Origin: Prevotella sp.
GTDB taxonomy: Bacteria; Bacteroidota; Bacteroidia; Bacteroidales; Bacteroidaceae
Direction: 5' to 3'
Length of the DNA stretch: 64,000 nt
NCBI GenBank assembly: GCA_017443345.1
Contig: JAFSNR010000116.1
Span: 1-64,000 of the forward strand
The notes beneath the pieces were generated by a model that was not told the origin of the DNA, searched no databases, and saw only the letters and a program-made list of their open reading frames with translations. This document shows, one piece after another, positions 1 to 64,000 of this stretch; the stretch's first letter is position 1, and every line of letters starts with the position of its first letter. The translations under genes and the position numbers were made by a program.

Positions 1-2
1 AC

Positions 3-128
3 AAGAGCACTGCCCCGATTCAGGGCACTGCCTATGAAACCCGAGTTACAATCATCAACGAGAGCGGACTCTACGCCCTGGTGCTCTCCTCGAAGCTGGA
101 ACAGTCTGCTGGCTGCACTTCGCAGTAA
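3..128 (+). pseudogene. 3' end of a Bro-N (BRO family antirepressor) type gene, truncated
   Basis: Frame 3 is open from the left edge to a TAA at 126-128. It contains VTIINESGLYALVLSSKLE, the hallmark stretch of the Bro-N domain found in phage antirepressors and in many Bacteroidetes island genes. In the family this stretch is followed by a conserved FKRWVTSEVLP-type segment. Here the frame instead ends after eight unrelated residues, so the domain is cut short. The upstream part lies outside the window. It may be a remnant of a phage or island gene; a naturally short Bro-N protein cannot be excluded. Confidence 0.5.
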
Positions 129-181
129 GGCCTAAGGATAATCGCAGGCGGATTGCTTTATCAAAGCTTAAAGAAACAAAT

Positions 182-203
182 ATCCCTCGCTGCTGCGAGG
201 GAT
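182..203 (-). terminator. Terminator of the carboxylesterase gene
   Basis: A perfect 9-bp stem (ATCCCTCGC / GCGAGGGAT) with a 4-nt loop lies just past the stop codon at 212. Read on the minus strand it is followed by a T-rich run. Confidence 0.6.
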
Positions 204-211
204 ATTCTGTT

Positions 212-1783
212 TTACTTGCGTGAAGCTTCGGCTTCTTCGCGCTTGGCTTTGTAGAAGCGGTCGACGAAGTCTACCTGTTCGCGGTTGGGGCGCATGATGA
301 GGGAGGCGCCGTTGGAGAACTGCATCGTGGTGGGCTTCGTGTCGTCGAAGGTGGGCCAGTAAGGCAGGCCCTTGGCATTGGGGTTGCCCGTCTTGATGAA
401 GTTCGTCCAGTACTGCTGCATGATCTCGGAGACTGCGGCCTCGTGGGGGTACTTGTCGGGTTGTGACAGGAAGTGGCTGTTGATGTACATGATATCGTCG
501 GCATGGGCGACGCCACGGCGACGGGGATCCTGAGAGAAGCTCATCGTGGAGGGTTGGGCGAGGTAGGCGGCGTAGGCAGGGCTCTTGCCCGTCTTGGCCT
601 GCAGGCTGACCCAAGCGTAGCTGGGCCATGCGAAGCCCATATCGCGGAAGGCGTCGCCAAAGCCGTGCCAGGCTTCATCGTCGTTGCTGCCTGGATAGGT
701 CTTCAGTGCCTCGTCGGCCCAGTCGCCGAAGATGCCCTTGACGCTCTTCTGATAGTTCTCAGCGGTCATGTTGCCTGGTGAGAAGAGGGCACCCTCGTCG
801 GAGTTGGTCATGACGATGACGGGTACATCGTTGTATTCGCCACGCTCGTAGAGGCGGTACTGGTCGTCGCAGATGACGTAGCCGTCGACACAGGGCCAGA
901 AGCCTGCGAAGCCGACGTTGCCGTCGCAGAGCGACATGGCGTCCATCTTGCGGAGCTGCTTCAGCGACTTCTTCTTCAGATGCTGCTGGAAGGCGATGCC
1001 CTGCTTCTCGGCTCCCTTCTGAGAGGCGTCCATGCCCAGCGTGCGGGGATTATCGGTCCAGGGGGCGAAGGAGCCGCCACTCTGGCTGATGCAGCCATGG
1101 AAGAGGCCCTTGGCGAGGGGAGAGCCACAGAGGAGGCTGCAGCTGATGGCGCCAGCACTCTCGCCAGCGATGGTGACCTTAGAGGGATCGCCACCGAAGT
1201 TGGCGATGTTGCGCTGTACCCACTGGAGGGCGTAGATCTGATCGAGCAGGCCGTAGTTGCCTGAGTGGCCTTCGGGGTTCTCCTTGGTCAGTTCGGGATG
1301 GGCCATGAAGCCGAGGGCTCCCGTGCGGTACTCGACGCTGACGACGACAACGCCGCGCTGGGCGAGGCTCTTCCAGAGGTCGCCACCATACCACTCAGTC
1401 TGGAAGCCGCCGCCATGGATCCAGAAGAAGACGGGCAGACGGTCGCTGGACGAGGTGGCGGGAGTGCAGATGCCGAGGTAGAGGCAGTCTTCGCTCATCA
1501 TATCGGCCGTGCGACCTGGACGCGTGGGCTGTGGAGGCAGGGGACCGAACTCATCGCACTTGCGCACACCTTCCCAGGGCTGGGCGGGCTGTGGCGCCTT
1601 CCAACGGAGGTTGCCCACTGGGGGAGCGGCGTAGGGAATGGCTTTGTAAACTGCGAGCTGGCCATCGAGGACACCCTCGACGTCGCCCGTCTCGACATGG
1701 GTCTTCAGAAGCGGTTGCTCCTGGGCGCTGGTCACCGTGATGACGGCAAAGAGCACGAAAAGGGTTGATAAAAGTCGTTTCAT
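212..1783 (-). CDS. Secreted type B carboxylesterase
   Basis: A 523-residue alpha/beta-hydrolase of the carboxylesterase/cholinesterase family. Residues 1-20 form a signal peptide ending TSAQ, so it acts in the periplasm or outside the cell. The oxyanion-hole motif HGGGF lies near residue 123 and the nucleophile elbow GESAG places the catalytic serine at 209. The acid is probably the glutamate in NSDEG near 330, and the histidine is in GVAHADD near 425. All parts of the triad are present and the length is normal for the family. Bacteroidetes members often remove acyl groups from plant polysaccharides, but the substrate cannot be read from the sequence. It diverges from the MFS gene and has its own TACTTTTG promoter element. 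Confidence 0.9.
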   Translation of the reverse strand: MKRLLSTLFVLFAVITVTSAQEQPLLKTHVETGDVEGVLDGQLAVYKAIPYAAPPVGNLRWKAPQPAQPWEGVRKCDEFGPLPPQPTRPGRTADMMSEDCLYLGICTPATSSSDRLPVFFWIHGGGFQTEWYGGDLWKSLAQRGVVVVSVEYRTGALGFMAHPELTKENPEGHSGNYGLLDQIYALQWVQRNIANFGGDPSKVTIAGESAGAISCSLLCGSPLAKGLFHGCISQSGGSFAPWTDNPRTLGMDASQKGAEKQGIAFQQHLKKKSLKQLRKMDAMSLCDGNVGFAGFWPCVDGYVICDDQYRLYERGEYNDVPVIVMTNSDEGALFSPGNMTAENYQKSVKGIFGDWADEALKTYPGSNDDEAWHGFGDAFRDMGFAWPSYAWVSLQAKTGKSPAYAAYLAQPSTMSFSQDPRRRGVAHADDIMYINSHFLSQPDKYPHEAAVSEIMQQYWTNFIKTGNPNAKGLPYWPTFDDTKPTTMQFSNGASLIMRPNREQVDFVDRFYKAKREEAEASRK

Positions 1784-1819
1784 ATTGCAAAAATGCTTAT
1801 TTAGTTATTGTTTACGCTG

Positions 1820-1827
1820 CAAAAGTA
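1820..1827 (-). promoter_or_regulatory. -7 element (TACTTTTG) of the carboxylesterase promoter
   Basis: Matches the Bacteroidetes TAnnTTTG consensus about 37 nt upstream of the start codon on the minus strand. No clear TTTG -33 element is visible. Confidence 0.5.
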
Positions 1828-1858
1828 CAACTTTTTTTCGAAATAAAAAAATAATTCG

Positions 1859-1866
1859 TAACTTTG
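1859..1866 (+). promoter_or_regulatory. -7 element (TAACTTTG) of the MFS transporter promoter
   Basis: Consensus TAnnTTTG upstream of the MFS gene, with a T-run about 20 nt further upstream in place of a clean TTTG. With the minus-strand element at 1820-1827 it forms a compact divergent promoter region. Confidence 0.55.
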
Positions 1867-1874
1867 CAGCAAAG

Positions 1875-1912
1875 AAGTGAAAAGTGAGAAGTGAAAAGTG
1901 AAAAGTGAGAAG
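1875..1912 (+). repeat. Heptamer tandem repeat (GTGAAAA/GTGAGAA)
   Basis: About five copies of a 7-nt unit follow the promoter. The last copies supply the GTG start and first codons (MKSEK) of the MFS transporter. Confidence 0.75.
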
Positions 1913-3115
1913 TTATGGAATAGGAACTATTGTAAGGTGATGGCGGCGAACTTTTCGCTGTTCTTTGCCTTCTACGTCCTGACCCCGTTGTTGCCACTCT
2001 ACTTGAGTGAGCACTTCGGAGCCACGAAGGACGTGATAGGTCTGGTGCTCTCGGGCTACACCATCACCGCCCTGCTGCTGAGGCCCTTCAGCGGCTATTT
2101 CGTGGACTCGTTCCCCAGAAAGACGGTGCTCATGATCAGTTTCGGCCTGTTTGCCATCTTCTTCGCTGGCTATCTGGCGGCGTCGACCTTGTTGCTGTTC
2201 CTCATCGTCAGAACGCTGCACGGCGGACCCTTCGGGGCGCTGACGGTGGCGAACTCGACGGTGGCCATCGACGTGCTGCCATCGAGCAGAAGGACGGAGG
2301 GCATCGGCTACTATGGGCTGTCGAACAATCTCTCGATGGCCATCGCCCCAACGGTGGGCGTCTTCGTGTATAAGTACACCCACAGCTTCGAACTGCTCTT
2401 CTGGATTGCACTGATCGTGGCCGTCTGCGGTTGGACGGTGGATGCGACGGTGAAGCTGCCTGAGAAGGAGATTGTGAGGAACAGGCAGAAGCTGTCGTGG
2501 GACCGCTTCTTCCTGGTGCGGGGCTGGCTGATCGGTCTGAACATGGTGGCCTTCGGCTTCAGCTTCGGTGTGCTGAGCAACTATCTGGCCATCTACGGCA
2601 AGGAGGTGATGGGCATCACGGGAGGCACGGGCACGTACTTCATGCTCTGCTCCATCGGACTGATCCTGTCGCGACTGCAAGGTGGCAAAGCCTTGAGGAA
2701 GGGGCGCCTGACGCATAATGCGGGGGAGGGGATGGTCATCTCGCTGATCGGCTACACCTTATTTATAGTCATGCCGACCTTGATGCCTGCGCATCAATGG
2801 GCCATTATGGTGGGTTATTACGGCTCGGCCTTGCTGGTTGGACTCGGCAACGGACACATGTGGCCTGCGTTTCAGAATATGACCATCAACGTGGCGACGA
2901 ACAGTCAGAGGGGTACGGCCAATTCGACCATCCTCATCTCGTGGGATATCGGCATGGGACTGGGTATCCTCGTGGGTGGTATCGTCTCGGAGTTGCTAGG
3001 CTACGGGGCTGCCTTCTGGACGGTGGTACTGGTCAACGCGGCAGGTGTCGCCTGTTTCTTCCTCGCCACGAAGGCGTTCTTCCTGCGTCGTAACCTGAAC
3101 GAGACGGTCAGATAA
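1898..3115 (+). CDS. MFS family transporter
   Basis: A 405-residue inner-membrane protein with about twelve hydrophobic segments, typical of the major facilitator superfamily. The N-terminal LWNRNY followed by an ANFSLFF-type first helix is common in Bacteroidetes MFS proteins, which supports a start upstream of the internal ATG near 1940. The chosen start is a GTG at 1898 that lies inside a heptamer repeat, so the first five residues are repeat-derived. The cytoplasmic loop after TM2 carries the usual small basic MFS signature (DSFPRKTVL). The transported compound cannot be inferred. A hairpin at 3121-3144 closes the gene. Confidence 0.88.
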   Translation: MKSEKLWNRNYCKVMAANFSLFFAFYVLTPLLPLYLSEHFGATKDVIGLVLSGYTITALLLRPFSGYFVDSFPRKTVLMISFGLFAIFFAGYLAASTLLLFLIVRTLHGGPFGALTVANSTVAIDVLPSSRRTEGIGYYGLSNNLSMAIAPTVGVFVYKYTHSFELLFWIALIVAVCGWTVDATVKLPEKEIVRNRQKLSWDRFFLVRGWLIGLNMVAFGFSFGVLSNYLAIYGKEVMGITGGTGTYFMLCSIGLILSRLQGGKALRKGRLTHNAGEGMVISLIGYTLFIVMPTLMPAHQWAIMVGYYGSALLVGLGNGHMWPAFQNMTINVATNSQRGTANSTILISWDIGMGLGILVGGIVSELLGYGAAFWTVVLVNAAGVACFFLATKAFFLRRNLNETVR

Positions 3116-3120
3116 AAAAT

Positions 3121-3144
3121 CATCCCCACCGATTGGCGGGGATG
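3121..3144 (-). terminator. Terminator between convergent MFS and pantothenate kinase genes
   Basis: Stem CATCCCC / GGGGATG with an inner CC/GG extension. On the minus strand it is followed by GATTTTTTA, so it best serves the pantothenate kinase gene. Confidence 0.6.
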
Positions 3145-3148
3145 CGCA

Positions 3149-3979
3149 TTATTTCTTATGATTCAGACTGTAATCGAGGGCTGCGCCGATGGCGGTGCAG
3201 TATTCTGAATGCTTGGGTATGTGGAAGCGGATGTTGTAAAGCTTCTCGAGGGCTGGGAACACCTCCTTGCACTGAGGGAGTTTCGACAACTTGCCGATGA
3301 GCACGAAGTCGCGGATGTCGCTGCCTAAGGAGGCGAGCCAGGCGGCTGATCCTATCGACTGGAGCACCATCTTGATGAGTCCTGCAGCGATGTCTTCCTT
3401 CGTGGCGTTGGTCTGGGCGTTGGCGAAGTTGGAGGCGGTGGTGTCCATAGGCAGTCCAGGAAGTGGCTGGGTGGTGATGTCGCCGATGGTGAGGTCGATG
3501 TTGCGGATGTTGCCGTGCTTGGCCAGTTCGGCTACCTGACGGATATCACCCGTGTTGAGCATGATGCGCGCCAGACCTTTCAGCGTGCCACCTCCGACGC
3601 CGATACCGCCGATGTGGCGCATGTCGTCGCCATCGCACTTGACGAAAGAGGTACCTGTGCCCATGGAGACAACGATGGTGTGGTCGAGCTTGGACTCATA
3701 GCGGGCTCCAAGGCCATCGGCCACGAACTCTTCAGACTTGGCTGTGGGAAGTCCGTAGATGGGCTGGTCGATATAGGCAGCACCTACGCCAGTGAGCATC
3801 ACCTGCTCGACATCCTTGAGGTCGATGTCGTTGTCGTGGAGATACTTGCCGAAGGCACCAAAAAGTGAGGTGATGGGGTCGGCGGCTGTGATACTGATGG
3901 GTGCAGAGATTTTCCCATTCTTGATGCCAACAATCTTTGTGGTGGAGATGCCCACGTCAATGCCAATAACTATTCCCAT
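3149..3979 (-). CDS. coaW: Type II pantothenate kinase
   Basis: A 276-residue ASKHA-fold kinase that phosphorylates pantothenate, the first step of coenzyme A synthesis. The N-terminal GIDVGISTTK is the phosphate-1 loop. SMGTGTS in the middle and GGIGVGGGTLKGL just after it are typical of eukaryote- and Staphylococcus-type (type II) enzymes. The C-terminal AIGAALDY closes the adenosine site. Length matches the family. The gene stands alone, between a convergent transporter and tRNA-Phe, with a heptamer repeat (3985-4017) directly upstream of its start. The type II form is usually not feedback-inhibited by CoA; that is family knowledge, not visible here. Confidence 0.88.
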   Translation of the reverse strand: MGIVIGIDVGISTTKIVGIKNGKISAPISITAADPITSLFGAFGKYLHDNDIDLKDVEQVMLTGVGAAYIDQPIYGLPTAKSEEFVADGLGARYESKLDHTIVVSMGTGTSFVKCDGDDMRHIGGIGVGGGTLKGLARIMLNTGDIRQVAELAKHGNIRNIDLTIGDITTQPLPGLPMDTTASNFANAQTNATKEDIAAGLIKMVLQSIGSAAWLASLGSDIRDFVLIGKLSKLPQCKEVFPALEKLYNIRFHIPKHSEYCTAIGAALDYSLNHKK

Positions 3980-3984
3980 ATTTT

Positions 3985-4017
3985 TATTGTTTAGAGTTTA
4001 TTGTTTATAGTTTAAAG
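3985..4017 (-). repeat. Heptamer tandem repeat (GTTTATA/GTTTAGA type)
   Basis: Degenerate 7-nt units fill the interval immediately upstream of the pantothenate kinase start. Confidence 0.7.
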
Positions 4018-4070
4018 AAATAAGAAAACCCGGCCGCCATCACGCGAAACCGGGCTAATGAAAGGAGGAG

Positions 4071-4143
4071 TGGTACCTCCAGGAATCGAACCGGGGACAC
4101 ACGGATTTTCAGTCCGATGCTCTACCAACTGAGCTAAGGCACC
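4071..4143 (-). tRNA. tRNA-Phe (GAA)
   Basis: The minus strand folds into a full cloverleaf. The acceptor is GGTGCCT / AGGTACC with one G-T pair, the D arm is GCTC..GAGC, the anticodon stem is CGGAC/GTCCG-like with loop CTGAAAA giving anticodon GAA, and the T arm contains GGTTCGATTCC. The gene is 73 nt including discriminator A; CCA is not encoded. Confidence 0.96.
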
Positions 4144-4237
4144 ATCATGTCAATGTGCAATCCTTTCGTTTGCGGGTGCAAAGGTACAAACATTTTTTGA
4201 ACCCACCAAATATTTGAAGAACTTTTTTTGAAAAACG

Positions 4238-4268
4238 CTTCACTTTTCGCTTTTCACTTTTCACTTCC
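4238..4268 (-). repeat. Heptamer tandem repeat at the thiL 3' end
   Basis: Copies of GTGAAAA-type units (minus strand) run through the end of thiL and encode its last residues and stop codon. Confidence 0.7.
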
Positions 4269-5408
4269 CAGCGGGTTCCATCCTTGGGCTTTGAGCTCAA
4301 ACTCCTGATTATCACGGGTTACGAGCACTTTGCCGAATTTTTCCTCAGTGATGTGGCCAATGAGCTTGATACCCTCGATCTGCTCGATTTTCTCGTGATC
4401 GCCAATGGGAACGGTGAACAGCAGCTCGTAATCCTCGCCGCCATTGAGGGCGCAGGTGGTGACGTTCATGTTCATTTCCTCGGCCATGACGGCTGTCTGG
4501 TAGTCGATGGGGATGTTCTTCTCGTAGATGCGACAGCCCACGCCTGACTGTTTGCAGATGTGGAGCAACTCGGAGGAGAGTCCGTCGCTGATGTCCATCA
4601 TCGCCGTGGGACGGATGCCAGCCTCGCGCAGCTTCTCGATGATATCGCCACGAGCCTCTGTCTGCAACTGGCGCTGCAGCAGGTACTCCTTACCGCTGAA
4701 GTCGGGTTGGAAGTTGAAAGTTGAGAGTTGAGAATTGAGAGTTGCGAGTTTCTTCTCATCGCCAGCGGCTTTGGCCTCGGCCATCTTTTTCTGAAGGTCG
4801 TTGACCTGTCCGTAATAGACACTCTTCTCGCGTTCGAGCAGCTGGAGACCCATGTAGGCAGCGCCGAGGTCGCCTGAGACGCAGACGAGATCCGTGTTCT
4901 TGGCACCATTGCGATAGACGATGTCTTCCTTGCGGGCTTCGCCGATGCAGGTGATCGAGATGGCGAGTCCTGTATAGGAAGAGGTGGTGTCGCCACCCAC
5001 GATGTCGACGCCCCATTTATCGCACGCGAGGCGAAGACCGCTATAGAACTCCTCCATATCCTCGACGGTGAAGCGCTTGCTGAGGGCCAGTGAGACGGTG
5101 ATCTGACGAGGGGTGCCATTCATGGCAAAGACGTCGCTGATGTTCACCATCGCACTCTTGTAACCCAGGTGCTTCAGGTCGATATAGGTCAGGTCGAAGT
5201 GCACGCCCTCCATCAGCAGGTCGGTGGTGACGAGCACTTCCTTATCAGGATAAGAGAGTACGGCGCAGTCGTCGCCCACGCCGTATCTGGTACTCTCGTT
5301 CTTATTCTCCAAGTCTTTCGTGAGACGGTCAATCAGTCCGAACTCACCGATTTTCGCTATTTCCACTTTAAACTCTAAACTATAAACTTTAAACTCTAAA
5401 CTAAACAC
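4254..5408 (-). CDS. thiL: Thiamine-monophosphate kinase
   Basis: ThiL phosphorylates thiamine monophosphate to the active cofactor thiamine diphosphate. The metal- and ATP-binding signatures GVGDDCAVL and TTDLLMEGVHFD near the N-terminus, VGGDTTSS in the middle and MDISDGLSSEL in the C-terminal half are all present. At 384 residues it is longer than usual for the family, and three heptamer repeats explain the excess. The first 14 residues (FSLEFKV repeated) are repeat-encoded, so the functional start may be the GTG at 5364-5366, which gives the family-like VEIAKIGEFG. An insert near residues 220-235 (LNSQLSTFNFQ) is repeat-encoded, and the C-terminal SEK is too. The long start overlaps the preceding phosphorylase gene by 8 nt. 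Confidence 0.9.
   Translation of the reverse strand: MFSLEFKVYSLEFKVEIAKIGEFGLIDRLTKDLENKNESTRYGVGDDCAVLSYPDKEVLVTTDLLMEGVHFDLTYIDLKHLGYKSAMVNISDVFAMNGTPRQITVSLALSKRFTVEDMEEFYSGLRLACDKWGVDIVGGDTTSSYTGLAISITCIGEARKEDIVYRNGAKNTDLVCVSGDLGAAYMGLQLLEREKSVYYGQVNDLQKKMAEAKAAGDEKKLATLNSQLSTFNFQPDFSGKEYLLQRQLQTEARGDIIEKLREAGIRPTAMMDISDGLSSELLHICKQSGVGCRIYEKNIPIDYQTAVMAEEMNMNVTTCALNGGEDYELLFTVPIGDHEKIEQIEGIKLIGHITEEKFGKVLVTRDNQEFELKAQGWNPLGSEK
4708..4748 (-). repeat. In-frame heptamer repeat inside thiL
   Basis: Five to six copies of a GTTGAGA-like 7-nt unit inside the coding region, translated as a short Ser/Leu/Asn/Gln-rich insert absent from the family core. Confidence 0.7.
5366..5402 (-). repeat. 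Heptamer repeat at the thiL 5' end
   Basis: GTTTATA/GTTTAGA/GTTTAAA units read in frame as the first 14 codons of the long thiL open frame. Confidence 0.7.
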
Positions 5409-6213
5409 TCCGTTTAATCATCTCCCGCATGATCTCCGTCATCAGAGGCTGGGCCTTGTCAGCAGCCTCCTGTACTTCCTCGTGGCTGACCTCTACAGGT
5501 ACATCGAAGCCACCCAAGTCAGTCACGACGCTGATGCCGAAGGTGCGAATGCCACAATGGCGGGCCACAATCACCTCAGGAACGGTGGACATGCCAACCG
5601 TGTCGCCACCCATCGTGCGGTACATGCGGTACTCGGCAGGTGTCTCGAAGGTGGGACCCTGTACACCAACATAGACGCCATACTGCAGGGGGATATTCTT
5701 CTCCTTGCCAATCTGCGTTGCGAGTTCGATGAGCTGGTGGTCGTAGGGCTCGTGCATATCTGGGAAGCGTGGACCCGTGGGGAAGTTCTTACCACGAAGC
5801 GGGTGCTCAGGGAAGAAGTTGATATGATCCGTGATAATCATCAGGTCGCCAATCTTGAACTGCGGGTTCATGCCGCCTGCCGCGTTGGAGACAAAGAGAG
5901 TCTTGATGCCCAGTTCGTACATGACGCGTACTGGGAAGGTGACCTCCTTCATGGAGTAGCCCTCATAGAAGTGGAAACGGCCCTTCATGGCCATGATGTC
6001 GACGCCTCCAAGCTTGCCGAAGATGAGTTTGCCAGAGTGGCCTTCAACGGTAGACACAGGGAAGTTGGGAATCTCCTCGTAAGGGAACTCGTAGGAGTCA
6101 GTTATTTCTGAAGCTAATTGTCCGAGGCCTGTCCCCAGAACTATTGCTGTCTTTGGGCTTGTGGACATCCTTGCCTTTAACCAGGATGCTGTTTCTTGAA
6201 TTCTTTCGTACAT
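5401..6213 (-). CDS. punA: Purine nucleoside phosphorylase (trimeric type)
   Basis: A 270-residue enzyme that splits purine nucleosides with phosphate in purine salvage. The phosphate-binding loop GTGLGQLA, the VEGHSG histidine motif, KGRFHFYEGYS, VSNAAGGMN and the substrate-site VTDLGGF motif near the C-terminus are all present and in order. Length fits the trimeric (class I, PunA) type. The first 116 nt overlap the end of the lpxK gene upstream, an unusually long overlap that suggests lpxK has lost its original stop codon. Coupled translation with lpxK is possible. Confidence 0.93.
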   Translation of the reverse strand: MYERIQETASWLKARMSTSPKTAIVLGTGLGQLASEITDSYEFPYEEIPNFPVSTVEGHSGKLIFGKLGGVDIMAMKGRFHFYEGYSMKEVTFPVRVMYELGIKTLFVSNAAGGMNPQFKIGDLMIITDHINFFPEHPLRGKNFPTGPRFPDMHEPYDHQLIELATQIGKEKNIPLQYGVYVGVQGPTFETPAEYRMYRTMGGDTVGMSTVPEVIVARHCGIRTFGISVVTDLGGFDVPVEVSHEEVQEAADKAQPLMTEIMREMIKRSV

Positions 6214-7327
6214 ATTTCGTGATGTGATTGTTAAACTCTTCTTGTTGTCCCATCATGATGACCATGTGGATGGGAAGGGTGTACAGATGGCTCTTCACCT
6301 CGTCGCTCAGTCCCTCGACAGCCTCCAGGCGCGTGGCATCTTTCTCGGTGGTGATGATCAGCTTAGGAGAGGGGAGGGCACTGAAGCTTTCGTTGATACG
6401 ACGGATGTCCTTTTTCCTGAAAGCGTGATGGTCGCCGAATGTCATAGTCGTGATGTTGGGCGTGACAGGCTTCAGGTCCTGTATCATCTGCTCAGGTGAG
6501 GCGATGCCCGTGAGCAGCAGGATATGCTTGCCTGCAAAGGGACTCAGGGGATCGAGTGACTCGAGGACGCCCATGGAGTCGAGAACGCCTAAGGACTCCA
6601 GTGGCTCGTGACTGGCGAGATCAGGGAAGACGGGCTGTGGCGAGTCGTACTCGTGGGTAGAGAAGAACAGCCGCTGATAGGGGTAGAGCTTCATCGCCTT
6701 CGTGATGACGCGGAACTCCATCGGCTTCATGTCCTTCGGACACTTGGTGATAATGACGATATCAGCACGGTCCTTGCTCTTAACGGGTTCGCGCAGGTGA
6801 CCAGCGGGCAAGAGCTTGTCGTAGATCACGAGACGGTGATAGTCGACCAGCAGGATATTGATGCCAGGTTTCACGTAACGGTGCTGGAAAGCATCGTCGA
6901 GGAGTATCACGTCGATATCCTTACCAGCCTCTCCGTCGATGAGCTTCTGGATGCCACGGGTGCGCTTGGCGTCGACAGCCAGGGTGATATCAGGAAACTT
7001 CTGTCGCATCTGGAAGGGCTCGTCGCCAATGTCCCACATGGTGGTATCCTTCCCTGCCAGTACGAAGCCATGCGTCTTACGCTTATAGCCGCGACTGAGC
7101 ACTGCCACGTTCATGTGATCCTTCAGCAGACGGATGAGATACTCCACATGAGGCGTCTTGCCTGTGCCACCCACCGTGATGTTGCCTACGGAGATGACAG
7201 GCACCTTGAAGGAACGGCTCTTCAGAATCCCCATCTCGAAGAGGAGGTTCCTGAAGCCGACTCCCAAGCCGTAGCACCAGCTCAGCGGCAGCAGTTTCTT
7301 ATTGATATTGATGAAGTCGCCTTCCAT
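6098..7327 (-). CDS. lpxK: Tetraacyldisaccharide 4'-kinase
   Basis: LpxK adds the 4'-phosphate to the lipid A precursor at the inner membrane. The P-loop GGTGKTP follows ISVGNITV near residue 48, and DDAFQHRY further on is the family's conserved catalytic-region motif. Two things are odd. Around residues 240-258 an 18-nt repeat inserts two copies of a GVLDSM/GVLESL hexapeptide. The C-terminus runs about 35 residues past the usual NHITKYV-type ending and overlaps the next gene by 116 nt, with a low-complexity polar tail. The core looks intact, so the enzyme is probably active. It heads a run with the phosphorylase and thiL genes. Confidence 0.9.
   Translation of the reverse strand: MEGDFININKKLLPLSWCYGLGVGFRNLLFEMGILKSRSFKVPVISVGNITVGGTGKTPHVEYLIRLLKDHMNVAVLSRGYKRKTHGFVLAGKDTTMWDIGDEPFQMRQKFPDITLAVDAKRTRGIQKLIDGEAGKDIDVILLDDAFQHRYVKPGINILLVDYHRLVIYDKLLPAGHLREPVKSKDRADIVIITKCPKDMKPMEFRVITKAMKLYPYQRLFFSTHEYDSPQPVFPDLASHEPLESLGVLDSMGVLESLDPLSPFAGKHILLLTGIASPEQMIQDLKPVTPNITTMTFGDHHAFRKKDIRRINESFSALPSPKLIITTEKDATRLEAVEGLSDEVKSHLYTLPIHMVIMMGQQEEFNNHITKYVRKNSRNSILVKGKDVHKPKDSNSSGDRPRTISFRNN
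6552..6602 (-). repeat. 18-nt in-frame tandem repeat inside lpxK
   Basis: Nearly three units of 18 nt, each coding a six-residue block such as GVLDSM, GVLESL; absent from the LpxK family core. Confidence 0.65.
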
Positions 7328-7330
7328 CTG

Positions 7331-7362
7331 CTATAAACTATAAACTTTAAACTCTAAACTAT
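7331..7362 (-). repeat. Heptamer repeat between sppA and lpxK
   Basis: GTTTATA/GTTTAAA/GTTTAGA units fill the whole 31-nt interval and supply the sppA stop codon. Confidence 0.7.
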
Positions 7363-9173
7363 TTCACACGTACATCGTCGAGCATGCGAGCCTGAACCGT
7401 GGTACCATCCTTGATGGTCTGACGGATCTCCATCAGAGGCTCATACAGGTCGCCGAAAAGGGTCTTGATCTCAGCCTGCAGCTTGCTGTCGAGATAGGAG
7501 CCCTTCTTGTCGCTCGAACTTGACAGGAACTGATCCATCCAGCTGGTCTTGCCAGGATAACTTGCGGTGTGGTATTCCTTCAGTTTGGCAAGCTCAGCAG
7601 CCTTCTTGACAGCATCGTCAAGACTACCCAGCTTATCGACGAGCTTGATCTTGAGTGCATCAGGAGCCAGCCATACACGACCCTGTGCGATGGAGTCAAC
7701 ATCTGCAGGCTTCATGCCACGACCCTCAGACACGATGTTGAGGAAGTCCTGATAGCCACGGTCTACATGGCTCTGCATATACTTCATGACATCTTCGGGA
7801 TTCTTTCCGAGAATCAAGTCGGTCTCGAAGTCAGAGTACTTATTGGTGGTCACACCGTCGAAGGTGACACCCAGTTTATCAGTAACGAGTCCGCTGAAGT
7901 TGGGGACGAGTCCGAAGATACCAATGCTACCAGTGATGGTGGTAGGTTCGGCGAAGATGTAGTTGGCAGGTGAACTGATCCAATAGCCGCCTGATGCTGC
8001 CGCACCGCCCATTGATACCACTACAGGTTTCTTGGCCTTGATGAGTTTGATGGCATGGCGGATCTGCTCAGAGGCAACGGCACTACCGCCACCAGAGTTC
8101 ACACGGAACACGACAGCCTTGACATCGTCGTCATCAGCCAGCTTCCGCAAGTCTTCCGCTGTGCTCTTGCCCACGATGCAATGTCCACCTCCCTGAATCA
8201 TGTTCGTCGTCTCACTATCCACGATGCTGCCATAGGCGTAGTAGATGGCAATCTTATCGCCGTCGTCGCTCTTCTTTGACTTCACGTTGAGCATGTCGGA
8301 GAGCGTCAGCTGTGGAATCTCAGCATCCTTCTCAAGCTTCAGGCGCTTCTTGATCTCAGCCTTGATTTCTTCGGGGAATAACACCTTGTCGATAAGCTTT
8401 GACTTGACATAGTCATCAGTATTGGCAAACATCATGATGCTGTCGTTGGCCAGCTGGTTCAGGTCCTCGGCTTTCACCTTACGACTCTCGCCCATCTCCT
8501 TCAGCCAATAACTCCAGATACCATTCAGATAGGCAGTACGTTGTTCACGATCGTAGTCGCTCATCCCCGTCAGCGTGTTGCGCTCTACGTAGCTCTTATA
8601 TTTGCCGACCTTGGCAGTCAGATATTTGATGCCGAGTTTGTCGTAGAGGCCCTTCATGTATTCGCCTTTGGCGCCAAGGCCCTTGAAATCTATCATGCCT
8701 TCTGCATTCAGATAGATATTGTCAGCCACGCTGGCCACGAAATAATTGGTCTGGTAGTAGAAGTCGGCATAGGCCACAATCCACTTGCCGCTTGTCTTGA
8801 AGTCCTTCAGGGCATCGCGTAACTGCTGGGCTGAGGCTGGTGCATCGAAGGATGCCTCGCCGCCTTCCAGATAGATTCCCTTGATGTTCTCGTTATCCTT
8901 AGCCTTACGGATGCTGGCAATCAGGTCGTCGAGGCCCATGCCACTCATGTCGCCCATGTTCATGATCTCATCGTAGATCGTGCCGCTTTCAGCCCGTTCA
9001 GAGATGGAGCTGTTGAGTTTGATGACGAAGACAGAATTATCCTCGACCTTGGTAGAAGCTGAATCGCTGGCCATCATGCCAACGAGAGAGATAACGAGGA
9101 AGAACCCCGCGATCATCAGAAAAATCACGATACCACAGATAGTGGCAAGTGTCATTTTAAAAAACTGTTTCAT
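7359..9173 (-). CDS. sppA: Signal peptide peptidase SppA, long (67K) type
   Basis: A 604-residue membrane-anchored serine protease (family S49) that cleaves leftover signal peptides. One hydrophobic segment at residues 8-32 anchors it; the rest is periplasmic. It has the tandem S49 layout of the E. coli 67K form. The N-terminal half carries the general-base lysine region (AKVGKYKSYVE, near residue 200). The C-terminal half carries the nucleophile in SMGGAAASGGYW (near residue 395). The conserved VNSGGGSAVASE loop lies between them. Length is usual. The start is supported by a -7 element at 9207-9214. It may be co-transcribed with lpxK, 31 nt downstream. Confidence 0.93.
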   Translation of the reverse strand: MKQFFKMTLATICGIVIFLMIAGFFLVISLVGMMASDSASTKVEDNSVFVIKLNSSISERAESGTIYDEIMNMGDMSGMGLDDLIASIRKAKDNENIKGIYLEGGEASFDAPASAQQLRDALKDFKTSGKWIVAYADFYYQTNYFVASVADNIYLNAEGMIDFKGLGAKGEYMKGLYDKLGIKYLTAKVGKYKSYVERNTLTGMSDYDREQRTAYLNGIWSYWLKEMGESRKVKAEDLNQLANDSIMMFANTDDYVKSKLIDKVLFPEEIKAEIKKRLKLEKDAEIPQLTLSDMLNVKSKKSDDGDKIAIYYAYGSIVDSETTNMIQGGGHCIVGKSTAEDLRKLADDDDVKAVVFRVNSGGGSAVASEQIRHAIKLIKAKKPVVVSMGGAAASGGYWISSPANYIFAEPTTITGSIGIFGLVPNFSGLVTDKLGVTFDGVTTNKYSDFETDLILGKNPEDVMKYMQSHVDRGYQDFLNIVSEGRGMKPADVDSIAQGRVWLAPDALKIKLVDKLGSLDDAVKKAAELAKLKEYHTASYPGKTSWMDQFLSSSSDKKGSYLDSKLQAEIKTLFGDLYEPLMEIRQTIKDGTTVQARMLDDVRVK

Positions 9174-9206
9174 AATAAGATAGCTAATGTGTTACGTAAC
9201 TGATTG

Positions 9207-9214
9207 CAAAGGTA
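9207..9214 (-). promoter_or_regulatory. -7 element (TACCTTTG) of sppA
   Basis: Consensus Bacteroidetes -7 element 33 nt upstream of the sppA start. No clear TTTG at the -33 position. Confidence 0.5.
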
Positions 9215-9252
9215 CGATTATTTTTTTAATATACATAATCTTTTAATAAATA

Positions 9253-9284
9253 TTTGGTGTTTTCGTTTTTTCTTCGTAACTTTG
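9253..9284 (+). promoter_or_regulatory. Promoter of the GH28 gene
   Basis: TTTG at 9253-9256 and TAACTTTG at 9277-9284, separated by 20 nt, an ideal Bacteroidetes promoter 35 nt before the start codon. Confidence 0.8.
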
Positions 9285-9319
9285 CAGGCACAAACTAATG
9301 TACTAAATCAACAAAGACA

Positions 9320-10669
9320 ATGAAGAATCGGATACTCTTACTGGCCCTGATTCTTGCTGTTACCACAACAGCCATGGGCAAGAAAAAAGCGAAAAGTGTG
9401 GAACTGTGGCCTGATGGCACTGAGATCTCTGCGTGGTTTTCAGACACCTCGCGCGTGGACCTCTCAGGACTGAAGCGCTACGTCGTGACGGATTATGGTG
9501 TAGACCGTTGGGCTGACGGTGTGCAGACCAAGGAGCTGCAGGCCGTGATCGACCGTTGTGCCCAGGAGGGTGGTGGTGTGATCGTCATTCCGCGTGGCAC
9601 CTTCCTCAGTGGCTCGCTGTTCTTCAAGCCCAAGACCCATCTGCTGATAGAGGAGGGGGGAGAGTTGAAGGGCTCTGACCGTATCCGTGATTTCAAGATC
9701 GTGAAGACGCGTATGGAGGGCCAGACGCTCGACTACTTCGCCGCACTGGTCAATGCTGACGGTGTGGACGGCTTCACCATCACGGGTCCTGGTGTGATCA
9801 ATGGTAATGGACAGAAATATTGGGAGGAGTTCTGGATCCGTCGTAAGTATAATCCGCAGTGTACGAATATCGAGGCGATGCGTCCTCGTAATGTCTACAT
9901 CTCGAATAGCAAGGATGTCACCGTGCAGGATGTGAAGATCATCAACTCGCCTTTCTGGACAAATCACCTCTACCGTTGTGAGAATGTGCGCTATCTGGGG
10001 TGTTTCATCTTTGCACCCACGGAGAACGTGACACCAGTGGATCCCAAACGTGGTGGTCCCAGTACGGATGCCATCGATATCGACGTCTGCAAGAATGTGC
10101 TGATTCATGGCTGCTATATGCACGTCAATGACGACGCCGTCGTGCTGAAAGGTGGTAAGGGCACCTGGGCAGACAAGGATGAGAACAACGGCCCCAACTC
10201 GAACATCATTATCGAGGATTGTACCTATGGAAAAGTACATGGTTGTCTGACACTGGGTTCAGAGAGTCTCTTCGACCATAACATCGTCCTGCGTCGTATC
10301 AATGTGATTGCGGCTACCCGTGTGCTCTGGCTGAAGATGCGTCCTGACACGCCCCAGCACTACGAGTATGTCAGTGTGGAGGATATCAAGGGCCAGTGTG
10401 GCTCATTCCTCGTGGTGCGCCCCTGGACACAGTTCTTCAAGCCCGAAGAGCGTGAGGACATGCCTTTGTCGCAGTGCAACAACATCTACATGAAGAACAT
10501 CGATATGAAGACGAAGAACTTCTTCGATGTAGGCAAGTCTGACAAATATAAGCTGACGGACTTCTTCTTCGAGAACATCAACGTAACAGATGAGAAGAAT
10601 GCGTTCGATGCAGGGCTGATTGAGAACACCACAGTGAAGAACGTGATGATTAATGGCACAAGTCGCTGA
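9320..10669 (+). CDS. Glycoside hydrolase family 28 (polygalacturonase-like)
   Basis: A 449-residue secreted beta-helix enzyme. Residues 1-20 are a signal peptide. GH28 landmarks appear in order: NSPFWTNHLYRCENV, then STDAIDID with the first catalytic aspartate, then NDDAVVLKGG with the paired aspartates, then HGCLTLGSES in place of the usual GHG motif, and WLKMRP in place of RIK. All catalytic aspartates appear present. Bacteroidetes GH28 enzymes act on pectin or rhamnogalacturonan; an exo-acting role is likely but not shown. The gene has its own strong promoter and no SusC/D neighbours in the window, so it is not in an obvious polysaccharide locus. Confidence 0.9.
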   Translation: MKNRILLLALILAVTTTAMGKKKAKSVELWPDGTEISAWFSDTSRVDLSGLKRYVVTDYGVDRWADGVQTKELQAVIDRCAQEGGGVIVIPRGTFLSGSLFFKPKTHLLIEEGGELKGSDRIRDFKIVKTRMEGQTLDYFAALVNADGVDGFTITGPGVINGNGQKYWEEFWIRRKYNPQCTNIEAMRPRNVYISNSKDVTVQDVKIINSPFWTNHLYRCENVRYLGCFIFAPTENVTPVDPKRGGPSTDAIDIDVCKNVLIHGCYMHVNDDAVVLKGGKGTWADKDENNGPNSNIIIEDCTYGKVHGCLTLGSESLFDHNIVLRRINVIAATRVLWLKMRPDTPQHYEYVSVEDIKGQCGSFLVVRPWTQFFKPEEREDMPLSQCNNIYMKNIDMKTKNFFDVGKSDKYKLTDFFFENINVTDEKNAFDAGLIENTTVKNVMINGTSR

Positions 10670-10714
10670 CAAGTTGTCACACCCATAGGTGTTGGCACAC
10701 TTTTGGCTGAATGA

Positions 10715-10747
10715 ATGGCGAGACGGTTCTGAGGATCGTTTCGCCAT
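10715..10747. promoter_or_regulatory. Inverted repeat upstream of groES
   Basis: Arms ATGGCGAGACG and CGTTTCGCCAT pair at 10 of 11 positions around an 11-nt spacer, 40 nt before groES. There is no T-run after it, so it could be an operator for heat-shock control instead of a terminator. It does not match the CIRCE sequence. Confidence 0.4.
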
Positions 10748-10787
10748 ATATTATATAATAAGGTATAACTCAAAAATATTAAGAATT

Positions 10788-11057
10788 ATGAACATCAAAC
10801 CATTAGCAGACCGTGTGTTGGTATTGCCAGCACCTGCAGAAGAGAAGATTGGTGGTATTATCATTCCTGATACCGCTAAGGAGAAACCCCTTCATGGCAC
10901 TATTAAGGCCGTTGGACAGGGTACAAAGGATGAAGCAATGATCCTGAAAGAGGGCGACGAAGTGCTTTACGGCAAGTACAGTGGCACAGAGCTCGAGTTC
11001 GAGGGCGAGAAGTATCTGATGATGCGCCAGAGCGATGTGCTCGCAGTCATCGAAAAA

Positions 11058-11060
<3 letters not shown>
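10788..11060 (+). CDS. groES: Co-chaperonin GroES
   Basis: A 90-residue 10-kDa chaperonin that caps GroEL. The start is set at 10788 ([12 protein letters not shown]), the universal GroES N-terminus; the open frame extends upstream to 10689 but that part has no family similarity. The mobile loop is seen in [18 protein letters not shown], followed by the [19 protein letters not shown] strand region. It is followed by groEL after a 54-nt gap filled with an 8-nt repeat, the standard operon. Confidence 0.97.
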
Positions 11061-12746
<1,686 letters not shown>

Positions 12747-12810
12747 TAGTCAGAGTATTATAAAAGCTGGCAGGATTGGTACAATTTTGCTAAGCGAACT
12801 TAACAAATAT

Positions 12811-12842
12811 AGGGGTGAATTGTCATATTCATCCCTATTTTA
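12811..12842 (+). terminator. groEL terminator
   Basis: Arms AGGGGTGAAT and ATTCATCCCT form a 10-bp stem with one G-T pair and a 6-nt loop, followed by ATTTTAT. Confidence 0.65.
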
Positions 12843-12883
12843 TGGTATTTTGCACGCACACAAGTCACTTTTTCAGTAAAAAG

Positions 12884-12915
12884 TTTGTGCTATCGGTAAA
12901 ATAGCTATACCTTTG
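12884..12915 (+). promoter_or_regulatory. Promoter of a candidate small RNA
   Basis: TTTG at 12884-12887 and TACCTTTG at 12908-12915 with a 20-nt spacer, followed by no open frame before a terminator at about 13050. Confidence 0.75.
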
Positions 12916-12921
12916 CACCGT

Positions 12922-13058
12922 CGGAAGGACTCAAGTGCTCTGACAACATAGTATAGAATACTTTTGAGTATAAGATATTTTTTTGATTTGTTTTAGTAGA
13001 TTAGTTTTTAAGTAGTTTGTTTTTTGAACCGATTGTCGTGAGACACTCGGTTTTTTTT
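12922..13058 (+). ncRNA. Candidate intergenic small RNA
   Basis: In the 412-nt interval after groEL an ideal promoter is followed by about 105 nt of T-rich DNA and then a terminator. The terminator has stem ACCGA / TCGGT, inner stem TGTC / GACA, loop GTGA and eight T residues. The unit ends before the promoter of the next gene, so it looks like a free-standing transcript of about 137 nt. No convincing coding frame lies inside. A second unit with the same build lies at 29004-29106 and begins with a similar TACCTTTGCAtCGTC sequence. The exact start is inferred from the -7 element. Confidence 0.5.
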
Positions 13059-13142
13059 ATGTTTACACCGCAATAAAAGTGAATAATTATTGAAGATGAT
13101 AAAAAATATGGGTTAGAATGGAAATAATAACCAAATATTTTG

Positions 13143-13150
13143 TATCTTTG
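13143..13150 (+). promoter_or_regulatory. -7 element (TATCTTTG) of the APH-RapZ fusion gene
   Basis: Matches the consensus 8 nt upstream of the ATG, implying a leaderless or nearly leaderless message. Confidence 0.5.
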
Positions 13151-13158
13151 CAAACGTT

Positions 13159-14703
13159 ATGGATAAACTCCTAGAACTATATCAACAATGGAAAGGTGCT
13201 GAACCCGCCAACATCCAGCAACTTCCTGGTGGTGGCAGCAACCGCACTTATTTTCGTCTGACGGATCAAGAAGGTCAGACCGTCATAGGTGTGATTGGTA
13301 CAAGCCGAGATGAAGATCATGCATTCATCTACCTGACGGAGCATTTTACCAAGCGTAAGCTCCCTGTGCCACAAATACTGGCTGCCAGCCATGACGAGTT
13401 GCGATATATCCAGACTGATCTTGGTAGTATATCCCTTTTCGATGCTATACGAGGAGGACGTGAAGCTGGTGGTCGATACACCCTGAAGGAACAGGAACTG
13501 TTGAAGCGCACCATCCGTGAATTGCCCAACATCCAGATTCGTGGTGCACGCGAACTGGACTTTTCCAACTGCTATCCACAGGCCGAGTTTGATGTCGATA
13601 GTGTTCTCTTCGACTTGAACTATTTCAAGTATTGCTTTCTGAAAGCCACTGAGCTCGATTTCCATGAGTTGAAGCTCGAGGCCGATTTCCGTCTCTTTGC
13701 CAAGGATCTGACGAACGACTCTTACGAGATGGGGGATTGTTTCCTCTATCGTGACTTCCAGGCGCGAAACGTGATGCTCGACCATGACGGCAATCCTTAT
13801 TTCATAGATTACCAAGGTGGGCGTAAGGGTCCCTATTATTACGATCTTGCTTCATTCCTGTGGCAGGCTTCGGCTAAATATCCTCATAAGCTGCGTCGCG
13901 AGCTTGTCTATGAATATTACAATTCTCTGAAGAATTATACGGAGGTGCCGCCATCGCGCCATTTTGCCAACCGTCTGTCGTTATTCGTGCTTTTCCGTAC
14001 GTTACAGGTGTTGGGTGCCTATGGCTTCCGAGGCTATTTCGAACAGAAGAAACATTTCGTAGAGAGCATCCCGCCAGCCATCCAGAACCTGCGTGAGCTC
14101 TTGGGAACCTCTTTCCACTATCCATATCTGATGGATGTGCTGCGTCGTCTGACAGAACTTCCGCAGTTCCAGCAGATCGAGACGATAGCCAGTCGTGCCG
14201 ATGGTTACAAGATCACTGATCTGAACCCCTATAAGGCTCACCCGCAGGATGGTCCTGCCACCTTCTCTAAATACGATGCGCAGGGTCCGTTGGTGGTACG
14301 TGTCTATAGCTTCTCGTTTGCCAAGGGCATCCCTGAGGATGAGAGCGGCAATGGTGGCGGCTATGTGTTTGACTGCCGCTCGACCCATAACCCTGGTCGT
14401 TATGAACCGTATAAGAAATTGACAGGTCTCGACGAGCCTGTCATCCGATTCCTCGAGGACGATGGAGAGATCCTGACGTTCCTTGACTCTGTCTATAAGT
14501 TGGCTGATGCCCATGTGCGCCGTTACATCCAGCGTGGTTTTACCTCTCTGATGTTCTGCTTCGGCTGTACTGGAGGCCAGCATCGAAGTGTCTACTCTGC
14601 CCAGCATCTGGCGGAGCATATACATTCTAAGTTTGGTATCGAGGTTCGTGTCTGTCATCGTGAGCAGAATGTCAGTCAAACCTTTGAGGCGCGACAGGAA
14701 TAA
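13159..14703 (+). CDS. APH-type sugar kinase fused to a RapZ C-terminal-like domain
   Basis: A 514-residue two-domain protein. Residues 1-300 are an aminoglycoside-phosphotransferase-like kinase: a glycine loop GGGSNRTYF near 26, the catalytic YRDFQARNVML loop near 196 and the metal-binding FIDYQGGRKG segment. This resembles AmgK, which phosphorylates the anomeric position of N-acetylmuramic acid and GlcNAc in cell-wall recycling. Residues 370-514 resemble the C-terminal half of RapZ, with FAKGIPEDE, VFDCRSTHNPGR and FGCTGGQHRSV, the segment known to bind amino-sugar phosphate. The fusion recurs in Bacteroidetes. A MurU-like nucleotidyltransferase, its usual partner, lies at 24486 on the far side of T6SS module 1. 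The sugar substrate is inferred. Confidence 0.8.
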   Translation: MDKLLELYQQWKGAEPANIQQLPGGGSNRTYFRLTDQEGQTVIGVIGTSRDEDHAFIYLTEHFTKRKLPVPQILAASHDELRYIQTDLGSISLFDAIRGGREAGGRYTLKEQELLKRTIRELPNIQIRGARELDFSNCYPQAEFDVDSVLFDLNYFKYCFLKATELDFHELKLEADFRLFAKDLTNDSYEMGDCFLYRDFQARNVMLDHDGNPYFIDYQGGRKGPYYYDLASFLWQASAKYPHKLRRELVYEYYNSLKNYTEVPPSRHFANRLSLFVLFRTLQVLGAYGFRGYFEQKKHFVESIPPAIQNLRELLGTSFHYPYLMDVLRRLTELPQFQQIETIASRADGYKITDLNPYKAHPQDGPATFSKYDAQGPLVVRVYSFSFAKGIPEDESGNGGGYVFDCRSTHNPGRYEPYKKLTGLDEPVIRFLEDDGEILTFLDSVYKLADAHVRRYIQRGFTSLMFCFGCTGGQHRSVYSAQHLAEHIHSKFGIEVRVCHREQNVSQTFEARQE

Positions 14704-14798
14704 GGGGTGTGGGCGACTTCTGTCGCAATACATTCTCCCTGTCGCAACAAGATGACATAAAAAACTGAAAAAGACTTGTTGGAAGGCAGTTGATTCTG

Positions 14799-14806
14799 TA
14801 CCTTTG
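14799..14806 (+). promoter_or_regulatory. -7 element (TACCTTTG) of T6SS module 1
   Basis: Consensus -7 element 34 nt before the first Hcp gene. CTTG at 14775-14778 sits at the -33 position with a 20-nt spacer. Confidence 0.6.
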
Positions 14807-14839
14807 CACCAGTGATTAAAAATTAAAAACAAAATATTT

Positions 14840-15253
14840 ATGGCATTAACAGCAGTTTTAGAATTTGGCGACAACAACATCAAGCGCTACTCCAAGCAGT
14901 ATATGGTGTCAGATTGTCGATTTGTGTTCGATCGTCCCTATAACGAGTTCCGCCCAGAGGGTGCTGCCCGTTGCGAGCGTCTTGAAGTGTTTGTCATAGC
15001 ACCAGGAAAGAGTGACCTGAGTCTTTTCGAATGGTTCTATAGTCAAGGTGTACAGAACGGGCGGATTGTCATCAGTCTGGCTGTTGAGAAGAAATTTGAT
15101 GAAAACGACACGCAGGTCATCTATTTTGAAGATGCGAAGTGTTTCTCTCTCTCTGAAATCTATGATATCGACAGTTCCCGTCGCCGACTCCTGAAGTTGG
15201 CCATCGGCGCTGACAAAATGACAATTGACGATACATCTTTTATTTGCAGATAA
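14840..15253 (+). CDS. tssD: T6SS tube protein, Hcp/TssD family (module 1)
   Basis: A 137-residue Bacteroidetes-type Hcp that would stack as hexamer rings to form the secreted tube. It aligns well with the protein at 56853: shared stretches are LEFGDN/IQFGDN near the start, RCERLEVFV/RCEKVEVVV, APGKSDLSL/APGKNDLSL and VQNGRIV/VQNGRVV, and a C-terminal SRRR/QRRR motif. There is no signal peptide, as expected. It opens module 1 behind a TACCTTTG promoter and is followed after 3 nt by a second Hcp-like gene. Because this module lacks sheath genes, this Hcp probably serves as an alternative or cargo-bearing tube subunit for the machine encoded at 50-64 kb. Confidence 0.85.
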   Translation: MALTAVLEFGDNNIKRYSKQYMVSDCRFVFDRPYNEFRPEGAARCERLEVFVIAPGKSDLSLFEWFYSQGVQNGRIVISLAVEKKFDENDTQVIYFEDAKCFSLSEIYDIDSSRRRLLKLAIGADKMTIDDTSFICR

Positions 15254-15256
15254 ACT

Positions 15257-15736
15257 ATGGCAACATTACTTTCAAATGAATTAAAGGCTGTGGTGGTGGC
15301 AGATAACTTTCTGGATAACCCCATCAATGTGTTGAAGGAGAACTGTTTGACAGTCCAGCACTTTGATTATCAGTGTGAGCATAAGCGTAATGATTCTGGT
15401 GAGGTCTATGGCGCAACCAAGCCCGTCATCCTCCAGTTCACCATCCGTGTCAACTCTCCGCGTCATGCCAGAACGTTCTACAGACGCTTGATCTCTAATG
15501 AGCATACCTGCTTCTCATTCCTTTTCAATATTACCTATGGTGCTAATGAGCGTATGTCTAACTACGACGATGGAATGGTGGTCGATGGCTATGTCGTTCA
15601 TGTGGAAGAGACCTACTCAACGAAGGTTGATGAGGATGGGGGCGACAAGCAGATGTTGCTCAATGTGACACTTCAGGTTCGCTCGGTCATCTACTTAGGC
15701 CGTGAGAATAATTTCAAAAGTACATTTGTAGAATAA
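15257..15736 (+). CDS. Larger Hcp-like (TssD-related) protein, module 1
   Basis: A 159-residue cytosolic protein that pairs with the product at 57298: both have LKAVVVADNFLDN/LKAILYPENFLEN near the N-terminus, then VQHFDYQ/IQHFAYK, HKRNDSG/VQRNRNDAG, and a C-terminal VRSVIYLG/LSSITYVG strand before a polar tail. In both modules it sits between a smaller Hcp and VgrG. The beta-rich pattern and position suggest an Hcp-related ring or an adaptor joining tube and VgrG spike, similar in position to phage tail-tube initiators. No catalytic motif is visible. Exact role unknown. Confidence 0.65.
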   Translation: MATLLSNELKAVVVADNFLDNPINVLKENCLTVQHFDYQCEHKRNDSGEVYGATKPVILQFTIRVNSPRHARTFYRRLISNEHTCFSFLFNITYGANERMSNYDDGMVVDGYVVHVEETYSTKVDEDGGDKQMLLNVTLQVRSVIYLGRENNFKSTFVE

Positions 15737-15751
15737 TACAGGCGTCGCGAT

Positions 15752-18700
15752 ATGGCAAAATTAAAACTGGAAATACAAAAAGTTACGTATTTTAGTACGG
15801 GAGAACAAGAAAAAACCGTAAACGGTAGCATATCACTCTATACGGATAAAACAGGTTTCACCGTCAAACTGCCCATAGAGAAGAACTCCTCTACCAAGGA
15901 GACGTATAATCTGAACTTGGTAGATTTCAAGTTCAAGAAGAAGATGTATCAGCCGACAGAAGTCATCGCCAAGATTCAGATTAGTCTGTCCGATGATAAG
16001 AATAAGGAATGGCAATCAGTCAAGAAGGACGTTATTGAAGATCTGTTCTCCAACAAGAAAGTGTCATTGGAATCTATGATGGATAACAACCAAAAATTTA
16101 CCATTGGCGATGACTACTACGTGCAGGATGTGAAGGTTAACTACAAGCCTTCGGCGATGTACGCGACACTGAGTATTTACAGTCTCGACAAGCTGTTGAC
16201 GCTTCATGTCGCCAGTCAGGCATTTGTGTCGAAGAAGTTGAGTGATATCGTGCCCTCGGTATTGAAAGATATCCCGGCCCCCTACGACTCAAATATTTTG
16301 ATTGCAGAACGGTGTGAGACCATGAATGTGCTGAGAGAGGTAGACAATGGAAACGTCAAGGAACATATTTTCCCCTATCTCGTGCAGTATAATGAGAGTA
16401 TCTATGACATGTTGGCGCGTACGGCCAATCGCTGGGGCGAATTCATGTTCTATGAGGACGGTATGTTTACCTTCGGTTACGACAAGAGTCAGAAAGCACA
16501 GACCGTTAGTGGTTGGACGGACATGGAATACTGTGATCTGGAAAGTGGCCTGAAGTCAGATGGAACTGATGACTCATACGATCCAGCGGCTGCTTATGAC
16601 TCTAACATCACGGAGAGTCCGCTGCCGCAAAACGGCGACGTCGTCAGGAACTTGGTGGGTTGCAGTATGGATAACGGTCTGGACGTCTGGATCATGAAGA
16701 AAGTGGCCGCTTTCCTGGGTAATACCAGCAATATCCCCAAATGGGTTGGCAACCAGATTTTCGATGATACATACAATCGTGTCTTGGCAAATAAAAATAG
16801 TGATACCGTTAACAAAGATTTCGATAAAAAATATTTTAAGGATCAGACGGTGAAGGAGAAATATGGCATGCACGAGTTCAAGGATCTCGGTAATAGGTTA
16901 GCCTTCAACCCCTTCACAGAACTCCATACTATTTATAACCAGTCATATTATAGTATGATTCTTGAAAGAGAGCTAAAAGCCTCTCGTGGAGCTGTCCGTA
17001 TTAGCTTTGATACCACTTATCCCAATCTTAAACTGGGCCAGATTATCAATGTCAATGGCGATGAGTTTATTGTCAATGATATTGAGGGCAAGTTTGAAAC
17101 AGTCCTTGATTACGAGGTTAAGAATTATACACAGGTGGTAATTAAAGAAAACATAAAGCTCGTTTTCCAGGTGACTGCCCTCGCTAAAGTCGATGGAAAA
17201 GCGTTCTATCCCACGATGCTGCCTTCAGGCCATATCAGATACTCTGACCCTCAGTTGGCTATCGTGTACGATGCCAATGACCCGCTGAATCAGAATCGTG
17301 TGCGCATCTACTTCCCTTGGCAGAATCTCCCAGAGGATCCGAGTGATGAGCAGGCTGACCCCGTTTCCACTCCCTGGCTTGTCTATGCCACCAGTGCTGC
17401 CAGTAAGTCGAATGGTATCTTCGGCAAGCATTACAAGGGCGACGAGGTGATTGTGAACTTTGCCAATGGCAATGTCGAGAAGCCTTATGTCGTAGGTGGT
17501 CTGGCCATGAAGGGAAACAAAGTGCCTGGTTCATTGGCTGAGCGCGACATTGTGCTGTCTTCACCCGGTGGTCATACGCTCCGTATGGATGATGGCTCAG
17601 GTGCAGGAGCCGGCGCATTCCTTGCTGGAGCCCTTTTCCCAGGTTATGAGCTTGTGACAACCTTCTTCCCCGCCACTTCAGGTGTTGACTTCTTGGGACT
17701 AGATGAAAAGAAATCCAGACAATTGGAAGGCGGTTTTCAGCTGACTGATAAATATGGTGTCTATACCATTTCGGGTTCTACCGACGAGCGTAACGTGTCG
17801 ATTAAGTCTCCATGGGGCGATGTGAGTATCAATGCATTCACGGGCATCTCGATTTCTGCTCCCAATGGCGATATTGAGATTAAAGGAAAGAACGTGAAGA
17901 TCGAGGCAGGCAATAATCTGGAACTTGTTTCTGGTACGAATATCGGCAGTAGCTGGAGACCGCATAAAGATACGTGGAAAGGTGGTATTGCACAGATTGG
18001 TACCGACGTCATGGCTGCTGTCACAAAGAAGTTGGCAGAGAAAGTGGCCACTTTAGTAGACCTGTCCATTCTCAGGTCGATGTTCGAGATTATTGCACGC
18101 CCCATCGAGGGTGCTACGGTGGTGAAGTCGAACCGATACCTGAAGCTGGAAACAGGAGAAGACGAGTGTGCTTATCCTGATGCTGCATACAAGGTTGAAG
18201 AAATGGGCAAAAAGAATTCGACAGCTGAAATTCGTGAAGGCTTGGCCCTGACTGCTGGAGTCTGCGGACTTATTAAAAAGACGAAAGCGATTGCCGCCGA
18301 CATCGACAGTGACTTCAGATCGCGTTATAACGACTGCGTGAAAAAGAATACGAGCTTTACGACGGCTATTGGTAATGCCAGAAGATATGCCAATGGTTAT
18401 AGCACTAATCATGATGTGGCCGTATGTAAGACTGTGACGGAAAATGAAACATTCTGGGCTGCTGGTGAGTACGCACCACTGACTGAGGATAAACTGGAGT
18501 TCTCTGATAACTATAAGGTGGGTTTGGCTGATGTTTCGCCCGATGCTATAGCGTTCTATTGGGATGGTAGGGATACAACCCAACTTTCGGAAGAAGAGAA
18601 GAAACAGCCCATCATTGATGCCCGTATCATGCATCGTCGTAAGATATTGGATGCTGCCAACAGTCTGCGTAAGGCCATCTGCCATATGATGAGTTTCAAG

Positions 18701-19399
18701 GAGTTGGAAGGGACGGCAATCTCCCGTAAGATAGGCTGGAATCGTGGTCATAATCTCATCAAGGATTACAAGAAAATCATGACAGAAGCTTTCTCGAAGG
18801 CCAAATTACCTGACACCTTCTATTACAAGGCGTTTACAGATGCACAAAAACAATTGGTGAATGAGTTGAAGAAGGATGATACGGCGAATGCAAGGCATGC
18901 ATTGCGGCGTATGGCTGCCGTTAACCTGCTTGAGGGATTAGGGTTCCAAGATACATGGCGAACAGACCATGCAACCAAGCCCGCTCCAAGGACAGAGGCT
19001 GCAGCTTTAGCTCAAAATAATGCTTGGGATAATTATGCAAATTCTTTGGCCGCCTTCCCGCCGCTCGAGGCCAAGAAACTGGCAATTTGGAAGGCACTCA
19101 CTGATCCGTTTGCCGAAGCATGGGATGGAATAAATCCTGTTAAGCTCTATAAAGAGCACACGGTATGGGAAAACTCCAAGAGTGGCTCCATCCTGTATAC
19201 CTGTGATGGTAATACTTATACTTTAGGTAAAGAGCTTAGTGTTGTTAATGTAGCTCCACAAGGTGCAGCAGCCCAATATAAAGCTAACGCTGCGGCCGTT
19301 GAAACCAGCAGCATAGACAATCTGGTTGGAAACGACCAAGAGAATCAGGATGTGAAAAAGGCCTTGGATAAAATTAAAGATGCATTAAAAACATTATAA
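15752..19399 (+). CDS. tssI: T6SS spike protein VgrG with long C-terminal extension (module 1)
   Basis: A 1215-residue spike protein. Residues 1-480 correspond to the phage gp27-like base; YLVQYNESIYDMLARTANRWGEF is the VgrG signature near residue 215. Residues 488-600 form the gp5-like OB domain (VRIYFPW, GDEVIVNFANGNVEKPYVVGG). Residues 640-745 hold beta-helix repeats (GDVSINAFTGISISAPNGD). The remaining 470 residues are mostly helical and charged, with a short beta-like tail (ILYTCDGNTYTL). Bacteroidetes VgrGs are commonly near 600 residues, so this is about twice as long and could carry an effector or docking domain. The homologue at 57821 shares the same layout, including the tail. The beta-helix companion gene starts 12 nt downstream. 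Confidence 0.88.
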   Translation: MAKLKLEIQKVTYFSTGEQEKTVNGSISLYTDKTGFTVKLPIEKNSSTKETYNLNLVDFKFKKKMYQPTEVIAKIQISLSDDKNKEWQSVKKDVIEDLFSNKKVSLESMMDNNQKFTIGDDYYVQDVKVNYKPSAMYATLSIYSLDKLLTLHVASQAFVSKKLSDIVPSVLKDIPAPYDSNILIAERCETMNVLREVDNGNVKEHIFPYLVQYNESIYDMLARTANRWGEFMFYEDGMFTFGYDKSQKAQTVSGWTDMEYCDLESGLKSDGTDDSYDPAAAYDSNITESPLPQNGDVVRNLVGCSMDNGLDVWIMKKVAAFLGNTSNIPKWVGNQIFDDTYNRVLANKNSDTVNKDFDKKYFKDQTVKEKYGMHEFKDLGNRLAFNPFTELHTIYNQSYYSMILERELKASRGAVRISFDTTYPNLKLGQIINVNGDEFIVNDIEGKFETVLDYEVKNYTQVVIKENIKLVFQVTALAKVDGKAFYPTMLPSGHIRYSDPQLAIVYDANDPLNQNRVRIYFPWQNLPEDPSDEQADPVSTPWLVYATSAASKSNGIFGKHYKGDEVIVNFANGNVEKPYVVGGLAMKGNKVPGSLAERDIVLSSPGGHTLRMDDGSGAGAGAFLAGALFPGYELVTTFFPATSGVDFLGLDEKKSRQLEGGFQLTDKYGVYTISGSTDERNVSIKSPWGDVSINAFTGISISAPNGDIEIKGKNVKIEAGNNLELVSGTNIGSSWRPHKDTWKGGIAQIGTDVMAAVTKKLAEKVATLVDLSILRSMFEIIARPIEGATVVKSNRYLKLETGEDECAYPDAAYKVEEMGKKNSTAEIREGLALTAGVCGLIKKTKAIAADIDSDFRSRYNDCVKKNTSFTTAIGNARRYANGYSTNHDVAVCKTVTENETFWAAGEYAPLTEDKLEFSDNYKVGLADVSPDAIAFYWDGRDTTQLSEEEKKQPIIDARIMHRRKILDAANSLRKAICHMMSFKELEGTAISRKIGWNRGHNLIKDYKKIMTEAFSKAKLPDTFYYKAFTDAQKQLVNELKKDDTANARHALRRMAAVNLLEGLGFQDTWRTDHATKPAPRTEAAALAQNNAWDNYANSLAAFPPLEAKKLAIWKALTDPFAEAWDGINPVKLYKEHTVWENSKSGSILYTCDGNTYTLGKELSVVNVAPQGAAAQYKANAAAVETSSIDNLVGNDQENQDVKKALDKIKDALKTL

Positions 19400-19410
19400 G
19401 TTGAAGAGCT

Positions 19411-21378
19411 ATGGATTATATATATGGTGAATGGAAGAAGCTGTTGGATAGCTTTCAGCAGTGTGTAGAAAAGGATCTGGAAGAGATTCACAAGCAGAAA
19501 GCGGAAGTACAGCAGATCAAGACTGACATCTTCAGTCGTATGGACAGTGGGCTGTTCTATCGCGACGATGACCGCATCGTTATCTCTGCTCCTGAGATTG
19601 TGATTGGCAATGTCGACAAGAGTGGTGAGCTGCAGGGCGGTATTGGCCATGTGATTATCAAAGGCAGCGATGTGGATATGGAAGGCGTAGGTCAGTCTGG
19701 ACAGATTGTCAGCCGCGCCCCCAGCATCCGTCAGATTGCCGTTGATCCTGGTGTGGATGGCTTGGAGAATGTGGTATGCGACACGTCGGAGGTCATCTCC
19801 CAGGCCACCAGTATCGTGCTTCACAGCAGCGATTCTGAGGGAGCCTTCTCTCAGAACGGTCTGTCGGCAGGCAAGGGTGGCATGTGGATTCACGCCGATA
19901 ACAACCTGAATATGGAGGCTGCCGTTACCAACGATGTTCGTAAGGTAGGCATCGAGAGTCAGGAGAAGGTTCTGACAGAGCAGGCTACCAACCTGAAGAA
20001 GGTCATGGATGATCAGAAGAAAGCTGTCGACGACTACTTCAAGAAGATGACCTCGCTGTTGGAGAAACAGGAAAAACTGAACGTGGGTAAAGACTATCTG
20101 GCACGTCTGAGCATGGACGAACTCGACGATATACACGCCGAGATGAACAGACTGATGCCTTCACTTTATCACACGACGATTGGCTTTATCCGTACAGTGG
20201 CTCAGTTGGCTGAGGTTAACCGTGTGAAGAAGGCCCTGGAGACCGAGAAGAAGGCTCTGAAGACAGGCGACGATTTCAAGAAAAAGACCACAGGCGCCAC
20301 CATGACCATTAAGGCTGAGGCTATCGATGTCGCAACTGTTGATGGCGATGGCAATCTCCATACAAACTCAGAGGCTGGCATCAGGATCCGTACGCCGAGA
20401 CTCAATACGAGTATGTCGGACGATACAGGCAAACTGATTGAAAACGGAGGATTCTCTGTGAATTCACAGAACATTACACTGTCGACGGTCAATGCTTCGG
20501 CTGATGGTAAGGAACTGCCTGTAGTAGGCAATATTGACTTGCGTTCGAAGACCATCAATATGGAAGCCGTTGACTATCAGCACGACGACAAGGGTATGAA
20601 GGAGAAGGAGCTGACCAAGGACAGCAAGATCAAGATCACGGCCCAGACCGTTGAAGTGGCTACTACGAATCCGAAGAATATCGAGCGCGACGACAAGGGC
20701 AAGATTACCAAGGGCGAGTATACCGCCGAGGGTGATGTCATCATCAAGTCGAAGACCATCTCGATGGAAACACTCGATTACGAGGTGAAGGATGGCAAGC
20801 TGGCCACAAAGGCCCTGACGAAGGGCAGTAAGATTGCTGTACGTTCTGAGAAGATGGACTTCCTGGCAGCCGATGCCGAGGGTAAGTCTACGGGTAGCAT
20901 CAATATGAATGCCAAGGCTGTAGCCGTGAAGTCGATGGATGTCGATAAGGAGAAGCTCACCGACGACAAGTTGGCTGCAGGCAGCACGATGACGCTCGTC
21001 AGCGAAAAGATGTTCGTGGGTGCGAAGTCGAAGGATATCAAGAGCAAGAAGATTCAGGCGATGTCCGAGGAAATCGGCGCCTTTGCCGATAAGACGTTGG
21101 AGATCCAGCAGGGCGATGGCAAGGCTGTCGTACAGCTCGATGGCGGCAACGCTTCAGTGGGTGGCAGCAAGACCCAGATCTACGGCGATACAACCATCAA
21201 TGCCAAGGCTGAGGTCAAGGGTGATCTCAAGGCACCGAAAGGACAGTTCGACAATCTGGAGGCGAAGTCGTCGTTCAAGTCGAGCAACATCAGCGACGGT
21301 ATCGCCGTTCCTGGTGCAGCAGGCGGTGGCAGCCTGAGTGCGAAGCTGAAGACGGAGGATGCTCCGAAGGAGGGGTGA
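19411..21378 (+). CDS. VgrG-linked beta-helical repeat protein (module 1)
   Basis: A 655-residue protein I cannot assign to a named family. Residues 1-45 form a coiled coil (EWKKLLDSF...EIHKQKAEVQQIKTDIFSR). Residues 50-190 contain strand-rich turns such as RIVISAPEIVIGNVDKSG. A second helical stretch covers about 190-290. From 300 on there are repeated strands of the type KSKTINMEAVDY and KSKTISMETLDY, alternating with KGSKIAVRSEKMDFL, like the VgrG needle. The tail NISDGIAVPGA near 625 is shared with the homologue at 61544. It lies directly after VgrG in both modules. A second spike, a spike cap or a spike-bound effector carrier all fit. No PAAR motif is seen. Confidence 0.7.
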   Translation: MDYIYGEWKKLLDSFQQCVEKDLEEIHKQKAEVQQIKTDIFSRMDSGLFYRDDDRIVISAPEIVIGNVDKSGELQGGIGHVIIKGSDVDMEGVGQSGQIVSRAPSIRQIAVDPGVDGLENVVCDTSEVISQATSIVLHSSDSEGAFSQNGLSAGKGGMWIHADNNLNMEAAVTNDVRKVGIESQEKVLTEQATNLKKVMDDQKKAVDDYFKKMTSLLEKQEKLNVGKDYLARLSMDELDDIHAEMNRLMPSLYHTTIGFIRTVAQLAEVNRVKKALETEKKALKTGDDFKKKTTGATMTIKAEAIDVATVDGDGNLHTNSEAGIRIRTPRLNTSMSDDTGKLIENGGFSVNSQNITLSTVNASADGKELPVVGNIDLRSKTINMEAVDYQHDDKGMKEKELTKDSKIKITAQTVEVATTNPKNIERDDKGKITKGEYTAEGDVIIKSKTISMETLDYEVKDGKLATKALTKGSKIAVRSEKMDFLAADAEGKSTGSINMNAKAVAVKSMDVDKEKLTDDKLAAGSTMTLVSEKMFVGAKSKDIKSKKIQAMSEEIGAFADKTLEIQQGDGKAVVQLDGGNASVGGSKTQIYGDTTINAKAEVKGDLKAPKGQFDNLEAKSSFKSSNISDGIAVPGAAGGGSLSAKLKTEDAPKEG

Positions 21379-21380
21379 TG

Positions 21381-21420
21381 GTTTAGAGTTTATAGTTTAG
21401 AGTTTATAGTTTATAGTTGA
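21381..21420 (+). repeat. Heptamer repeat inside T6SS module 1
   Basis: Five to six GTTTAGA/GTTTATA units fill the gap between the beta-helix gene and the RRF-like gene. Confidence 0.75.
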
Positions 21421-21429
21421 AATAAAGTT

Positions 21430-22146
21430 ATGAGAAGAGCAACTATTATGGAATACGACAAGCTGGCTGATAAGCTGTCGAAATATGTGGGTCAGATGAA
21501 CTTCCGTTTCATGGATATCTGTGTGAAGGCTGAGCCTGGCGCATTGCTGAATGTGCAGGTCTTTGTTGAAGGAGAGTTCCTGAAGTTGGAAGACTGTGCA
21601 AAGATTGCCAAGCCCGATGATTTCAACTTCATGTTGATACCGCAGTATGAAGAGGACTTAGCCCCCATTCAGAGAGCCGTTTTCCAGGTTCATCCGGAGT
21701 TCAAGATGAGAGTCGATACCTTGCAGGTCGACACGGTGGATAATAATGGAAATAAGCAGAATCACGATGTGAAATACATCCACGCGACGATGCCAGAGGT
21801 CGACGATGACCGCTATGATGTGCTGAAAGATGCTGTCAAGGTCGTCTACGACGAGTGCAAGGCCTATATGGAGACTGCCAATAACACCTCAAAGGTTAAG
21901 TTTGCCGCCTTGGCTCCTGGTGAGATGCCTGAAGATTTGGAAAATCTGGATGAAGCGCTGAAAAAACTGAACAAAGATTGGAATGGTCAGCGCGACAAGC
22001 TGTATGAGAAGAAACTGAAGGAAATAGAGGAGGCCCACAATAAGTGGCTTGCCGAGAATAATGAGCGAAATATGATTCGTCAGGAAGAGGAAGCTGCTCG
22101 TAATGAGGAAGCAGTCAGATCCATGCGTCTTGATGCCGATGAATAA
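21430..22146 (+). CDS. T6SS-linked protein resembling the ribosome recycling factor fold
   Basis: A 238-residue cytosolic-type protein with a homologue at 63541 in module 2; the two align from the first residue (MRRATIMEYDKLADKL / MKKAIEILIRELDSKL), which supports this start. By eye the order of segments follows ribosome recycling factor: a helical start, a strand block with AKPDDFNFMLIPQYEEDLAPIQRA (RRF has a V-P-E-x-R-T-L-x-I-x-P-W-D block here), TMPEVDDDRYDVLKDAVK (RRF: PPLTEERR), then a long helix and a charged C-terminal helix. The two arginines that RRF needs for ribosome binding are replaced by acidic and amide residues. It ends with about 60 residues of charged helix. Fold similarity is inference; role unknown. 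Confidence 0.6.
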   Translation: MRRATIMEYDKLADKLSKYVGQMNFRFMDICVKAEPGALLNVQVFVEGEFLKLEDCAKIAKPDDFNFMLIPQYEEDLAPIQRAVFQVHPEFKMRVDTLQVDTVDNNGNKQNHDVKYIHATMPEVDDDRYDVLKDAVKVVYDECKAYMETANNTSKVKFAALAPGEMPEDLENLDEALKKLNKDWNGQRDKLYEKKLKEIEEAHNKWLAENNERNMIRQEEEAARNEEAVRSMRLDADE

Positions 22147-22165
22147 TTCCTAAACTCTTGTAAAG

Positions 22166-23563
22166 ATGAAAAAAGTATTTACTACCAGCATCCTTCTGAC
22201 TGTCGTCGGCCTGGCGTTTATAGGTTGCTCGAAGTCGAAAGATCTTTATGATCCTGAACGTCCCCAACAGGATGCCCAGGAACTCTATGCCAAGAACTTC
22301 CTGGCGTATGTGGGCGGAACCATCAATAAAGACGTTGACTGGGGGTTCCACAAGACGAGCAAAGCCTCTACGCGTGCGAGTGACGCAACCATCACGCACG
22401 ACACCGATTATTCGGTTCAATACGATATCCAGTATATGAACAAGGTGAAGTCCTACTTCCCCGAAGGCGGACAGACCCCCGATACTGATGTCACATCGTG
22501 GGAGTTTTATAATGACCTCGATGTGGTGCTGCTCGCACTCATCTATTCGAATACGACAGCTAACGACGAGGTGTGGCTCTATTATTACGATCCTGCTACA
22601 GAGAAGCCCGAACAAGCCAAGCGCTATCAACTGATCGATAACATCCAGACCGAATTGGCTTCGTGTTACCAGAAACAGATTGTCGACGGGATATGGCAGG
22701 ATCCATCTCCTACTGACGGTTATGGCGTCTGGGCTGCTGGCGTACAGAAAATACAGACCAGAGTGTTCAGAATCAAAATGGACTCCTCGTACCGTTTCGG
22801 ACTCTATGTGACGAATAAGGACACTGGGAAGTCGTATTATACGAACACGAACCTGAACAGCAACAAGTCCGAATTCAGCGGTGCCGTAGTGGGCAAGGAT
22901 CGTGAGACTAAGGACGAACTGCAGAATTCCTATGTGTTTGGACTCAGCGATGACGGCAAACCCGGCTGCGAAATGATTTTCACCGTCCTGAAGAACGGCC
23001 CTCAGGTTGCGTCTACTCCTGTACCTGTGCTTCAGTGGCATCGCATCATTGCTGAGGATCTGAATGTGCACGATATGGACGGCGACAAGACTGAGGATGA
23101 TACCGACTTCGACTTCAACGACATCGTGCTCGACGTGGCATTGGTCGATGGCGGCGCCAAGTGTATATTGCAGGCTGCTGGTGCAACCCTGAAGATCCGC
23201 ATCAACAATAATAACGACCTCGAGGTGCATAAACTCTTTAAGGTAGAACAGAGCGTGATGGTGAATACCAATGCCACCAAGAAGGGCCTGAGGGGAGCCG
23301 ACAACCTCCCACCTGTGGAGTTTGATATCACAGGCTCGTTCTCTGATGTGAGAGATATCCCCATTCATGTGGAGCGCAATAAAGGTTCTAACGTTTGGGT
23401 TGAGTTGAAGGCACCCCCTGGTGAGGCCGCCAGCAAGATTTGTGTGACCTCCGACTTCGTTTGGCCCGACGAACGTGAGAGCTTAAAGGCAAAATACCCA
23501 GGCTTCATCAACTATGTCAAGGACAATTTAAACGTCGACTCTTGGTGGAAGAACTGGAAGTGA
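22166..23563 (+). CDS. LruC/DUF4842-type lipoprotein
   Basis: A 465-residue lipoprotein: the signal peptide ends in the lipobox LAFIGC (Cys about residue 21), so it is anchored in the outer or inner membrane. The segment DGDKTEDDTDFDFNDIVLD near residue 310 is the acidic LruC/DUF4842 hallmark and looks like a calcium site. A paralogue lies at 38170 with the same KDxYx lipoprotein start and DDFDFNDIVVD motif. This copy sits in the T6SS module 1 strand, 19 nt after the RRF-like gene, so it may belong to the operon. It could be an envelope docking or protective lipoprotein; nothing in the sequence proves this. Function of the family is not established to my knowledge. Confidence 0.75.
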   Translation: MKKVFTTSILLTVVGLAFIGCSKSKDLYDPERPQQDAQELYAKNFLAYVGGTINKDVDWGFHKTSKASTRASDATITHDTDYSVQYDIQYMNKVKSYFPEGGQTPDTDVTSWEFYNDLDVVLLALIYSNTTANDEVWLYYYDPATEKPEQAKRYQLIDNIQTELASCYQKQIVDGIWQDPSPTDGYGVWAAGVQKIQTRVFRIKMDSSYRFGLYVTNKDTGKSYYTNTNLNSNKSEFSGAVVGKDRETKDELQNSYVFGLSDDGKPGCEMIFTVLKNGPQVASTPVPVLQWHRIIAEDLNVHDMDGDKTEDDTDFDFNDIVLDVALVDGGAKCILQAAGATLKIRINNNNDLEVHKLFKVEQSVMVNTNATKKGLRGADNLPPVEFDITGSFSDVRDIPIHVERNKGSNVWVELKAPPGEAASKICVTSDFVWPDERESLKAKYPGFINYVKDNLNVDSWWKNWK

Positions 23564-23576
23564 TAAACTGTTAGAT

Positions 23577-24446
23577 ATGAAGAAATATATTGTGATGCTT
23601 GTGGTGTCGGCTGCTATTATGCTTGTCATGATGGCAGCCATACCCTTTTACATGGCTAAGGAGAGTGCTGAGATGGAGTTGCTGGCCAAGGCTGAGCGCG
23701 ACCTGATGCAGAGCAAGCGTATTGCTACTGTGAAGGCTGAGGTAGAGAAGACGGTGGCCAACGTGACGCCCAAGATCCGACAGCGAATTGATTTCCCTGA
23801 CCGTTTCTATACGATTCTCGTACAGATGGTCAGCAAGAATAAATATATCGTCGGAGCCGGTGTCGCCTTCGTACCTGATTACTATACCGGTCAGGGTAAA
23901 GAGAAGCTTTACGCGCCCTATGCCTATGATGAAGAGCCCAGTGTAACTCTGCAAAAGAAAAAGACGGATGATCCGCAAATTCGAACCCGTCTGCTCGACT
24001 TCGACTACACCACCCGTGACTGGTATAAGAGGCCGATAGCTAAGGAGGTCAGTTTCTGGACGCAGCCTTATGTTGATCAGGGTGGTACCAAGATTATTAT
24101 GTGTACCTACGTCGAACCTATCCGCGACCGCGATAACCGTGTCGTGGGCGTCCTGTTTGCCGATGTGCCGATGGAGGATGTCTCGCTCCTTTCTATGGAA
24201 CTGGAGTCTGACATCGAGCGTGGCGGGCGTATCTCGCTGATGGTCATGCTGGTATTCCTCGTCCTCTTCTGCTTGATTCTGTGGTTGGCTGTCAATGCCT
24301 CGCGCCAACACAGCAGGAATGCCCATGAGGCCGAAAAGCAGCAGCTCAATTCAGAGATAGAGCACTTGCGTGCTCTCAACCGGAAGCTGACGGAGCGCAA
24401 CCTGGAGTTGTCGAAAATGGCGCGTGACAACCAATTTTTTGGATAA
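23577..24446 (+). CDS. Cache-domain membrane protein without an output domain
   Basis: A 289-residue protein with two membrane helices (residues 4-25 and about 222-244) and a periplasmic domain between. The domain contains DYTTRDWYKRPIA and an FWTQPYVDQGGTKIIMCTY-like stretch followed by VVGVLFADVPMED, the pattern of a dCache sensor that binds small ligands. After the second helix only a coiled coil of about 45 residues remains; there is no kinase, phosphatase, cyclase or methyl-accepting part. It may have lost an output domain, or signal through a partner. It starts 13 nt after the LruC gene and closes module 1, suggesting sensing linked to T6SS use. Confidence 0.7.
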   Translation: MKKYIVMLVVSAAIMLVMMAAIPFYMAKESAEMELLAKAERDLMQSKRIATVKAEVEKTVANVTPKIRQRIDFPDRFYTILVQMVSKNKYIVGAGVAFVPDYYTGQGKEKLYAPYAYDEEPSVTLQKKKTDDPQIRTRLLDFDYTTRDWYKRPIAKEVSFWTQPYVDQGGTKIIMCTYVEPIRDRDNRVVGVLFADVPMEDVSLLSMELESDIERGGRISLMVMLVFLVLFCLILWLAVNASRQHSRNAHEAEKQQLNSEIEHLRALNRKLTERNLELSKMARDNQFFG

Positions 24447-24473
24447 AACGGCGGTAGTCTGCTGGAAAATGAG

Positions 24474-24481
24474 TAATTTTG
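24474..24481 (+). promoter_or_regulatory. -7 element (TAATTTTG) before the MurU-like gene
   Basis: Consensus match only 4 nt upstream of the GTG at 24486, which favours translation from the ATG at 24504 or a leaderless transcript. Confidence 0.4.
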
Positions 24482-24485
24482 CGGC

Positions 24486-25208
24486 GTGAAAATAAAACAA
24501 GTCATGATTTTCGCCGCAGGATTAGGAACGCGGCTGAAACCTCTGACCGATACCATGCCCAAGGCTTTGGTAAGGGTAGGAGGGCAGCCGTTGTTGTGGC
24601 ATGTCATCATGAAGCTCAAGGCTGCAGGCTATGAGCGAATGGTAGTCAATGTGCATCATTTTGCCGATCAGATCATCGACTACCTCCAGGCAAACGGGAA
24701 TTTCGGCGTCGATATCCGTATCAGCGACGAGCGCGACGGATTGCTCGAAACGGGTGGCGGCATCAAGAAGGCGCTGCCTCTGTTTGACTGCGAGAGCCCC
24801 ATCCTGATCCATAATGTCGACATCCTGAGTAATCTCGATCTGAATGCTCTGCCCGATGATGCCCCCTTGCTGGTAGTAAGCCCCCGCCAGACCAAGCGCT
24901 ATCTGCTCTTCGATGAGACCCTACGGCTGCAAGGCTGGACCAATATCGAAACAGGGGAGGTGAAAGGAGTGAAAAGTGAAGAGGTGAAAAGTGAAAAGTT
25001 TCGGAGACTCGCTTTTTCAGGCATTCATCTTTTTCATCCCTCGCTCATCCCGTTGATGGCTGACTGGCCGGATCGTTTCCCCATCATGGACTTCTACCTG
25101 AAGGCTTGTGGCGATCACTTGATCAGGGGTTTCGAGGCCCATGATCTGCGCTTGCTTGATGTCGGTAAGCTCGATACGTTGGAACAAGCAGAGAAGTTTA
25201 TAGTTTAA
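24486..25208 (+). CDS. MurU-like sugar-phosphate nucleotidyltransferase
   Basis: A 240-residue NTP transferase. AAGLGTRLKPLTDTMPKAL at the N-terminus is the nucleotide-binding signature of the GlmU/RfbA/MurU fold; VNVHHFADQI and LETGGGIKKA are typical of MurU and mannose-1-phosphate guanylyltransferases. MurU activates MurNAc-1-phosphate with UTP after AmgK acts, so the APH-RapZ fusion at 13159 is the likely partner. Residues about 159-172 (KGVKSEEVKSEK) are encoded by a heptamer repeat and form an insert in front of FRRLAFSGIHLF. The last codons and stop also run into a repeat. The start is either GTG 24486 or ATG 24504; the ATG gives the family-like MIFAAGLGTR. Confidence 0.8.
   Translation: MKIKQVMIFAAGLGTRLKPLTDTMPKALVRVGGQPLLWHVIMKLKAAGYERMVVNVHHFADQIIDYLQANGNFGVDIRISDERDGLLETGGGIKKALPLFDCESPILIHNVDILSNLDLNALPDDAPLLVVSPRQTKRYLLFDETLRLQGWTNIETGEVKGVKSEEVKSEKFRRLAFSGIHLFHPSLIPLMADWPDRFPIMDFYLKACGDHLIRGFEAHDLRLLDVGKLDTLEQAEKFIV
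24959..24999 (+). repeat. In-frame heptamer repeat inside the MurU-like gene
   Basis: GTGAAAA/GTGAAGA-type units, translated as a Lys/Ser/Glu/Val-rich insert. Confidence 0.7.
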
Positions 25209-25224
25209 AGTTTATAGTTTATAG
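25195..25224 (+). repeat. Heptamer repeat between the MurU-like gene and guaA
   Basis: GTTTATA/GTTTAAA units that include the stop codon of the upstream gene and fill the gap to guaA. Confidence 0.7.
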
Positions 25225-25226
25225 AT

Positions 25227-26771
25227 ATGACACAGAAGATAATTATTTTGGACTTCGGTTCACAGACGACACAGCTGATTGGCCGTCGTGTGCGTGAGCT
25301 GGATACCTTCTGCGAGATCTTGCCTTACAACAAGTTCCCCAAGGACGACCCTTCGGTGATTGGTGTGATCCTGAGTGGCTCGCCCTTCTCGGTCCACGAT
25401 CCCGAGGCCTTTAAGGTCGACTTGTCGCAGTTCGTTGGGCGCATTCCCGTTTTGGGCATCTGCTATGGCGCCCAGTTCATCTCGCACACGCTTGGTGGAA
25501 AGGTAGAGAAGGCCGACTCGCGCGAGTATGGTCGTGCCAACCTGCAGATGGTCGATACCTCTAATCCGCTTTTTAAGCACTTCGAGCAGCAGTCACAGGT
25601 GTGGATGAGTCACGGTGACACGATTACTGCCATCCCTAATGACTTTAAGGTCATCGGGTCGACGGCTGATGTCGTCAATGCTGCTTTTGCTTCGACGAAG
25701 CAGCCCGTCTGGGCCGTACAGTTCCACCCCGAGGTGTACCACACTCTGCAGGGCAAGCAGCTGCTGAAGAATTTCGTGGTCGATATTTGTGGTTCGCGTC
25801 AGGAATGGAGCGCTGCATCGTTTGTCGATTCTACTGTGGCCGAGTTGAAGGCTCAGTTGGGGCAGGATCGTGTCATCTTAGGTTTGAGTGGCGGTGTCGA
25901 CAGTTCTGTGGCTGCCGTTTTGCTCAACCGTGCCATTGGCGAGAACCTCACTTGTATCTTCGTCGATCACGGCATGCTCCGTAAGAACGAGTTCCGTCAG
26001 GTGATGGACGATTACAAGGTGCTGGGTCTGAATGTGATTGGTGTCGATGCCAGTGAGAAGTTCTTTTCTGACCTGGCAGGTGTGAGCGACCCTGAACAGA
26101 AGCGTAAGATTATCGGTCGCGACTTCGTCGAGGTGTTCAATGCTGAGGCCAGGAAGATTACCGATGCCCGATGGCTGGCACAAGGCACCATCTACCCCGA
26201 TCGTATCGAGAGTCTGAACATTACAGGTAAGGTGATTAAGAGTCATCATAACGTGGGCGGACTGCCCAAGGAGATGGATCTGCAGCTCTGTGAACCGCTG
26301 AAGTGGCTCTTTAAGGACGAGGTGCGTCGCGTGGGTCGTCAGTTGGGCATGCCCGAGCACCTCATTACGCGTCATCCTTTCCCAGGACCTGGTCTGGCCG
26401 TCCGCATCCTGGGCGAGATCACCCCCGAGAAGGTTCGTATCTTGCAGGATGCCGACGATATTTACATCCGCGGGTTGCGTGAGTATATTGATACCGATGG
26501 CGAGAGCTTGTATCATAAGATCTGGCAGGCTGGTGTTATCCTGCTATCCACAGTCCGTAGTGTGGGCGTCATGGGCGACGAGCGCACCTATGAGCATCCC
26601 GTGGCTCTGCGTGCCGTGACTTCTACCGACGCGATGACAGCCGACTGGGCTCATCTGCCTTACGACTTCATGGCGAAGATCTCTAATGAAATAATTAATA
26701 AGGTAAGGGGCGTGAACCGTGTCTGCTATGACATTTCCTCCAAGCCCCCCGCAACCATCGAGTGGGAATAA
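25227..26771 (+). CDS. guaA: GMP synthase (glutamine-hydrolysing)
   Basis: A 514-residue enzyme that converts XMP to GMP using glutamine and ATP in purine synthesis. The N-terminal class I glutamine amidotransferase domain has the catalytic cysteine in GICYGAQ (near residue 79) and the histidine/glutamate pair in [10 protein letters not shown]. The ATP-pyrophosphatase domain has the P-loop LSGGVDSSV (near 218). The C-terminal dimerisation domain ends with the conserved [11 protein letters not shown]. All elements and the length are normal. Confidence 0.98.
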
Positions 26772-26781
26772 ATTGATGAAT

Positions 26782-28899
26782 ATGAAAAAGACCATTATGA
26801 CATTAACTGTGGCATCTGCTATGATGATGCCGTTTACCGCCTGCGAGCAGGCACAACGTGAGAATCCGTTGCTGGTGGAGAGTCAGCTGCCCTTTGGCGC
26901 CCCCGATTTCAACAAGATCGAGGTGACTGACTACATGCCGGCTTTCGATGCTGCCATCGCCGAGAAGCGTGAGAACATCAAGGCCATCGTGGAGAGTCAG
27001 GACTCGGCCACGTTCGAGAACACTATTGTCGCCCTCGAGGAGAGTGGACGTTCGCTCGATCGTGTGTGCCGTGTGTTCTTTGCGCTTACCGAAGCCGATA
27101 AGACAGAGGAAATCGGTGAGATTGAGAAGAAGGTGATGCCGTTGCTGACCGAGCTCGACAACGAGATCTCGTTCAACTCCCAGCTCTTCGAGCGTATCAA
27201 ACAGGTCTATGACCGTGAGCACGATGCGCTGCAGGGCGAGGATCAGAAGCTTCTGGAGGAGACTTATAAGGACTTTGTCCGCAAGGGCGCGTTGTTGCCT
27301 GAGGATAAGATGGCCCGTATGAAGGAAATCAACCTCCGCATTTCTGATCTGCAGCAGCAGTGGGGCGACGCCTTGCAGGCTGCCACCAATGATGCTGTGG
27401 TCTGGGTCGACAAGAAAGAGGACCTGGCAGGTCTCAGCGAGGCCGATCTGGCTCAATGCAAGAAGGATGCCGAGAGTCGTGGCGGAAAGGCTCCCTATGC
27501 CATCGTCATCGTGAACACCACGCAGCAGGCCATTCTGGCCAGTCTCGACAATCGCGACCTGCGCAAGCGTGTGTTTGAGGCCTCTGTCCATCGTACTGAC
27601 GGCACCAACAAGCACAATACTTTCGCCATCGCTTCCGAGATTGCCAAGTTGCGGGCTGAGCAGGCCGAGTTGATGGGTTATGAGAATTACGCCTCCTATT
27701 CACTGGAGAATACGATGGCCAAGACGCCCGATAACGTCTATGCCTTCCTGAAGAACCTGATCAAGGCCTACCGTCCCAAGGCTGATGCCGAGACGAAGGC
27801 CATCGAGGACTTTGCCCGCCAGACCGAGGGTGCCGACTTCCAGCTTCAGCCCTACGATCGTTTCTATTATTCTGCCAAGATGAAGAAGGAGATGCTCAAT
27901 ATCTCCGAGGACGAGGTGAAACCTTATTTTACGGTTGATAGCGTGCTGATCAACGGCGTTTTCTATGCTGCCAACCGTGTTTATGGTCTCTCATTCAAGG
28001 AGCGCACAGACATCCCGACCTATCATCCTGACATGAAGGCCTATGAGGTAATCGACCACGACGGCAAGAGTCTGGCACTCTTCTACTGCGACTATTTCCG
28101 CCGTCCCACGAAACGTGGTGGCGCTTGGATGGACGGATTCCAGAAGCAGAGCCGCCAGTGGAACCAGCTGCCTATCATCTTCAATGTCTGCAACAGCGCC
28201 AAGGCTCCCGAGGGACAGCCCTCGCTGATCACCTGGGACGAGGTGACCACCATGTTCCATGAGTTCGGACATGCTCTTCACGGCATCCTCTCCAATTGTC
28301 AGTATAACAGTCTGAGCGGTACCAGCGTAGCCCGCGACTTCGTCGAGATGCCCTCTCAGTTCAATGAGTCGTTTGCTGCCATTCCTGAGGTCTTCGACCA
28401 TTATGCCCGCCACTTTGAGACAGGCAAGCCCATGCCGTCGGATCTGAAGGAGCGGATGTTGCAGAGCATCAACTTCCAGACGGCCTATGCCCTGGGTGAG
28501 AATCTCGCAGCGACTTGTCTCGACCTCGCTTGGCACATGCTGCCCTCCAAGGATATTCCGACGGCAGGACAGGCTGCTCAGTTTGAGACCGAGGCGCTTC
28601 GCCAGATCGGATTGCTCGATGTTCAGATTCCTCCCCGCTATAGCACCAGCTACTTCAACCACGTCTTTGGCGGAGGCTATGCTGCGGGCTATTACAGCTA
28701 TCTCTGGACGGAGGTGCTCGCTGTGAACATTGCCGACGTCTTCGCACAGCGTGGAGCGCTGAAGCCTGAGACTGGTCAGGATATGCGCGACAAGATCCTG
28801 AGTCGTGGCAACACGGGCGACCTCATGCAGATGTTTACCGACTTCACCGGCATGGCCCAGCCTGATGCTTCCAGCCTCCTGAAGGCTCGAGGATTATAA
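26782..28899 (+). CDS. dcp: M3 family peptidase, peptidyl-dipeptidase Dcp type (lipoprotein)
   Basis: A zinc peptidase of about 705 residues. The start is set at 26782 (MKKTIMTLTV) because it gives a lipoprotein signal ending in PFTAC; an ATG at 26776 is equally possible, while the open frame upstream to 26719 is guaA shadow. The zinc motif HEFGHALHG lies near residue 493, with the third ligand in the downstream EMPSQFNE helix, both standard for M3. Dcp removes C-terminal dipeptides from peptides. The E. coli enzyme is cytoplasmic or periplasmic; here the lipobox points to a membrane-anchored form. A terminator hairpin follows at 28949. Confidence 0.9.
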   Translation: MKKTIMTLTVASAMMMPFTACEQAQRENPLLVESQLPFGAPDFNKIEVTDYMPAFDAAIAEKRENIKAIVESQDSATFENTIVALEESGRSLDRVCRVFFALTEADKTEEIGEIEKKVMPLLTELDNEISFNSQLFERIKQVYDREHDALQGEDQKLLEETYKDFVRKGALLPEDKMARMKEINLRISDLQQQWGDALQAATNDAVVWVDKKEDLAGLSEADLAQCKKDAESRGGKAPYAIVIVNTTQQAILASLDNRDLRKRVFEASVHRTDGTNKHNTFAIASEIAKLRAEQAELMGYENYASYSLENTMAKTPDNVYAFLKNLIKAYRPKADAETKAIEDFARQTEGADFQLQPYDRFYYSAKMKKEMLNISEDEVKPYFTVDSVLINGVFYAANRVYGLSFKERTDIPTYHPDMKAYEVIDHDGKSLALFYCDYFRRPTKRGGAWMDGFQKQSRQWNQLPIIFNVCNSAKAPEGQPSLITWDEVTTMFHEFGHALHGILSNCQYNSLSGTSVARDFVEMPSQFNESFAAIPEVFDHYARHFETGKPMPSDLKERMLQSINFQTAYALGENLAATCLDLAWHMLPSKDIPTAGQAAQFETEALRQIGLLDVQIPPRYSTSYFNHVFGGGYAAGYYSYLWTEVLAVNIADVFAQRGALKPETGQDMRDKILSRGNTGDLMQMFTDFTGMAQPDASSLLKARGL

Positions 28900-28948
28900 A
28901 AAAATGCCGGGATTCTACCCTGAAAAGCGTTTTCGCTGAAAGAAACAG

Positions 28949-28985
28949 CCGATTCGTTGAACAAATTTCGACGAATCGGTTTTTC
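28949..28985 (+). terminator. Terminator of the M3 peptidase gene
   Basis: Perfect 9-bp arms CCGATTCGT and ACGAATCGG around a 13-nt loop, followed by TTTTTC. It overlaps the -33 zone of the next promoter. Confidence 0.75.
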
Positions 28986-28989
28986 GTTG

Positions 28990-28997
28990 TACCTTTG
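28990..28997 (+). promoter_or_regulatory. -7 element (TACCTTTG) of a second candidate small RNA
   Basis: Consensus element with TTTC at 28966-28969 in the -33 position (20-nt spacer), followed by a short noncoding unit. Confidence 0.6.
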
Positions 28998-29003
28998 CAT
29001 CGT

Positions 29004-29106
29004 CAAACAGAGAGAATAGTTTTTTCATACATAAGATTAGGTTATTGTTAGTTAGTTGGTTAGTAACATGTTATCGGGATGCAGTGATGCATCCCGATAG
29101 CTTTTT
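29004..29106 (+). ncRNA. Candidate intergenic small RNA
   Basis: A unit of about 100 nt between a TACCTTTG promoter and a strong terminator. The terminator has perfect 12-bp arms, TATCGGGATGCA and TGCATCCCGATA, a GTGA tetraloop and a T-run. The body is T- and A-rich with TTAGTTAG-like repeats and has no clear coding frame. Build and tetraloop match the unit at 12922-13058. It converges with the lipoprotein gene whose stop codon is at 29105. The start point is inferred. Confidence 0.5.
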
Positions 29107-29722
29107 ACATGATACGCGGATTGGCAACGTAGTTCCACATGGCGTTGCGAACATCGATCATGTATTTCAGGTTGTGGAAATTGTCTATTACCCAACGGCC
29201 ATCTTCAAAGACGAGGTCGATGCGGGCTGGCGTGTAAGTGTCGGCCTCATAGACCGTGAAGGTAACCGAAGCACGCTTGACATCACTCAGCAAATCGACA
29301 TGCTCAACCTCGAACTCATCGAAGGACAGGAGAACACCTGAATAACGTGTCATCGACCAATGATTGATTTCAAAGAAGAGGGTTCCCGACTGCTCCTCCT
29401 TGCAACGAACTGCCAACAACAGCTTGTTCCATGACTTTGAGCAGAACATCTTGTCGAAGATTTCATTCTCATAGGAACCTCCGTGATACATATATTCGGA
29501 CTTGAGGAGTCGGTAGATGTCTTTCACTCTGTCGAGGACAATACCCTTTTCAGCCTCCATGCGCATTTCTGAGTTGATGGCACCTGTGGATGCCAACTTG
29601 GCGGAATCGCTCACGACATGGGTATCGCCAGTAACCATCTGACCACGATCCCTACAACTGGTCGTCGTGAGAGCCAGCACAAAAGCCGCAAGGGCCATTT
29701 TTATGGTTTGTATCTTGGTCAA
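29105..29722 (-). CDS. Small lipoprotein, DUF3828-like
   Basis: A 205-residue protein with a lipoprotein signal ending in TTTSC (Cys about 23). The body looks like a single compact alpha+beta domain with a late FEDGRWVIDNFHNL motif, which recalls DUF3828 and NTF2-like secreted proteins where a strand ends in a D-G-x-W-x-I-x-N-F pattern. No catalytic residues can be named. It is a lone gene with an ideal promoter (29764-29795). Its 3' end meets the terminator of the candidate small RNA. Confidence 0.65.
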   Translation of the reverse strand: MTKIQTIKMALAAFVLALTTTSCRDRGQMVTGDTHVVSDSAKLASTGAINSEMRMEAEKGIVLDRVKDIYRLLKSEYMYHGGSYENEIFDKMFCSKSWNKLLLAVRCKEEQSGTLFFEINHWSMTRYSGVLLSFDEFEVEHVDLLSDVKRASVTFTVYEADTYTPARIDLVFEDGRWVIDNFHNLKYMIDVRNAMWNYVANPRIM

Positions 29723-29763
29723 AATCCTATGGTTGTAAATGTCTTAAATGCATAATTCGGGGG

Positions 29764-29795
29764 CAAAGGTACGAATAAGTGTTCAAAAAACCAAA
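29764..29795 (-). promoter_or_regulatory. Promoter of the DUF3828-like gene
   Basis: On the minus strand TTTG (29792-29795) and TACCTTTG (29764-29771) with a 20-nt spacer. Confidence 0.75.
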
Positions 29796-29833
29796 TTTTT
29801 TGTGGATTTCCACTCATTTTCAAATAAAAAATG

Positions 29834-29841
29834 TAACTTTG
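29834..29841 (+). promoter_or_regulatory. -7 element (TAACTTTG) of the mutarotase-fucI unit
   Basis: Consensus -7 element 10 nt before the first ATG, so the message has almost no leader unless the ATG at 29867 is used. Confidence 0.5.
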
Positions 29842-29851
29842 TAGCGGAAAA

Positions 29852-30274
29852 ATGACTAAAGAAACTATGGATTCTAAAGACAACAGCAGCAATCCCTCTA
29901 TGGGATACAGCACCAAGAAGTATAATATCCCCACGAAGCGGTACTGTCAGACGATGGATCTGAAGGACGATCCTGCCCTGATCGAAAAATACAAAGAGGC
30001 TCACAGCCGTCTGAAGGCATGGCCCGAGATTCTGGAGGGCATCCGTTCGGTGGGAATCCTCGAGATGGAACTCTATATTCTGGGTAATCGCCTCTTTATG
30101 ATTGTAGACACCCCCTTGGATTTTGATTGGGACACAGCGATGGCCAAACTCGCCACCTTGCCTCGACAAGCCGAGTGGGAGGACTATGTGGCCATGTTCC
30201 AGGATTGCAAGAAGGGAAGCACCTCTGATCAGAAGTGGCAGTTGATGGAACGCATGTTCTACCTGTATGAATAG
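29852..30274 (+). CDS. L-rhamnose/L-fucose mutarotase (RhaM family)
   Basis: A 140-residue cytosolic protein of the RhaM/FucU-like fold. YCQTMDLKDDPALIEKYKEAH is the family's N-terminal strand-helix with the conserved lysine-tyrosine-histidine region, WPEILEGIRSVGI follows, and the C-terminal WQLMERMFYL matches the RhaM ending. The enzyme interconverts alpha and beta anomers of L-sugars. Because fucI lies 23 nt downstream, L-fucose is the likely substrate. The first residues to 25 are polar and poorly conserved; ATG 29867 is an alternative start. Confidence 0.87.
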   Translation: MTKETMDSKDNSSNPSMGYSTKKYNIPTKRYCQTMDLKDDPALIEKYKEAHSRLKAWPEILEGIRSVGILEMELYILGNRLFMIVDTPLDFDWDTAMAKLATLPRQAEWEDYVAMFQDCKKGSTSDQKWQLMERMFYLYE

Positions 30275-30297
30275 ACTAATTACAAATATAAACAACA

Positions 30298-32121
30298 ATG
30301 AAAAATAACTATCCGAAAATCGGTATCCGCCCCACCATCGACGGTCGTCAGGGAGGCGTACGTGAGAGTCTGGAAGAGAAGACCATGGCCTTGGCAAAGG
30401 CTGTGGCAGAGTTGATAACCTCCAATCTTCGCAATGGCGACGGCAGTCCCGTGGAGTGCGTCATCGCCGATACGACAATCGGTCGTGTGGCTGAGAGTGC
30501 TGCCTGTGCAGAGAAGTTCGAGCGCGAGGGTGTGGGTTCGACCATCACCGTGACCAGCTGCTGGTGCTACGGCTCGGAGACGATGGACATGAACCCCCAC
30601 TATCCGAAAGCCGTATGGGGTTTCAACGGAACAGAGCGCCCTGGTGCCGTGTATCTCGCTGCCGTGCTGGCCGCTCACGCCCAAAAGGGACTGCCTGCCT
30701 TCGGTATCTACGGACACGATGTACAGGACCTCGACGACAACACCATCCCTGCCGATGTGGCAGAGAAGATACTACGCTTTGCCAAAGCTGCCCAGGCTGT
30801 GGCCACGATGAAGGGCAAGAGCTACCTCTCGATGGGTAACACCTGTATGGGTATCGCCGGTTCGATTGTGAATGCCGACTTCCTGCAGCACTACTTGGGC
30901 ATGCGCACAGAGTATGTGTCGCTGGTGGAGATTCTGCGCCGTGTGGACTTTGAGATCTTCGACCACGAGGAGTTTAAGAAGGCGATGGCGTGGGTAGAGA
31001 AATACTGCAAGCCACAGGAAGGCCACGACTATAACGAGGACCGTCCACTCTTCCCAGGAACACCGATGACCACATTTAACGGCAAGGGCAAGGGTAAGAA
31101 CCGTGAGGAAAAGGATGCCGACTGGGAGTTCACCGTAAAGACGATGATGATTATCCGCGACCTGATGCACGGCAATCCCAAGTTGTTGGAGATGGGTTAC
31201 AAGGAGGAGGCTCTGGGTCACAACGCCATCTTCGGTGGTGTGCAGGGGCAGCGCCAGTGGACGGACTACAAGCCCAACTTCGACTTCCCTGAGTCGATGC
31301 TCTGCACCTCGTTTGACTGGAATGGTCCGCGTGAGGCAGATGTGCTCGCTACGGAGAATGATTTCCTCAACGGTATGTCGATGCTCTTAGGCCATCTGTT
31401 GACGAATCGCGGTGTGATGTTCTCGGATATCCGTACATACTGGAGTCCTGAGGCTGTAGAGCGCGTGGCAGGCAAGAAGCCCGAGGGCGCAGCGGCAGGA
31501 GGATTCATCCACCTGATTAACAGCGGTGCTACCACCCTCGACGCTACCGGCGCCATGACAGATGCTGAAGGCAAGCCAACGATGAAGGAGTTCTGGAACA
31601 TGACGGAGGGCGACATGGAGGCCTGTCTGAAGGCCACCAGTTGGATGCCTGCCGACCGTGACTATTTCCGTGGTGGTGGCTATAGCTCACACTTCGTGAC
31701 GAAGGGCGGCATGCTGATGACAATGATGCGTATGAATATGGTACAGGGCTTAGGTCCCGTGCTGCAGCTGGCAGAGGGATGGACGGTAGAGCTCGACCCG
31801 AAGACCCACGATATCCTCGACAAGCGTACCGATCCCACATGGCCTACCACATGGTTCGTGCCACGTCTCGATGCGAAGAAGGACTGTTTCAAGGATGTTT
31901 ACTCAGTGATGAACAGCTGGGGAGCCAACCACGGTGCCATCGCCTACGGACATATCGGTGCCGACCTGCTGACACTCTGTTCTATCCTCCGCATCCCTGT
32001 CTGCATGCATAATATCGAGGATAAGGACATCTTCCGTCCTGCTGCCTGGAACGCCTTCGGTATGGACAAGGAGGGGGCCGACTATCGTGCCTGCCAGAAC
32101 TTTGGTCCTATTTATAAGTAA
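30298..32121 (+). CDS. fucI: L-fucose isomerase
   Basis: A 607-residue enzyme that converts L-fucose to L-fuculose. The N-terminal [21 protein letters not shown] and [11 protein letters not shown] segments, the central [12 protein letters not shown] and the C-terminal block with [17 protein letters not shown]-like sequence and [11 protein letters not shown] are diagnostic. The metal ligands (Glu, Asp, His) of the family lie in these blocks. Length is near that of the E. coli enzyme. It forms a two-gene unit with the mutarotase; the rest of a fucose pathway (FucK, FucA, transporter) is not in the window. Confidence 0.97.
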
Positions 32122-32126
32122 ACTAA

Positions 32127-32149
32127 AAGCCGCCTCGAAAGGGCGGCTT
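32127..32149. terminator. Bidirectional terminator between fucI and the GH78 gene
   Basis: Arms AAGCCGCC and GGCGGCTT, extended by AACTAA / TTAGTT, lie between two convergent stop codons. Confidence 0.65.
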
Positions 32150-32154
32150 CTTAG

Positions 32155-34728
32155 TTATCTGACGATCTGATAGGTTCCACTACTGTATTCCTTAGAGGTT
32201 GTCTCACCTGGAAGAGTTACGGTAGCTGTGGCACCTTGGGGAATCGTGAAGTCCCAGATCCATTTGGCACCCTCGTATTTCCAACTGCTCTTGATCAGTC
32301 CGGCGGCAGAGTTGAGTTCAGCGTTTACAAAACCAAGGCGCGGGTCGGGAATCGGTTTCATGATGATATGCTTGAAGCCAGGCTTTTTTGTATCCGATGC
32401 GATGCCGGCAACCGTTTCCCATATCCATTCGCAGACGGCTCCGTAGGCATAGTGGTTAAAGCTGTTCATGCCGTTGGGACCCAAGCCTTTGTCCTGACGG
32501 TAGCTGTTCCAACGTTCCCAGATGGTCGTGGCTCCGTTGTCGATCGAATAGATCCAACTGGGGTTCTTCCTTTGGAACAACAGCTCGTAGGCGAGGTCGC
32601 TCATGCCGTTTTCGGTCAGTGTTCGCATGAGGATAGCCGTACCGAGGAAACCTGTCTGCAGACAGTTGTCATGAGCCGCGATGTTTTCACGTAATCGCTG
32701 GATAGTGCGCTCCTTGGCCTGACCCTCTACCAGATGGTTCTTGAGGGCGAAGAGGGCAGGGGTCTGCATGGTGTTCAGGACCTCCGTCTTGAAGTTTCCT
32801 TCGCCATCAAAGAACTGCTCCTTCAGGTAAGCTCTCGCCGTGTCGGCCATCTGCTGATAGCTTGTGACGTCGCGGCGGGTGGCCTGGGCCATATCGCGCA
32901 TCATCTCCGCATCCATAAGCCAGAAGCAGGCGCTCAGATAGTTCCAATAGCTGATGGCATCGGGCAGGGGTTTCCAGTTCTTGTCGAAGGCCAGGTTCAG
33001 ACAACTCTCCAGCGCCTCATAGCTCAGCCAGTCGGCCCATTGGTAATTGTAGTTCTCCCCAGCCAACAATGTGTGGTCGTATTTCGTCTCGTTGACGTGG
33101 TTCATGAAACGAGTCATCGCCTCCCAGTTCTCGTCGATGATGGATGGGTCGCCAAACTGTTTCCAAACCGTCCAGGGCACAATGACACCGGCATCGGCCC
33201 ATCCCAGTCGCATCATCTCATTACCATACTGGCTGGTTGGTGCCACACCTGGGAATCCGCCAGTCTCACTCTGCGAGTCGCGCACGTCGCGCGTCCATTT
33301 ATGGAAGAAACGGTCTGTATTGGCGAAGAACGAGCCTGCTCCGGCAAATACCTGGGTATCGGCCATCCAGCCAAGGCGCTCGTCGCGCTGCGGACAGTCT
33401 GTTGGAACAGAGAGGTAATTGGAGCGCTGTCCCCAGATGGTGTTTGATATGATGCGGTTGACCAATTCGTGACCGGTTGTGATGGTTCCTGTTTCCAGCG
33501 TTTTGGCGATGGAGGTGATGGGCAACGACTCGATCTTCCGGATCTCTACCTGATCGGTGGCCGTGACGGATATGAAGCGGTAGCCGAAGAAGGTGCAATG
33601 GGGATGATAATCCACGAAGTCCTTGCTGTCGTCAAAGGTGTAGTCCAGTCTCATGCATTTGTCCTGTATGCGGAGGTTCCGACGATGCACACTTCCCTCA
33701 GGACCGTCCATGCCCCTGCTCTCGGCACCATTACCGTCGTTCAGGATCTCTGCTGGCAGACAGGTCAATAAGGTGCCTGTCTTGGCCTTGAAGCTGAATG
33801 CGGGCACGGCCGAGCAGTTCTGTCCGAAATCCACGACGAGCGTCTCGCCGGGCTGGAGTGTGATGGTCTCTCCGTCAGCGTAGTTGCGCAGAACGATCAC
33901 CTTGCCATATTCCACGTTCTTTTTCTCTTCAGCCTGTTTCTCACCACTCACGCCTTGCCAGATATAAATCTTTTGGGGCTTCAGGGCGAGGTCCTGACGC
34001 AGATACACCTCTGCGCCTTCCGATGGGAGTATCTCGCCCTTGAACTCCGTGTTAGGCTCCGGTTTGGAGAGCTTGTCCACTGTCGCATAGCCAGGCAACT
34101 CACGGGCATCGTAGGCTTCTCCGTCAAAGATGGCGGCATGTTTCACCGGACCGGCAATGCCCGCCTTCCAGTCGTTGCAGTTGGTGCCGTAGTACTTCTT
34201 CGTCCCGTCAGCGAACGTCAGCTCCAGCACGCCTCTGAAGGCACATTTCTTACCGATCATACCCTCCGTATTGCCAGGTGTGACAATCTTGTCAGCCCAC
34301 CAGCCTGGCGTCACTTGTGCCGAGAGTTGGTTCTTCGCTCCCTTCTTCTTGTTGAAGGCTGCGGTCACGTCGTAGGTAAACGACCGTTTGGTCTTAGCAT
34401 AGTGCGTGAAGCCGGGCTTCAGGATCTCTTCGCCGACGAGAGTGCCATTCAGATACAGTTCGTAAACGCCCAATCCTGCGGTCATCCACTTGGCCGATGT
34501 GACTTTCTGGTCGTTCGTGATATCGGTCACAAACCAGCTGGCACCATCGGCAGCCCTGACCATCTGGTCAGCGCGTCCGCTCACGACTGGCGCATTGGCA
34601 GCCGATATCCACTCGGAATGCTCCCAGGCGGAGGATTCCAGACTTTGGGCCTTCTGGCCGATGTTGGCATGAGCATTCAGACAGAATGCCACAGCCGAGA
34701 CTAAAAGAAATCTACAAGTGTAAGTCAT
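32155..34728 (-). CDS. Alpha-L-rhamnosidase, glycoside hydrolase family 78
   Basis: An 857-residue secreted enzyme with a signal peptide (residues 1-22). Beta-sandwich domains occupy the first 400 residues, including a GELYLNG-like segment (YELYLNGTLVGEEILKPG) typical of the GH78 N-terminal domain. The (alpha/alpha)6 barrel has DCPQRDERLGWMADTQ near residue 445 with catalytic acidic residues, and GATTIWERWNSY near 745. The C-terminal beta domain starts at GIKHIIMKPIP-like sequence. It removes terminal L-rhamnose from plant glycans. It is the last gene of a minus-strand set with a secreted arginine deiminase 14 nt upstream. Confidence 0.93.
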   Translation of the reverse strand: MTYTCRFLLVSAVAFCLNAHANIGQKAQSLESSAWEHSEWISAANAPVVSGRADQMVRAADGASWFVTDITNDQKVTSAKWMTAGLGVYELYLNGTLVGEEILKPGFTHYAKTKRSFTYDVTAAFNKKKGAKNQLSAQVTPGWWADKIVTPGNTEGMIGKKCAFRGVLELTFADGTKKYYGTNCNDWKAGIAGPVKHAAIFDGEAYDARELPGYATVDKLSKPEPNTEFKGEILPSEGAEVYLRQDLALKPQKIYIWQGVSGEKQAEEKKNVEYGKVIVLRNYADGETITLQPGETLVVDFGQNCSAVPAFSFKAKTGTLLTCLPAEILNDGNGAESRGMDGPEGSVHRRNLRIQDKCMRLDYTFDDSKDFVDYHPHCTFFGYRFISVTATDQVEIRKIESLPITSIAKTLETGTITTGHELVNRIISNTIWGQRSNYLSVPTDCPQRDERLGWMADTQVFAGAGSFFANTDRFFHKWTRDVRDSQSETGGFPGVAPTSQYGNEMMRLGWADAGVIVPWTVWKQFGDPSIIDENWEAMTRFMNHVNETKYDHTLLAGENYNYQWADWLSYEALESCLNLAFDKNWKPLPDAISYWNYLSACFWLMDAEMMRDMAQATRRDVTSYQQMADTARAYLKEQFFDGEGNFKTEVLNTMQTPALFALKNHLVEGQAKERTIQRLRENIAAHDNCLQTGFLGTAILMRTLTENGMSDLAYELLFQRKNPSWIYSIDNGATTIWERWNSYRQDKGLGPNGMNSFNHYAYGAVCEWIWETVAGIASDTKKPGFKHIIMKPIPDPRLGFVNAELNSAAGLIKSSWKYEGAKWIWDFTIPQGATATVTLPGETTSKEYSSGTYQIVR

Positions 34729-34742
34729 ATTGTCGAATCAGT

Positions 34743-36134
34743 TTATTTCCTTATTACTTTCTTGTTGCCCTCGATGATCAGCCCGCGTGTGGTGCTGGTG
34801 GCTGGCGAGCCGTTGATCCGGTAGGCCGACTGAGCGTTGGCTGCGGGGCGGGAGATAGCGCGCACGGCGGTAGGCTGACTGGGATCCCAGACCTCGCGCT
34901 GCAGTACCTGTGTCATACAATGGGCGGCACCAAAACCGCCGATCAGGTTCTCCAAGGGTATCCATTCCACGGTGACGCCGGCATCGCGGAAACGCTGTTG
35001 CAGGGCCTCCGACTGTCCGCCTACGGCCATGATGTGGCGCGGGGCGATTGTCAGGAAGTTGTTGGCATAGTGCATCTCGTCATCATGATCGATAGGGATG
35101 ATTTCGAAGCCCCTCCCTTTGATATACTCAATGAAGGACTGGTCCTGTTTCCAGAGGGCATATTCCTTCGTGCCAGGCTTACGGGCCCAGATGTCGCAGG
35201 TGTTGTACTCAGGGTCGCCTGGCAGGGCCTCGTAGCGGCTTCTGACCATCGTACAGAGATCCTTGTCGATGATGTTGAAGTGGGTGTCGAGATGCATCTG
35301 CATCTGCCAGAGCTTATGGTCGCGCACGACGACAATCGTGTCGTGACCGAAGGCGTCGGCCTCCATCAGCTGGCGGATGCCCTCGTCGTTGGTGCGCATG
35401 CCGCAGCCTATGAGCGAGATGTTGCCGGCGGGGATATAGTCGCCACCCTCGAGTCGGCCGTCGCCATTGATGCGGAGAATGGGCTTCAGTCCGAGGTGCT
35501 CATAGCAGAGTTCAATGATATTGGTCTCCGGGGCGCGCTGGCTGCTGTTCATCTGGCAGATAATGTGGCCCTTAGGGGTGGTGATGCTCTGGTCGCGGGT
35601 GAAGTAGAGGTTCATCAGCGGGTTCTGGATATACAATGCCTCGTAGCCCGTGTTACTGTCGGTCTTCGAGAGCTTCACCGTGGGCTGTAGCAGGATGCAA
35701 CGGATCAGGTCGGCGCGCGACATTTTCTTCAGCACTTCCTGGCGGTACTTCTCGGTCTTGGCGGCATCCTCGTCGGGAATACTGCTGATGTCGTAGTCCA
35801 GAACATTGTCGGCGAGGACCCGCAGACTGTCGATACCCACCTCGTTGAGAATGCCGCTCACGGTATGCACGCGAATGCCGTTGGCCTCGAGCATGGAGAT
35901 ATAGCCCCGATGCTCCTCAGCGGCCTTGTCGACGTCGAAGTAGTCCTCAAAGAGTCCTGCCGAGGGGTGGATGACACCGTTGAAGAGTTCCTGTCCCGGC
36001 GTGTGCATGAGGATATCGCCTGCCTTCGACCATTCGGCCTGCGGGTAGACCATCTTACCAGCCTCCTGTGCCTGTGCAGTCAGGCCGCAAAGTGCGAGGA
36101 TGGCGGCCAGCATCCATTGGTTGATATGCTTCAT
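34743..36134 (-). CDS. Secreted arginine deiminase-family protein
   Basis: A 463-residue guanidino-group hydrolase with a clear signal peptide (residues 1-22, ending AQA). The family core is present: RDQSITTP early in the core, GRLEGGDYI with an acidic active-site residue near residue 230, MHLDTHFN with the catalytic histidine near 281, and a C-terminal GGFGAAHCMTQVLQRE holding the nucleophilic cysteine. The C-terminal GxGxxHCMT pattern resembles ArcA (free arginine to citrulline). ArcA is normally cytosolic, so export is unusual. No carbamate kinase or ornithine transcarbamylase is near. The gene lies between two glycan-degrading genes on the same strand. Confidence 0.85.
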   Translation of the reverse strand: MKHINQWMLAAILALCGLTAQAQEAGKMVYPQAEWSKAGDILMHTPGQELFNGVIHPSAGLFEDYFDVDKAAEEHRGYISMLEANGIRVHTVSGILNEVGIDSLRVLADNVLDYDISSIPDEDAAKTEKYRQEVLKKMSRADLIRCILLQPTVKLSKTDSNTGYEALYIQNPLMNLYFTRDQSITTPKGHIICQMNSSQRAPETNIIELCYEHLGLKPILRINGDGRLEGGDYIPAGNISLIGCGMRTNDEGIRQLMEADAFGHDTIVVVRDHKLWQMQMHLDTHFNIIDKDLCTMVRSRYEALPGDPEYNTCDIWARKPGTKEYALWKQDQSFIEYIKGRGFEIIPIDHDDEMHYANNFLTIAPRHIMAVGGQSEALQQRFRDAGVTVEWIPLENLIGGFGAAHCMTQVLQREVWDPSQPTAVRAISRPAANAQSAYRINGSPATSTTRGLIIEGNKKVIRK

Positions 36135-36182
36135 ATCGTCTGTTGATTAGTCGCAATGATAAAATCGTCTGCTGATGTTGCT

Positions 36183-38048
36183 TCAGGGCAATAGCATGTC
36201 GCTGAGCACCTTGGAAAACTCGCCTGTCTTGTCCGCGCTGTATTCCCAGTACATGCCGCCGCGCAGATTGTTGTCGAGGATATACTGGCATTTCGTCGTC
36301 AGGGAGCGCACCGTCTCGTAGGCCCACACGAACTCGCCCTTCTTGTTGGCGATGTATTCAGCCTTGGCCTCGTCGCTCCATTGGCGGGTGTAGCCCTTTG
36401 GCAGCACCCCCGTGCGCAGGAATTCGTCCACGCCTTTGTCCTGCCTTCTGCCTTTGCCGTAGAAGGGCATTCCCATCACGAGCTTGTCCTTGGGCACGCC
36501 GGCCTTCAGGTGGGCTTCGACAGCCTCCGAGGCCGTGCAGTAGCCAGAGATGGGCGAGGGGTAGAGGGCTGCGTGGTGCTGCTTGTTGGGGTCGCTCATG
36601 TCGTAGGACATCACGTTGACCAGATCCAGGTAGGGCAGACAGTTCTTGAAGTCGATATACTTCGCCGTACAGATGGTGGCGATGGTCAGCAGCTTGTCCT
36701 GTCCCAGCACGCGCCTGAGTTCTTTCATCAGCAGTGTGAAGTTGTCGATATCGTCAGGTGAGGAGGAGATACCGGCCTCGCTCGACGAGGGGTATTCCCA
36801 GTCCATATCGATGCCGTCGAGACCGAACTCGTCGACGATTCTCTTGCAGTCCTGGGCAAAGGCGTCGCGTGTCTCCTTGGTGGCGGCCATCTCGCTGAAG
36901 CGCCCTGCCGTCCAGCCTCCGATGGATAGCAGGACTTTCAGTTTGGGGTTCTGTTGTTTCAGTCCTACGATCATCCTCAGGCGGTCAGGATCCTGGATAT
37001 TCACGCCGTTGAACGTCTCGTTCACTGTTCCGAAGGCGTAGTTGATATGCGTCATCACGTTGGGATCGGGCACATCGTTCTTTCCTGCAGTGACATAAGC
37101 CACCACCACGCGATCCTGCCAGGTGGCCCAGTTCAGATGAACGAACACCGGATAGTGGTCGGAGGGCAGCCTCCTCTGGTATTTGCTGAAGTTGATCTCC
37201 TGTGGGGCATTGCTGGCCTTGAGCTGTTCAGACGACAGCTCGGTGGGTATCCAGTAGCCGTTTGTGAGCACCCCGTAACGGTCTACCTGGAAGCGCGGCG
37301 ACACAAACACGTGGTCGATGCGGCTCTCGGTCTTCAGGTCAGGATCGTAGCTGTTGAATGTGCCGTTCTCGGCAAAGCGGTAGCGGGCATGGTCGTAGCT
37401 GTCCTTCAGCAGACCGGAACGGGTGAAAGTCTGATAAATCTCGTCGTTCTGGTCTACATTGAAGTCGCCTGTGAGGATAACCGGCTTGTCGCCTGCAATC
37501 AGTCTGATGCGCTCTACGACCAGCTTGGCTGCCTCGCGCCTGGCCACCACGCCGACATGATCCATGTGGAGGTTGAAGAAGAAGAACTCCATGAACGCCT
37601 TCCTGTCCTCGAACTTTCCCCATGTACAGATGCGGACACAGGCTGCATCCCATCCCACCCCGGGTTTCTCAGGAGTCTCCGACAGCCAGAAGTCACCGTG
37701 GTCGAGCAGTTCCATCCGGCTCACGTCGTAGAAGATGGCCTCATGTTCGCCGGCATGGACTCCGTCGTCGCGCCCCAGGCCGATATAGGCGTAGTCGGGC
37801 AGTTGCGACAGCAGGTCGTTGAGCTGTGGTTCGAGAGCCTCCTGCACCCCGAAGATGTTAGGATGCTCGAAGTTGACTTGTGCACAGAGTACAGGCATTC
37901 GCCGGTCCCACCCATTTCCGTTGCGTGCATCGGATTCATTCTGGTAGCGGATATTGTAGCTACCCACAAGCAGTTGCTGCGCATGGAGCTGCATGACGCT
38001 CATACACACGGCAGCGATGACGGTCAATAGTAGTTTTCTCATATTCAT
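36183..38048 (-). CDS. Fusion of endonuclease/exonuclease/phosphatase domain and GH18 chitinase-like domain
   Basis: A 621-residue secreted two-domain protein. Residues 1-23 form a signal peptide. Residues 24-310 are an EEP-superfamily phosphodiesterase: GSYNIRYQNES, FGVQEAL, HMDHVGVVAR, TGDFNVDQND and LPSDHYPVFV cover all active-site motifs including the final histidine. Residues 315-620 are a GH18 domain with LLSIGGWTAG and the catalytic DGIDMDWEYP (Glu near 417), followed by VNVMSYDM. GH18 members hydrolyse chitin or N-glycan cores. The pairing of a phosphodiesterase and a chitinase-like domain in one chain is uncommon; a combined attack on phosphorylated glycans or lipids is a guess. It heads the minus-strand set and has an ideal promoter. 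Confidence 0.9.
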   Translation of the reverse strand: MNMRKLLLTVIAAVCMSVMQLHAQQLLVGSYNIRYQNESDARNGNGWDRRMPVLCAQVNFEHPNIFGVQEALEPQLNDLLSQLPDYAYIGLGRDDGVHAGEHEAIFYDVSRMELLDHGDFWLSETPEKPGVGWDAACVRICTWGKFEDRKAFMEFFFFNLHMDHVGVVARREAAKLVVERIRLIAGDKPVILTGDFNVDQNDEIYQTFTRSGLLKDSYDHARYRFAENGTFNSYDPDLKTESRIDHVFVSPRFQVDRYGVLTNGYWIPTELSSEQLKASNAPQEINFSKYQRRLPSDHYPVFVHLNWATWQDRVVVAYVTAGKNDVPDPNVMTHINYAFGTVNETFNGVNIQDPDRLRMIVGLKQQNPKLKVLLSIGGWTAGRFSEMAATKETRDAFAQDCKRIVDEFGLDGIDMDWEYPSSSEAGISSSPDDIDNFTLLMKELRRVLGQDKLLTIATICTAKYIDFKNCLPYLDLVNVMSYDMSDPNKQHHAALYPSPISGYCTASEAVEAHLKAGVPKDKLVMGMPFYGKGRRQDKGVDEFLRTGVLPKGYTRQWSDEAKAEYIANKKGEFVWAYETVRSLTTKCQYILDNNLRGGMYWEYSADKTGEFSKVLSDMLLP

Positions 38049-38064
38049 AATTTCAAGTTTGCCG

Positions 38065-38096
38065 CAAAGTTACGGGAAATAATCGAGAAAACCAAA
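38065..38096 (-). promoter_or_regulatory. Promoter of the EEP-GH18 / arginine deiminase / GH78 set
   Basis: Minus-strand TTTG (38093-38096) and TAACTTTG (38065-38072) with a 20-nt spacer. Confidence 0.8.
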
Positions 38097-38119
38097 TACT
38101 TTTGCGTTAAAAAAACAGA

Positions 38120-38148
38120 AGTGCCAAGCACATGGTATGCCTGGCACT
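38120..38148 (-). terminator. Terminator of the LruC lipoprotein gene
   Basis: Arms AGTGCCA / TGGCACT; on the minus strand a run of seven T follows shortly after the stem. Confidence 0.7.
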
Positions 38149-38169
38149 CCTGTGACTTGAGTTAGCTCC

Positions 38170-39531
38170 TTATTCGGGCAGATAGAACCAGCTTGCGGGA
38201 ACGCTCTGGCGCTCGGGCATCCAGTTCTGGTCGATATCAACGGCGATGATCATAGGAGCTTCGCCAGCCTTCGGGAAGGCGATGTCGTAATACTTGCCGT
38301 CCTTCTCTTGTACCTTGATGCTCACGTTGTTCTTCTCAGGATTCCAACCGCTGACGTTCTTCGTGATTTCCACGTCGACGTCGAGCTCTCCCTGCTCCTC
38401 ATTGAAAGTTGTGTTACCCACCTTCAGAATGAAAGGCAGAATACCGCCTTTATGACGGATGGTGGCTTTCTGGCTACTTGATGTATTGGTAATGATGTCG
38501 CTGATCAGCTCCGACTTATTACCTTCTGCATCAACTTTGTATGTTCTATGATGTGTCACAGTGGTGTTCTGTACCACGTCGACCACGATATCGTTGAAGT
38601 CGAAGTCATCGGTAGCACCCAGGTCCTCGATCATGTAGCGCTTTGAGATATTGGTAGGTACCTGATATTTCTCATCGATAATCTTTTCTGTTGGAGGTGT
38701 GTCGGGATTACCAATAACCACCATCACCATGTCGTTATAATCATAGTCTTTATCGTATTGATCCTCGATGCCAATATACTTTACCACTGATTGGTCGTTG
38801 ATGGGCACACCCTCTGGTCTGACTTCAGTATCGATGACGATGGCGCTGCCCGTAACGGTGCTGGCCATGGGTTGACTGCCACCCTGTATGTTGTCGAGAT
38901 ACACCTCAACAGGGGTGCCTGTAGGTGCAGAGATGTGTACACCCGGCATTTCAGCACGCTTGGTCACGTTTATCACACCGTCCTTTACGCTGCTGTTGGT
39001 GGCCATACCGTTCACGTAGGGCTTTGAAAAGTCCGACCAGAACTTGTTGTAGATCTTGACGGGTTCTGCATCACCCACTCTCACACAGAAGTCATGCTTC
39101 CATGAACCCTGGCAGCTGATGGGGTAGATGTAGAAGTCGTTGGAGGGCGCAATCAGGATAGCCGACTCTCCAGTGTGTCTTTTCCCGTCGGGCAGTTTCA
39201 GGGGAACATCGTTGTAGAGGTCGACATTCTTGGTGAAGGTGGCCACCACCTTGTTGTTCTCGTCCAGGCTCTCGGTTACTCCGAAATCAAGTCCGGCTAC
39301 CGTCTCAATCGTGATGTCTTCGCCAGAGCGCGTACCCAGGCGAACCTTGTTCCCTGTGAAATCCCAAGTCTGGTTGGTGGCGATCGGTCCATACTTCTTC
39401 ACAAAGTTTGTGGCATAGGCTTCACGCTGGCTGATTTCCACTTGTTCTGCATTGTACACGTCCTTCGACGCACAACTGCCCAACAGTACCATGATGCCTG
39501 CAGACAACCCGTAAATCAATGACTTTTTCAT
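38170..39531 (-). CDS. LruC/DUF4842-type lipoprotein
   Basis: A 453-residue lipoprotein with lipobox VLLGSC (Cys 20) and a start region (CASKDVYNAEQ) that parallels the paralogue at 22166 (CSKSKDLYDPER). Two acidic loops are visible, YDKDYDYNDMVMVVIG and DDFDFNDIVVDVV, both likely calcium sites of the LruC domain. The C-terminus ends WMPERQSVPASWFYLPE, close to the WPDERESLKAKYPGF-type end of the paralogue. Unlike the paralogue it stands alone with its own TATATTTG element (39575-39582) and terminator. The role of the family is not known to me. Confidence 0.75.
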   Translation of the reverse strand: MKKSLIYGLSAGIMVLLGSCASKDVYNAEQVEISQREAYATNFVKKYGPIATNQTWDFTGNKVRLGTRSGEDITIETVAGLDFGVTESLDENNKVVATFTKNVDLYNDVPLKLPDGKRHTGESAILIAPSNDFYIYPISCQGSWKHDFCVRVGDAEPVKIYNKFWSDFSKPYVNGMATNSSVKDGVINVTKRAEMPGVHISAPTGTPVEVYLDNIQGGSQPMASTVTGSAIVIDTEVRPEGVPINDQSVVKYIGIEDQYDKDYDYNDMVMVVIGNPDTPPTEKIIDEKYQVPTNISKRYMIEDLGATDDFDFNDIVVDVVQNTTVTHHRTYKVDAEGNKSELISDIITNTSSSQKATIRHKGGILPFILKVGNTTFNEEQGELDVDVEITKNVSGWNPEKNNVSIKVQEKDGKYYDIAFPKAGEAPMIIAVDIDQNWMPERQSVPASWFYLPE

Positions 39532-39764
39532 ATTATAAATACATTTTAATGGTTAATATTCGTTATTTTGAGTGCAAATATAGGCAAAATTATCGATATA
39601 AACCAATATCTATTGTAACAAATACTTTATCGTTAACAATTTTTTTAATCTAAATCAAGTCCAAAACCCACAACTCACATCACAGTGTGCCAGGCACTTT
39701 TGTGCCCTTTTGTGCCCTTAATAGGGTATATTATAAACAGTAGTTTTAGTTTTTCCGAAAAATA

Positions 39765-39796
39765 TTTGGAAATTCTGAAATCTTTTATTATCTTTG
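39765..39796 (+). promoter_or_regulatory. higBA promoter with flanking inverted repeat
   Basis: TTTG (39765-39768) and TATCTTTG (39789-39796), 20-nt spacer. ATTTGGAAATT at 39764-39774 and AAATTCCAAAT at 39802-39812 are near-perfect inverted arms that straddle the promoter, a likely operator for autoregulation by HigA. Confidence 0.65.
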
Positions 39797-39815
39797 CCAG
39801 CAAATTCCAAATGTC

Positions 39816-40112
39816 ATGAGAATTATAGCAAAGAGCACATTGGTAGAATATTACTCCAAGAATCCACAGGCGAAGTCTGCCCTTGAGGAATGGTATGAGA
39901 AAACGAAGAAGTCTGAGTGGGTTTGCTTCGCTGACATGAAGAACACCTTCAACAGTGTTGATGCGGTAGGTAATCAGCGATATGTATTTAACATCAAGGG
40001 AAATGATTGTCGTCTGGTAGTACTGATACAATTCACTCCAAAGACGGTGTACATCCGATTCGTGGGGACGCACAAGGAATACGATGCAATTAAGGACATA
40101 CAAAACATTTAA
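39816..40112 (+). CDS. higB: HigB-type toxin (mRNA interferase)
   Basis: A 98-residue RelE-superfamily toxin of the HigB_toxin family, expected to cut mRNA on the ribosome. Family features are the N-terminal MRIIAKSTLVEYY, the ALEEWYEKTKKSEW helix, RYVFNIKGNDCRLVV strands and the C-terminal YIRFVGTHKEYD with the catalytic histidine-tyrosine region. It is followed by its antitoxin after 4 nt (toxin first, the usual hig order). Confidence 0.92.
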   Translation: MRIIAKSTLVEYYSKNPQAKSALEEWYEKTKKSEWVCFADMKNTFNSVDAVGNQRYVFNIKGNDCRLVVLIQFTPKTVYIRFVGTHKEYDAIKDIQNI

Positions 40113-40116
40113 GGAT

Positions 40117-40482
40117 ATGGCACAGATAAAGAGTGAGGCTGCATACAGGGCAGCCATGAAAAGAATAGAGGAACTGCTTCCACTGGTGAACGACAATACG
40201 CCCGTGGATGACCCCAACTATCTGGAACTGGACATGATTTCGGACATGGTAGAGGAGTATGAGGACGTTCATTACCCTATCGGAAAGCCGACACTGATAG
40301 ATGTTATCAAACTGAGACTTTATGAAATGGGCATCACCCAGTCGAAGTTGGCAGAGATGCTCGGCTTGAGCAATGCCAGAGTCAGCGAGATATTGAATGG
40401 GAAGAGTGAGCCGTCATTGAAGATCGGACGCGAGATAAGCCGACAGTTGAATATAGACCCAGCCGTGGTATTGGGAGTGTAA
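40117..40482 (+). CDS. higA: HigA-type antitoxin
   Basis: A 121-residue protein with a helix-turn-helix of the XRE type (QSKLAEMLGLSNARVSEILNGK, about residues 75-96, given here as a span: QSKLAEML to ILNGK). It binds HigB and represses the operon. The start at 40117 (MAQIKSEAAYRAAM) is preferred because it avoids overlap with higB and matches the HigA N-terminus; the frame is open to 40084. An inverted repeat at the promoter is a plausible operator. Confidence 0.9.
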   Translation: MAQIKSEAAYRAAMKRIEELLPLVNDNTPVDDPNYLELDMISDMVEEYEDVHYPIGKPTLIDVIKLRLYEMGITQSKLAEMLGLSNARVSEILNGKSEPSLKIGREISRQLNIDPAVVLGV

Positions 40483-40887
40483 TGTAAATGTTCAATATGG
40501 AGAGTAGCACAAACGAATATCTGCCGGAGTATATTCTCGACGGCCTGACACTTCGAGTCATCGACAAGCTCGGTAATTTCCATTCGGACTATACGCCTAA
40601 GAGAAATGCCGACAGAGTTGATAGCCAAGTACACAGGTCTGACGCCCGAGGAGATTGATGCATTGTAAGCATACGGTGTCGGCATCTGCAGCATACAGTC
40701 AGCGACACTCATATACAATACCAGCAGCAGCTACAGTCGAATATGATTGTAGCTGCTGTTTCTATAAGAATCTATCCCCTGGTTCTCCCATCTCGCAGAT
40801 CTTGTTGCTGATGAACACGGTGCGAATCCCGTTAGGGGCGGCAGTGCGCAAATGCGTTGTTATAACCTAACCTCTTGCCATATCTCG
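40483..40887. other. 405-nt interval with gene debris and an inverted repeat
   Basis: Holds the possible transposase remnant and a perfect 11-bp inverted repeat (CAGCAGCTACA / TGTAGCTGCTG, about 40728-40761) with a short T-rich tail, probably a terminator for higBA or for the minus-strand restriction gene. A minus-strand frame over about 40762-40862 (APNGIRTVFISNKICEMGE) looks like a protein fragment I cannot place. Confidence 0.45.
40545..40668 (+). pseudogene. Possible C-terminal remnant of a Rpn/PD-(D/E)XK transposase-type gene
   Basis: A short frame ends with REMPTELIAKYTGLTPEEID and a stop, the kind of ending seen in Rpn-family (PDDEXK nuclease transposase) proteins, whose last helices read I-A-x-x-T-G-L-x-x-E-E-I. 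The frame is closed a few codons upstream and no nuclease core is seen. The call is tentative. Confidence 0.35.
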
Positions 40888-43800
40888 TTATTGTTTTATA
40901 ACTCCTATGAATATACCTATTGTGCGCAGTTCCGCATCTGCTTTCAGCTCCCGACTCTTATACTCATCTTTATTCAGGGGAATCAATTCTATGGTGTCAT
41001 GAATCTTACGTCCGTCATCATCATAGTGCCATGTACTATGGTATTTCTTGATGGTATAATGACATTCGTAATCGGAATCCATGTCCAAACATTGCGTAAG
41101 AACAATCTTGCCTTCACGGGAACCACCATTTACGGGGGTATATAGTTCGAACACACACAAATCACCATCTTCTATGTCTGGCTGCATTGAATTTCCCGAT
41201 GCATAGACAACAAACATATTCTTATTTGCGCGAATATTCGTTGAACCAATATTTATCCAACCTTCTGCTTCATTTTCAGGAATGACGGAGTTATCCTCGA
41301 AGTAGCCGCATGCAGCACGCAAAGAATATACTGGTAAGAAATCTACAAATTTGGATTCTTCGTCAACATCTGTTTCTATTTGTATGTCTTCTTCAGCAGT
41401 ATATTCAGAAGTATCATCTTTAGGCGATATAATATCGCTATATTGCTTGAGGGTTGCATCAAAATAATCTTTTAGCATTCTGACATGGGCTCTTTTCATC
41501 TCTTGAATGTAAGCATCCATATATGCAAAGTCTATTTTGCTATTTCTAGTAGGCAGTGGTACTTCTATCTCGTCCATTTTGTTCAGTTTATGGGCATAGT
41601 CAAAATCTCCTGATATCTGATGCTTTAAAGCAGAGATGAAGAACAAGCAACAGCTCTCATTCCATTTCTCTCGATCTATAGGTGTCATCTTCTTGACATG
41701 AGAAAAGCCTGCAAATGGAGATGGCTGATAAAAAATGGCATCTGTAGTAGTCGTGTCAGAATATGTGATAATACCGCCTTCTTCTGTCGCTTCTCTGTTT
41801 TGGTATTTGGTTATACCATTATTCTTACTGGAATTAGTTACAACAGGTATCTTATCATCAGAATTCCCCTTTTTGAAAGTACCTTTTGTATTGTCTATCT
41901 TGAACAGTTTATCTACTCTATATTTTACCCAAGTTCCACCTGTATTAACAAACGATTGCTCCATATTGATAAGCTCCTCGCAAAAACCTTTAACCGATAA
42001 CTCTCGATTACTATCATTTATCGACATAATCTGCCAGTCGAGATAGTCTCCGACAACCTTTCGATAAGACTCGAAATTGAGCTGATTGTCTTTTATCCGA
42101 TGTTGATCGTAGTTCCAGTCTGCACCATAACTCTTGCCCTTCAAAGCGATAGTATCTTCCACAAACTCCCGACTTGTAAATATATTCAATTCCCCCGCTC
42201 CATATTTAACCAGATTGGTTACTTCCATGTACCTTTCTTCTGCGTGGTCATTGTCTTTCAACTTCTTCTTGGCTTTTGCTTTCTTTCGTGCAGACCTCTT
42301 ATAGCCGTCATTGGAAAAGTCAATAAATCTCACCCTTGTTTTTGCCTCGTGCTTCTCTCCGACCTTGAACACATAGATGCTTGTCTGCACACTTGACTTC
42401 CCGCGAAACAAGTCTTTTGGCATCTTTATACTTGCTAACAGAGTATTCTTTTTAAGGATTTCACGATTATACGTGACGGCCTGACCACTTCCAGCACTAT
42501 CCTGGATGATGACTGCCGCATAGCCTTTTGTCATCATATTAAGCGCACGTTTCACAAATACCATCCCGTTGCCTGGTGCGGAGTATGGTGGATTTAAAAG
42601 AAACACGTCTGCGGGGAATGTCTCATTTTCTTTCTCATATCCATAGCTGCCATTATACTCCTTCAGACTGTCGCCTTTGATAATGTTACTCGACCCATCA
42701 CCCATTAGAATCATGTTCAAGACTGCAAGCATATAAATCTCTGCAACCACCTCAATGCCCAAAATCTGTTCTTTCTTAATGGACTCTATCTTGCGCTCAA
42801 GTTCTTCCGGACTTGAAGTGTTTTCTTTTGCATCCTGAATCATTTGGTGCATAGCTGCTACAAGAAGACCGGCAGAGCCTGTAGCGAAGTCCCACACATA
42901 TGAATCCATATTAACGCGGCATAGCTTGGCCATTAGGTGGGCTACATATCGGGGCGTAAGCACAACATCATTCTGATCATCCCCTGCAAAACTAAGCCAA
43001 CTAAACATCGTATTAAAAAGCTTGCCTGTAAAATCAGTGTCTAAGCCAACCTTATAAAAATATCCGAGTTCGTCAATGATTTCTGTAAAGACCTCCTTCA
43101 AAAGAGTACTTCCGTTTCTGGGCTTATTCACGGTGTCATCAAGAATCGTGATAGAAAGACTGTTCATGATTTGCTTGCGCTTCCCGTCGGGGAGTTTTCT
43201 TTTGTTCAAGAAGTTTTCAATCTTCCTGAGCATAATATCACCATCGGTATTTTCGTCTTCTGTTATCGATTTCATATCCTTCGGTTCCAAGGGACTCACT
43301 TTTCCTGGTACACCAAGGTTTGCCATAATACTTGCTGCCACCAGATTGATACGTGACTGAGCACTGAGGCTGGCTTCTTTATTTTGGAAAAGGCTCTGGT
43401 TGATTTTTGTAAGGGCATCATCTATTTGGTTTTCTCTTTTGTCATGAATCCTCTTCAAATCTTCAAGTGACAATTCGAGTGAGTGAACCTTCTCCACAAA
43501 ATCATCAAAGTGCTCCTCCATGAGAAACGACAGGTCGTTATAGTCGGCAACCTTTCTACCCTCACCATAGTTATCCTTGCTGACAAAGTAAACGCCAATC
43601 TTTAGTTGAAGTTGGTCGTGCTCATCTTTATATCCAGTAACACCAATGGAGATTACATCGGTATAACTCGTGTATTGTAATATGGCATCGGCATAGTGTA
43701 TTGCACCATTAACCGCGTAATTCTTTATGTTGTTATAGTTCGGGGTGCCATTTGCCTTAAGATTGTCAACATGACAATATTCATCAAGTTTCTCCAAAGC

Positions 43801-44049
43801 ATTCTCATAACCCTTGTACTCAATCATTACAGGGTAATAATCCAGTTTAGAATCTTGTAGTATTAGTTTAGCATCGGGTCTATTCCCTCCATTGCCACCA
43901 GACTTTGACTCTGCTTTTTCCAAAGCAGCATCAATTTCTGCATTCATGGATTCTTGCTGCAAATAGTATTTGAGACCATATGTTTTTAGCCATCCATTAA
44001 CGACTTCAGTCACCTGAGGTTCTACGCTCTGAACTTTAGATTTTGGCAT
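40888..44049 (-). CDS. Single-chain restriction-modification protein (nuclease, N6-adenine methyltransferase, specificity) with C-terminal S24-like domain
   Basis: A 1053-residue protein. Residues 1-200 contain RPDAKLIL then YYPVMIEYKG, a PD-(D/E)XK-like nuclease core. Residues 210-620 are a type I HsdM-like methyltransferase: motif I DFATGSAGLLVAA near 395 and the catalytic NPPYSAPGNG near 487. Residues 690-910 look like one HsdS-type target-recognition domain with a trailing helix. The last 150 residues hold VYASGNSMQPDIEDGDLCVF and YTIKKYHS, the serine and lysine signatures of S24 (LexA/UmuD/phage repressor) peptidases. Nuclease, methylase and specificity in one chain is like type IIG enzymes; the S24 tail is the odd part. 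No separate HsdR or HsdS is near. Confidence 0.82.
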   Translation of the reverse strand: MPKSKVQSVEPQVTEVVNGWLKTYGLKYYLQQESMNAEIDAALEKAESKSGGNGGNRPDAKLILQDSKLDYYPVMIEYKGYENALEKLDEYCHVDNLKANGTPNYNNIKNYAVNGAIHYADAILQYTSYTDVISIGVTGYKDEHDQLQLKIGVYFVSKDNYGEGRKVADYNDLSFLMEEHFDDFVEKVHSLELSLEDLKRIHDKRENQIDDALTKINQSLFQNKEASLSAQSRINLVAASIMANLGVPGKVSPLEPKDMKSITEDENTDGDIMLRKIENFLNKRKLPDGKRKQIMNSLSITILDDTVNKPRNGSTLLKEVFTEIIDELGYFYKVGLDTDFTGKLFNTMFSWLSFAGDDQNDVVLTPRYVAHLMAKLCRVNMDSYVWDFATGSAGLLVAAMHQMIQDAKENTSSPEELERKIESIKKEQILGIEVVAEIYMLAVLNMILMGDGSSNIIKGDSLKEYNGSYGYEKENETFPADVFLLNPPYSAPGNGMVFVKRALNMMTKGYAAVIIQDSAGSGQAVTYNREILKKNTLLASIKMPKDLFRGKSSVQTSIYVFKVGEKHEAKTRVRFIDFSNDGYKRSARKKAKAKKKLKDNDHAEERYMEVTNLVKYGAGELNIFTSREFVEDTIALKGKSYGADWNYDQHRIKDNQLNFESYRKVVGDYLDWQIMSINDSNRELSVKGFCEELINMEQSFVNTGGTWVKYRVDKLFKIDNTKGTFKKGNSDDKIPVVTNSSKNNGITKYQNREATEEGGIITYSDTTTTDAIFYQPSPFAGFSHVKKMTPIDREKWNESCCLFFISALKHQISGDFDYAHKLNKMDEIEVPLPTRNSKIDFAYMDAYIQEMKRAHVRMLKDYFDATLKQYSDIISPKDDTSEYTAEEDIQIETDVDEESKFVDFLPVYSLRAACGYFEDNSVIPENEAEGWINIGSTNIRANKNMFVVYASGNSMQPDIEDGDLCVFELYTPVNGGSREGKIVLTQCLDMDSDYECHYTIKKYHSTWHYDDDGRKIHDTIELIPLNKDEYKSRELKADAELRTIGIFIGVIKQ

Positions 44050-44054
44050 CCTTC

Positions 44055-44447
44055 TTCAACAACTCTCCGACTGATACCCAAGCGTCAGAATGATTAGTAA
44101 TCAATTGTTAGAACCACATACGAAAACGGGGTATCTACACCTGCCCGTTCTGTGACTTTGGCCTACCACAGCCATCCCATTAGAACGAACAGAGAGATAC
44201 CCACGCTGGAGTATATACTGATGCACCCAAAAGTGTGCGTGAGGGCATGAATAGCCCTCGGCACACTCCGGCTGCGTATATACACATCCGTAGGCGTCAC
44301 CTCTGCTATTGTCTTTGGATGGGATTTGATTGTGGTAGTTCAAGTCACCAAAAACAAAGCGTACTGTGTCGCTTATTCCGCAATGTAGTGCTCCGCCCAT
44401 CGGCTCCGTCCTACTCAAAGGACATCGTTGCCGCATAAGGCAGATAG
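44055..44447 (-). ncRNA. Candidate structured RNA or leader upstream of the restriction-modification gene
   Basis: The 522-nt interval 44050-44571 has two nested hairpin groups on the minus strand. One is GTATATAC (44211-44218 and 44276-44283) enclosing GTGTGC/GCACAC and GAGGGC/GCCCTC. The other is GGGTATCT/AGATACCC (44129-44136, 44195-44202) enclosing CGTT/AACG and CTGTG/CACAG. A TATCTTTG element at 44454-44461 could start a transcript that runs into the restriction gene. A 111-codon frame (44101-44436) spans it but its Cys/His/Tyr/Arg-rich composition does not look like a real protein. No terminator is seen before the coding gene. Confidence 0.4.
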
Positions 44448-44453
44448 CAGCTG

Positions 44454-44461
44454 CAAAGATA
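44454..44461 (-). promoter_or_regulatory. -7 element (TATCTTTG) upstream of the structured interval
   Basis: Consensus -7 element on the minus strand without a clear -33 partner. Confidence 0.4.
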
Positions 44462-44535
44462 CGAAATTATTTTGTAAATAAGGTTCTTGGAATAAAAAAT
44501 CTGAAAAAAATATTGGGAATAATGGAAAAACTTCT

Positions 44536-44543
44536 TAACTTTG
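44536..44543 (+). promoter_or_regulatory. -7 element (TAACTTTG) of the 161-residue gene
   Basis: Consensus element 28 nt before the ATG, with ATTG at the -33 position. Confidence 0.5.
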
Positions 44544-44571
44544 CATCCGAAAGTAACCCAAATGTAATATT

Positions 44572-45057
44572 ATGTGTTTACACCCCGTAAGAAAAAAGAG
44601 CTATTCTGCACTTAGCAGGCTACAGGCATTTGCCGATATGGTATTGGCAGACGGCAAGAAGCGTGGTCGAGAAATCATCGTAGGAACAATCAACGATGAT
44701 GTCGTTGCGGACCTGCAACAAAAGGGCGTGACCCTCGAAACAACTGATATCATCATCAATGATGCCGTTATTGTAAAATACATCAAGCATGTGAAGAATC
44801 AAAAAGGAGCTGCCGTTGCTCCCGACAGATACTGGTTAGTTGAGAAGACGCTAAGGAATCCGACTCATATTTATGAGGATACAGAGCAGAAATACCTTGT
44901 TTATGTAAATACCCGTGCGTATGGGCGTGGAAAAGTTCTGAAAGTCATTGTGCATCCCAACTTCACAATCAAAGACAGAACGTTTAACTACCTAAAGTCA
45001 ATAGGAGTTGTGAGGATCGAGAACATGAAGGAGTTGCAATTCCGGAAAATAAAATAG
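44572..45057 (+). CDS. Unknown protein, possibly a PBECR/RelE-like nuclease fold
   Basis: A 161-residue protein not clearly recognised. The N-terminal 90 residues are helical. The C-terminal part, AVAPDRYWLVEKTLRNPTHIY followed by KYLVYVNTRAYGRGKVLKVIV, is a strand-rich block in which an N-P-x-x-I motif precedes antiparallel strands. This order is seen in the PBECR (phage barnase-EndoU-colicin-RelE-like) domains of phages and islands. No catalytic residues can be assigned with confidence. It lies alone between the structured interval and the tRNA-like gene, and its stop codon is inside a hairpin shared with that gene. Confidence 0.55.
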   Translation: MCLHPVRKKSYSALSRLQAFADMVLADGKKRGREIIVGTINDDVVADLQQKGVTLETTDIIINDAVIVKYIKHVKNQKGAAVAPDRYWLVEKTLRNPTHIYEDTEQKYLVYVNTRAYGRGKVLKVIVHPNFTIKDRTFNYLKSIGVVRIENMKELQFRKIK

Positions 45058-45072
45058 GGGCACTCGTGCCCC
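45055..45072 (-). terminator. Terminator of the tRNA-like transcript
   Basis: Perfect arms GGGGCAC / GTGCCCC with a 2-nt loop; on the minus strand TATTTTATTTT follows directly. It overlaps the stop codon of the plus-strand gene. Confidence 0.7.
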
Positions 45073-45078
45073 CAAGAA

Positions 45079-45154
45079 CGGATTGGGAAGGACTCGAACC
45101 TCCGATATACGGCTCAATTTCTGAGACGCCCCGCTCCCGTGCGACCATCAATCC
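45079..45154 (-). tRNA. tRNA-like RNA with a non-standard anticodon arm
   Basis: The minus strand has a T arm with stem GGAGG / CCTTC and loop TTCGAGT, and an acceptor GGATTGA / CCAATCC with one A-C mismatch and G at the discriminator. A weak D arm is GTC / GGC with a 12-nt loop. The anticodon arm would be GTCTC / GAGCC with one mismatch and loop AGAAATT, so the universal U33 is missing and no sense anticodon can be read. Length is 76 nt; CCA is not encoded. An ideal promoter lies 5 nt upstream and a perfect terminator downstream, so it should be transcribed as its own unit. It may be a decayed tRNA-Ser/Leu-like gene or a tRNA mimic. Confidence 0.45.
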
Positions 45155-45158
45155 GCTG

Positions 45159-45190
45159 CAAAGATAGGAAAAATTCCATTACGTTCCAAA
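45159..45190 (-). promoter_or_regulatory. Promoter of the tRNA-like gene
   Basis: Minus-strand TTTG (45187-45190) and TATCTTTG (45159-45166) with a spacer of exactly 20 nt. Confidence 0.8.
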
Positions 45191-45269
45191 TTTTTTGCCG
45201 AGAAATATTTCATTATGGCTTTTTTGTAGTCTTTCGCCAAGGGCAAGCAAGACATAAGGGATGCTAATT

Positions 45270-45366
45270 AAAGTTTCCCGTTTTGGATAACTTTCTTGGA
45301 AAAGTTTCCTGTTTTGGGAAACTTTTTCTTTTTCATTATTTGAAAAGTTTCTCAAAACAGGAAAGT
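45270..45366. repeat. Three 23-25-nt iteron-like repeats
   Basis: Copies at 45270-45294 and 45301-45325 are direct; the one at 45344-45366 is inverted. Each reads AAAGTTTCC..TTTTGG..AACTTT and is nearly palindromic at its ends. They lie in the 464-nt interval between the tRNA-like gene and the 374-residue gene, about 110 nt upstream of the latter's promoter. Confidence 0.7.
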
Positions 45367-45476
45367 CGTGTGGAAAATCAGGGATTGATTTTTGTCTTTT
45401 TCTTGATTTACATCAATTCTAGTCCGACTTACAAAGATTTTTCGTGTATATTCTTGCAAATTTTGTACATATTGAG

Positions 45477-45484
45477 TAAATTTG
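45477..45484 (+). promoter_or_regulatory. -7 element (TAAATTTG) of the 374-residue gene
   Basis: Consensus match with CTTG at 45453-45456, a 20-nt spacer, 37 nt before the ATG. Confidence 0.55.
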
Positions 45485-45521
45485 CCGATGAATTTGATAA
45501 TTTAATAACACTCCTTAAAAA

Positions 45522-46646
45522 ATGACGTATAGTGATTCGATTCAGGTAACAGAACACGGTTTGCTTTATGTAATTCATAAGGTCGAGTTGTTCACGGAAG
45601 ATGGCTTCATTGCCAGTTTATATGTTCGCCATTATAGCGAAGTCGATATTTTGCTTAAGATAGCAGATGTGCGCGAGTGTCTGAGTATTGTTCATAGAGA
45701 GTTTTTGTCGCTGTCTAAGTTTTCCCTGACATTCAATACCCGGTGGGCTACTGAAGACAACAATCGGTTCAGTTCGACTCAGTTGATGTTGAATAGACTG
45801 AGAAGTTCGTTGGCCTCCATCAAGAGAAGTTATCGGGAGACATGTCCTATTGTTCGCAAACAACAGCCCACGGGCGAAACGTTTAAGGAGCGTCTTAACC
45901 CTTCTGTTTTTGAGCGCTCTGTATTGACCTATGGTGGTTGTGCTCGCGATTTGTTCGGCATCACATCATACAGTGATAATATTCAAACGCTTTACGTTGA
46001 GCAAAGGGCATTGTTCGCCAATGTGTTAGCTTCCCTCATGCTCTGCTACAAAGAGCTTGAAAAGGAGAAGACGACTAAGGCCGACCCAGACAAATGCGTT
46101 GAACTGTTAGAGAAGCAATGTCGTGACATCATGAAGGATCTTGATGATACTATCGACTTGATGCAGTGTCCTGTCAACGATGAAATACAGCAGTTCATCG
46201 ACCAAATGGGTCTCCGTAACTTCGCCCAACAAGGCTATCATCAGTTCTCTGTAAAAACTGTCAGAGAACATGCTATTTCTCTTTATAAGCTACAGGGCAC
46301 CAAGTCAAACTTCGCAAAGGTTGCCTCGCTGACGTGGATAAAGAACCCGGATAAGGCCAAGGATGCAGAAATACTGATAGAACACTTCGACGAGTTCCGT
46401 CCTGAGAACCGCAAGAAGGTCAGCGCCGAAAAGATTCTTTTCTTCGTAAACTGGTGTGGCGATACGATAGAGGCTCCACAACAGCAGTTCTACAAAATTC
46501 TGAAGACCTATTATCGTAAGAAAGAATTATCTGATTGGCATGCCGTTACCGTGAGGAAAGGCAAGATTGGGAATCTCAAAGAAGAACAGGAAAAATTCAA
46601 CAAGGAGGTGGATGCTTTCCTGAAAAGGATGAAAGAGGCAGCATGA
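45522..46646 (+). CDS. Hypothetical protein, accessory island
   Basis: A 374-residue protein that I do not recognise. It is soluble, largely helical, with no signal peptide or membrane segment. A helical CYKELEKEKTTKADPDKCVEL stretch lies in the middle and the C-terminal 60 residues are lysine-rich (YYRKKELSDWHAVTVRKGK and EKFNKEVDAFLKRMKEAA). Several cysteines are spread through the chain. It is preceded by three iteron-like repeats that could bind a regulator, possibly the protein itself, and closed by a terminator. Its helical, basic character would suit a nucleic-acid-binding island regulator, but that is a guess. Confidence 0.6.
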   Translation: MTYSDSIQVTEHGLLYVIHKVELFTEDGFIASLYVRHYSEVDILLKIADVRECLSIVHREFLSLSKFSLTFNTRWATEDNNRFSSTQLMLNRLRSSLASIKRSYRETCPIVRKQQPTGETFKERLNPSVFERSVLTYGGCARDLFGITSYSDNIQTLYVEQRALFANVLASLMLCYKELEKEKTTKADPDKCVELLEKQCRDIMKDLDDTIDLMQCPVNDEIQQFIDQMGLRNFAQQGYHQFSVKTVREHAISLYKLQGTKSNFAKVASLTWIKNPDKAKDAEILIEHFDEFRPENRKKVSAEKILFFVNWCGDTIEAPQQQFYKILKTYYRKKELSDWHAVTVRKGKIGNLKEEQEKFNKEVDAFLKRMKEAA

Positions 46647-46691
46647 CGAAGTACGTTATGTTTATTTAACATCTGTCATTTGACAACTATT

Positions 46692-46728
46692 TGACTGGTT
46701 TTCAAGCGAAAGCCAGTCATTTTTTTAT
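46692..46728 (+). terminator. Terminator of the 374-residue gene
   Basis: Arms TGACTGG / CCAGTCA with a 14-nt loop, followed by seven T. Confidence 0.75.
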
Positions 46729-46745
46729 TCACGATGATTTGATAC

Positions 46746-46780
46746 CGTCATTTTGATGAGTGACATGTGTCAAAATGACG
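46746..46780. repeat. Perfect 11-bp inverted repeat with TGAC motifs
   Basis: CGTCATTTTGA and TCAAAATGACG flank a 13-nt spacer that itself contains TGACATGTGTCA-like symmetry. Further TGAC/GTCA motifs recur up to about 46870. The interval 46647-47044 has no gene and leads to the VirE-type operon. Confidence 0.65.
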
Positions 46781-46928
46781 ACTGATGACCAAGAAAATGA
46801 CGGGGCTTATTACTTTTATGACACTTTGTGTAAGGGAATGACAGACCGTGACAATCCATGATGAAAACGTGACCAGAACATCATCATAAAATGCTGAATA
46901 TCAGTATTTTAAATAATACATCAAAACC

Positions 46929-46959
46929 TTTGTGGTTCCAATTATTCTTCGTACCTTCG
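46929..46959 (+). promoter_or_regulatory. Promoter of the VirE-type primase operon
   Basis: TTTG (46929-46932) and TACCTTCG (46952-46959, one change from consensus) with a 19-nt spacer; an 85-nt GC-rich leader follows. Confidence 0.6.
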
Positions 46960-47044
46960 CACTCGTAATTACATATCGGCGGCATACCAAACCGAGCACG
47001 GGCCGTCGGACTGAAGGCACTTCAACCCAATCGCCCCTTACTAA

Positions 47045-47707
47045 GTGACCGACAGCGTGCAAGTGAGTGGGACACTAATACTCAATGCCAAAATGGACAG
47101 CAGTATTACAAACATGGTAACAGACAATCTGTTATTCTCCGTGTTCCCGAAAGGGTATCGTAACAAGAAGGGCGAAGCAGTATTGGCTTCTCACCCTCAA
47201 GCGAGTCGTGACATCCGTTGGGCGTACGACTACATCACCTCTGACCGTGCACGATGGGCTACCGAGACTTTGCGCTCGATGATGCCCACCTCAACGAAGG
47301 ACGAACTCAGCGACTTCAAGAAGCTGGAATTCGAGACGGCTACGTTCAACGGCGTTTTTAGCTATCGCAGTGCCAGAAATGTCACCGCGACTTCGCCCTT
47401 CATCGTACTCGACATCGACGACCTGCCCTCTACCGATGAGGCGCGTCGAATCCAAAAGCTGCTCTGCAATGACCAACTGGTGGAAACGGCCTTGTGCTTC
47501 GTGTCGCCGAAAGGCCTGGGCGTGAAATGGATAGTGCGCATACCCGAATGGGCACAGAGCGCCGATTTCAAATTCACGTTCCTGCGGATGCGCCTCTATG
47601 TCGGCTTCCAGTACGGTATCTCTATTGACAAAAGCGGCTCTGACGTTTGCCGGGCTTGCTTCTTGCCTTTTGATAAAGATTGTTTTATTAACCCTTCATA
47701 CCTTTAG
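47045..47707 (+). CDS. VirE N-terminal domain protein (primase-like, BT4734 family)
   Basis: A 220-residue protein that starts at GTG 47045; an ATG at 47093 is an alternative. The region from residue 85 on, KKLEFETATFNGVFSYR followed by SPFIVLDIDDLPS, ETALCFVSPKGLGVKW and YGISIDKSGSDVCRACFLPFD, matches the VirE_N / archaeo-eukaryotic primase-like domain of Bacteroidetes: the LDIDDL acidic pair and the SPKGxGxKW strand are its core. It would synthesise primers or act as a PrimPol together with the helicase encoded next. The stop lies 4 nt before the next ATG, so the two form an operon. Confidence 0.8.
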   Translation: MTDSVQVSGTLILNAKMDSSITNMVTDNLLFSVFPKGYRNKKGEAVLASHPQASRDIRWAYDYITSDRARWATETLRSMMPTSTKDELSDFKKLEFETATFNGVFSYRSARNVTATSPFIVLDIDDLPSTDEARRIQKLLCNDQLVETALCFVSPKGLGVKWIVRIPEWAQSADFKFTFLRMRLYVGFQYGISIDKSGSDVCRACFLPFDKDCFINPSYL

Positions 47708-47711
47708 AATT

Positions 47712-49265
47712 ATGAACATGAATAGTTATTCCGACCTTGAGCACCTTGAACTGGTGGCTCAACGCCTTGCCGAAGCCGGTAAGGATATCACCGCCGATCA
47801 CGGCGACTGGATAGACGTCACATTCGCCTGTGCCTCGCTGGGCGAACAGGCCCGCGAAGCCTACCACACCATCTGTTCGCTCTATCCTGGCTACAAACGC
47901 GAAGAGTGCGACGAGAAGTTTGACAACTGCCTGAAGACCGGCCACGGGCTGGTGACACTGGGCACGCTGATGAAGCTGGCTCAGGATGCTGGCGTAGACA
48001 TCACGCTGCCTCGTGGCCGACGTCAGAAGTCTGAAGAACAGAAGAAGGCAGAGCAGGTAAACCGCATCCAGGCCATGCGCGAGGCGCTTCTACAGCAGGC
48101 CGACTGGCGCTTCAACACCTGGCGCCAGCGTCCGGAAGTGCGTGAGAAAGGACAATCCTGGAAACCCGTACAGGACCGCGACCTGGATACCTACTACTGC
48201 CGCTTGAAAGAGCAGGGGCTGAACGTCAAACTACAGGACGTGAAGTCGCTCATCTTCAGCCGTGACTTCTGTCAGGACTATGATGCCGTCAGTGTGTGGC
48301 TCAACAGTCTGAAGCCGTGGAACCCGGAGACCGACCCTGACTACCTGAAGGACTTCTATGTAGGACATCTGGAGTTTGGTGACCCTGAGAACGAGCCGTT
48401 CTACGACCAGATGCTGAAAAAGTGGCACGTGGCATTGGTGGCACTGATGCGGGGACGCATCAACGAGAATCCGCAGATGCCCATCTTCAAGGGACACCAG
48501 CACATTGGCAAGACCTTCTTCGTGCGCCACATCCTGCCACCCGAACTGAGCGACTACCGTCTGGAGGTGGGACCGTCAGAACGCATCGACAAGGACTTTG
48601 TCATCTCGCTCTCTGAAACCCCGCTCATACTGTTCGACGAAATCTCCTTCGGTTCCAGCCAGAAGAACGAGGCCTTCAAGTACATCGTGACCTCCAGCAA
48701 GTCGAACGTACGCGATGCCTACGCCCACTTCCGCGAGAGCCGCCAGCGCCGTGCCTCACTCATTGCCACGACCAACGAGGACAACTTCATCCGCGACAGT
48801 CAGGGCAACCGCCGCTATCTGGCTATCGACCTGAAGGGAACCGTCGACCTCGATGCCATCCCGCTGCCTTATGAAGGTGCCTACGCCCAGGCTCTCTACT
48901 TGCTCGACCACGGTTTTGACCCCAAGCCGACACAGGAGGAGAGCCAGCTCATCAGCGAACACAACCGCAGCTACATGGAGAGCAACGACTGCGAGGAGGC
49001 ACTGCGCACCATTCTGTCACTGCCCGACGGCCAGGCGGCAGAAGAAGCATTGTCGGCAGGCGACATCATGCGTGAACTGACGCTGCGTGGATTCCGTGGC
49101 CGCGATTTTACAACCAATTCGATAGGCAAGACCATGAAGCAGCTCGGCTTTGAGAGCAAGGTCATTCGCGGCACACGCAAGTACCTCGTCGTGAGGGTTG
49201 ACTATGACATGCATAGCCGTGAGAACAAGCTCGATGCCCGCATGTTCGTTCCAGAGGTGTTCTAA
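47712..49265 (+). CDS. VirE/VapE-type helicase with primase C-terminal domain
   Basis: A 517-residue protein; the start is set at 47712 (MNMNSYSDLEHLELVAQRL), since the upstream part of the frame is a shadow of the preceding gene. Residues 1-95 resemble the PriCT-2 primase-associated helical domain (DWIDVTFACASLG and GYKREECDEKFDNCL). Residues 255-420 form a superfamily 3-like P-loop ATPase: FKGHQHIGKTFF carries GxxxxGKT, LILFDEIS is Walker B, and SLIATTNEDNFIRD is the sensor. Residues 440-517 look like a winged-helix tail. Together with the upstream gene it makes a primase-helicase pair typical of mobile elements and satellites. Confidence 0.85.
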   Translation: MNMNSYSDLEHLELVAQRLAEAGKDITADHGDWIDVTFACASLGEQAREAYHTICSLYPGYKREECDEKFDNCLKTGHGLVTLGTLMKLAQDAGVDITLPRGRRQKSEEQKKAEQVNRIQAMREALLQQADWRFNTWRQRPEVREKGQSWKPVQDRDLDTYYCRLKEQGLNVKLQDVKSLIFSRDFCQDYDAVSVWLNSLKPWNPETDPDYLKDFYVGHLEFGDPENEPFYDQMLKKWHVALVALMRGRINENPQMPIFKGHQHIGKTFFVRHILPPELSDYRLEVGPSERIDKDFVISLSETPLILFDEISFGSSQKNEAFKYIVTSSKSNVRDAYAHFRESRQRRASLIATTNEDNFIRDSQGNRRYLAIDLKGTVDLDAIPLPYEGAYAQALYLLDHGFDPKPTQEESQLISEHNRSYMESNDCEEALRTILSLPDGQAAEEALSAGDIMRELTLRGFRGRDFTTNSIGKTMKQLGFESKVIRGTRKYLVVRVDYDMHSRENKLDARMFVPEVF

Positions 49266-49277
49266 ATGCCTCCCGTG

Positions 49278-49525
49278 AGGGTGGAGGTGGTGGACGAGAT
49301 TCCATATCTGCCCTGTATTTAAATCCTTATTCTGCCTGTATTTTTTACAAGGTGAATAAGGATTTATTTTTATCCCACATAAAGAAAGTGCTCCACCACC
49401 TCCACCCTGAATCCATTTTGTTTATTGCCTTGGGGAAATAACAATAATCTCACCTCCCCATGGAAAATTTGCTGCGACGCATCGTAACACTTTTTTGAAT
49501 GGGACGGAAAAATTGTTACGATGCG
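49278..49525. repeat. Three perfect inverted repeats after the primase-helicase gene
   Basis: In the 457-nt interval before the HU gene, 17-bp arms (49278-49294 AGGGTGGAGGTGGTGGA; 49392-49408 its complement) enclose 13-bp arms (49320-49332 and 49354-49366, TAAATCCTTATTC and complement, followed by ATTTTTATCCC, a likely terminator). A separate 12-bp pair CGCATCGTAACA / TGTTACGATGCG lies at 49478-49489 and 49514-49525. Confidence 0.8.
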
Positions 49526-49596
49526 GCGTAAATATTGAGGGGATTTTTGGTGATGATTTTATTAGCATAATTTAACTAAAGTTTTTCTCGAAAGAA

Positions 49597-49628
49597 TTTG
49601 TATAATTCGCAGATTTTTTGTACCTTTG
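49597..49628 (+). promoter_or_regulatory. Promoter of the HU-type gene
   Basis: TTTG (49597-49600) and TACCTTTG (49621-49628), 20-nt spacer, followed by a 94-nt leader with GC-rich blocks. Confidence 0.8.
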
Positions 49629-49722
49629 TACCGTAATCAAGAAGTTGATGAAAAGCGGGAACCGTTCACCCGGAGTAGTTGGGCGGATTGATAGTTTAAT
49701 ACCATGAAATCTTTTTAAAACT

Positions 49723-50550
49723 ATGGCATTAAAGATCAAAGCTAAGGAGAAGAAGCTTAAGTTCTCCAAAGAAAGTGAAGGCGTCTATCGCTATGTGATG
49801 GTGCCCGATCTGTATTCGACACTCGACCAGGACAAGGTTATCAAGGAGGCAGCCATCCGCAGTGGGGTTTCCGAAGGGGTCATGTCAGCTTGCTGGAAGG
49901 GTGCCGGTGAGGTTATCAAAGCCTGGGCAACCGAGGGTCACTCAGTGGCTCTGCCCGGTCTTGGAACGATGCGTTTCGGACTCTCGGCCAAGGCTGTAGA
50001 GGACGTGAACGACGTGAAGTCATCGCTCATCAAGACGCGTCGCATCGTGTTCACCCCGACCACGGCCCTGAAGGAGGAGCTGGCATCGACCGCCATTCAG
50101 ATCACTTGTTACGATCGAAATGGTGAGATCGTGAAGCGCGTGACCTCGGCTGACCCGGGCACTGTGGAGGAGACCGACAACACCGACGATAACGGTGAGA
50201 ACAGCGGCTCTGAGCAGGGTGGGTCAGGCTCATCGACGGGCTCAGAGACCGGTGGCAGTGGCTCGCAGCAGAGTAGCTCAGAGGCCGTGACGGCTCCGGA
50301 AATCTCGGGAACGACGCCGTTCACCGATTCAACTGAGGTAACCATCCAGGGTCCCCAGGGGGCAGCGCTCTACTACACGACTGACGGCAGCACGCCTACC
50401 AGCGAGAGCATGGACTACAGCGAGCCGATCACTCTGAGCGCCACCACGACTGTGAAGGCCATTGCCATCCTCGACGGTGAGACCTCTGCTGTAGCCAGCA
50501 AGACCTTCACCAAGAGCGGTGAAAGCGGCGGCTTCGACCTCGGTGGTTAA
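49723..50550 (+). CDS. HU-like DNA-binding protein with chitobiase-type C-terminal domain
   Basis: A 275-residue protein. Residues 1-115 are an HU/IHF-like domain of the Bacteroidetes type (HU-HIG): SEGVMSACWKGAGEVIKAW and LPGLGTMRFGL correspond to the dimer core and arm. Residues 145-190 form a Ser/Gly/Glu/Asn linker. Residues 195-265 match the chitobiase C-terminal domain (ALYYTTDGSTPTSESMDYSE, TTVKAIAILDG), ending in a Gly-rich tail. Such proteins often follow VirE-type primase-helicase genes in Bacteroidetes. It has its own promoter and a terminator before clpV, so it is a separate unit from T6SS module 2. A role in compacting or marking island DNA is inferred. Confidence 0.85.
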   Translation: MALKIKAKEKKLKFSKESEGVYRYVMVPDLYSTLDQDKVIKEAAIRSGVSEGVMSACWKGAGEVIKAWATEGHSVALPGLGTMRFGLSAKAVEDVNDVKSSLIKTRRIVFTPTTALKEELASTAIQITCYDRNGEIVKRVTSADPGTVEETDNTDDNGENSGSEQGGSGSSTGSETGGSGSQQSSSEAVTAPEISGTTPFTDSTEVTIQGPQGAALYYTTDGSTPTSESMDYSEPITLSATTTVKAIAILDGETSAVASKTFTKSGESGGFDLGG

Positions 50551-50585
50551 GGTTTAGTTTACAGTTTACGGTTACTCTCTCTCAA

Positions 50586-50618
50586 TCGGGCATCCTGACG
50601 GGTGCCTGATTTTATTTT
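50586..50618 (+). terminator. Terminator of the HU-type gene
   Basis: Arms TCGGGCATCC / GGGTGCCTGA (10 bp with two G-T pairs), 4-nt loop, then TTTTATTTT. Confidence 0.7.
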
Positions 50619-50741
50619 GTATTCTCTTTGTGGACGCACACGGGTTTTCATATATGTTACTAAGACGAAGTGAATCCGTAAAAAATGTTAAAAACGTGTA
50701 CTTTGAGAGGAAAAATGCATGAGAAAACGTTCGTTTTTTCG

Positions 50742-50749
50742 TAACTTTG
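50742..50749 (+). promoter_or_regulatory. -7 element (TAACTTTG) of T6SS module 2
   Basis: Consensus element 32 nt before clpV; the -33 element is not clear. Confidence 0.5.
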
Positions 50750-50781
50750 TAGCCAATTGCATACAATAAACCGTTATAAAT

Positions 50782-53322
50782 ATGAACGCAAAACTTAAAG
50801 ACATTGCTAATTCCTTTGCTGAGGAATATTGTAGTGACGCCATCTATCCGGCGCATTTGTTCAAGGCCGTTCTTCATAAGGAAATAGGTCTCGTACATTT
50901 TATTGAGTCAGAACTGGACAAGGATTATTTCTATCTCCAGGACTGGGCCGACGTGCAGATGCAGTTGGCTCCGCGTGCCGTCCGTCCGATGCGTGACTTA
51001 GAGTACAGTTCCGAGGCACAGGCCGTGATCGACGAGGCTGAGAACTATCAGGTGAAGTTCGACCTCGAGGAGTGTACCGACGTCTGCGTGCTGGCAGCCT
51101 TGGTGACTCCGGGCGTGGGCTTCTCGTTCGACCAGTTGAAGACCCTGCCGCTGACACCATCCGACATCAGCGCGAAGATGGGTGGCGGCGTGAACGTGGA
51201 GGCTCCCTATATGGAGGGTGCCGAGTTGACGAAGAAGACCCCGGCCGCTGGTGGCAAGGGCAGTCTGGCCAAGTACTGCGTGGACAAGACCGCCATCGCA
51301 CGTGCCGGCAACCTGGACAACGTCATCGGATTTGAGAAGGAAATCGCCATCATTTACGAGATACTCGGTCGTAAGACCAAGGCCAACCTGCTGATTACGG
51401 GTGAGGCCGGTGTCGGTAAGACCTCACTGTTGAACGGTTTCGTTCGCGAGTTGGCTGCCGACCGTGTGCCGGGCTTCCTGAGTGGGGCTGTGGCTTATGA
51501 GCTCGATACCGCTGCCCTCGGTGGCGACGCCCAGTACAAGGGTGAGGTAGAGGACCGCTTCAAGAACGTGATTACCGAAGTGGAGAACCTGCCGAATGCC
51601 GTGCTCATCATCGAGTCGATCGACAAGCTGTTCGACAAGCAGGGCTCGCTGTTCGGCGCTTCTTCTATCCTGAAGAACGAGCTGTCGAAGGGTCGTCTGC
51701 AGCTGCTCGCCACCTCGAGCATCGACGGTTTCACGAAGAACATCGAGACCGACAAGGAGATGACCTCCAAGCTGGAGAAGATCACCGTCGAGGAGCCCAC
51801 CGCCGACCTGGCGCTGCGCATCCTGAAGGGTGCCATCCCCGCCTATGAGGAGTATCACGGACTGAAGGTCGACGAGACGGTGATGGACGAGGCTATCCGT
51901 CTGGCCAAGCGCTATCTGACGGAGAAGTCGCTGCCCGACTCAGCCTTCGACCTGATCGACCGCACGATGGCTCAGGTGAAGACGATGAACGACCTGACCG
52001 GCAATATCATCGACGAGCTGAAGGGCAAGCTGGAGGCCATCAAGGCCTCGGCTGAGGGTAAGGACAAGGCCGACGAAGGCCTGATGAAGGAGCTCGACTG
52101 GCTCAACTACGAGCTATTCAATAAGGTGAGCTGCATCCTGCTGGCCGGTGTCGACAGCGATACCGACTTCAGTAAGATCGCCACCATCCAGGAGCGTATC
52201 GACTTCCTGGCCGGTATCCTCGACAAGCTGACCGAGCTGGCTGCTGAGCAGCGCACCGACCTGAAGACCGACGACCTGAGTGCCGTTGTGGCCAAGCAGA
52301 CCGGTATACCTCTCGGTAAGGTGCAGACGAAGGAGCGCGACCGCCTGATGGGTGCTGAAGAGACCCTGAAGAAGCGCGTCGTTGGTCAGGATCACGCCGT
52401 GAAGAAGGTGCTCGATGCCGTTTACGAGGCCCGTTCAGGTCTGAGCAAGAAGGGTCAGCCGATGGGTTCGTTCTTCTTCCTCGGTCCGACCGGTACTGGT
52501 AAGACGGAGTTGGCCAAGGCGCTGGCTACGTTCCTCTTCGGTGACGAGAGTGCGCTGATCCGCTTCGACATGTCGGAGTTCAAGGAGGAGCACTCGGTGG
52601 CTCTGCTCTACGGAGCACCTCCGGGATACGTTGGTTACGAGGAGGGTGGTCTCTTGGTGAACAAGATCCGCCAGAACCCCTACGCCGTCGTACTGTTCGA
52701 CGAGATCGAGAAGGCTCACAAGAGCGTGTTCGACCTGTTCCTGCAGATCCTCGACGAGGGTAAGCTCCACGACCGTCTGGGCCGTGTGGGTGACTTCTCG
52801 AACGCCCTCATCCTCTTCACCTCGAACATCGGTGCACAGACCATCGTGGAGAAGTTCAACAGCGGTGTCATCCCCGAGAACAACGAGCTGATGGACATCA
52901 TGCAGGGCTACTTCCGTCCTGAGTTCCTGGCCCGTCTGACCGAGATCGTGCCGTTCTCACCAATCACCGACAAGACCGTGACGAAGATCTTCGACATCCA
53001 CTTGAAGGGACTGCTGAAACTGCTTGAGGAGCAGAATATTGAGCTGACGCTGACGCCCGAGGCTCGTCAGGCCATCGCCCTGCGCGGTTACAACCAGCAG
53101 TATGGTGCCCGTCCCGTTATCGGTATCATCCGCAAGGAGCTTCGTCACCCGATCTCCAAGATGATGATTGCCGGCAAGGTGAAGGCAGGCGACAAGATTC
53201 AGGTGGAGGTCGACAAGGACGCCCAGCCCGTCTTCATCGTCAACGGTGAGCGTGCCGAGAATCCCGAGGCCAAGAAGGCCGAGGCCCCAGCTGAGGAGAA
53301 AAAGGCAGCAAAGAAAAAATAA
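50782..53322 (+). CDS. tssH: T6SS sheath-disassembly ATPase ClpV/TssH
   Basis: An 846-residue AAA+ unfoldase of the Hsp100 group. Residues 1-150 are a Clp-N-like domain. The first ATPase domain has Walker A GEAGVGKTS near 206 and Walker B VLIIESIDK. The second has GPTGTGKTELAK near 570, AVVLFDEIEKAH as Walker B and the ClpB-type DMSEFKEEHSVALLYGAPPGYVG-like pore region. The C-terminal tail is rich in Ala, Glu and Lys. ClpV recycles contracted TssB/TssC sheaths. The neighbouring tssB and tssC genes decide for ClpV over ClpB. It opens module 2, with tssB 49 nt downstream. Confidence 0.93.
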   Translation: MNAKLKDIANSFAEEYCSDAIYPAHLFKAVLHKEIGLVHFIESELDKDYFYLQDWADVQMQLAPRAVRPMRDLEYSSEAQAVIDEAENYQVKFDLEECTDVCVLAALVTPGVGFSFDQLKTLPLTPSDISAKMGGGVNVEAPYMEGAELTKKTPAAGGKGSLAKYCVDKTAIARAGNLDNVIGFEKEIAIIYEILGRKTKANLLITGEAGVGKTSLLNGFVRELAADRVPGFLSGAVAYELDTAALGGDAQYKGEVEDRFKNVITEVENLPNAVLIIESIDKLFDKQGSLFGASSILKNELSKGRLQLLATSSIDGFTKNIETDKEMTSKLEKITVEEPTADLALRILKGAIPAYEEYHGLKVDETVMDEAIRLAKRYLTEKSLPDSAFDLIDRTMAQVKTMNDLTGNIIDELKGKLEAIKASAEGKDKADEGLMKELDWLNYELFNKVSCILLAGVDSDTDFSKIATIQERIDFLAGILDKLTELAAEQRTDLKTDDLSAVVAKQTGIPLGKVQTKERDRLMGAEETLKKRVVGQDHAVKKVLDAVYEARSGLSKKGQPMGSFFFLGPTGTGKTELAKALATFLFGDESALIRFDMSEFKEEHSVALLYGAPPGYVGYEEGGLLVNKIRQNPYAVVLFDEIEKAHKSVFDLFLQILDEGKLHDRLGRVGDFSNALILFTSNIGAQTIVEKFNSGVIPENNELMDIMQGYFRPEFLARLTEIVPFSPITDKTVTKIFDIHLKGLLKLLEEQNIELTLTPEARQAIALRGYNQQYGARPVIGIIRKELRHPISKMMIAGKVKAGDKIQVEVDKDAQPVFIVNGERAENPEAKKAEAPAEEKKAAKKK

Positions 53323-53371
53323 TAAGGTTTTATAAATAAATTATAGTATTCACTTAAAATCCATTACAACT

Positions 53372-53836
53372 ATGGCAATGAAAGAAAATTTCATCTCGAT
53401 GGCTCCGGATGAGGAGTCAAGTGCGAAAGTCAGTTTGATCGACCAGAACAAGACGCTGATGATCGATCAGTACACAAGCGATGTAGAGGCAGGTAATCCT
53501 GAGTTCGTTGAGGACATCACGAACATCGACGATGCCTTCCAGCACTTCAAGCCGAAGGTAGGCGTGACCTTTACCGACGCCGAAGGCGGTGCAGTGGAGG
53601 AGACCCTGAAGTTTGGTGAGATCCGCGACTTCGAGGCACAGGGTGGCAAGGGCCGTCTGGTGCAGAACAGTCCGTTCCTCTCTGGTACCAAGGAGCAGAT
53701 TGACACGAACGTGAAGATCCGCAAGAGCATCGAGCAGAACCGCAAGCTGCGTGACATCCTGAAGGATGCCGGTAGCCGTGCAGAGCTGAAGGAGATGCTG
53801 CAGGGCATGCTCGACGAGCTGAACGGAGCTGAATAA
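53372..53836 (+). CDS. tssB: T6SS sheath small subunit TssB
   Basis: A 154-residue protein of the Bacteroidetes TssB type. The central VEDITNIDDAFQHFKPKVGV region and the LKFGEIRDFEA motif correspond to the TssB core that interlocks with TssC; the C-terminal RDILKDAGSRAELKEMLQGM helix matches the TssB end. With TssC it builds the contractile cytosolic sheath. It lies 49 nt after clpV and 16 nt before an AraC-type regulator gene. Confidence 0.87.
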   Translation: MAMKENFISMAPDEESSAKVSLIDQNKTLMIDQYTSDVEAGNPEFVEDITNIDDAFQHFKPKVGVTFTDAEGGAVEETLKFGEIRDFEAQGGKGRLVQNSPFLSGTKEQIDTNVKIRKSIEQNRKLRDILKDAGSRAELKEMLQGMLDELNGAE

Positions 53837-53852
53837 TCAGATTTGAATCCGT

Positions 53853-54404
53853 ATGGCGAAGAAGATTGAAGACCTGGAGAAGGAGATTGCCCGTCTGGAG
53901 GCTGAGAACGAGCGACTCGACATGGAGAATGTCAGTCTGCTCGGCAGGAACCTCCTGATGAGCGAGCAGCTGAACTCCTGGTACGAGCTGAAGCAGCGCG
54001 TGAACTGGCTGAAGGCTGAGATGCAGCGCGGACGCCGTCTGCAGCTGCAGGCCGACCAGGTGGATGATGCTGAGCTGCTGGCCATGCTCGAGAACCGTCT
54101 GGAGCAGGAACCCCAACTGGTGACTGCCGACTTCGGTACCGCTGAGATGGCTGAACTCATGGGCGTGTCTCAGGCACGCCTGATGCGCCTCTTCCGTAAC
54201 TCGACGATCTTCAAGTCGCCGGATGAGTATCTCGAGAATCTGCGCCTGATGCGCGCGTTACAGCTGCTGCGGGATCACCCCGAGTATGGTATCGCCGCCG
54301 TCAGCGCCGACGCAGGCTACAACTCCGTCCGCACCCTACAGCGACGGATGAGCGAAGTCATCGGAATGACCCCCGTGGAGTTCCGCATGATGGTAGAAAA
54401 GTAG
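53853..54404 (+). CDS. AraC-type HTH protein with N-terminal coiled coil
   Basis: A 183-residue protein. Residues 1-75 are a long coiled coil (IEDLEKEIARLEAENERLDM and following heptads). Residues 90-183 are a two-helix-turn-helix AraC domain: MAELMGVSQARLMRLF is the first helix-turn-helix and AAVSADAGYNSVRTLQRRM the second, with MTPVEFR as the usual ending. It has no sensor or receiver domain. Lying between tssB and tssC, it may regulate the T6SS operon, with the coiled coil serving to dimerise or to bind a secretion component and link assembly state to expression. That last point is a hypothesis. Confidence 0.8.
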   Translation: MAKKIEDLEKEIARLEAENERLDMENVSLLGRNLLMSEQLNSWYELKQRVNWLKAEMQRGRRLQLQADQVDDAELLAMLENRLEQEPQLVTADFGTAEMAELMGVSQARLMRLFRNSTIFKSPDEYLENLRLMRALQLLRDHPEYGIAAVSADAGYNSVRTLQRRMSEVIGMTPVEFRMMVEK

Positions 54405-54411
54405 GGGAGCC

Positions 54412-54474
54412 GTTTACGGTTTACAGTTTACGGTTTATAGTTTAAAGTTTAAAGTTTATAGTTTAAAGATTAAA
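54412..54474 (+). repeat. Heptamer repeat between the AraC-type gene and tssC
   Basis: About nine GTTTACG/GTTTATA/GTTTAAA units, the longest array in the window, fill the gap before tssC. Confidence 0.75.
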
Positions 54475-54481
54475 GACAATT

Positions 54482-55846
54482 ATGGCAGATACAGAAATGC
54501 AGAAAGCCCAGGCCGCCGGTCAGGCCAGTGCCGAGCTTCAGGAAAAAGAAGGTGGTAAAAAAGATTTGCTCAAAGCGTTTGGTGGCTTCAACGCCATCCG
54601 TGGTTTCATGCCCGACGCAGACAATATGAACCCAGCCCGCAAGGCTGCTAAGGACGTGTTCCTGCAGGACAAGCGCTTCAAGGACAAGCGTGAGGGTCTG
54701 AAGAAGGAGATCGCCCGCTGGCTCGAGCTGCTGTCAGACGACAGTATCGATAGTGCAACAGGTTTCGCCGACGCTTGTAAGAAGGACGAGCAGAAGTATA
54801 CGGAAGTGCTGAAGCAGGGTATCACAGACGCCCTCTACGCTACCCAGAACCTGGAGCGCAGCTACCGTCAGCTCGACTCATTCTTCAAGACTTGCGGTAC
54901 CGACAAGGTGAAGAACCTCCGTATCATCAACGTCCTCAAGGAGGACATCGCCGATGCCGACTCAGGCTTCGCTGGTGAGGTGGAGAACATCCTGCGCAAC
55001 GGTTTCGACCGTCTGAGCCTGAAGGATGCCTACAGCCTCGTTTGTGTGCCCGGTGCCGTGTTCACCGACAAGGTCGACCTGCTCTCATGGGCCAAGATGG
55101 CATTCAAGTACAAGGTGATGCTGCTGACCGACCACGCCGACGAGTACTCGTTCGACGACCTGCAGGCTAACACCGAGGGCTATCGCGACAGCGACCAGTG
55201 CCTGATGAACGTTGTGATGACCGCCAACTGGATCGTTGGCCGTGAGGCTGAGAAGCTGTCAAGCGACGAGGAGGACCAGAAGGCCTTCTATATCGCACCT
55301 GCTGCTGCCCTCTGCGGTAAGCTCTACGACGAGACAGCCAACATGGCTCAGGGTGCCGGTGGTAAGAAGTACGGTACACTCGACGGTGTGAAGGGTGTGA
55401 AGAGCGACCTGCTGAAGTCGGAGATCGCAGCCCTGATGGACAACCAGGTGATTCCTATGGTTTACTCTGAGGGCCGTGTGATGGCATTCAACAACACCAC
55501 GCTCTACAACGGTGACCTCGACGCCATGAAGGAGTATCCTATAGTCCGCGTATTCGACTGGGTGAAGAAGGTGCTGATGAACTTCGTTCACGAGGTGGCA
55601 CTGGAGAACTGGGATCCGTTCAACAGCCCGAAGAACCTGAAGAGCAAGATCCAGGAGTTCCTGAACCAGTACAAGGGTTATGGCAACCTGTTCCAGAACT
55701 ACGAGATCGGCGAGCCCCGTCAGGATCCTGTGACCAAGCAGATCACTTGCGACATCACGCTGACACCGTTCTATGCAGCCAAGAACTTCGTGATCAAGGT
55801 TGCTGCCGACAAGAAGGCCAAGGAGGCCGCTATGGCAAGTGCATAA
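54482..55846 (+). CDS. tssC: T6SS sheath large subunit TssC
   Basis: A 454-residue protein of the Bacteroidetes TssC type. RGFMPDADNMNPARKAAKDV near residue 42, LLSWAKMAFKYKVMLLTDHA near 200 and the conserved KVLMNFVHEVALENWDPF segment near 365 mark the family; TLTPFYAAKNFVIKV at the end is the sheath handshake strand. It pairs with TssB. It is followed by two Hcp genes on the same strand, 53 nt further on, so sheath and tube are made together. Confidence 0.9.
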   Translation: MADTEMQKAQAAGQASAELQEKEGGKKDLLKAFGGFNAIRGFMPDADNMNPARKAAKDVFLQDKRFKDKREGLKKEIARWLELLSDDSIDSATGFADACKKDEQKYTEVLKQGITDALYATQNLERSYRQLDSFFKTCGTDKVKNLRIINVLKEDIADADSGFAGEVENILRNGFDRLSLKDAYSLVCVPGAVFTDKVDLLSWAKMAFKYKVMLLTDHADEYSFDDLQANTEGYRDSDQCLMNVVMTANWIVGREAEKLSSDEEDQKAFYIAPAAALCGKLYDETANMAQGAGGKKYGTLDGVKGVKSDLLKSEIAALMDNQVIPMVYSEGRVMAFNNTTLYNGDLDAMKEYPIVRVFDWVKKVLMNFVHEVALENWDPFNSPKNLKSKIQEFLNQYKGYGNLFQNYEIGEPRQDPVTKQITCDITLTPFYAAKNFVIKVAADKKAKEAAMASA

Positions 55847-55899
55847 AAATATTTTGAGACCCATTAACTATAGTATTAACAATTTAAATTAAAACAATT

Positions 55900-56292
55900 A
55901 TGGCAAAAACTCCAGTTGTAATGAAGATCGCAGACTACAAGGACCGCGAAGTTCAGATGGTATCTTACGAGTTTGATCAGGAGACCGACCGTGAGGGACA
56001 GATGACCGGTATTCCCCGTTTCCAGATGCTCCGCGTTCGTGTAAAGGCTCTTAACGATGGTACTCCCGAGCTGATGGCTTGGATGTGCGACCGCTTCCTG
56101 AAGAAGGACGGCTCTATCGAGTTCCTTGAGACCAAGACCCTGAAGGTGATGAAGGAAATCAAGTTTACCGGTGCTTACTGCGTAGACTTCGAGGAGAGAT
56201 GGGAGGACAAGCTCGGTCACTATGAGGAGATCCTCATCTCTTGTCAGAACATCGAGGTAGGCTCAGTGAAGTTCGAGAACGAGTGGGCTTAG
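55900..56292 (+). CDS. tssD: T6SS tube protein Hcp/TssD, first of a tandem pair
   Basis: A 130-residue Bacteroidetes Hcp. Shared with the next gene are the VSYEFDQETDREGQMTG / VDYKFNQATDTEGQVAG strand and loop, RVKALNDGTPEL / RVKALNDGNPEL, and a TGAYCVDFEE..GHYEEILISCQ / TGCYCVHYKE..EHYEEILLSCQ block. These form the beta-barrel of the tube ring. No extra domain is attached. Codon use is rich in highly used codons, as expected for an abundant structural protein. Confidence 0.88.
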   Translation: MAKTPVVMKIADYKDREVQMVSYEFDQETDREGQMTGIPRFQMLRVRVKALNDGTPELMAWMCDRFLKKDGSIEFLETKTLKVMKEIKFTGAYCVDFEERWEDKLGHYEEILISCQNIEVGSVKFENEWA

Positions 56293-56356
56293 TTCTTAGA
56301 CAGAGTAACAGAATAATAGAATTTTAAAAATTTTAAGAAAAGAAAGGAAATAGAAT

Positions 56357-56755
56357 ATGGCAGATAATGTAACCCCGGTTCTGTTGACCGTTAAAGATTT
56401 CGCACCCCGTGAAGTGCTGTTGGTAGACTATAAGTTCAACCAGGCAACTGATACAGAAGGTCAGGTAGCAGGTATCGTTCGTGGTGGTCAGATCACCATT
56501 CGCGTGAAGGCCCTCAACGATGGTAATCCTGAGTTGCTCAACTGGATGATCAATCCCGCTGATCCTCGTGACATCACCGTAGATTTCCAGAACACCATCG
56601 ACGGCTCAGCCATGAAGCAGTTGAAGGGAACTGGCTGCTACTGCGTACACTACAAGGAGTACTGGGCAGACGGCGAGGAGCACTATGAGGAGATCCTGCT
56701 CTCTTGCCAGAAGCTCGAGAACGGACCTGTAGCTTATGAGAACCCCTGGAAGTAA
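56357..56755 (+). CDS. tssD: T6SS tube protein Hcp/TssD, second of a tandem pair
   Basis: A 132-residue Hcp paralogue of the preceding gene, about half identical by eye. It has no extra domain. Two similar but not identical copies next to each other suggest mixed tubes or cargo-specific rings. A weak hairpin region follows (56770-56815) before the next Hcp-like gene. Confidence 0.87.
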   Translation: MADNVTPVLLTVKDFAPREVLLVDYKFNQATDTEGQVAGIVRGGQITIRVKALNDGNPELLNWMINPADPRDITVDFQNTIDGSAMKQLKGTGCYCVHYKEYWADGEEHYEEILLSCQKLENGPVAYENPWK

Positions 56756-56852
56756 ACAATCCAGTTGACTCTATCCCCATCTGGCCCCGTCGCTGGCGAC
56801 TGGGTCAGATGGGACTTATCGTATATAATAATTAATAAGGTTTAGGATTTAT

Positions 56853-57281
56853 ATGGCATTTTTATCGCATATACAGTTTGGCGACAATAGTACAGGGAAC
56901 TATTCAAGAGGATATGCCGTGGTGGACTGCCACCTGCATTTCATGAGGCACTACAACCACTTCAGACCCGACACCGACGCAAGGTGTGAGAAGGTGGAAG
57001 TGGTTGTGGAGGCACCAGGCAAGAACGACCTGAGTCTTCAGGAATGGTATCTCAACAACGAGGTGCAAAACGGACGCGTTGTCTTCGACCTCCAGTCAAA
57101 GACCTCTTCCGACACGATGCAGAAGCTCGTTGAGTTCGAGGGTGCCTACTGCTATTCCTTCGAGGAGGAGTACCATATAAATATCCAGCGCAGACGCTAT
57201 TACCGGTTGTCGATCGTTGCCGAGAAGATAACCGTCAACGAAATAGCATTCAAGAACCTTTATGCCTCGGACGAGGCATAG
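56853..57281 (+). CDS. tssD: T6SS Hcp/TssD-family protein (module 2 copy of the 14840 gene)
   Basis: A 142-residue protein that matches the first gene of module 1 along its whole length (see shared GDN, RCEK, APGKNDLSL, VQNGRVV and QRRR motifs). It is more distant from the 55900/56357 pair. It is the first of the conserved five-gene order: this Hcp, larger Hcp-like protein, VgrG, beta-helix protein, RRF-like protein. Its pairing with a specific VgrG in both modules suggests it links tube to spike or carries module-specific cargo. Confidence 0.83.
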   Translation: MAFLSHIQFGDNSTGNYSRGYAVVDCHLHFMRHYNHFRPDTDARCEKVEVVVEAPGKNDLSLQEWYLNNEVQNGRVVFDLQSKTSSDTMQKLVEFEGAYCYSFEEEYHINIQRRRYYRLSIVAEKITVNEIAFKNLYASDEA

Positions 57282-57297
57282 TAAGCCCAGCACAGCT

Positions 57298-57801
57298 ATG
57301 AAGATTTTATCAGATTACCTAAAAGCCATCCTGTATCCGGAGAATTTTCTGGAGAACGGAAGGATTAGTGAGAATCAGTGGAGTGTGGAGAAGGACAAGT
57401 GTCCCGTCATACAGCATTTCGCCTATAAGGTTCAGCGTAACCGTAACGACGCGGGCTTCCCCTATGGCGGGACGACCCCGACGGAGCTCAAGTTCACCAT
57501 CCGGCTCGGTCAGCCCGAAGACAGCAAACTGTACTACCAGCACCTGGTGTTGAACGAGCTCTTCGAGTACAGTTTTATCTTCAACGCCACCTTCGACGAC
57601 AACAAGCGTCTGAAGAACTTCGAGGATGCGATGGTGGCGAGAGGCTATGTGGTCGACGTGAAGGAAGACTTCGACGTGGCTGTGACCGACGAGAATCTGA
57701 GCGACCAGATCATGGTCGAGGTGACGCTGCTGCTCAGTTCCATCACCTATGTGGGTAAGGAAGATCAGAACAACCGGAAACTGGAAATAACTAATTATTA
57801 A
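57298..57801 (+). CDS. Larger Hcp-like (TssD-related) protein, module 2
   Basis: A 167-residue protein; the start is set at 57298 (MKILSDYLKAILYPENFLEN) since residues upstream of it in the open frame overlap the previous gene and have no counterpart in the module 1 homologue at 15257. Conserved blocks are IQHFAYK, RNRNDAGFPYGGTTP (module 1: HKRNDSGEVYGATKP), FEYSFIFNATFDDNKRLKNF (module 1: FSFLFNITYGANERMSNY) and LLSSITYVG. It precedes VgrG by 19 nt. Role as for the module 1 copy: tube-to-spike adaptor or specialised tube ring, unproven. Confidence 0.65.
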   Translation: MKILSDYLKAILYPENFLENGRISENQWSVEKDKCPVIQHFAYKVQRNRNDAGFPYGGTTPTELKFTIRLGQPEDSKLYYQHLVLNELFEYSFIFNATFDDNKRLKNFEDAMVARGYVVDVKEDFDVAVTDENLSDQIMVEVTLLLSSITYVGKEDQNNRKLEITNY

Positions 57802-57820
57802 TCAACAAACCAGATAAACC

Positions 57821-60800
57821 ATGGCAGAAGTCAAATTATATATCTATTCAGGCACTAGTCAGGGGAATCCCCTTAAGTTGAACGCAGAATCATCTGTGTC
57901 CCGGGATATTACAACAAATGATGCAGATGGGACGACAAAAGAAGTCACCTATACTTATCCGTTGATGCTGAATAAGCTGACATACCAGAAGAAGATGTAT
58001 GAACCCTGTATGATCCATGCAGTGGTCGAAGTGGGTATAGGTAAGAAGAAAGAAGGAAGCACCGAAACCAGTCTGGGGAGTCTGCCGACCCACCGTGACA
58101 TGGCAGCCTTCTTCTTCAAGATGAAGGTGAAGTATTGTATGGACAATACAACGGTTGCATTGAATTATCAGGTATTCAATGTCCGTACCTTCCGTAAGAA
58201 AGACAATACCTCGGGCGTCACTGTGGAACTGGATATTTTCAGTGAGGACAAGCTGCTGACCTTGGAGAAGTATTCCAAGGCTTTTAGCAGAAAGAGACTT
58301 GGCGCACAGATCTTTGCTGATGAAGTTGGCCAATACGACCTGAGCGCCACACCTGTGGTCAACTTGCAGTTGTTGTCATATGATGTGTCAGGTTCCAGTT
58401 CAAAAGAAGAGTTCCGCCAACCCTATCTGGTACAGTATAATGAGTCGTTCTACGATTTCCTGAAACGCACGGCCAACCGTTGCGGTGAGTTCCTCTATTA
58501 CGAGAACGGCCATTTGAACTTAGGCGTAACGATGAACCGTCTGGACCAAAAGGATTCCGCGACGGATTATGGCACTGTCGCCCAGCAACTCCATTATGAT
58601 ACGCTGTATGCCTTTGGTGGATTCAAAAATGATCAGGAAGCCTCGGATTATGCCTATAACTATATGGGAGATACCCATTTTTCGAGCAGTGACAATCAGT
58701 ATAATGACCCTCTGGCCACTGATGACTATTTAGGTGAGATCGGTACGAGCTACACTAGCTACGGTGATGAGGTGGATGATATGAGTAAGCGTGCCATGGC
58801 CCAGCTTCTTCTAGCACTGTCGGGTACGTCGTTCTCGGAGATTGTATCCAACTTCCTGACTGAACTGACATTTAACAGGATAGAGGCGGCTTACTCGGCG
58901 AGGAACAAGAATGATGACAGCAAGGAGGTCAACATCACGCCTTGGGAAACTAAGGTAAAGGACAAAGACGGAAAAGATACAGACAATTTGATCGATAAAG
59001 ACCAGTGGAGTTCTGACAAGGAGTCGTTGAACCAGTTCGGTACCTATGGTTCCAAGAAATCTGCTATTTCTGAAAGTACCATCAACCTCAACGCCCTTTT
59101 CTACCAGCAGGTGCGAAAGGCAGAGAAGAAGACGGGTGAGGAAGCTTTGTGGATGGACTTCGGTTCAGACTTCCAGGATCTGAAGTTAGGTGATGTCATC
59201 AAGGTTGATGGCGTGAGTTTCCTGGTCATTCAAGTCTCGGGTGCTCATGAATACACCAATGCGAAAACGACTATAGCCCAGCAGCAGGTGGTGGCCATCC
59301 CGCTCTATACCGTTCCCTCAGAGTCTGACACCAGTATATCGACCGTACTCCCCATCCCCCAGGCACTGCCGGGAATGACCGTCAGGGAGTCTCAGCCCCA
59401 GATCGCCTTCGTCACTGACGTGATTGACCCGATGAAGATCGGACGTGTACGTATCCGGTTCACTTGGCAGAAGGAAGACGGTGATGCCTCGCCGTGGATT
59501 CGCGTGTCATTGCCCTTTGCCACTGATGGCGGTGGCGTGAAGTTCAAACCCGAGAAGGACGACGAGGTGCTGGTGAGCTTTGAGGAAGGCAATGTGGAAC
59601 GTCCCTATGTCTCTGGCTACTTGCTGTCAGAGCGCAGCAATGAGTCGTGGGGCGCCTTGTCCGACCGTGCCATCGTGTCGAAGAATGGTCACAGCATCAT
59701 CTTTGAGGACAAGCCTGGCTCAGACTTCTTTTACAGTTCAATATGGCCGTTTGCCTCTGTTTTTAAGAGCTTCTTCCCTACCTCCGTATGGCCTGACACC
59801 CTTGACAAGAAAGCGGGCACGTTGGCTCTTTCTGGTGGTATCAAGTTGCGTGACCCTTATGGACTTTACGAGATCTCGGCATCGTCGGATGCCCGTTCCG
59901 TGACCATTCAGTCGGCTCTGGGTGATGTGACGCTGAATGCCTTTACGGGTATCAATATCTCCGCACCTAACGGCAATATCTCCATCTCGGGAAAGAACGT
60001 GGAGATCTCTGCCAGCAACAATGTCAAGATCACTTCAGGTAAAGGTCTCAATGACCGTTTCTTCCCCGGCATTAATTCTACGGGCAGTTTTTGGAAGGAT
60101 TTGGGCATACGTGCCGCAGATACGAGTATTGCAGCCGTTGTCGATACATTGGGATCTGTTGCCAACAAGTTTGTAGATAGTATCCTCGACGTGTCGCTTA
60201 TCAGGACTGTCATAGAGATTGTGCTCAGGCCGATTGACGGAACGACGACCATCAAGTCGCACACGTTTATCCAGATGGAGGCAGGCAAGGGTTCTGTAGA
60301 ATTCCCGAAGAGCGCATTGAAGAAAGACCCTGGGGATCCGACGACGTTTACGGATATCCGTGCGATCCTTCAGAGTATTCCCGCAACGGTGAATGAAAAG
60401 GTTACTGCCATCAATAACGTCATCACTGCCCTCAAGGCAGATATTGATGCCTATAACGCCATTTCGGGCGAAGGCGATGACCTGGTGAACAAGCAGGAAC
60501 AGTGTATCAAGTTCGCCGACATCAAGACTAAGGGCTGTCAGGCCACGGCCGGCACGCTGCAGGATACTGACGCAGTCTTCACCTGGACGGATGCATTAAA
60601 AGATGTGGAGCTTTTAAAAGAGGAAGACGAGGTGATTCAGAACTTGATTAAAACGTCAGTTTCGGTGGAAATAACAGAAAAGCCCAAATCTACAGATGAC
60701 TGCTATAAGGATAATGCCAAACCCAAAAGAAATTTCCAAAATGATTTGGCAGAATGGGAAAAATATGCAAATTATTATTTGACAGAACTAAACAAGCCAA

Positions 60801-61540
60801 AGAACGAGGAGAACCGGGTGAGGGCCGACAAGCGCAAGACCCTTGTGGATTGTGCCAATAATCTGGCAAAGTCTTTCTCAGACCTCTATAACGTATTCGA
60901 TGGTATCAACAACCTTGCGAATCTGAAGGACTGTCCGAATACTGTCACTCAGACAAACAAGGACAAGGGTCTTGAGGGCGTGAAGAAATACAAGGATTTT
61001 GTCACAGCTACCGACAGTGCCTTGTTTGATAAACTTTATAAGCATGATGTGGCAAAAGATACGGATCTCACCCAGCCGTTAGGTGATGAGGTTAAGAAAC
61101 GCTGGAGCAGGAAGGCCATCCATCACTTCATGAGCCAGGTGTGGAATGATGTCAATGCCGAGTTTAAGGATTCGATTGCCATGGTGGCTCCTTCATTGCT
61201 GGGAGATGTGATGGATGATGCACTGTGGAAGGAATCTGTTGGTGGATGGTTTAACGATGTGCAGCCGGTAACTGACGCGAAGTCTCAGATTGGCGGGTTT
61301 ACCAAGGATAAATTCGTAGCGATTAGAGATCACTGGAAAGAAGAATACATTGATCCCTGGATAGATGCGACTGTCAACCGGCGTCGTTGGCAAACGGGCG
61401 TTCAGGGTAAGATCCTCCTGTCAGACTCTCCTGGAACGACCATCAGATTTGAGAAAGACGGTTCAACCTATCAACAGGTGAATGCACTGGCTTCCAATAA
61501 GTATATCTATGATTTGAGAGATTATCTAAAAACATTCTAA
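57821..61540 (+). CDS. tssI: T6SS spike protein VgrG with long C-terminal extension (module 2)
   Basis: A 1239-residue VgrG, same layout as the one at 15752. Residues 1-500 are the gp27-like base (YLVQYNESFYDFLKRTANRCGEF near 205). Residues 510-605 are the gp5-like OB domain (GRVRIRFTWQKEDGDASPW, DEVLVSFEEGNVERPYVSGY). Residues 650-745 are beta-helix (SALGDVTLNAFTGINISAPN). The last 490 residues are helical and charged, then a short beta-like tail (KILLSDSPGTTIRFEKDGS). The helical regions of the two VgrGs differ far more than the base and needle, while the tails stay alike, which fits a variable effector or docking segment between fixed ends. The next gene follows after 3 nt. Confidence 0.88.
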   Translation: MAEVKLYIYSGTSQGNPLKLNAESSVSRDITTNDADGTTKEVTYTYPLMLNKLTYQKKMYEPCMIHAVVEVGIGKKKEGSTETSLGSLPTHRDMAAFFFKMKVKYCMDNTTVALNYQVFNVRTFRKKDNTSGVTVELDIFSEDKLLTLEKYSKAFSRKRLGAQIFADEVGQYDLSATPVVNLQLLSYDVSGSSSKEEFRQPYLVQYNESFYDFLKRTANRCGEFLYYENGHLNLGVTMNRLDQKDSATDYGTVAQQLHYDTLYAFGGFKNDQEASDYAYNYMGDTHFSSSDNQYNDPLATDDYLGEIGTSYTSYGDEVDDMSKRAMAQLLLALSGTSFSEIVSNFLTELTFNRIEAAYSARNKNDDSKEVNITPWETKVKDKDGKDTDNLIDKDQWSSDKESLNQFGTYGSKKSAISESTINLNALFYQQVRKAEKKTGEEALWMDFGSDFQDLKLGDVIKVDGVSFLVIQVSGAHEYTNAKTTIAQQQVVAIPLYTVPSESDTSISTVLPIPQALPGMTVRESQPQIAFVTDVIDPMKIGRVRIRFTWQKEDGDASPWIRVSLPFATDGGGVKFKPEKDDEVLVSFEEGNVERPYVSGYLLSERSNESWGALSDRAIVSKNGHSIIFEDKPGSDFFYSSIWPFASVFKSFFPTSVWPDTLDKKAGTLALSGGIKLRDPYGLYEISASSDARSVTIQSALGDVTLNAFTGINISAPNGNISISGKNVEISASNNVKITSGKGLNDRFFPGINSTGSFWKDLGIRAADTSIAAVVDTLGSVANKFVDSILDVSLIRTVIEIVLRPIDGTTTIKSHTFIQMEAGKGSVEFPKSALKKDPGDPTTFTDIRAILQSIPATVNEKVTAINNVITALKADIDAYNAISGEGDDLVNKQEQCIKFADIKTKGCQATAGTLQDTDAVFTWTDALKDVELLKEEDEVIQNLIKTSVSVEITEKPKSTDDCYKDNAKPKRNFQNDLAEWEKYANYYLTELNKPKNEENRVRADKRKTLVDCANNLAKSFSDLYNVFDGINNLANLKDCPNTVTQTNKDKGLEGVKKYKDFVTATDSALFDKLYKHDVAKDTDLTQPLGDEVKKRWSRKAIHHFMSQVWNDVNAEFKDSIAMVAPSLLGDVMDDALWKESVGGWFNDVQPVTDAKSQIGGFTKDKFVAIRDHWKEEYIDPWIDATVNRRRWQTGVQGKILLSDSPGTTIRFEKDGSTYQQVNALASNKYIYDLRDYLKTF

Positions 61541-61543
61541 AGT

Positions 61544-63529
61544 ATGGCAGATACGGTATTTAGTGATTGGCTGTCGGCATTGTCGAATCTTCAGGCCAGT
61601 GTGTCGAAGGATCTTTCGGAGATCCGGAAGCAGAAGGCTGAGATACAGCAGTTGAAGTCTGAGGTGTTCAACAGGGTTGCTCAGGGGAAGTATATCCGTG
61701 ACGACCAGCGGCTGGTGCTTTCAGCACCGGAGATCGTCATCGGTAACGTAGACGCCTCAGGTATCCTATACAATGAGGGTGGTACTATCACGCTTCGCGG
61801 TCAGCGGGTAGCACTGGAGGGCGTCGGTGAGAATGGTATCATTGACAGCCGTGCTGCTACTGTCTCTCAGATAGCCGTTGATCCGGGTCCTGACGGGATT
61901 GAGGAGGTGGTCAGAAACCGTTCGGCCGTCATCAGTCAGGCCAAGCATATCACTCTTCAGAGTAATGATGCTGAGAAGGATGGCTATTTCGCCTGTATGC
62001 CCCAGACGGTGGGGTCAGCCGGTGTGCGTATCCATGCCGACGAGTGTATAGAGATAGATGCCGCCGTGTCTTCTGAGTCACGTTCGGCACAGATAGGTGA
62101 CCAGTTGAAAAACCTGAGCAGCGCCGTGACGAGCCTGACACTTGACTCTACCAGTGCCATGGCTACAGCCACCACGCTGGTAGGCGAGATGGAGGCGTTG
62201 ATGGTCTTGCAGGATCCGCTGAGTCTGGACGAGGTGACCATGCGCACCACAGTGACGGAACTTGATGATCTGACAAATCAGTTCAATAGTCTCATGCCGT
62301 CGGTCTATCGGGCATTGGAAAGGGCTGTCGCCTCGATGTCAAAGTTGGCAGAGACGAACCGCAGGATCAAGGAATTGCAGAAAGAACAGACGAAGCTGGC
62401 TGCCGCCCAGGCCACATTCAAGGATAAGAGTACGGATGCCGTGCTGCGCGTGAATGCGGAGCAGATGTTCTTCAAGTCGGTTGACGGCGACGGGAATATT
62501 CGTACTAATCCCGAAGCTTCCATCCATGTGCAGACGGGTAAGTTCGACTTGACAACGATGAAATCCGACGGTTCGCTGATTGATGACAGTCATGTGCGTA
62601 TAGCAACCCACGACGTGAGCATCTCGACGGTGAATCCTAAACTGAATGATGACGGGACTGCTGACTATACGACTGAGGGCAGTGTGTCGGTGGCCTCGAA
62701 GGACGTTTCCTTTACGGCCGTGGACTATAGTACCGATAAGGTGAACGCCCAGACGAAAGACAGCCTGTTCAGTGTCAGGATGGAGAATATGTCGTTTATT
62801 TCGCGTGATGTAGATGGTAATAGTACAGGCAACTTCTGTGTATTGGCAGAGAATGAAATTCATCAGTCGTATGACAAAGACGGCAATGCGACAGGCAGTT
62901 TTGACGTACTGGCCAAGGATATGCAGTTGTCAGCAGAGGACAAGGAAGGAACCGCTATCGGCAGTCTGACAGTAAAGACAGAGAACATGGTATTGGCATC
63001 TACAGACAAGAGTGGCAAGGCCGTAGGACAGTTCATTCTGAACAGTAAAGATGTCTTCGTGAAGTCGATGGATGCTGATGACAAGGGAGCCGACAAGAGT
63101 CTCGCTGCTGGCGGTAACATGGTACTTGTGGCAGAGAAGATGTTCGTGGGTCGCACTGACAAGGACAATACCAGCAAAGAGTTGCAGCTGTCCTCCGACA
63201 AGACAGGTATCTATGGCAAGACGACTACCGAGATACAGCAGGGCGAGGCCAAGGCTGTGGTGCAGCTCGACGGCGGCAACGTGGCTATTGGCGGCTCGAA
63301 GGCTGAGTTCTATGGCGACAACACCATCAACGGCAAGAGCGATTTCAAGGCTGACGTGACGATGAAGAAGCTGACTGCCGACAATATCGAGGCGAAGACC
63401 TCGTTCAAGAGTAAGAACATCAGTGACGGCATCGCCGTGCCGGGTGCTCCATCCTCGGCTAAGCTGAGTGCGAAGCTGAAGGAGGCTGATGCCCCCAAGG
63501 CGAAGGACGTGAACCATGATGATAAATAA
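61544..63529 (+). CDS. VgrG-linked beta-helical repeat protein (module 2)
   Basis: A 661-residue homologue of the 19411 product. The coiled-coil start (LSNLQASVSKDLSEIRKQKA), the LVLSAPEIVIGNVDASG turn and the VSQIAVDPGPDGIEEVV segment are shared. The needle-like part has repeats of the form GNSTGNFCVLAENEIHQSYD, GNATGSFDVLAKDMQLSAED and GTAIGSLTVKTENMVLASTD, a clear 20-residue period, then KMFVGRTDKDN and the conserved tail NISDGIAVPGAPSSAKLSAK. The 20-residue period and G-x-x-x-G-x-F turns suggest a regular beta-solenoid. No catalytic motif is seen. It likely rides on or extends the spike. Confidence 0.7.
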   Translation: MADTVFSDWLSALSNLQASVSKDLSEIRKQKAEIQQLKSEVFNRVAQGKYIRDDQRLVLSAPEIVIGNVDASGILYNEGGTITLRGQRVALEGVGENGIIDSRAATVSQIAVDPGPDGIEEVVRNRSAVISQAKHITLQSNDAEKDGYFACMPQTVGSAGVRIHADECIEIDAAVSSESRSAQIGDQLKNLSSAVTSLTLDSTSAMATATTLVGEMEALMVLQDPLSLDEVTMRTTVTELDDLTNQFNSLMPSVYRALERAVASMSKLAETNRRIKELQKEQTKLAAAQATFKDKSTDAVLRVNAEQMFFKSVDGDGNIRTNPEASIHVQTGKFDLTTMKSDGSLIDDSHVRIATHDVSISTVNPKLNDDGTADYTTEGSVSVASKDVSFTAVDYSTDKVNAQTKDSLFSVRMENMSFISRDVDGNSTGNFCVLAENEIHQSYDKDGNATGSFDVLAKDMQLSAEDKEGTAIGSLTVKTENMVLASTDKSGKAVGQFILNSKDVFVKSMDADDKGADKSLAAGGNMVLVAEKMFVGRTDKDNTSKELQLSSDKTGIYGKTTTEIQQGEAKAVVQLDGGNVAIGGSKAEFYGDNTINGKSDFKADVTMKKLTADNIEAKTSFKSKNISDGIAVPGAPSSAKLSAKLKEADAPKAKDVNHDDK

Positions 63530-63540
63530 TGATGTAAGAT

Positions 63541-64000
63541 ATGAAAAAAGCGATAGAAATACTCATCCGGGAGTTGGATAGTAAGTTGGGCGGGTATGCA
63601 GCTCTACTGAACTACCGTTATCTGAACCTTTGTGTGAAGGCTGAGCCTGTAGCTCTGCTCCCTGTTGTCATTGAAGATAAGGACGGGGACACCCAACATG
63701 TTGAGGACGTAGCCCGTACCATGCTCATCAACCAGTATCAGTTTGAGGTCATCCCCATGGATCAGGATATGGTATTCAACATATGCAAGGGGTTCCTGAC
63801 TCATCATCCAGAATTCAAGCAGGATGTTGTCATATCGACGGAAGACCACAAGTTATATCGGGATATAGAGAACGAGAAGCATATTATCCTGACTGTTCCT
63901 GAGGTGAATGAGGATCGCCGTGATTTCCTTTTGGAATCAGTGAAGATGCTTTACGACCAGTGTAAGGTTCAGGTGGATAAAACGAATGCAGCCTATGCCG
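63541..64000 (+). CDS. RRF-like T6SS-linked protein, module 2 (cut by window edge)
   Basis: The first 153 residues of a homologue of the 21430 product. CVKAEPVALLPVV, YQFEVIPMDQDMVF, FLTHHPEFKQDVV and HIILTVPEVNEDRRDFLLES match both the module 1 protein and, in order and spacing, the strand and hinge segments of ribosome recycling factor. The helix after VPEVNEDRR lacks RRF's ribosome-binding arginines. The gene continues beyond the window. It begins 11 nt after the beta-helix gene. Confidence 0.6.
   Translation, partial: MKKAIEILIRELDSKLGGYAALLNYRYLNLCVKAEPVALLPVVIEDKDGDTQHVEDVARTMLINQYQFEVIPMDQDMVFNICKGFLTHHPEFKQDVVISTEDHKLYRDIENEKHIILTVPEVNEDRRDFLLESVKMLYDQCKVQVDKTNAAYA

Follow-up and report, generated by a model that had tools for sequence, protein, structure and literature searches.

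Ribosome recycling factor (RRF; frr, PF01765) is a near-universal translation factor, and its residues Arg28, Arg129 and Arg132 (E. coli) contact the ribosome. Type VI secretion system (T6SS) spikes of other phyla depend on matched accessories, among which DUF2169 chaperones hold VgrG-DUF4150 spikes ready (available excerpt of PMC11883445). Tvp complexes support VgrG-PAAR spike assembly, and in the available portion of that report TvpAB and TvpB were never detected as secreted (PMC13373197). According to partial source texts, DUF4123, DUF1795 (Eag) and PRK06147 adaptors are encoded beside vgrG, load cargo and are followed by effectors. For Bacteroidales, the T6SS architectures GA1–GA3 have been described (PMC4714493), and for Bacteroidota the membrane complex TssNQOPR (PMC10781749).

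The window analysed here, the whole stretch of 64,000 nucleotides of Prevotella sp. DNA, encodes an RRF-like protein (RRFL) beside T6SS spike genes, each time directly after a long gene that we call BH. Compared with RRF, RRFL lacks the ribosome arginines, is strongly acidic and T6SS-linked, occurs in up to ten copies and carries a helix extension of about 33 residues with a C-terminal tail. As with DUF2169 and TvpA, its gene encodes an accessory tied to a single type of vgrG spike (PMC11883445 and PMC13373197, as excerpted). DUF2169, however, has its own fold and DUF4150/PIPY as partner in the excerpt, whereas RRFL has no Pfam match to DUF2169 and its orphan modules mostly lack a PAAR-type gene. 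RRFL shares a place beside spike genes with the DUF4123, DUF1795 and PRK06147 adaptors as partially described; in contrast to these, no recognisable effector follows it 3', and Pfam does not place it in any such family. The present cluster matches the Pfam families of Bacteroidota TssC and TssD. Compared with the available parts of the GA1–GA3 and TssNQOPR accounts, the spike here has BH and RRFL, and a term search found neither "recycling factor" nor "ThiF" in the two main texts. We found no report of an RRF fold in a secretion system and no open-access paper containing both "ribosome recycling factor" and "VgrG". Among the matches listed for "ribosome recycling factor" with "type VI secretion", the mentions look incidental in the visible text of the open-access papers.

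Two spike modules in the window

All genes placed below by window coordinates with a strand lie on the + strand. The orphan module, which with its flanking genes occupies window 13159–26771, comprises TssD/Hcp (14840..15253, +; PF17642, E 5.4e-10), a 159-aa protein between TssD and VgrG (15257..15736, +), a VgrG of 1215 aa with a long C-terminal extension (15752..19399, +; PF04717, E 7.9e-10), BH, a long spike-like protein of 655 aa with a conserved C-terminal tail (19411..21378, +), and RRFL-1, the predicted RRF-fold protein of 238 aa (21430..22146, +). The C-terminal tail of RRFL-1 (residues 223–238; 22096..22143, +) ends in SMRLDADE at the end of extended helix 3. The 159-aa protein has no Pfam match, and its relatives occupy the same place in many loci. 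One flank gene of the module has sub-cut-off matches to RapZ and AmgK, and on the other flank are two genes that we take to encode a nucleotidyltransferase and GuaA. Relatives of the flank genes recur in several Prevotella loci.

The main T6SS cluster contains a ClpB/ClpV-like AAA+ ATPase in the TssH position (50782..53322, +; PF07724, PF10431), the sheath protein TssC (54482..55846, +; PF17541, E 1e-99), three TssD/Hcp genes (55900..57281, +; PF17642), a VgrG of 1239 aa (57821..61540, +; PF04717, E 1.8e-17) and a BH of 661 aa with 42% identity to that of the orphan module (61544..63529, +). RRFL-2 (63541..64000, +; PF01765) runs past the window end; whole on the contig it has 237 aa (L030:3542-4255, where L030 is the window's contig). 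The gene at window 53853 was considered as TssB and rejected, Pfam pointing to an AraC-type regulator. Neighbouring genes were labelled by similarity to seed sequences with Pfam checks on a few; the labels "TssF" and "X278" rest on position, and the TssK-like gene of the main cluster scored 18.4 bits in Pfam, under the cut-off. Before the main cluster, a VapE-like/primase protein (window 47598-49265; PF05272, PF08707) suggests a mobile element remnant.

The preliminary description had placed an RRF-like protein directly after the spike genes in both modules. Open reading frame positions and PF01765 matches agree, the proteins at 21430 and 63541 each lying directly 3' of BH, itself after vgrG.

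RRF homology, ribosome contacts and distribution

In a Pfam-A scan at E ≤ 1, RRFL-1 matched PF01765 (E 1.5e-7; 31.9 bits, above the cut-off of 29.7), residues 33–199 aligning to profile positions 12–163 of 164. The only other matches were pre-PUA_NIP7 (0.1) and DUF5677 (0.17), with none to DUF2169, DUF4123 or DUF1795. RRFL-2 matched PF01765 at E 6.5e-6 on the window piece and with 42.9 bits on the whole protein. Searching the whole genome (4.16 Mb, 204 contigs) with PF01765 returned one normal RRF (222 bits), eight further places that exceed the cut-off and one RRFL that does not, along with three weak, unrelated matches (E 0.09–0.17). BLAST with RRFL-1 located ten RRFL places in the same genome. 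Eight of these exceed the Pfam cut-off, the copy on contig C195 falls below it (23.7 bits), and contig C100 carries a copy that is absent from the matches at E ≤ 10; since the Pfam search misses this last copy, the family extends beyond the PF01765 model. At E ≤ 0.01 the model reaches 54/58 family members (alignment A2 has 58 rows, alignment A4 51).

The reverse search, with the 58-row RRFL profile, retrieved solved RRFs first (Thermus RRF, E 1e-13, profile 7–197), and all 20 matches under E 0.02 were RRFs. HHalign of 91 RRFL against 27 RRFs gave 98.6% probability over 184 columns; identity with the genome's own RRF amounts to only 32 of 184 aligned positions. The predicted structure of RRFL-1 is a two-domain, L-shaped RRF fold, with RRF matches to both domains in a structure search; these include 1ise, an Arg132Gly mutant RRF. 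The single-chain model forms a compact RRF body, with pLDDT of 73 for residues 221–230 and 58 for residues 231–238. Profile and structure comparisons thereby uphold the likeness to RRF that had been proposed by eye. Chance or composition as its source is excluded by the agreement of profile, reverse profile, profile-profile and structure searches. Judged by these profiles and the model, RRFL is a member of the RRF superfamily, predicted fold included. Many of its conserved positions fall in segments 30–36, 88–91 and 121–128, together with Lys195, Glu198 and Ile199 of helix 3. Segments 30–36 and 121–128 are presumably the links between the two RRF domains. The concentration of conserved positions at this elbow (p 8e-11) is descriptive, segment 88–91 having been picked after seeing the data.

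The preliminary description had also read the ribosome-contacting arginines as lost, and an alignment of 91 distinct RRFL with 27 genuine RRFs from Bacteroidales confirms this. Residues were numbered as in E. coli via an equal-length Vibrio RRF; in residue, neighbour, tail and tree counts the RRFL-2 window piece was removed as a duplicate of L030. The Arg28 site is deleted in 91/91 RRFL, with the same gap in the HHalign alignment, and is R in 27/27 RRFs. At the Arg129 site, D or E stands in 77/91 RRFL and R in 0/91, against R in 27/27 RRFs; R at the Arg132 site is found in 9/91 versus 27/27. Kept are the Arg109 site, the first hinge arginine (91/91), lysine at the Arg31 site (89/91; R or K in RRFs) and the helix-3 lysine (91/91). 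Mean net charge is -18.4 for RRFL versus -2.1 for RRFs, and -15.1 versus -2.1 for the RRF core alone. TIGR00496, the frr equivalog, gave no match to RRFL-1 at E ≤ 1 and reached 11/58 RRFL at E ≤ 0.01 (best 2.5e-5). The genome also keeps one normal RRF with Arg28, Arg129 and Arg132. RRFL is thus a member of the RRF superfamily that fails these sequence tests for a functional RRF. Automatic annotation may, if this is right, label such proteins as RRF.

Scanning GTDB genome contigs gave 111 pattern matches, of which 89 were confirmed and 79 RRFL loci kept. By title, all 79 come from Bacteroidia or from groups within Bacteroidales. Prevotella and Prevotellaceae predominate, many of them from rumen, and further loci are in Xylanibacter ruminicola (the rumen isolate D31d, L057, among them), Bacteroidaceae, Parabacteroides, Muribaculaceae and Paludibacteraceae; to judge by the titles, metagenome assemblies make up the majority of the named genomes. 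In a phylum sample of 395 genomes, RRFL was found at E ≤ 1e-18 only in the window's own genome, as were, among the matches listed, scores above 60 bits in an order sample of 393 genomes. Weaker matches (E ≤ 1e-5) in 332 genomes of the order sample fit normal RRF, as checked for 13. Thirteen Bacteroidales genomes gave two hits apiece, which might have been a second, more distant RRFL. This was rejected: both hits are adjacent within a single frame of about 190–220 aa, and we therefore take them as split hits of normal RRF. Phage origin was likewise rejected on viral-contig, phage-record and fold searches. No RRFL relative was confirmed among 61 pattern-matching stretches of viral contigs, tblastn with RRFL matched none of 50,697 phage records and none of 72,556 plasmid records, no viral fold matched at E ≤ 1e-3, and PHROGs matches were weak. 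As for a defence system, PADLOC had no match for the three proteins scanned.

Pairing of RRFL with its spike

The ten RRFL places of the genome pair one to one by position with ten BH places. BH is the immediate upstream neighbour of 77 of the 91 distinct RRFL (median gap 35 bp, n=77); a DUF4280 PAAR-like gene takes this place in 4 and a PEGA-type gene in 10. A genus sample of 299 genomes held RRFL in 24, BH in 25 and TssD in 46, in a comparison that counts presence and not copies, few candidates being scored per genome. All 24 RRFL genomes carry BH, and 24/25 BH genomes carry RRFL. These counts and those of the own genome are fair, whereas the 88/88 BH with RRFL in the locus set is biased, its loci having been chosen by RRFL. 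TssD was found in 23/24 RRFL genomes (Fisher p 1.3e-20, kinship ignored); in the remaining one, G478, RRFL lies beside BH on a 4.6-kb contig. The only BH genome with no RRFL hit, G487, also has no TssD hit, and there a phosphatase gene comes immediately after BH, on a contig of 6.4 kb (L163, G487:C94). Since 23/46 TssD genomes are without RRFL, the protein marks one spike type and not T6SS generally. T6SS stretches of 20 kb each from two other genomes of the genus contain DUF4280-like genes and VgrGs of up to 1041 and 732 aa, with no BH and no RRFL.

Main clusters run, with variations, Hcp, Hcp-like, VgrG, BH, (DUF4280, PEGA), RRFL, ThiF-like, a 260–280-aa protein, TssK-like and gp25/TssE. Past the window end, the ThiF/E1-like gene of this cluster lies at L030:7068-8198 (PF00899, E 2e-51). 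In main clusters this gene and then the 260–280-aa protein precede the TssK-like gene, and it stands right after RRFL in 9 loci; by similarity labels the arrangement also occurs in L070, L080-L083, L086, L092, L095, L097, L107, L110, L118, L121, L125 and L127. An E1-like enzyme is a constant neighbour of the T6SS in these clusters. Orphan modules consist of (TssD, the 159-aa protein,) VgrG, BH and RRFL, often with STAS and SpoIIE-phosphatase genes, and RRFL is often the last gene of their common core. Two Paludibacteraceae loci (L124, L128) combine one BH-RRFL pair with three VgrG genes. Inspection by eye of the genes 3' of RRFL revealed no effector-immunity pair, the unlabelled ones looking like signal-peptide or housekeeping proteins; effectors may lie at other loci or inside VgrG. 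RRFL adjoins one vgrG type and is cognate with it, as expected of an adaptor gene. From these gene comparisons it has the genetic profile of a matched spike accessory, being present once per spike here, co-diverging with it and absent from the other spike types examined.

Complete triples came from 73 of the 91 modules. RRFL distances in these correlated with those of the VgrG core (r 0.88), the VgrG extension (0.86) and BH (0.72), with partial correlations of 0.45, 0.37 and 0.30, respectively. For pairs with RRFL distance below 0.65, Spearman coefficients were 0.59, 0.68 and 0.67 in the same order. Mirror-tree comparison as a pointer to one partner was rejected, VgrG being favoured over all pairs and not among closer pairs. 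RRFL diverges together with its spike, no single partner being picked out, and this may reflect co-inheritance of neighbouring genes.

All 66 pieces of the VgrG C-terminal extension (window 17987-19396, about 470 aa) could be aligned with one another (alignment A3). Five columns are invariant, R308 and W347 of the piece among them, and the extension therefore does not resemble a swapped toxin domain. A profile search of the PDB with the extension gave chance-level hits to helical proteins (best E 0.1). The BH model (pLDDT 81, pTM 0.57) is beta-rich with a helical hairpin at about 175–291. The structure matches listed for it cover almost only this hairpin, and the best profile hit, to helical proteins, had E 0.0015. 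BH ends (window 21310-21375 and others) consist of a linker rich in glycine and a peptide that hardly varies from SLSAKLKTEDAPKE, seen in most of 40 printed tails of 86 and in 38/86 by a narrow pattern. From its sequence, this looks like a docking peptide of its own.

The C-terminal tail and possible roles of RRFL

Many RRFL end in S-M-[RK]-[LM] followed by acidic residues. In 18 modules RRFL is without this tail; there, A-x-N-D-V-V-x-x-[SQ]-M-[KR]-[LM], the last position mostly followed by G-Q, and acidic residues are found on a longer STAS protein. These tagged STAS proteins have 135–155 aa in 17/18 (the eighteenth, of 248 aa, was called from an early start), compared with about 100 aa for untagged ones, and are encoded next after RRFL in 10 modules and before VgrG in 8. 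Across 91 modules, the tail is on RRFL in 51, on STAS in 18, on both in 0 and on neither in 22, by a pattern fixed after looking at tails and made to admit both BH and RRFL tails; a looser one would put L069 as both. A weight matrix built from STAS tails scored at least 5 bits on 13/91 RRFL tails (best 32.1; the other 78 below). None of 904 other proteins, 89 BH, 21 short STAS proteins or shuffled RRFL tails reached this score. That the BH tail (SLSAKLKTEDAP) is the same peptide as the RRFL tail was not supported by the matrix test (p 0.31) and was dropped.

S-M-[KR]-[LM]-G-Q occurs four times in the DNA of the own genome, twice at the ends of STAS proteins beside RRFL and twice in frames of 27–28 aa. 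One RRFL of this genome (L023:9638-10279) ends early, at 213 aa, without tail, and the tail is encoded by the STAS gene that comes next. On the RRFL tree, tagged STAS needs 6 changes, at least 4 of them on well-supported branches, with L064 and L072 scored as without tagged STAS though cut before the STAS place. An independent-pair sign test of the tail swap gave the expected direction in each differing pair and, with few pairs, was not significant. As judged from the motifs, the RRFL tail type is related to the tail of long STAS proteins, the peptide standing on one or the other where it occurs. Orphan modules at L022:9341-11606, L023:7381-9618, L027:8954-10903 and L166 are flanked by STAS and SpoIIE-type phosphatases, some with HATPase; one of these phosphatases has Cache/HAMP sensor domains (Pfam). 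By gene content, these flanks appear to be a partner-switching set.

We favour, at somewhat better than even confidence, a reading in which RRFL is an RRF relative that left translation and now serves as cognate adaptor or chaperone of one specialised Bacteroidales T6SS spike type. Before firing, while still in the cytoplasm, the cognate VgrG-BH spike would be gripped by the L-shaped body of RRFL, with the elbow segments, as the best conserved part, providing the grip. The helix-3 extension would hold out the C-terminal peptide, which may dock the loaded spike to a common part of the T6SS machine, or to common cargo. Where the peptide is on STAS, RRFL and STAS would act as one complex, which the products of the adjacent genes for SpoIIE-type phosphatases and, in some modules, HATPase could gate. 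More tentatively, and with more doubt than belief, we suggest that the spike modules of this T6SS are labelled with an address. The label would be a short peptide at the C terminus, of the approximate form A-A-[HN]-N-[DE]-x-[VA]-x-x-[SQ]-M-[KR]-[LM]-x-x-[DE], required once per module and movable between the RRF-fold adaptor and the STAS protein. Within the same doubtful proposal, loading of individual spikes might be switched by partner-switching phosphorylation, because SpoIIE-type phosphatase and sometimes HATPase kinase-like genes lie near the STAS form.

Several of the same observations would suit a structural spike part fired together with VgrG and BH, such as a collar or clamp at the junction of these two: there is one RRFL per VgrG-BH pair in the own genome, 24/25 BH genomes have it, its co-divergence is strongest overall with VgrG, and no separate effector was recognised 3' of it. 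We consider such a part rather unlikely, however, as the single-chain model is a compact RRF body and not a needle element, 14/91 RRFL follow a DUF4280 or PEGA-type gene instead of BH, and the tail can sit on a STAS protein, which we take to be a cytoplasmic regulator type. The frequent position of RRFL at the end of the orphan-module core and its ten diverse copies in one genome could also point to cargo, that is, an effector with a non-ribosomal target. This seems improbable given that no adjacent immunity candidate was recognised by eye and that conservation is highest around the RRF elbow, with no apparent active-site pattern.

The preliminary description had offered adaptor, chaperone or ribosome-targeting effector as roles for a reused RRF fold. 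Reuse of the fold in spike modules stands, and adaptor or chaperone fits best of the three, with one RRFL per VgrG-BH pair, co-divergence and no effector-immunity pair by eye. The ribosome-targeting role fits poorly with the lost contacts and the net charge of -18.4 versus -2.1. An injected RRF mimic that jams the ribosomes of rivals could draw on the RRF fold of both domains, the Arg109 site kept in 91/91 and the Arg31-site lysine in 89/91, but the very acidic protein has the Arg28 site deleted, the Arg129 site mostly acidic and Arg132 mostly lost, and we give this reading very little credence. Hardly any is left for RRFL remaining in translation, for example by tuning re-initiation within the spike operon. 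The genes are tightly spaced, and RRF has been studied in translational coupling (PMC9955659, available in part, where a term search turned up nothing on these residues); against this, the ribosome contacts are lost and RRFL is tied to spike modules and not to other operons.

If the adaptor or chaperone reading is right, RRFL would add a new fold to T6SS spike accessories and show a way for a genome that encodes ten different spikes to provide every one of them with a matching loader. The portable RRFL/STAS tail is the least expected result, and its pattern offers a testable handle on spike selection. Should the address-label proposal also be true, a near-universal translation factor would have become the loader, under the control of a switch, for a contractile weapon.
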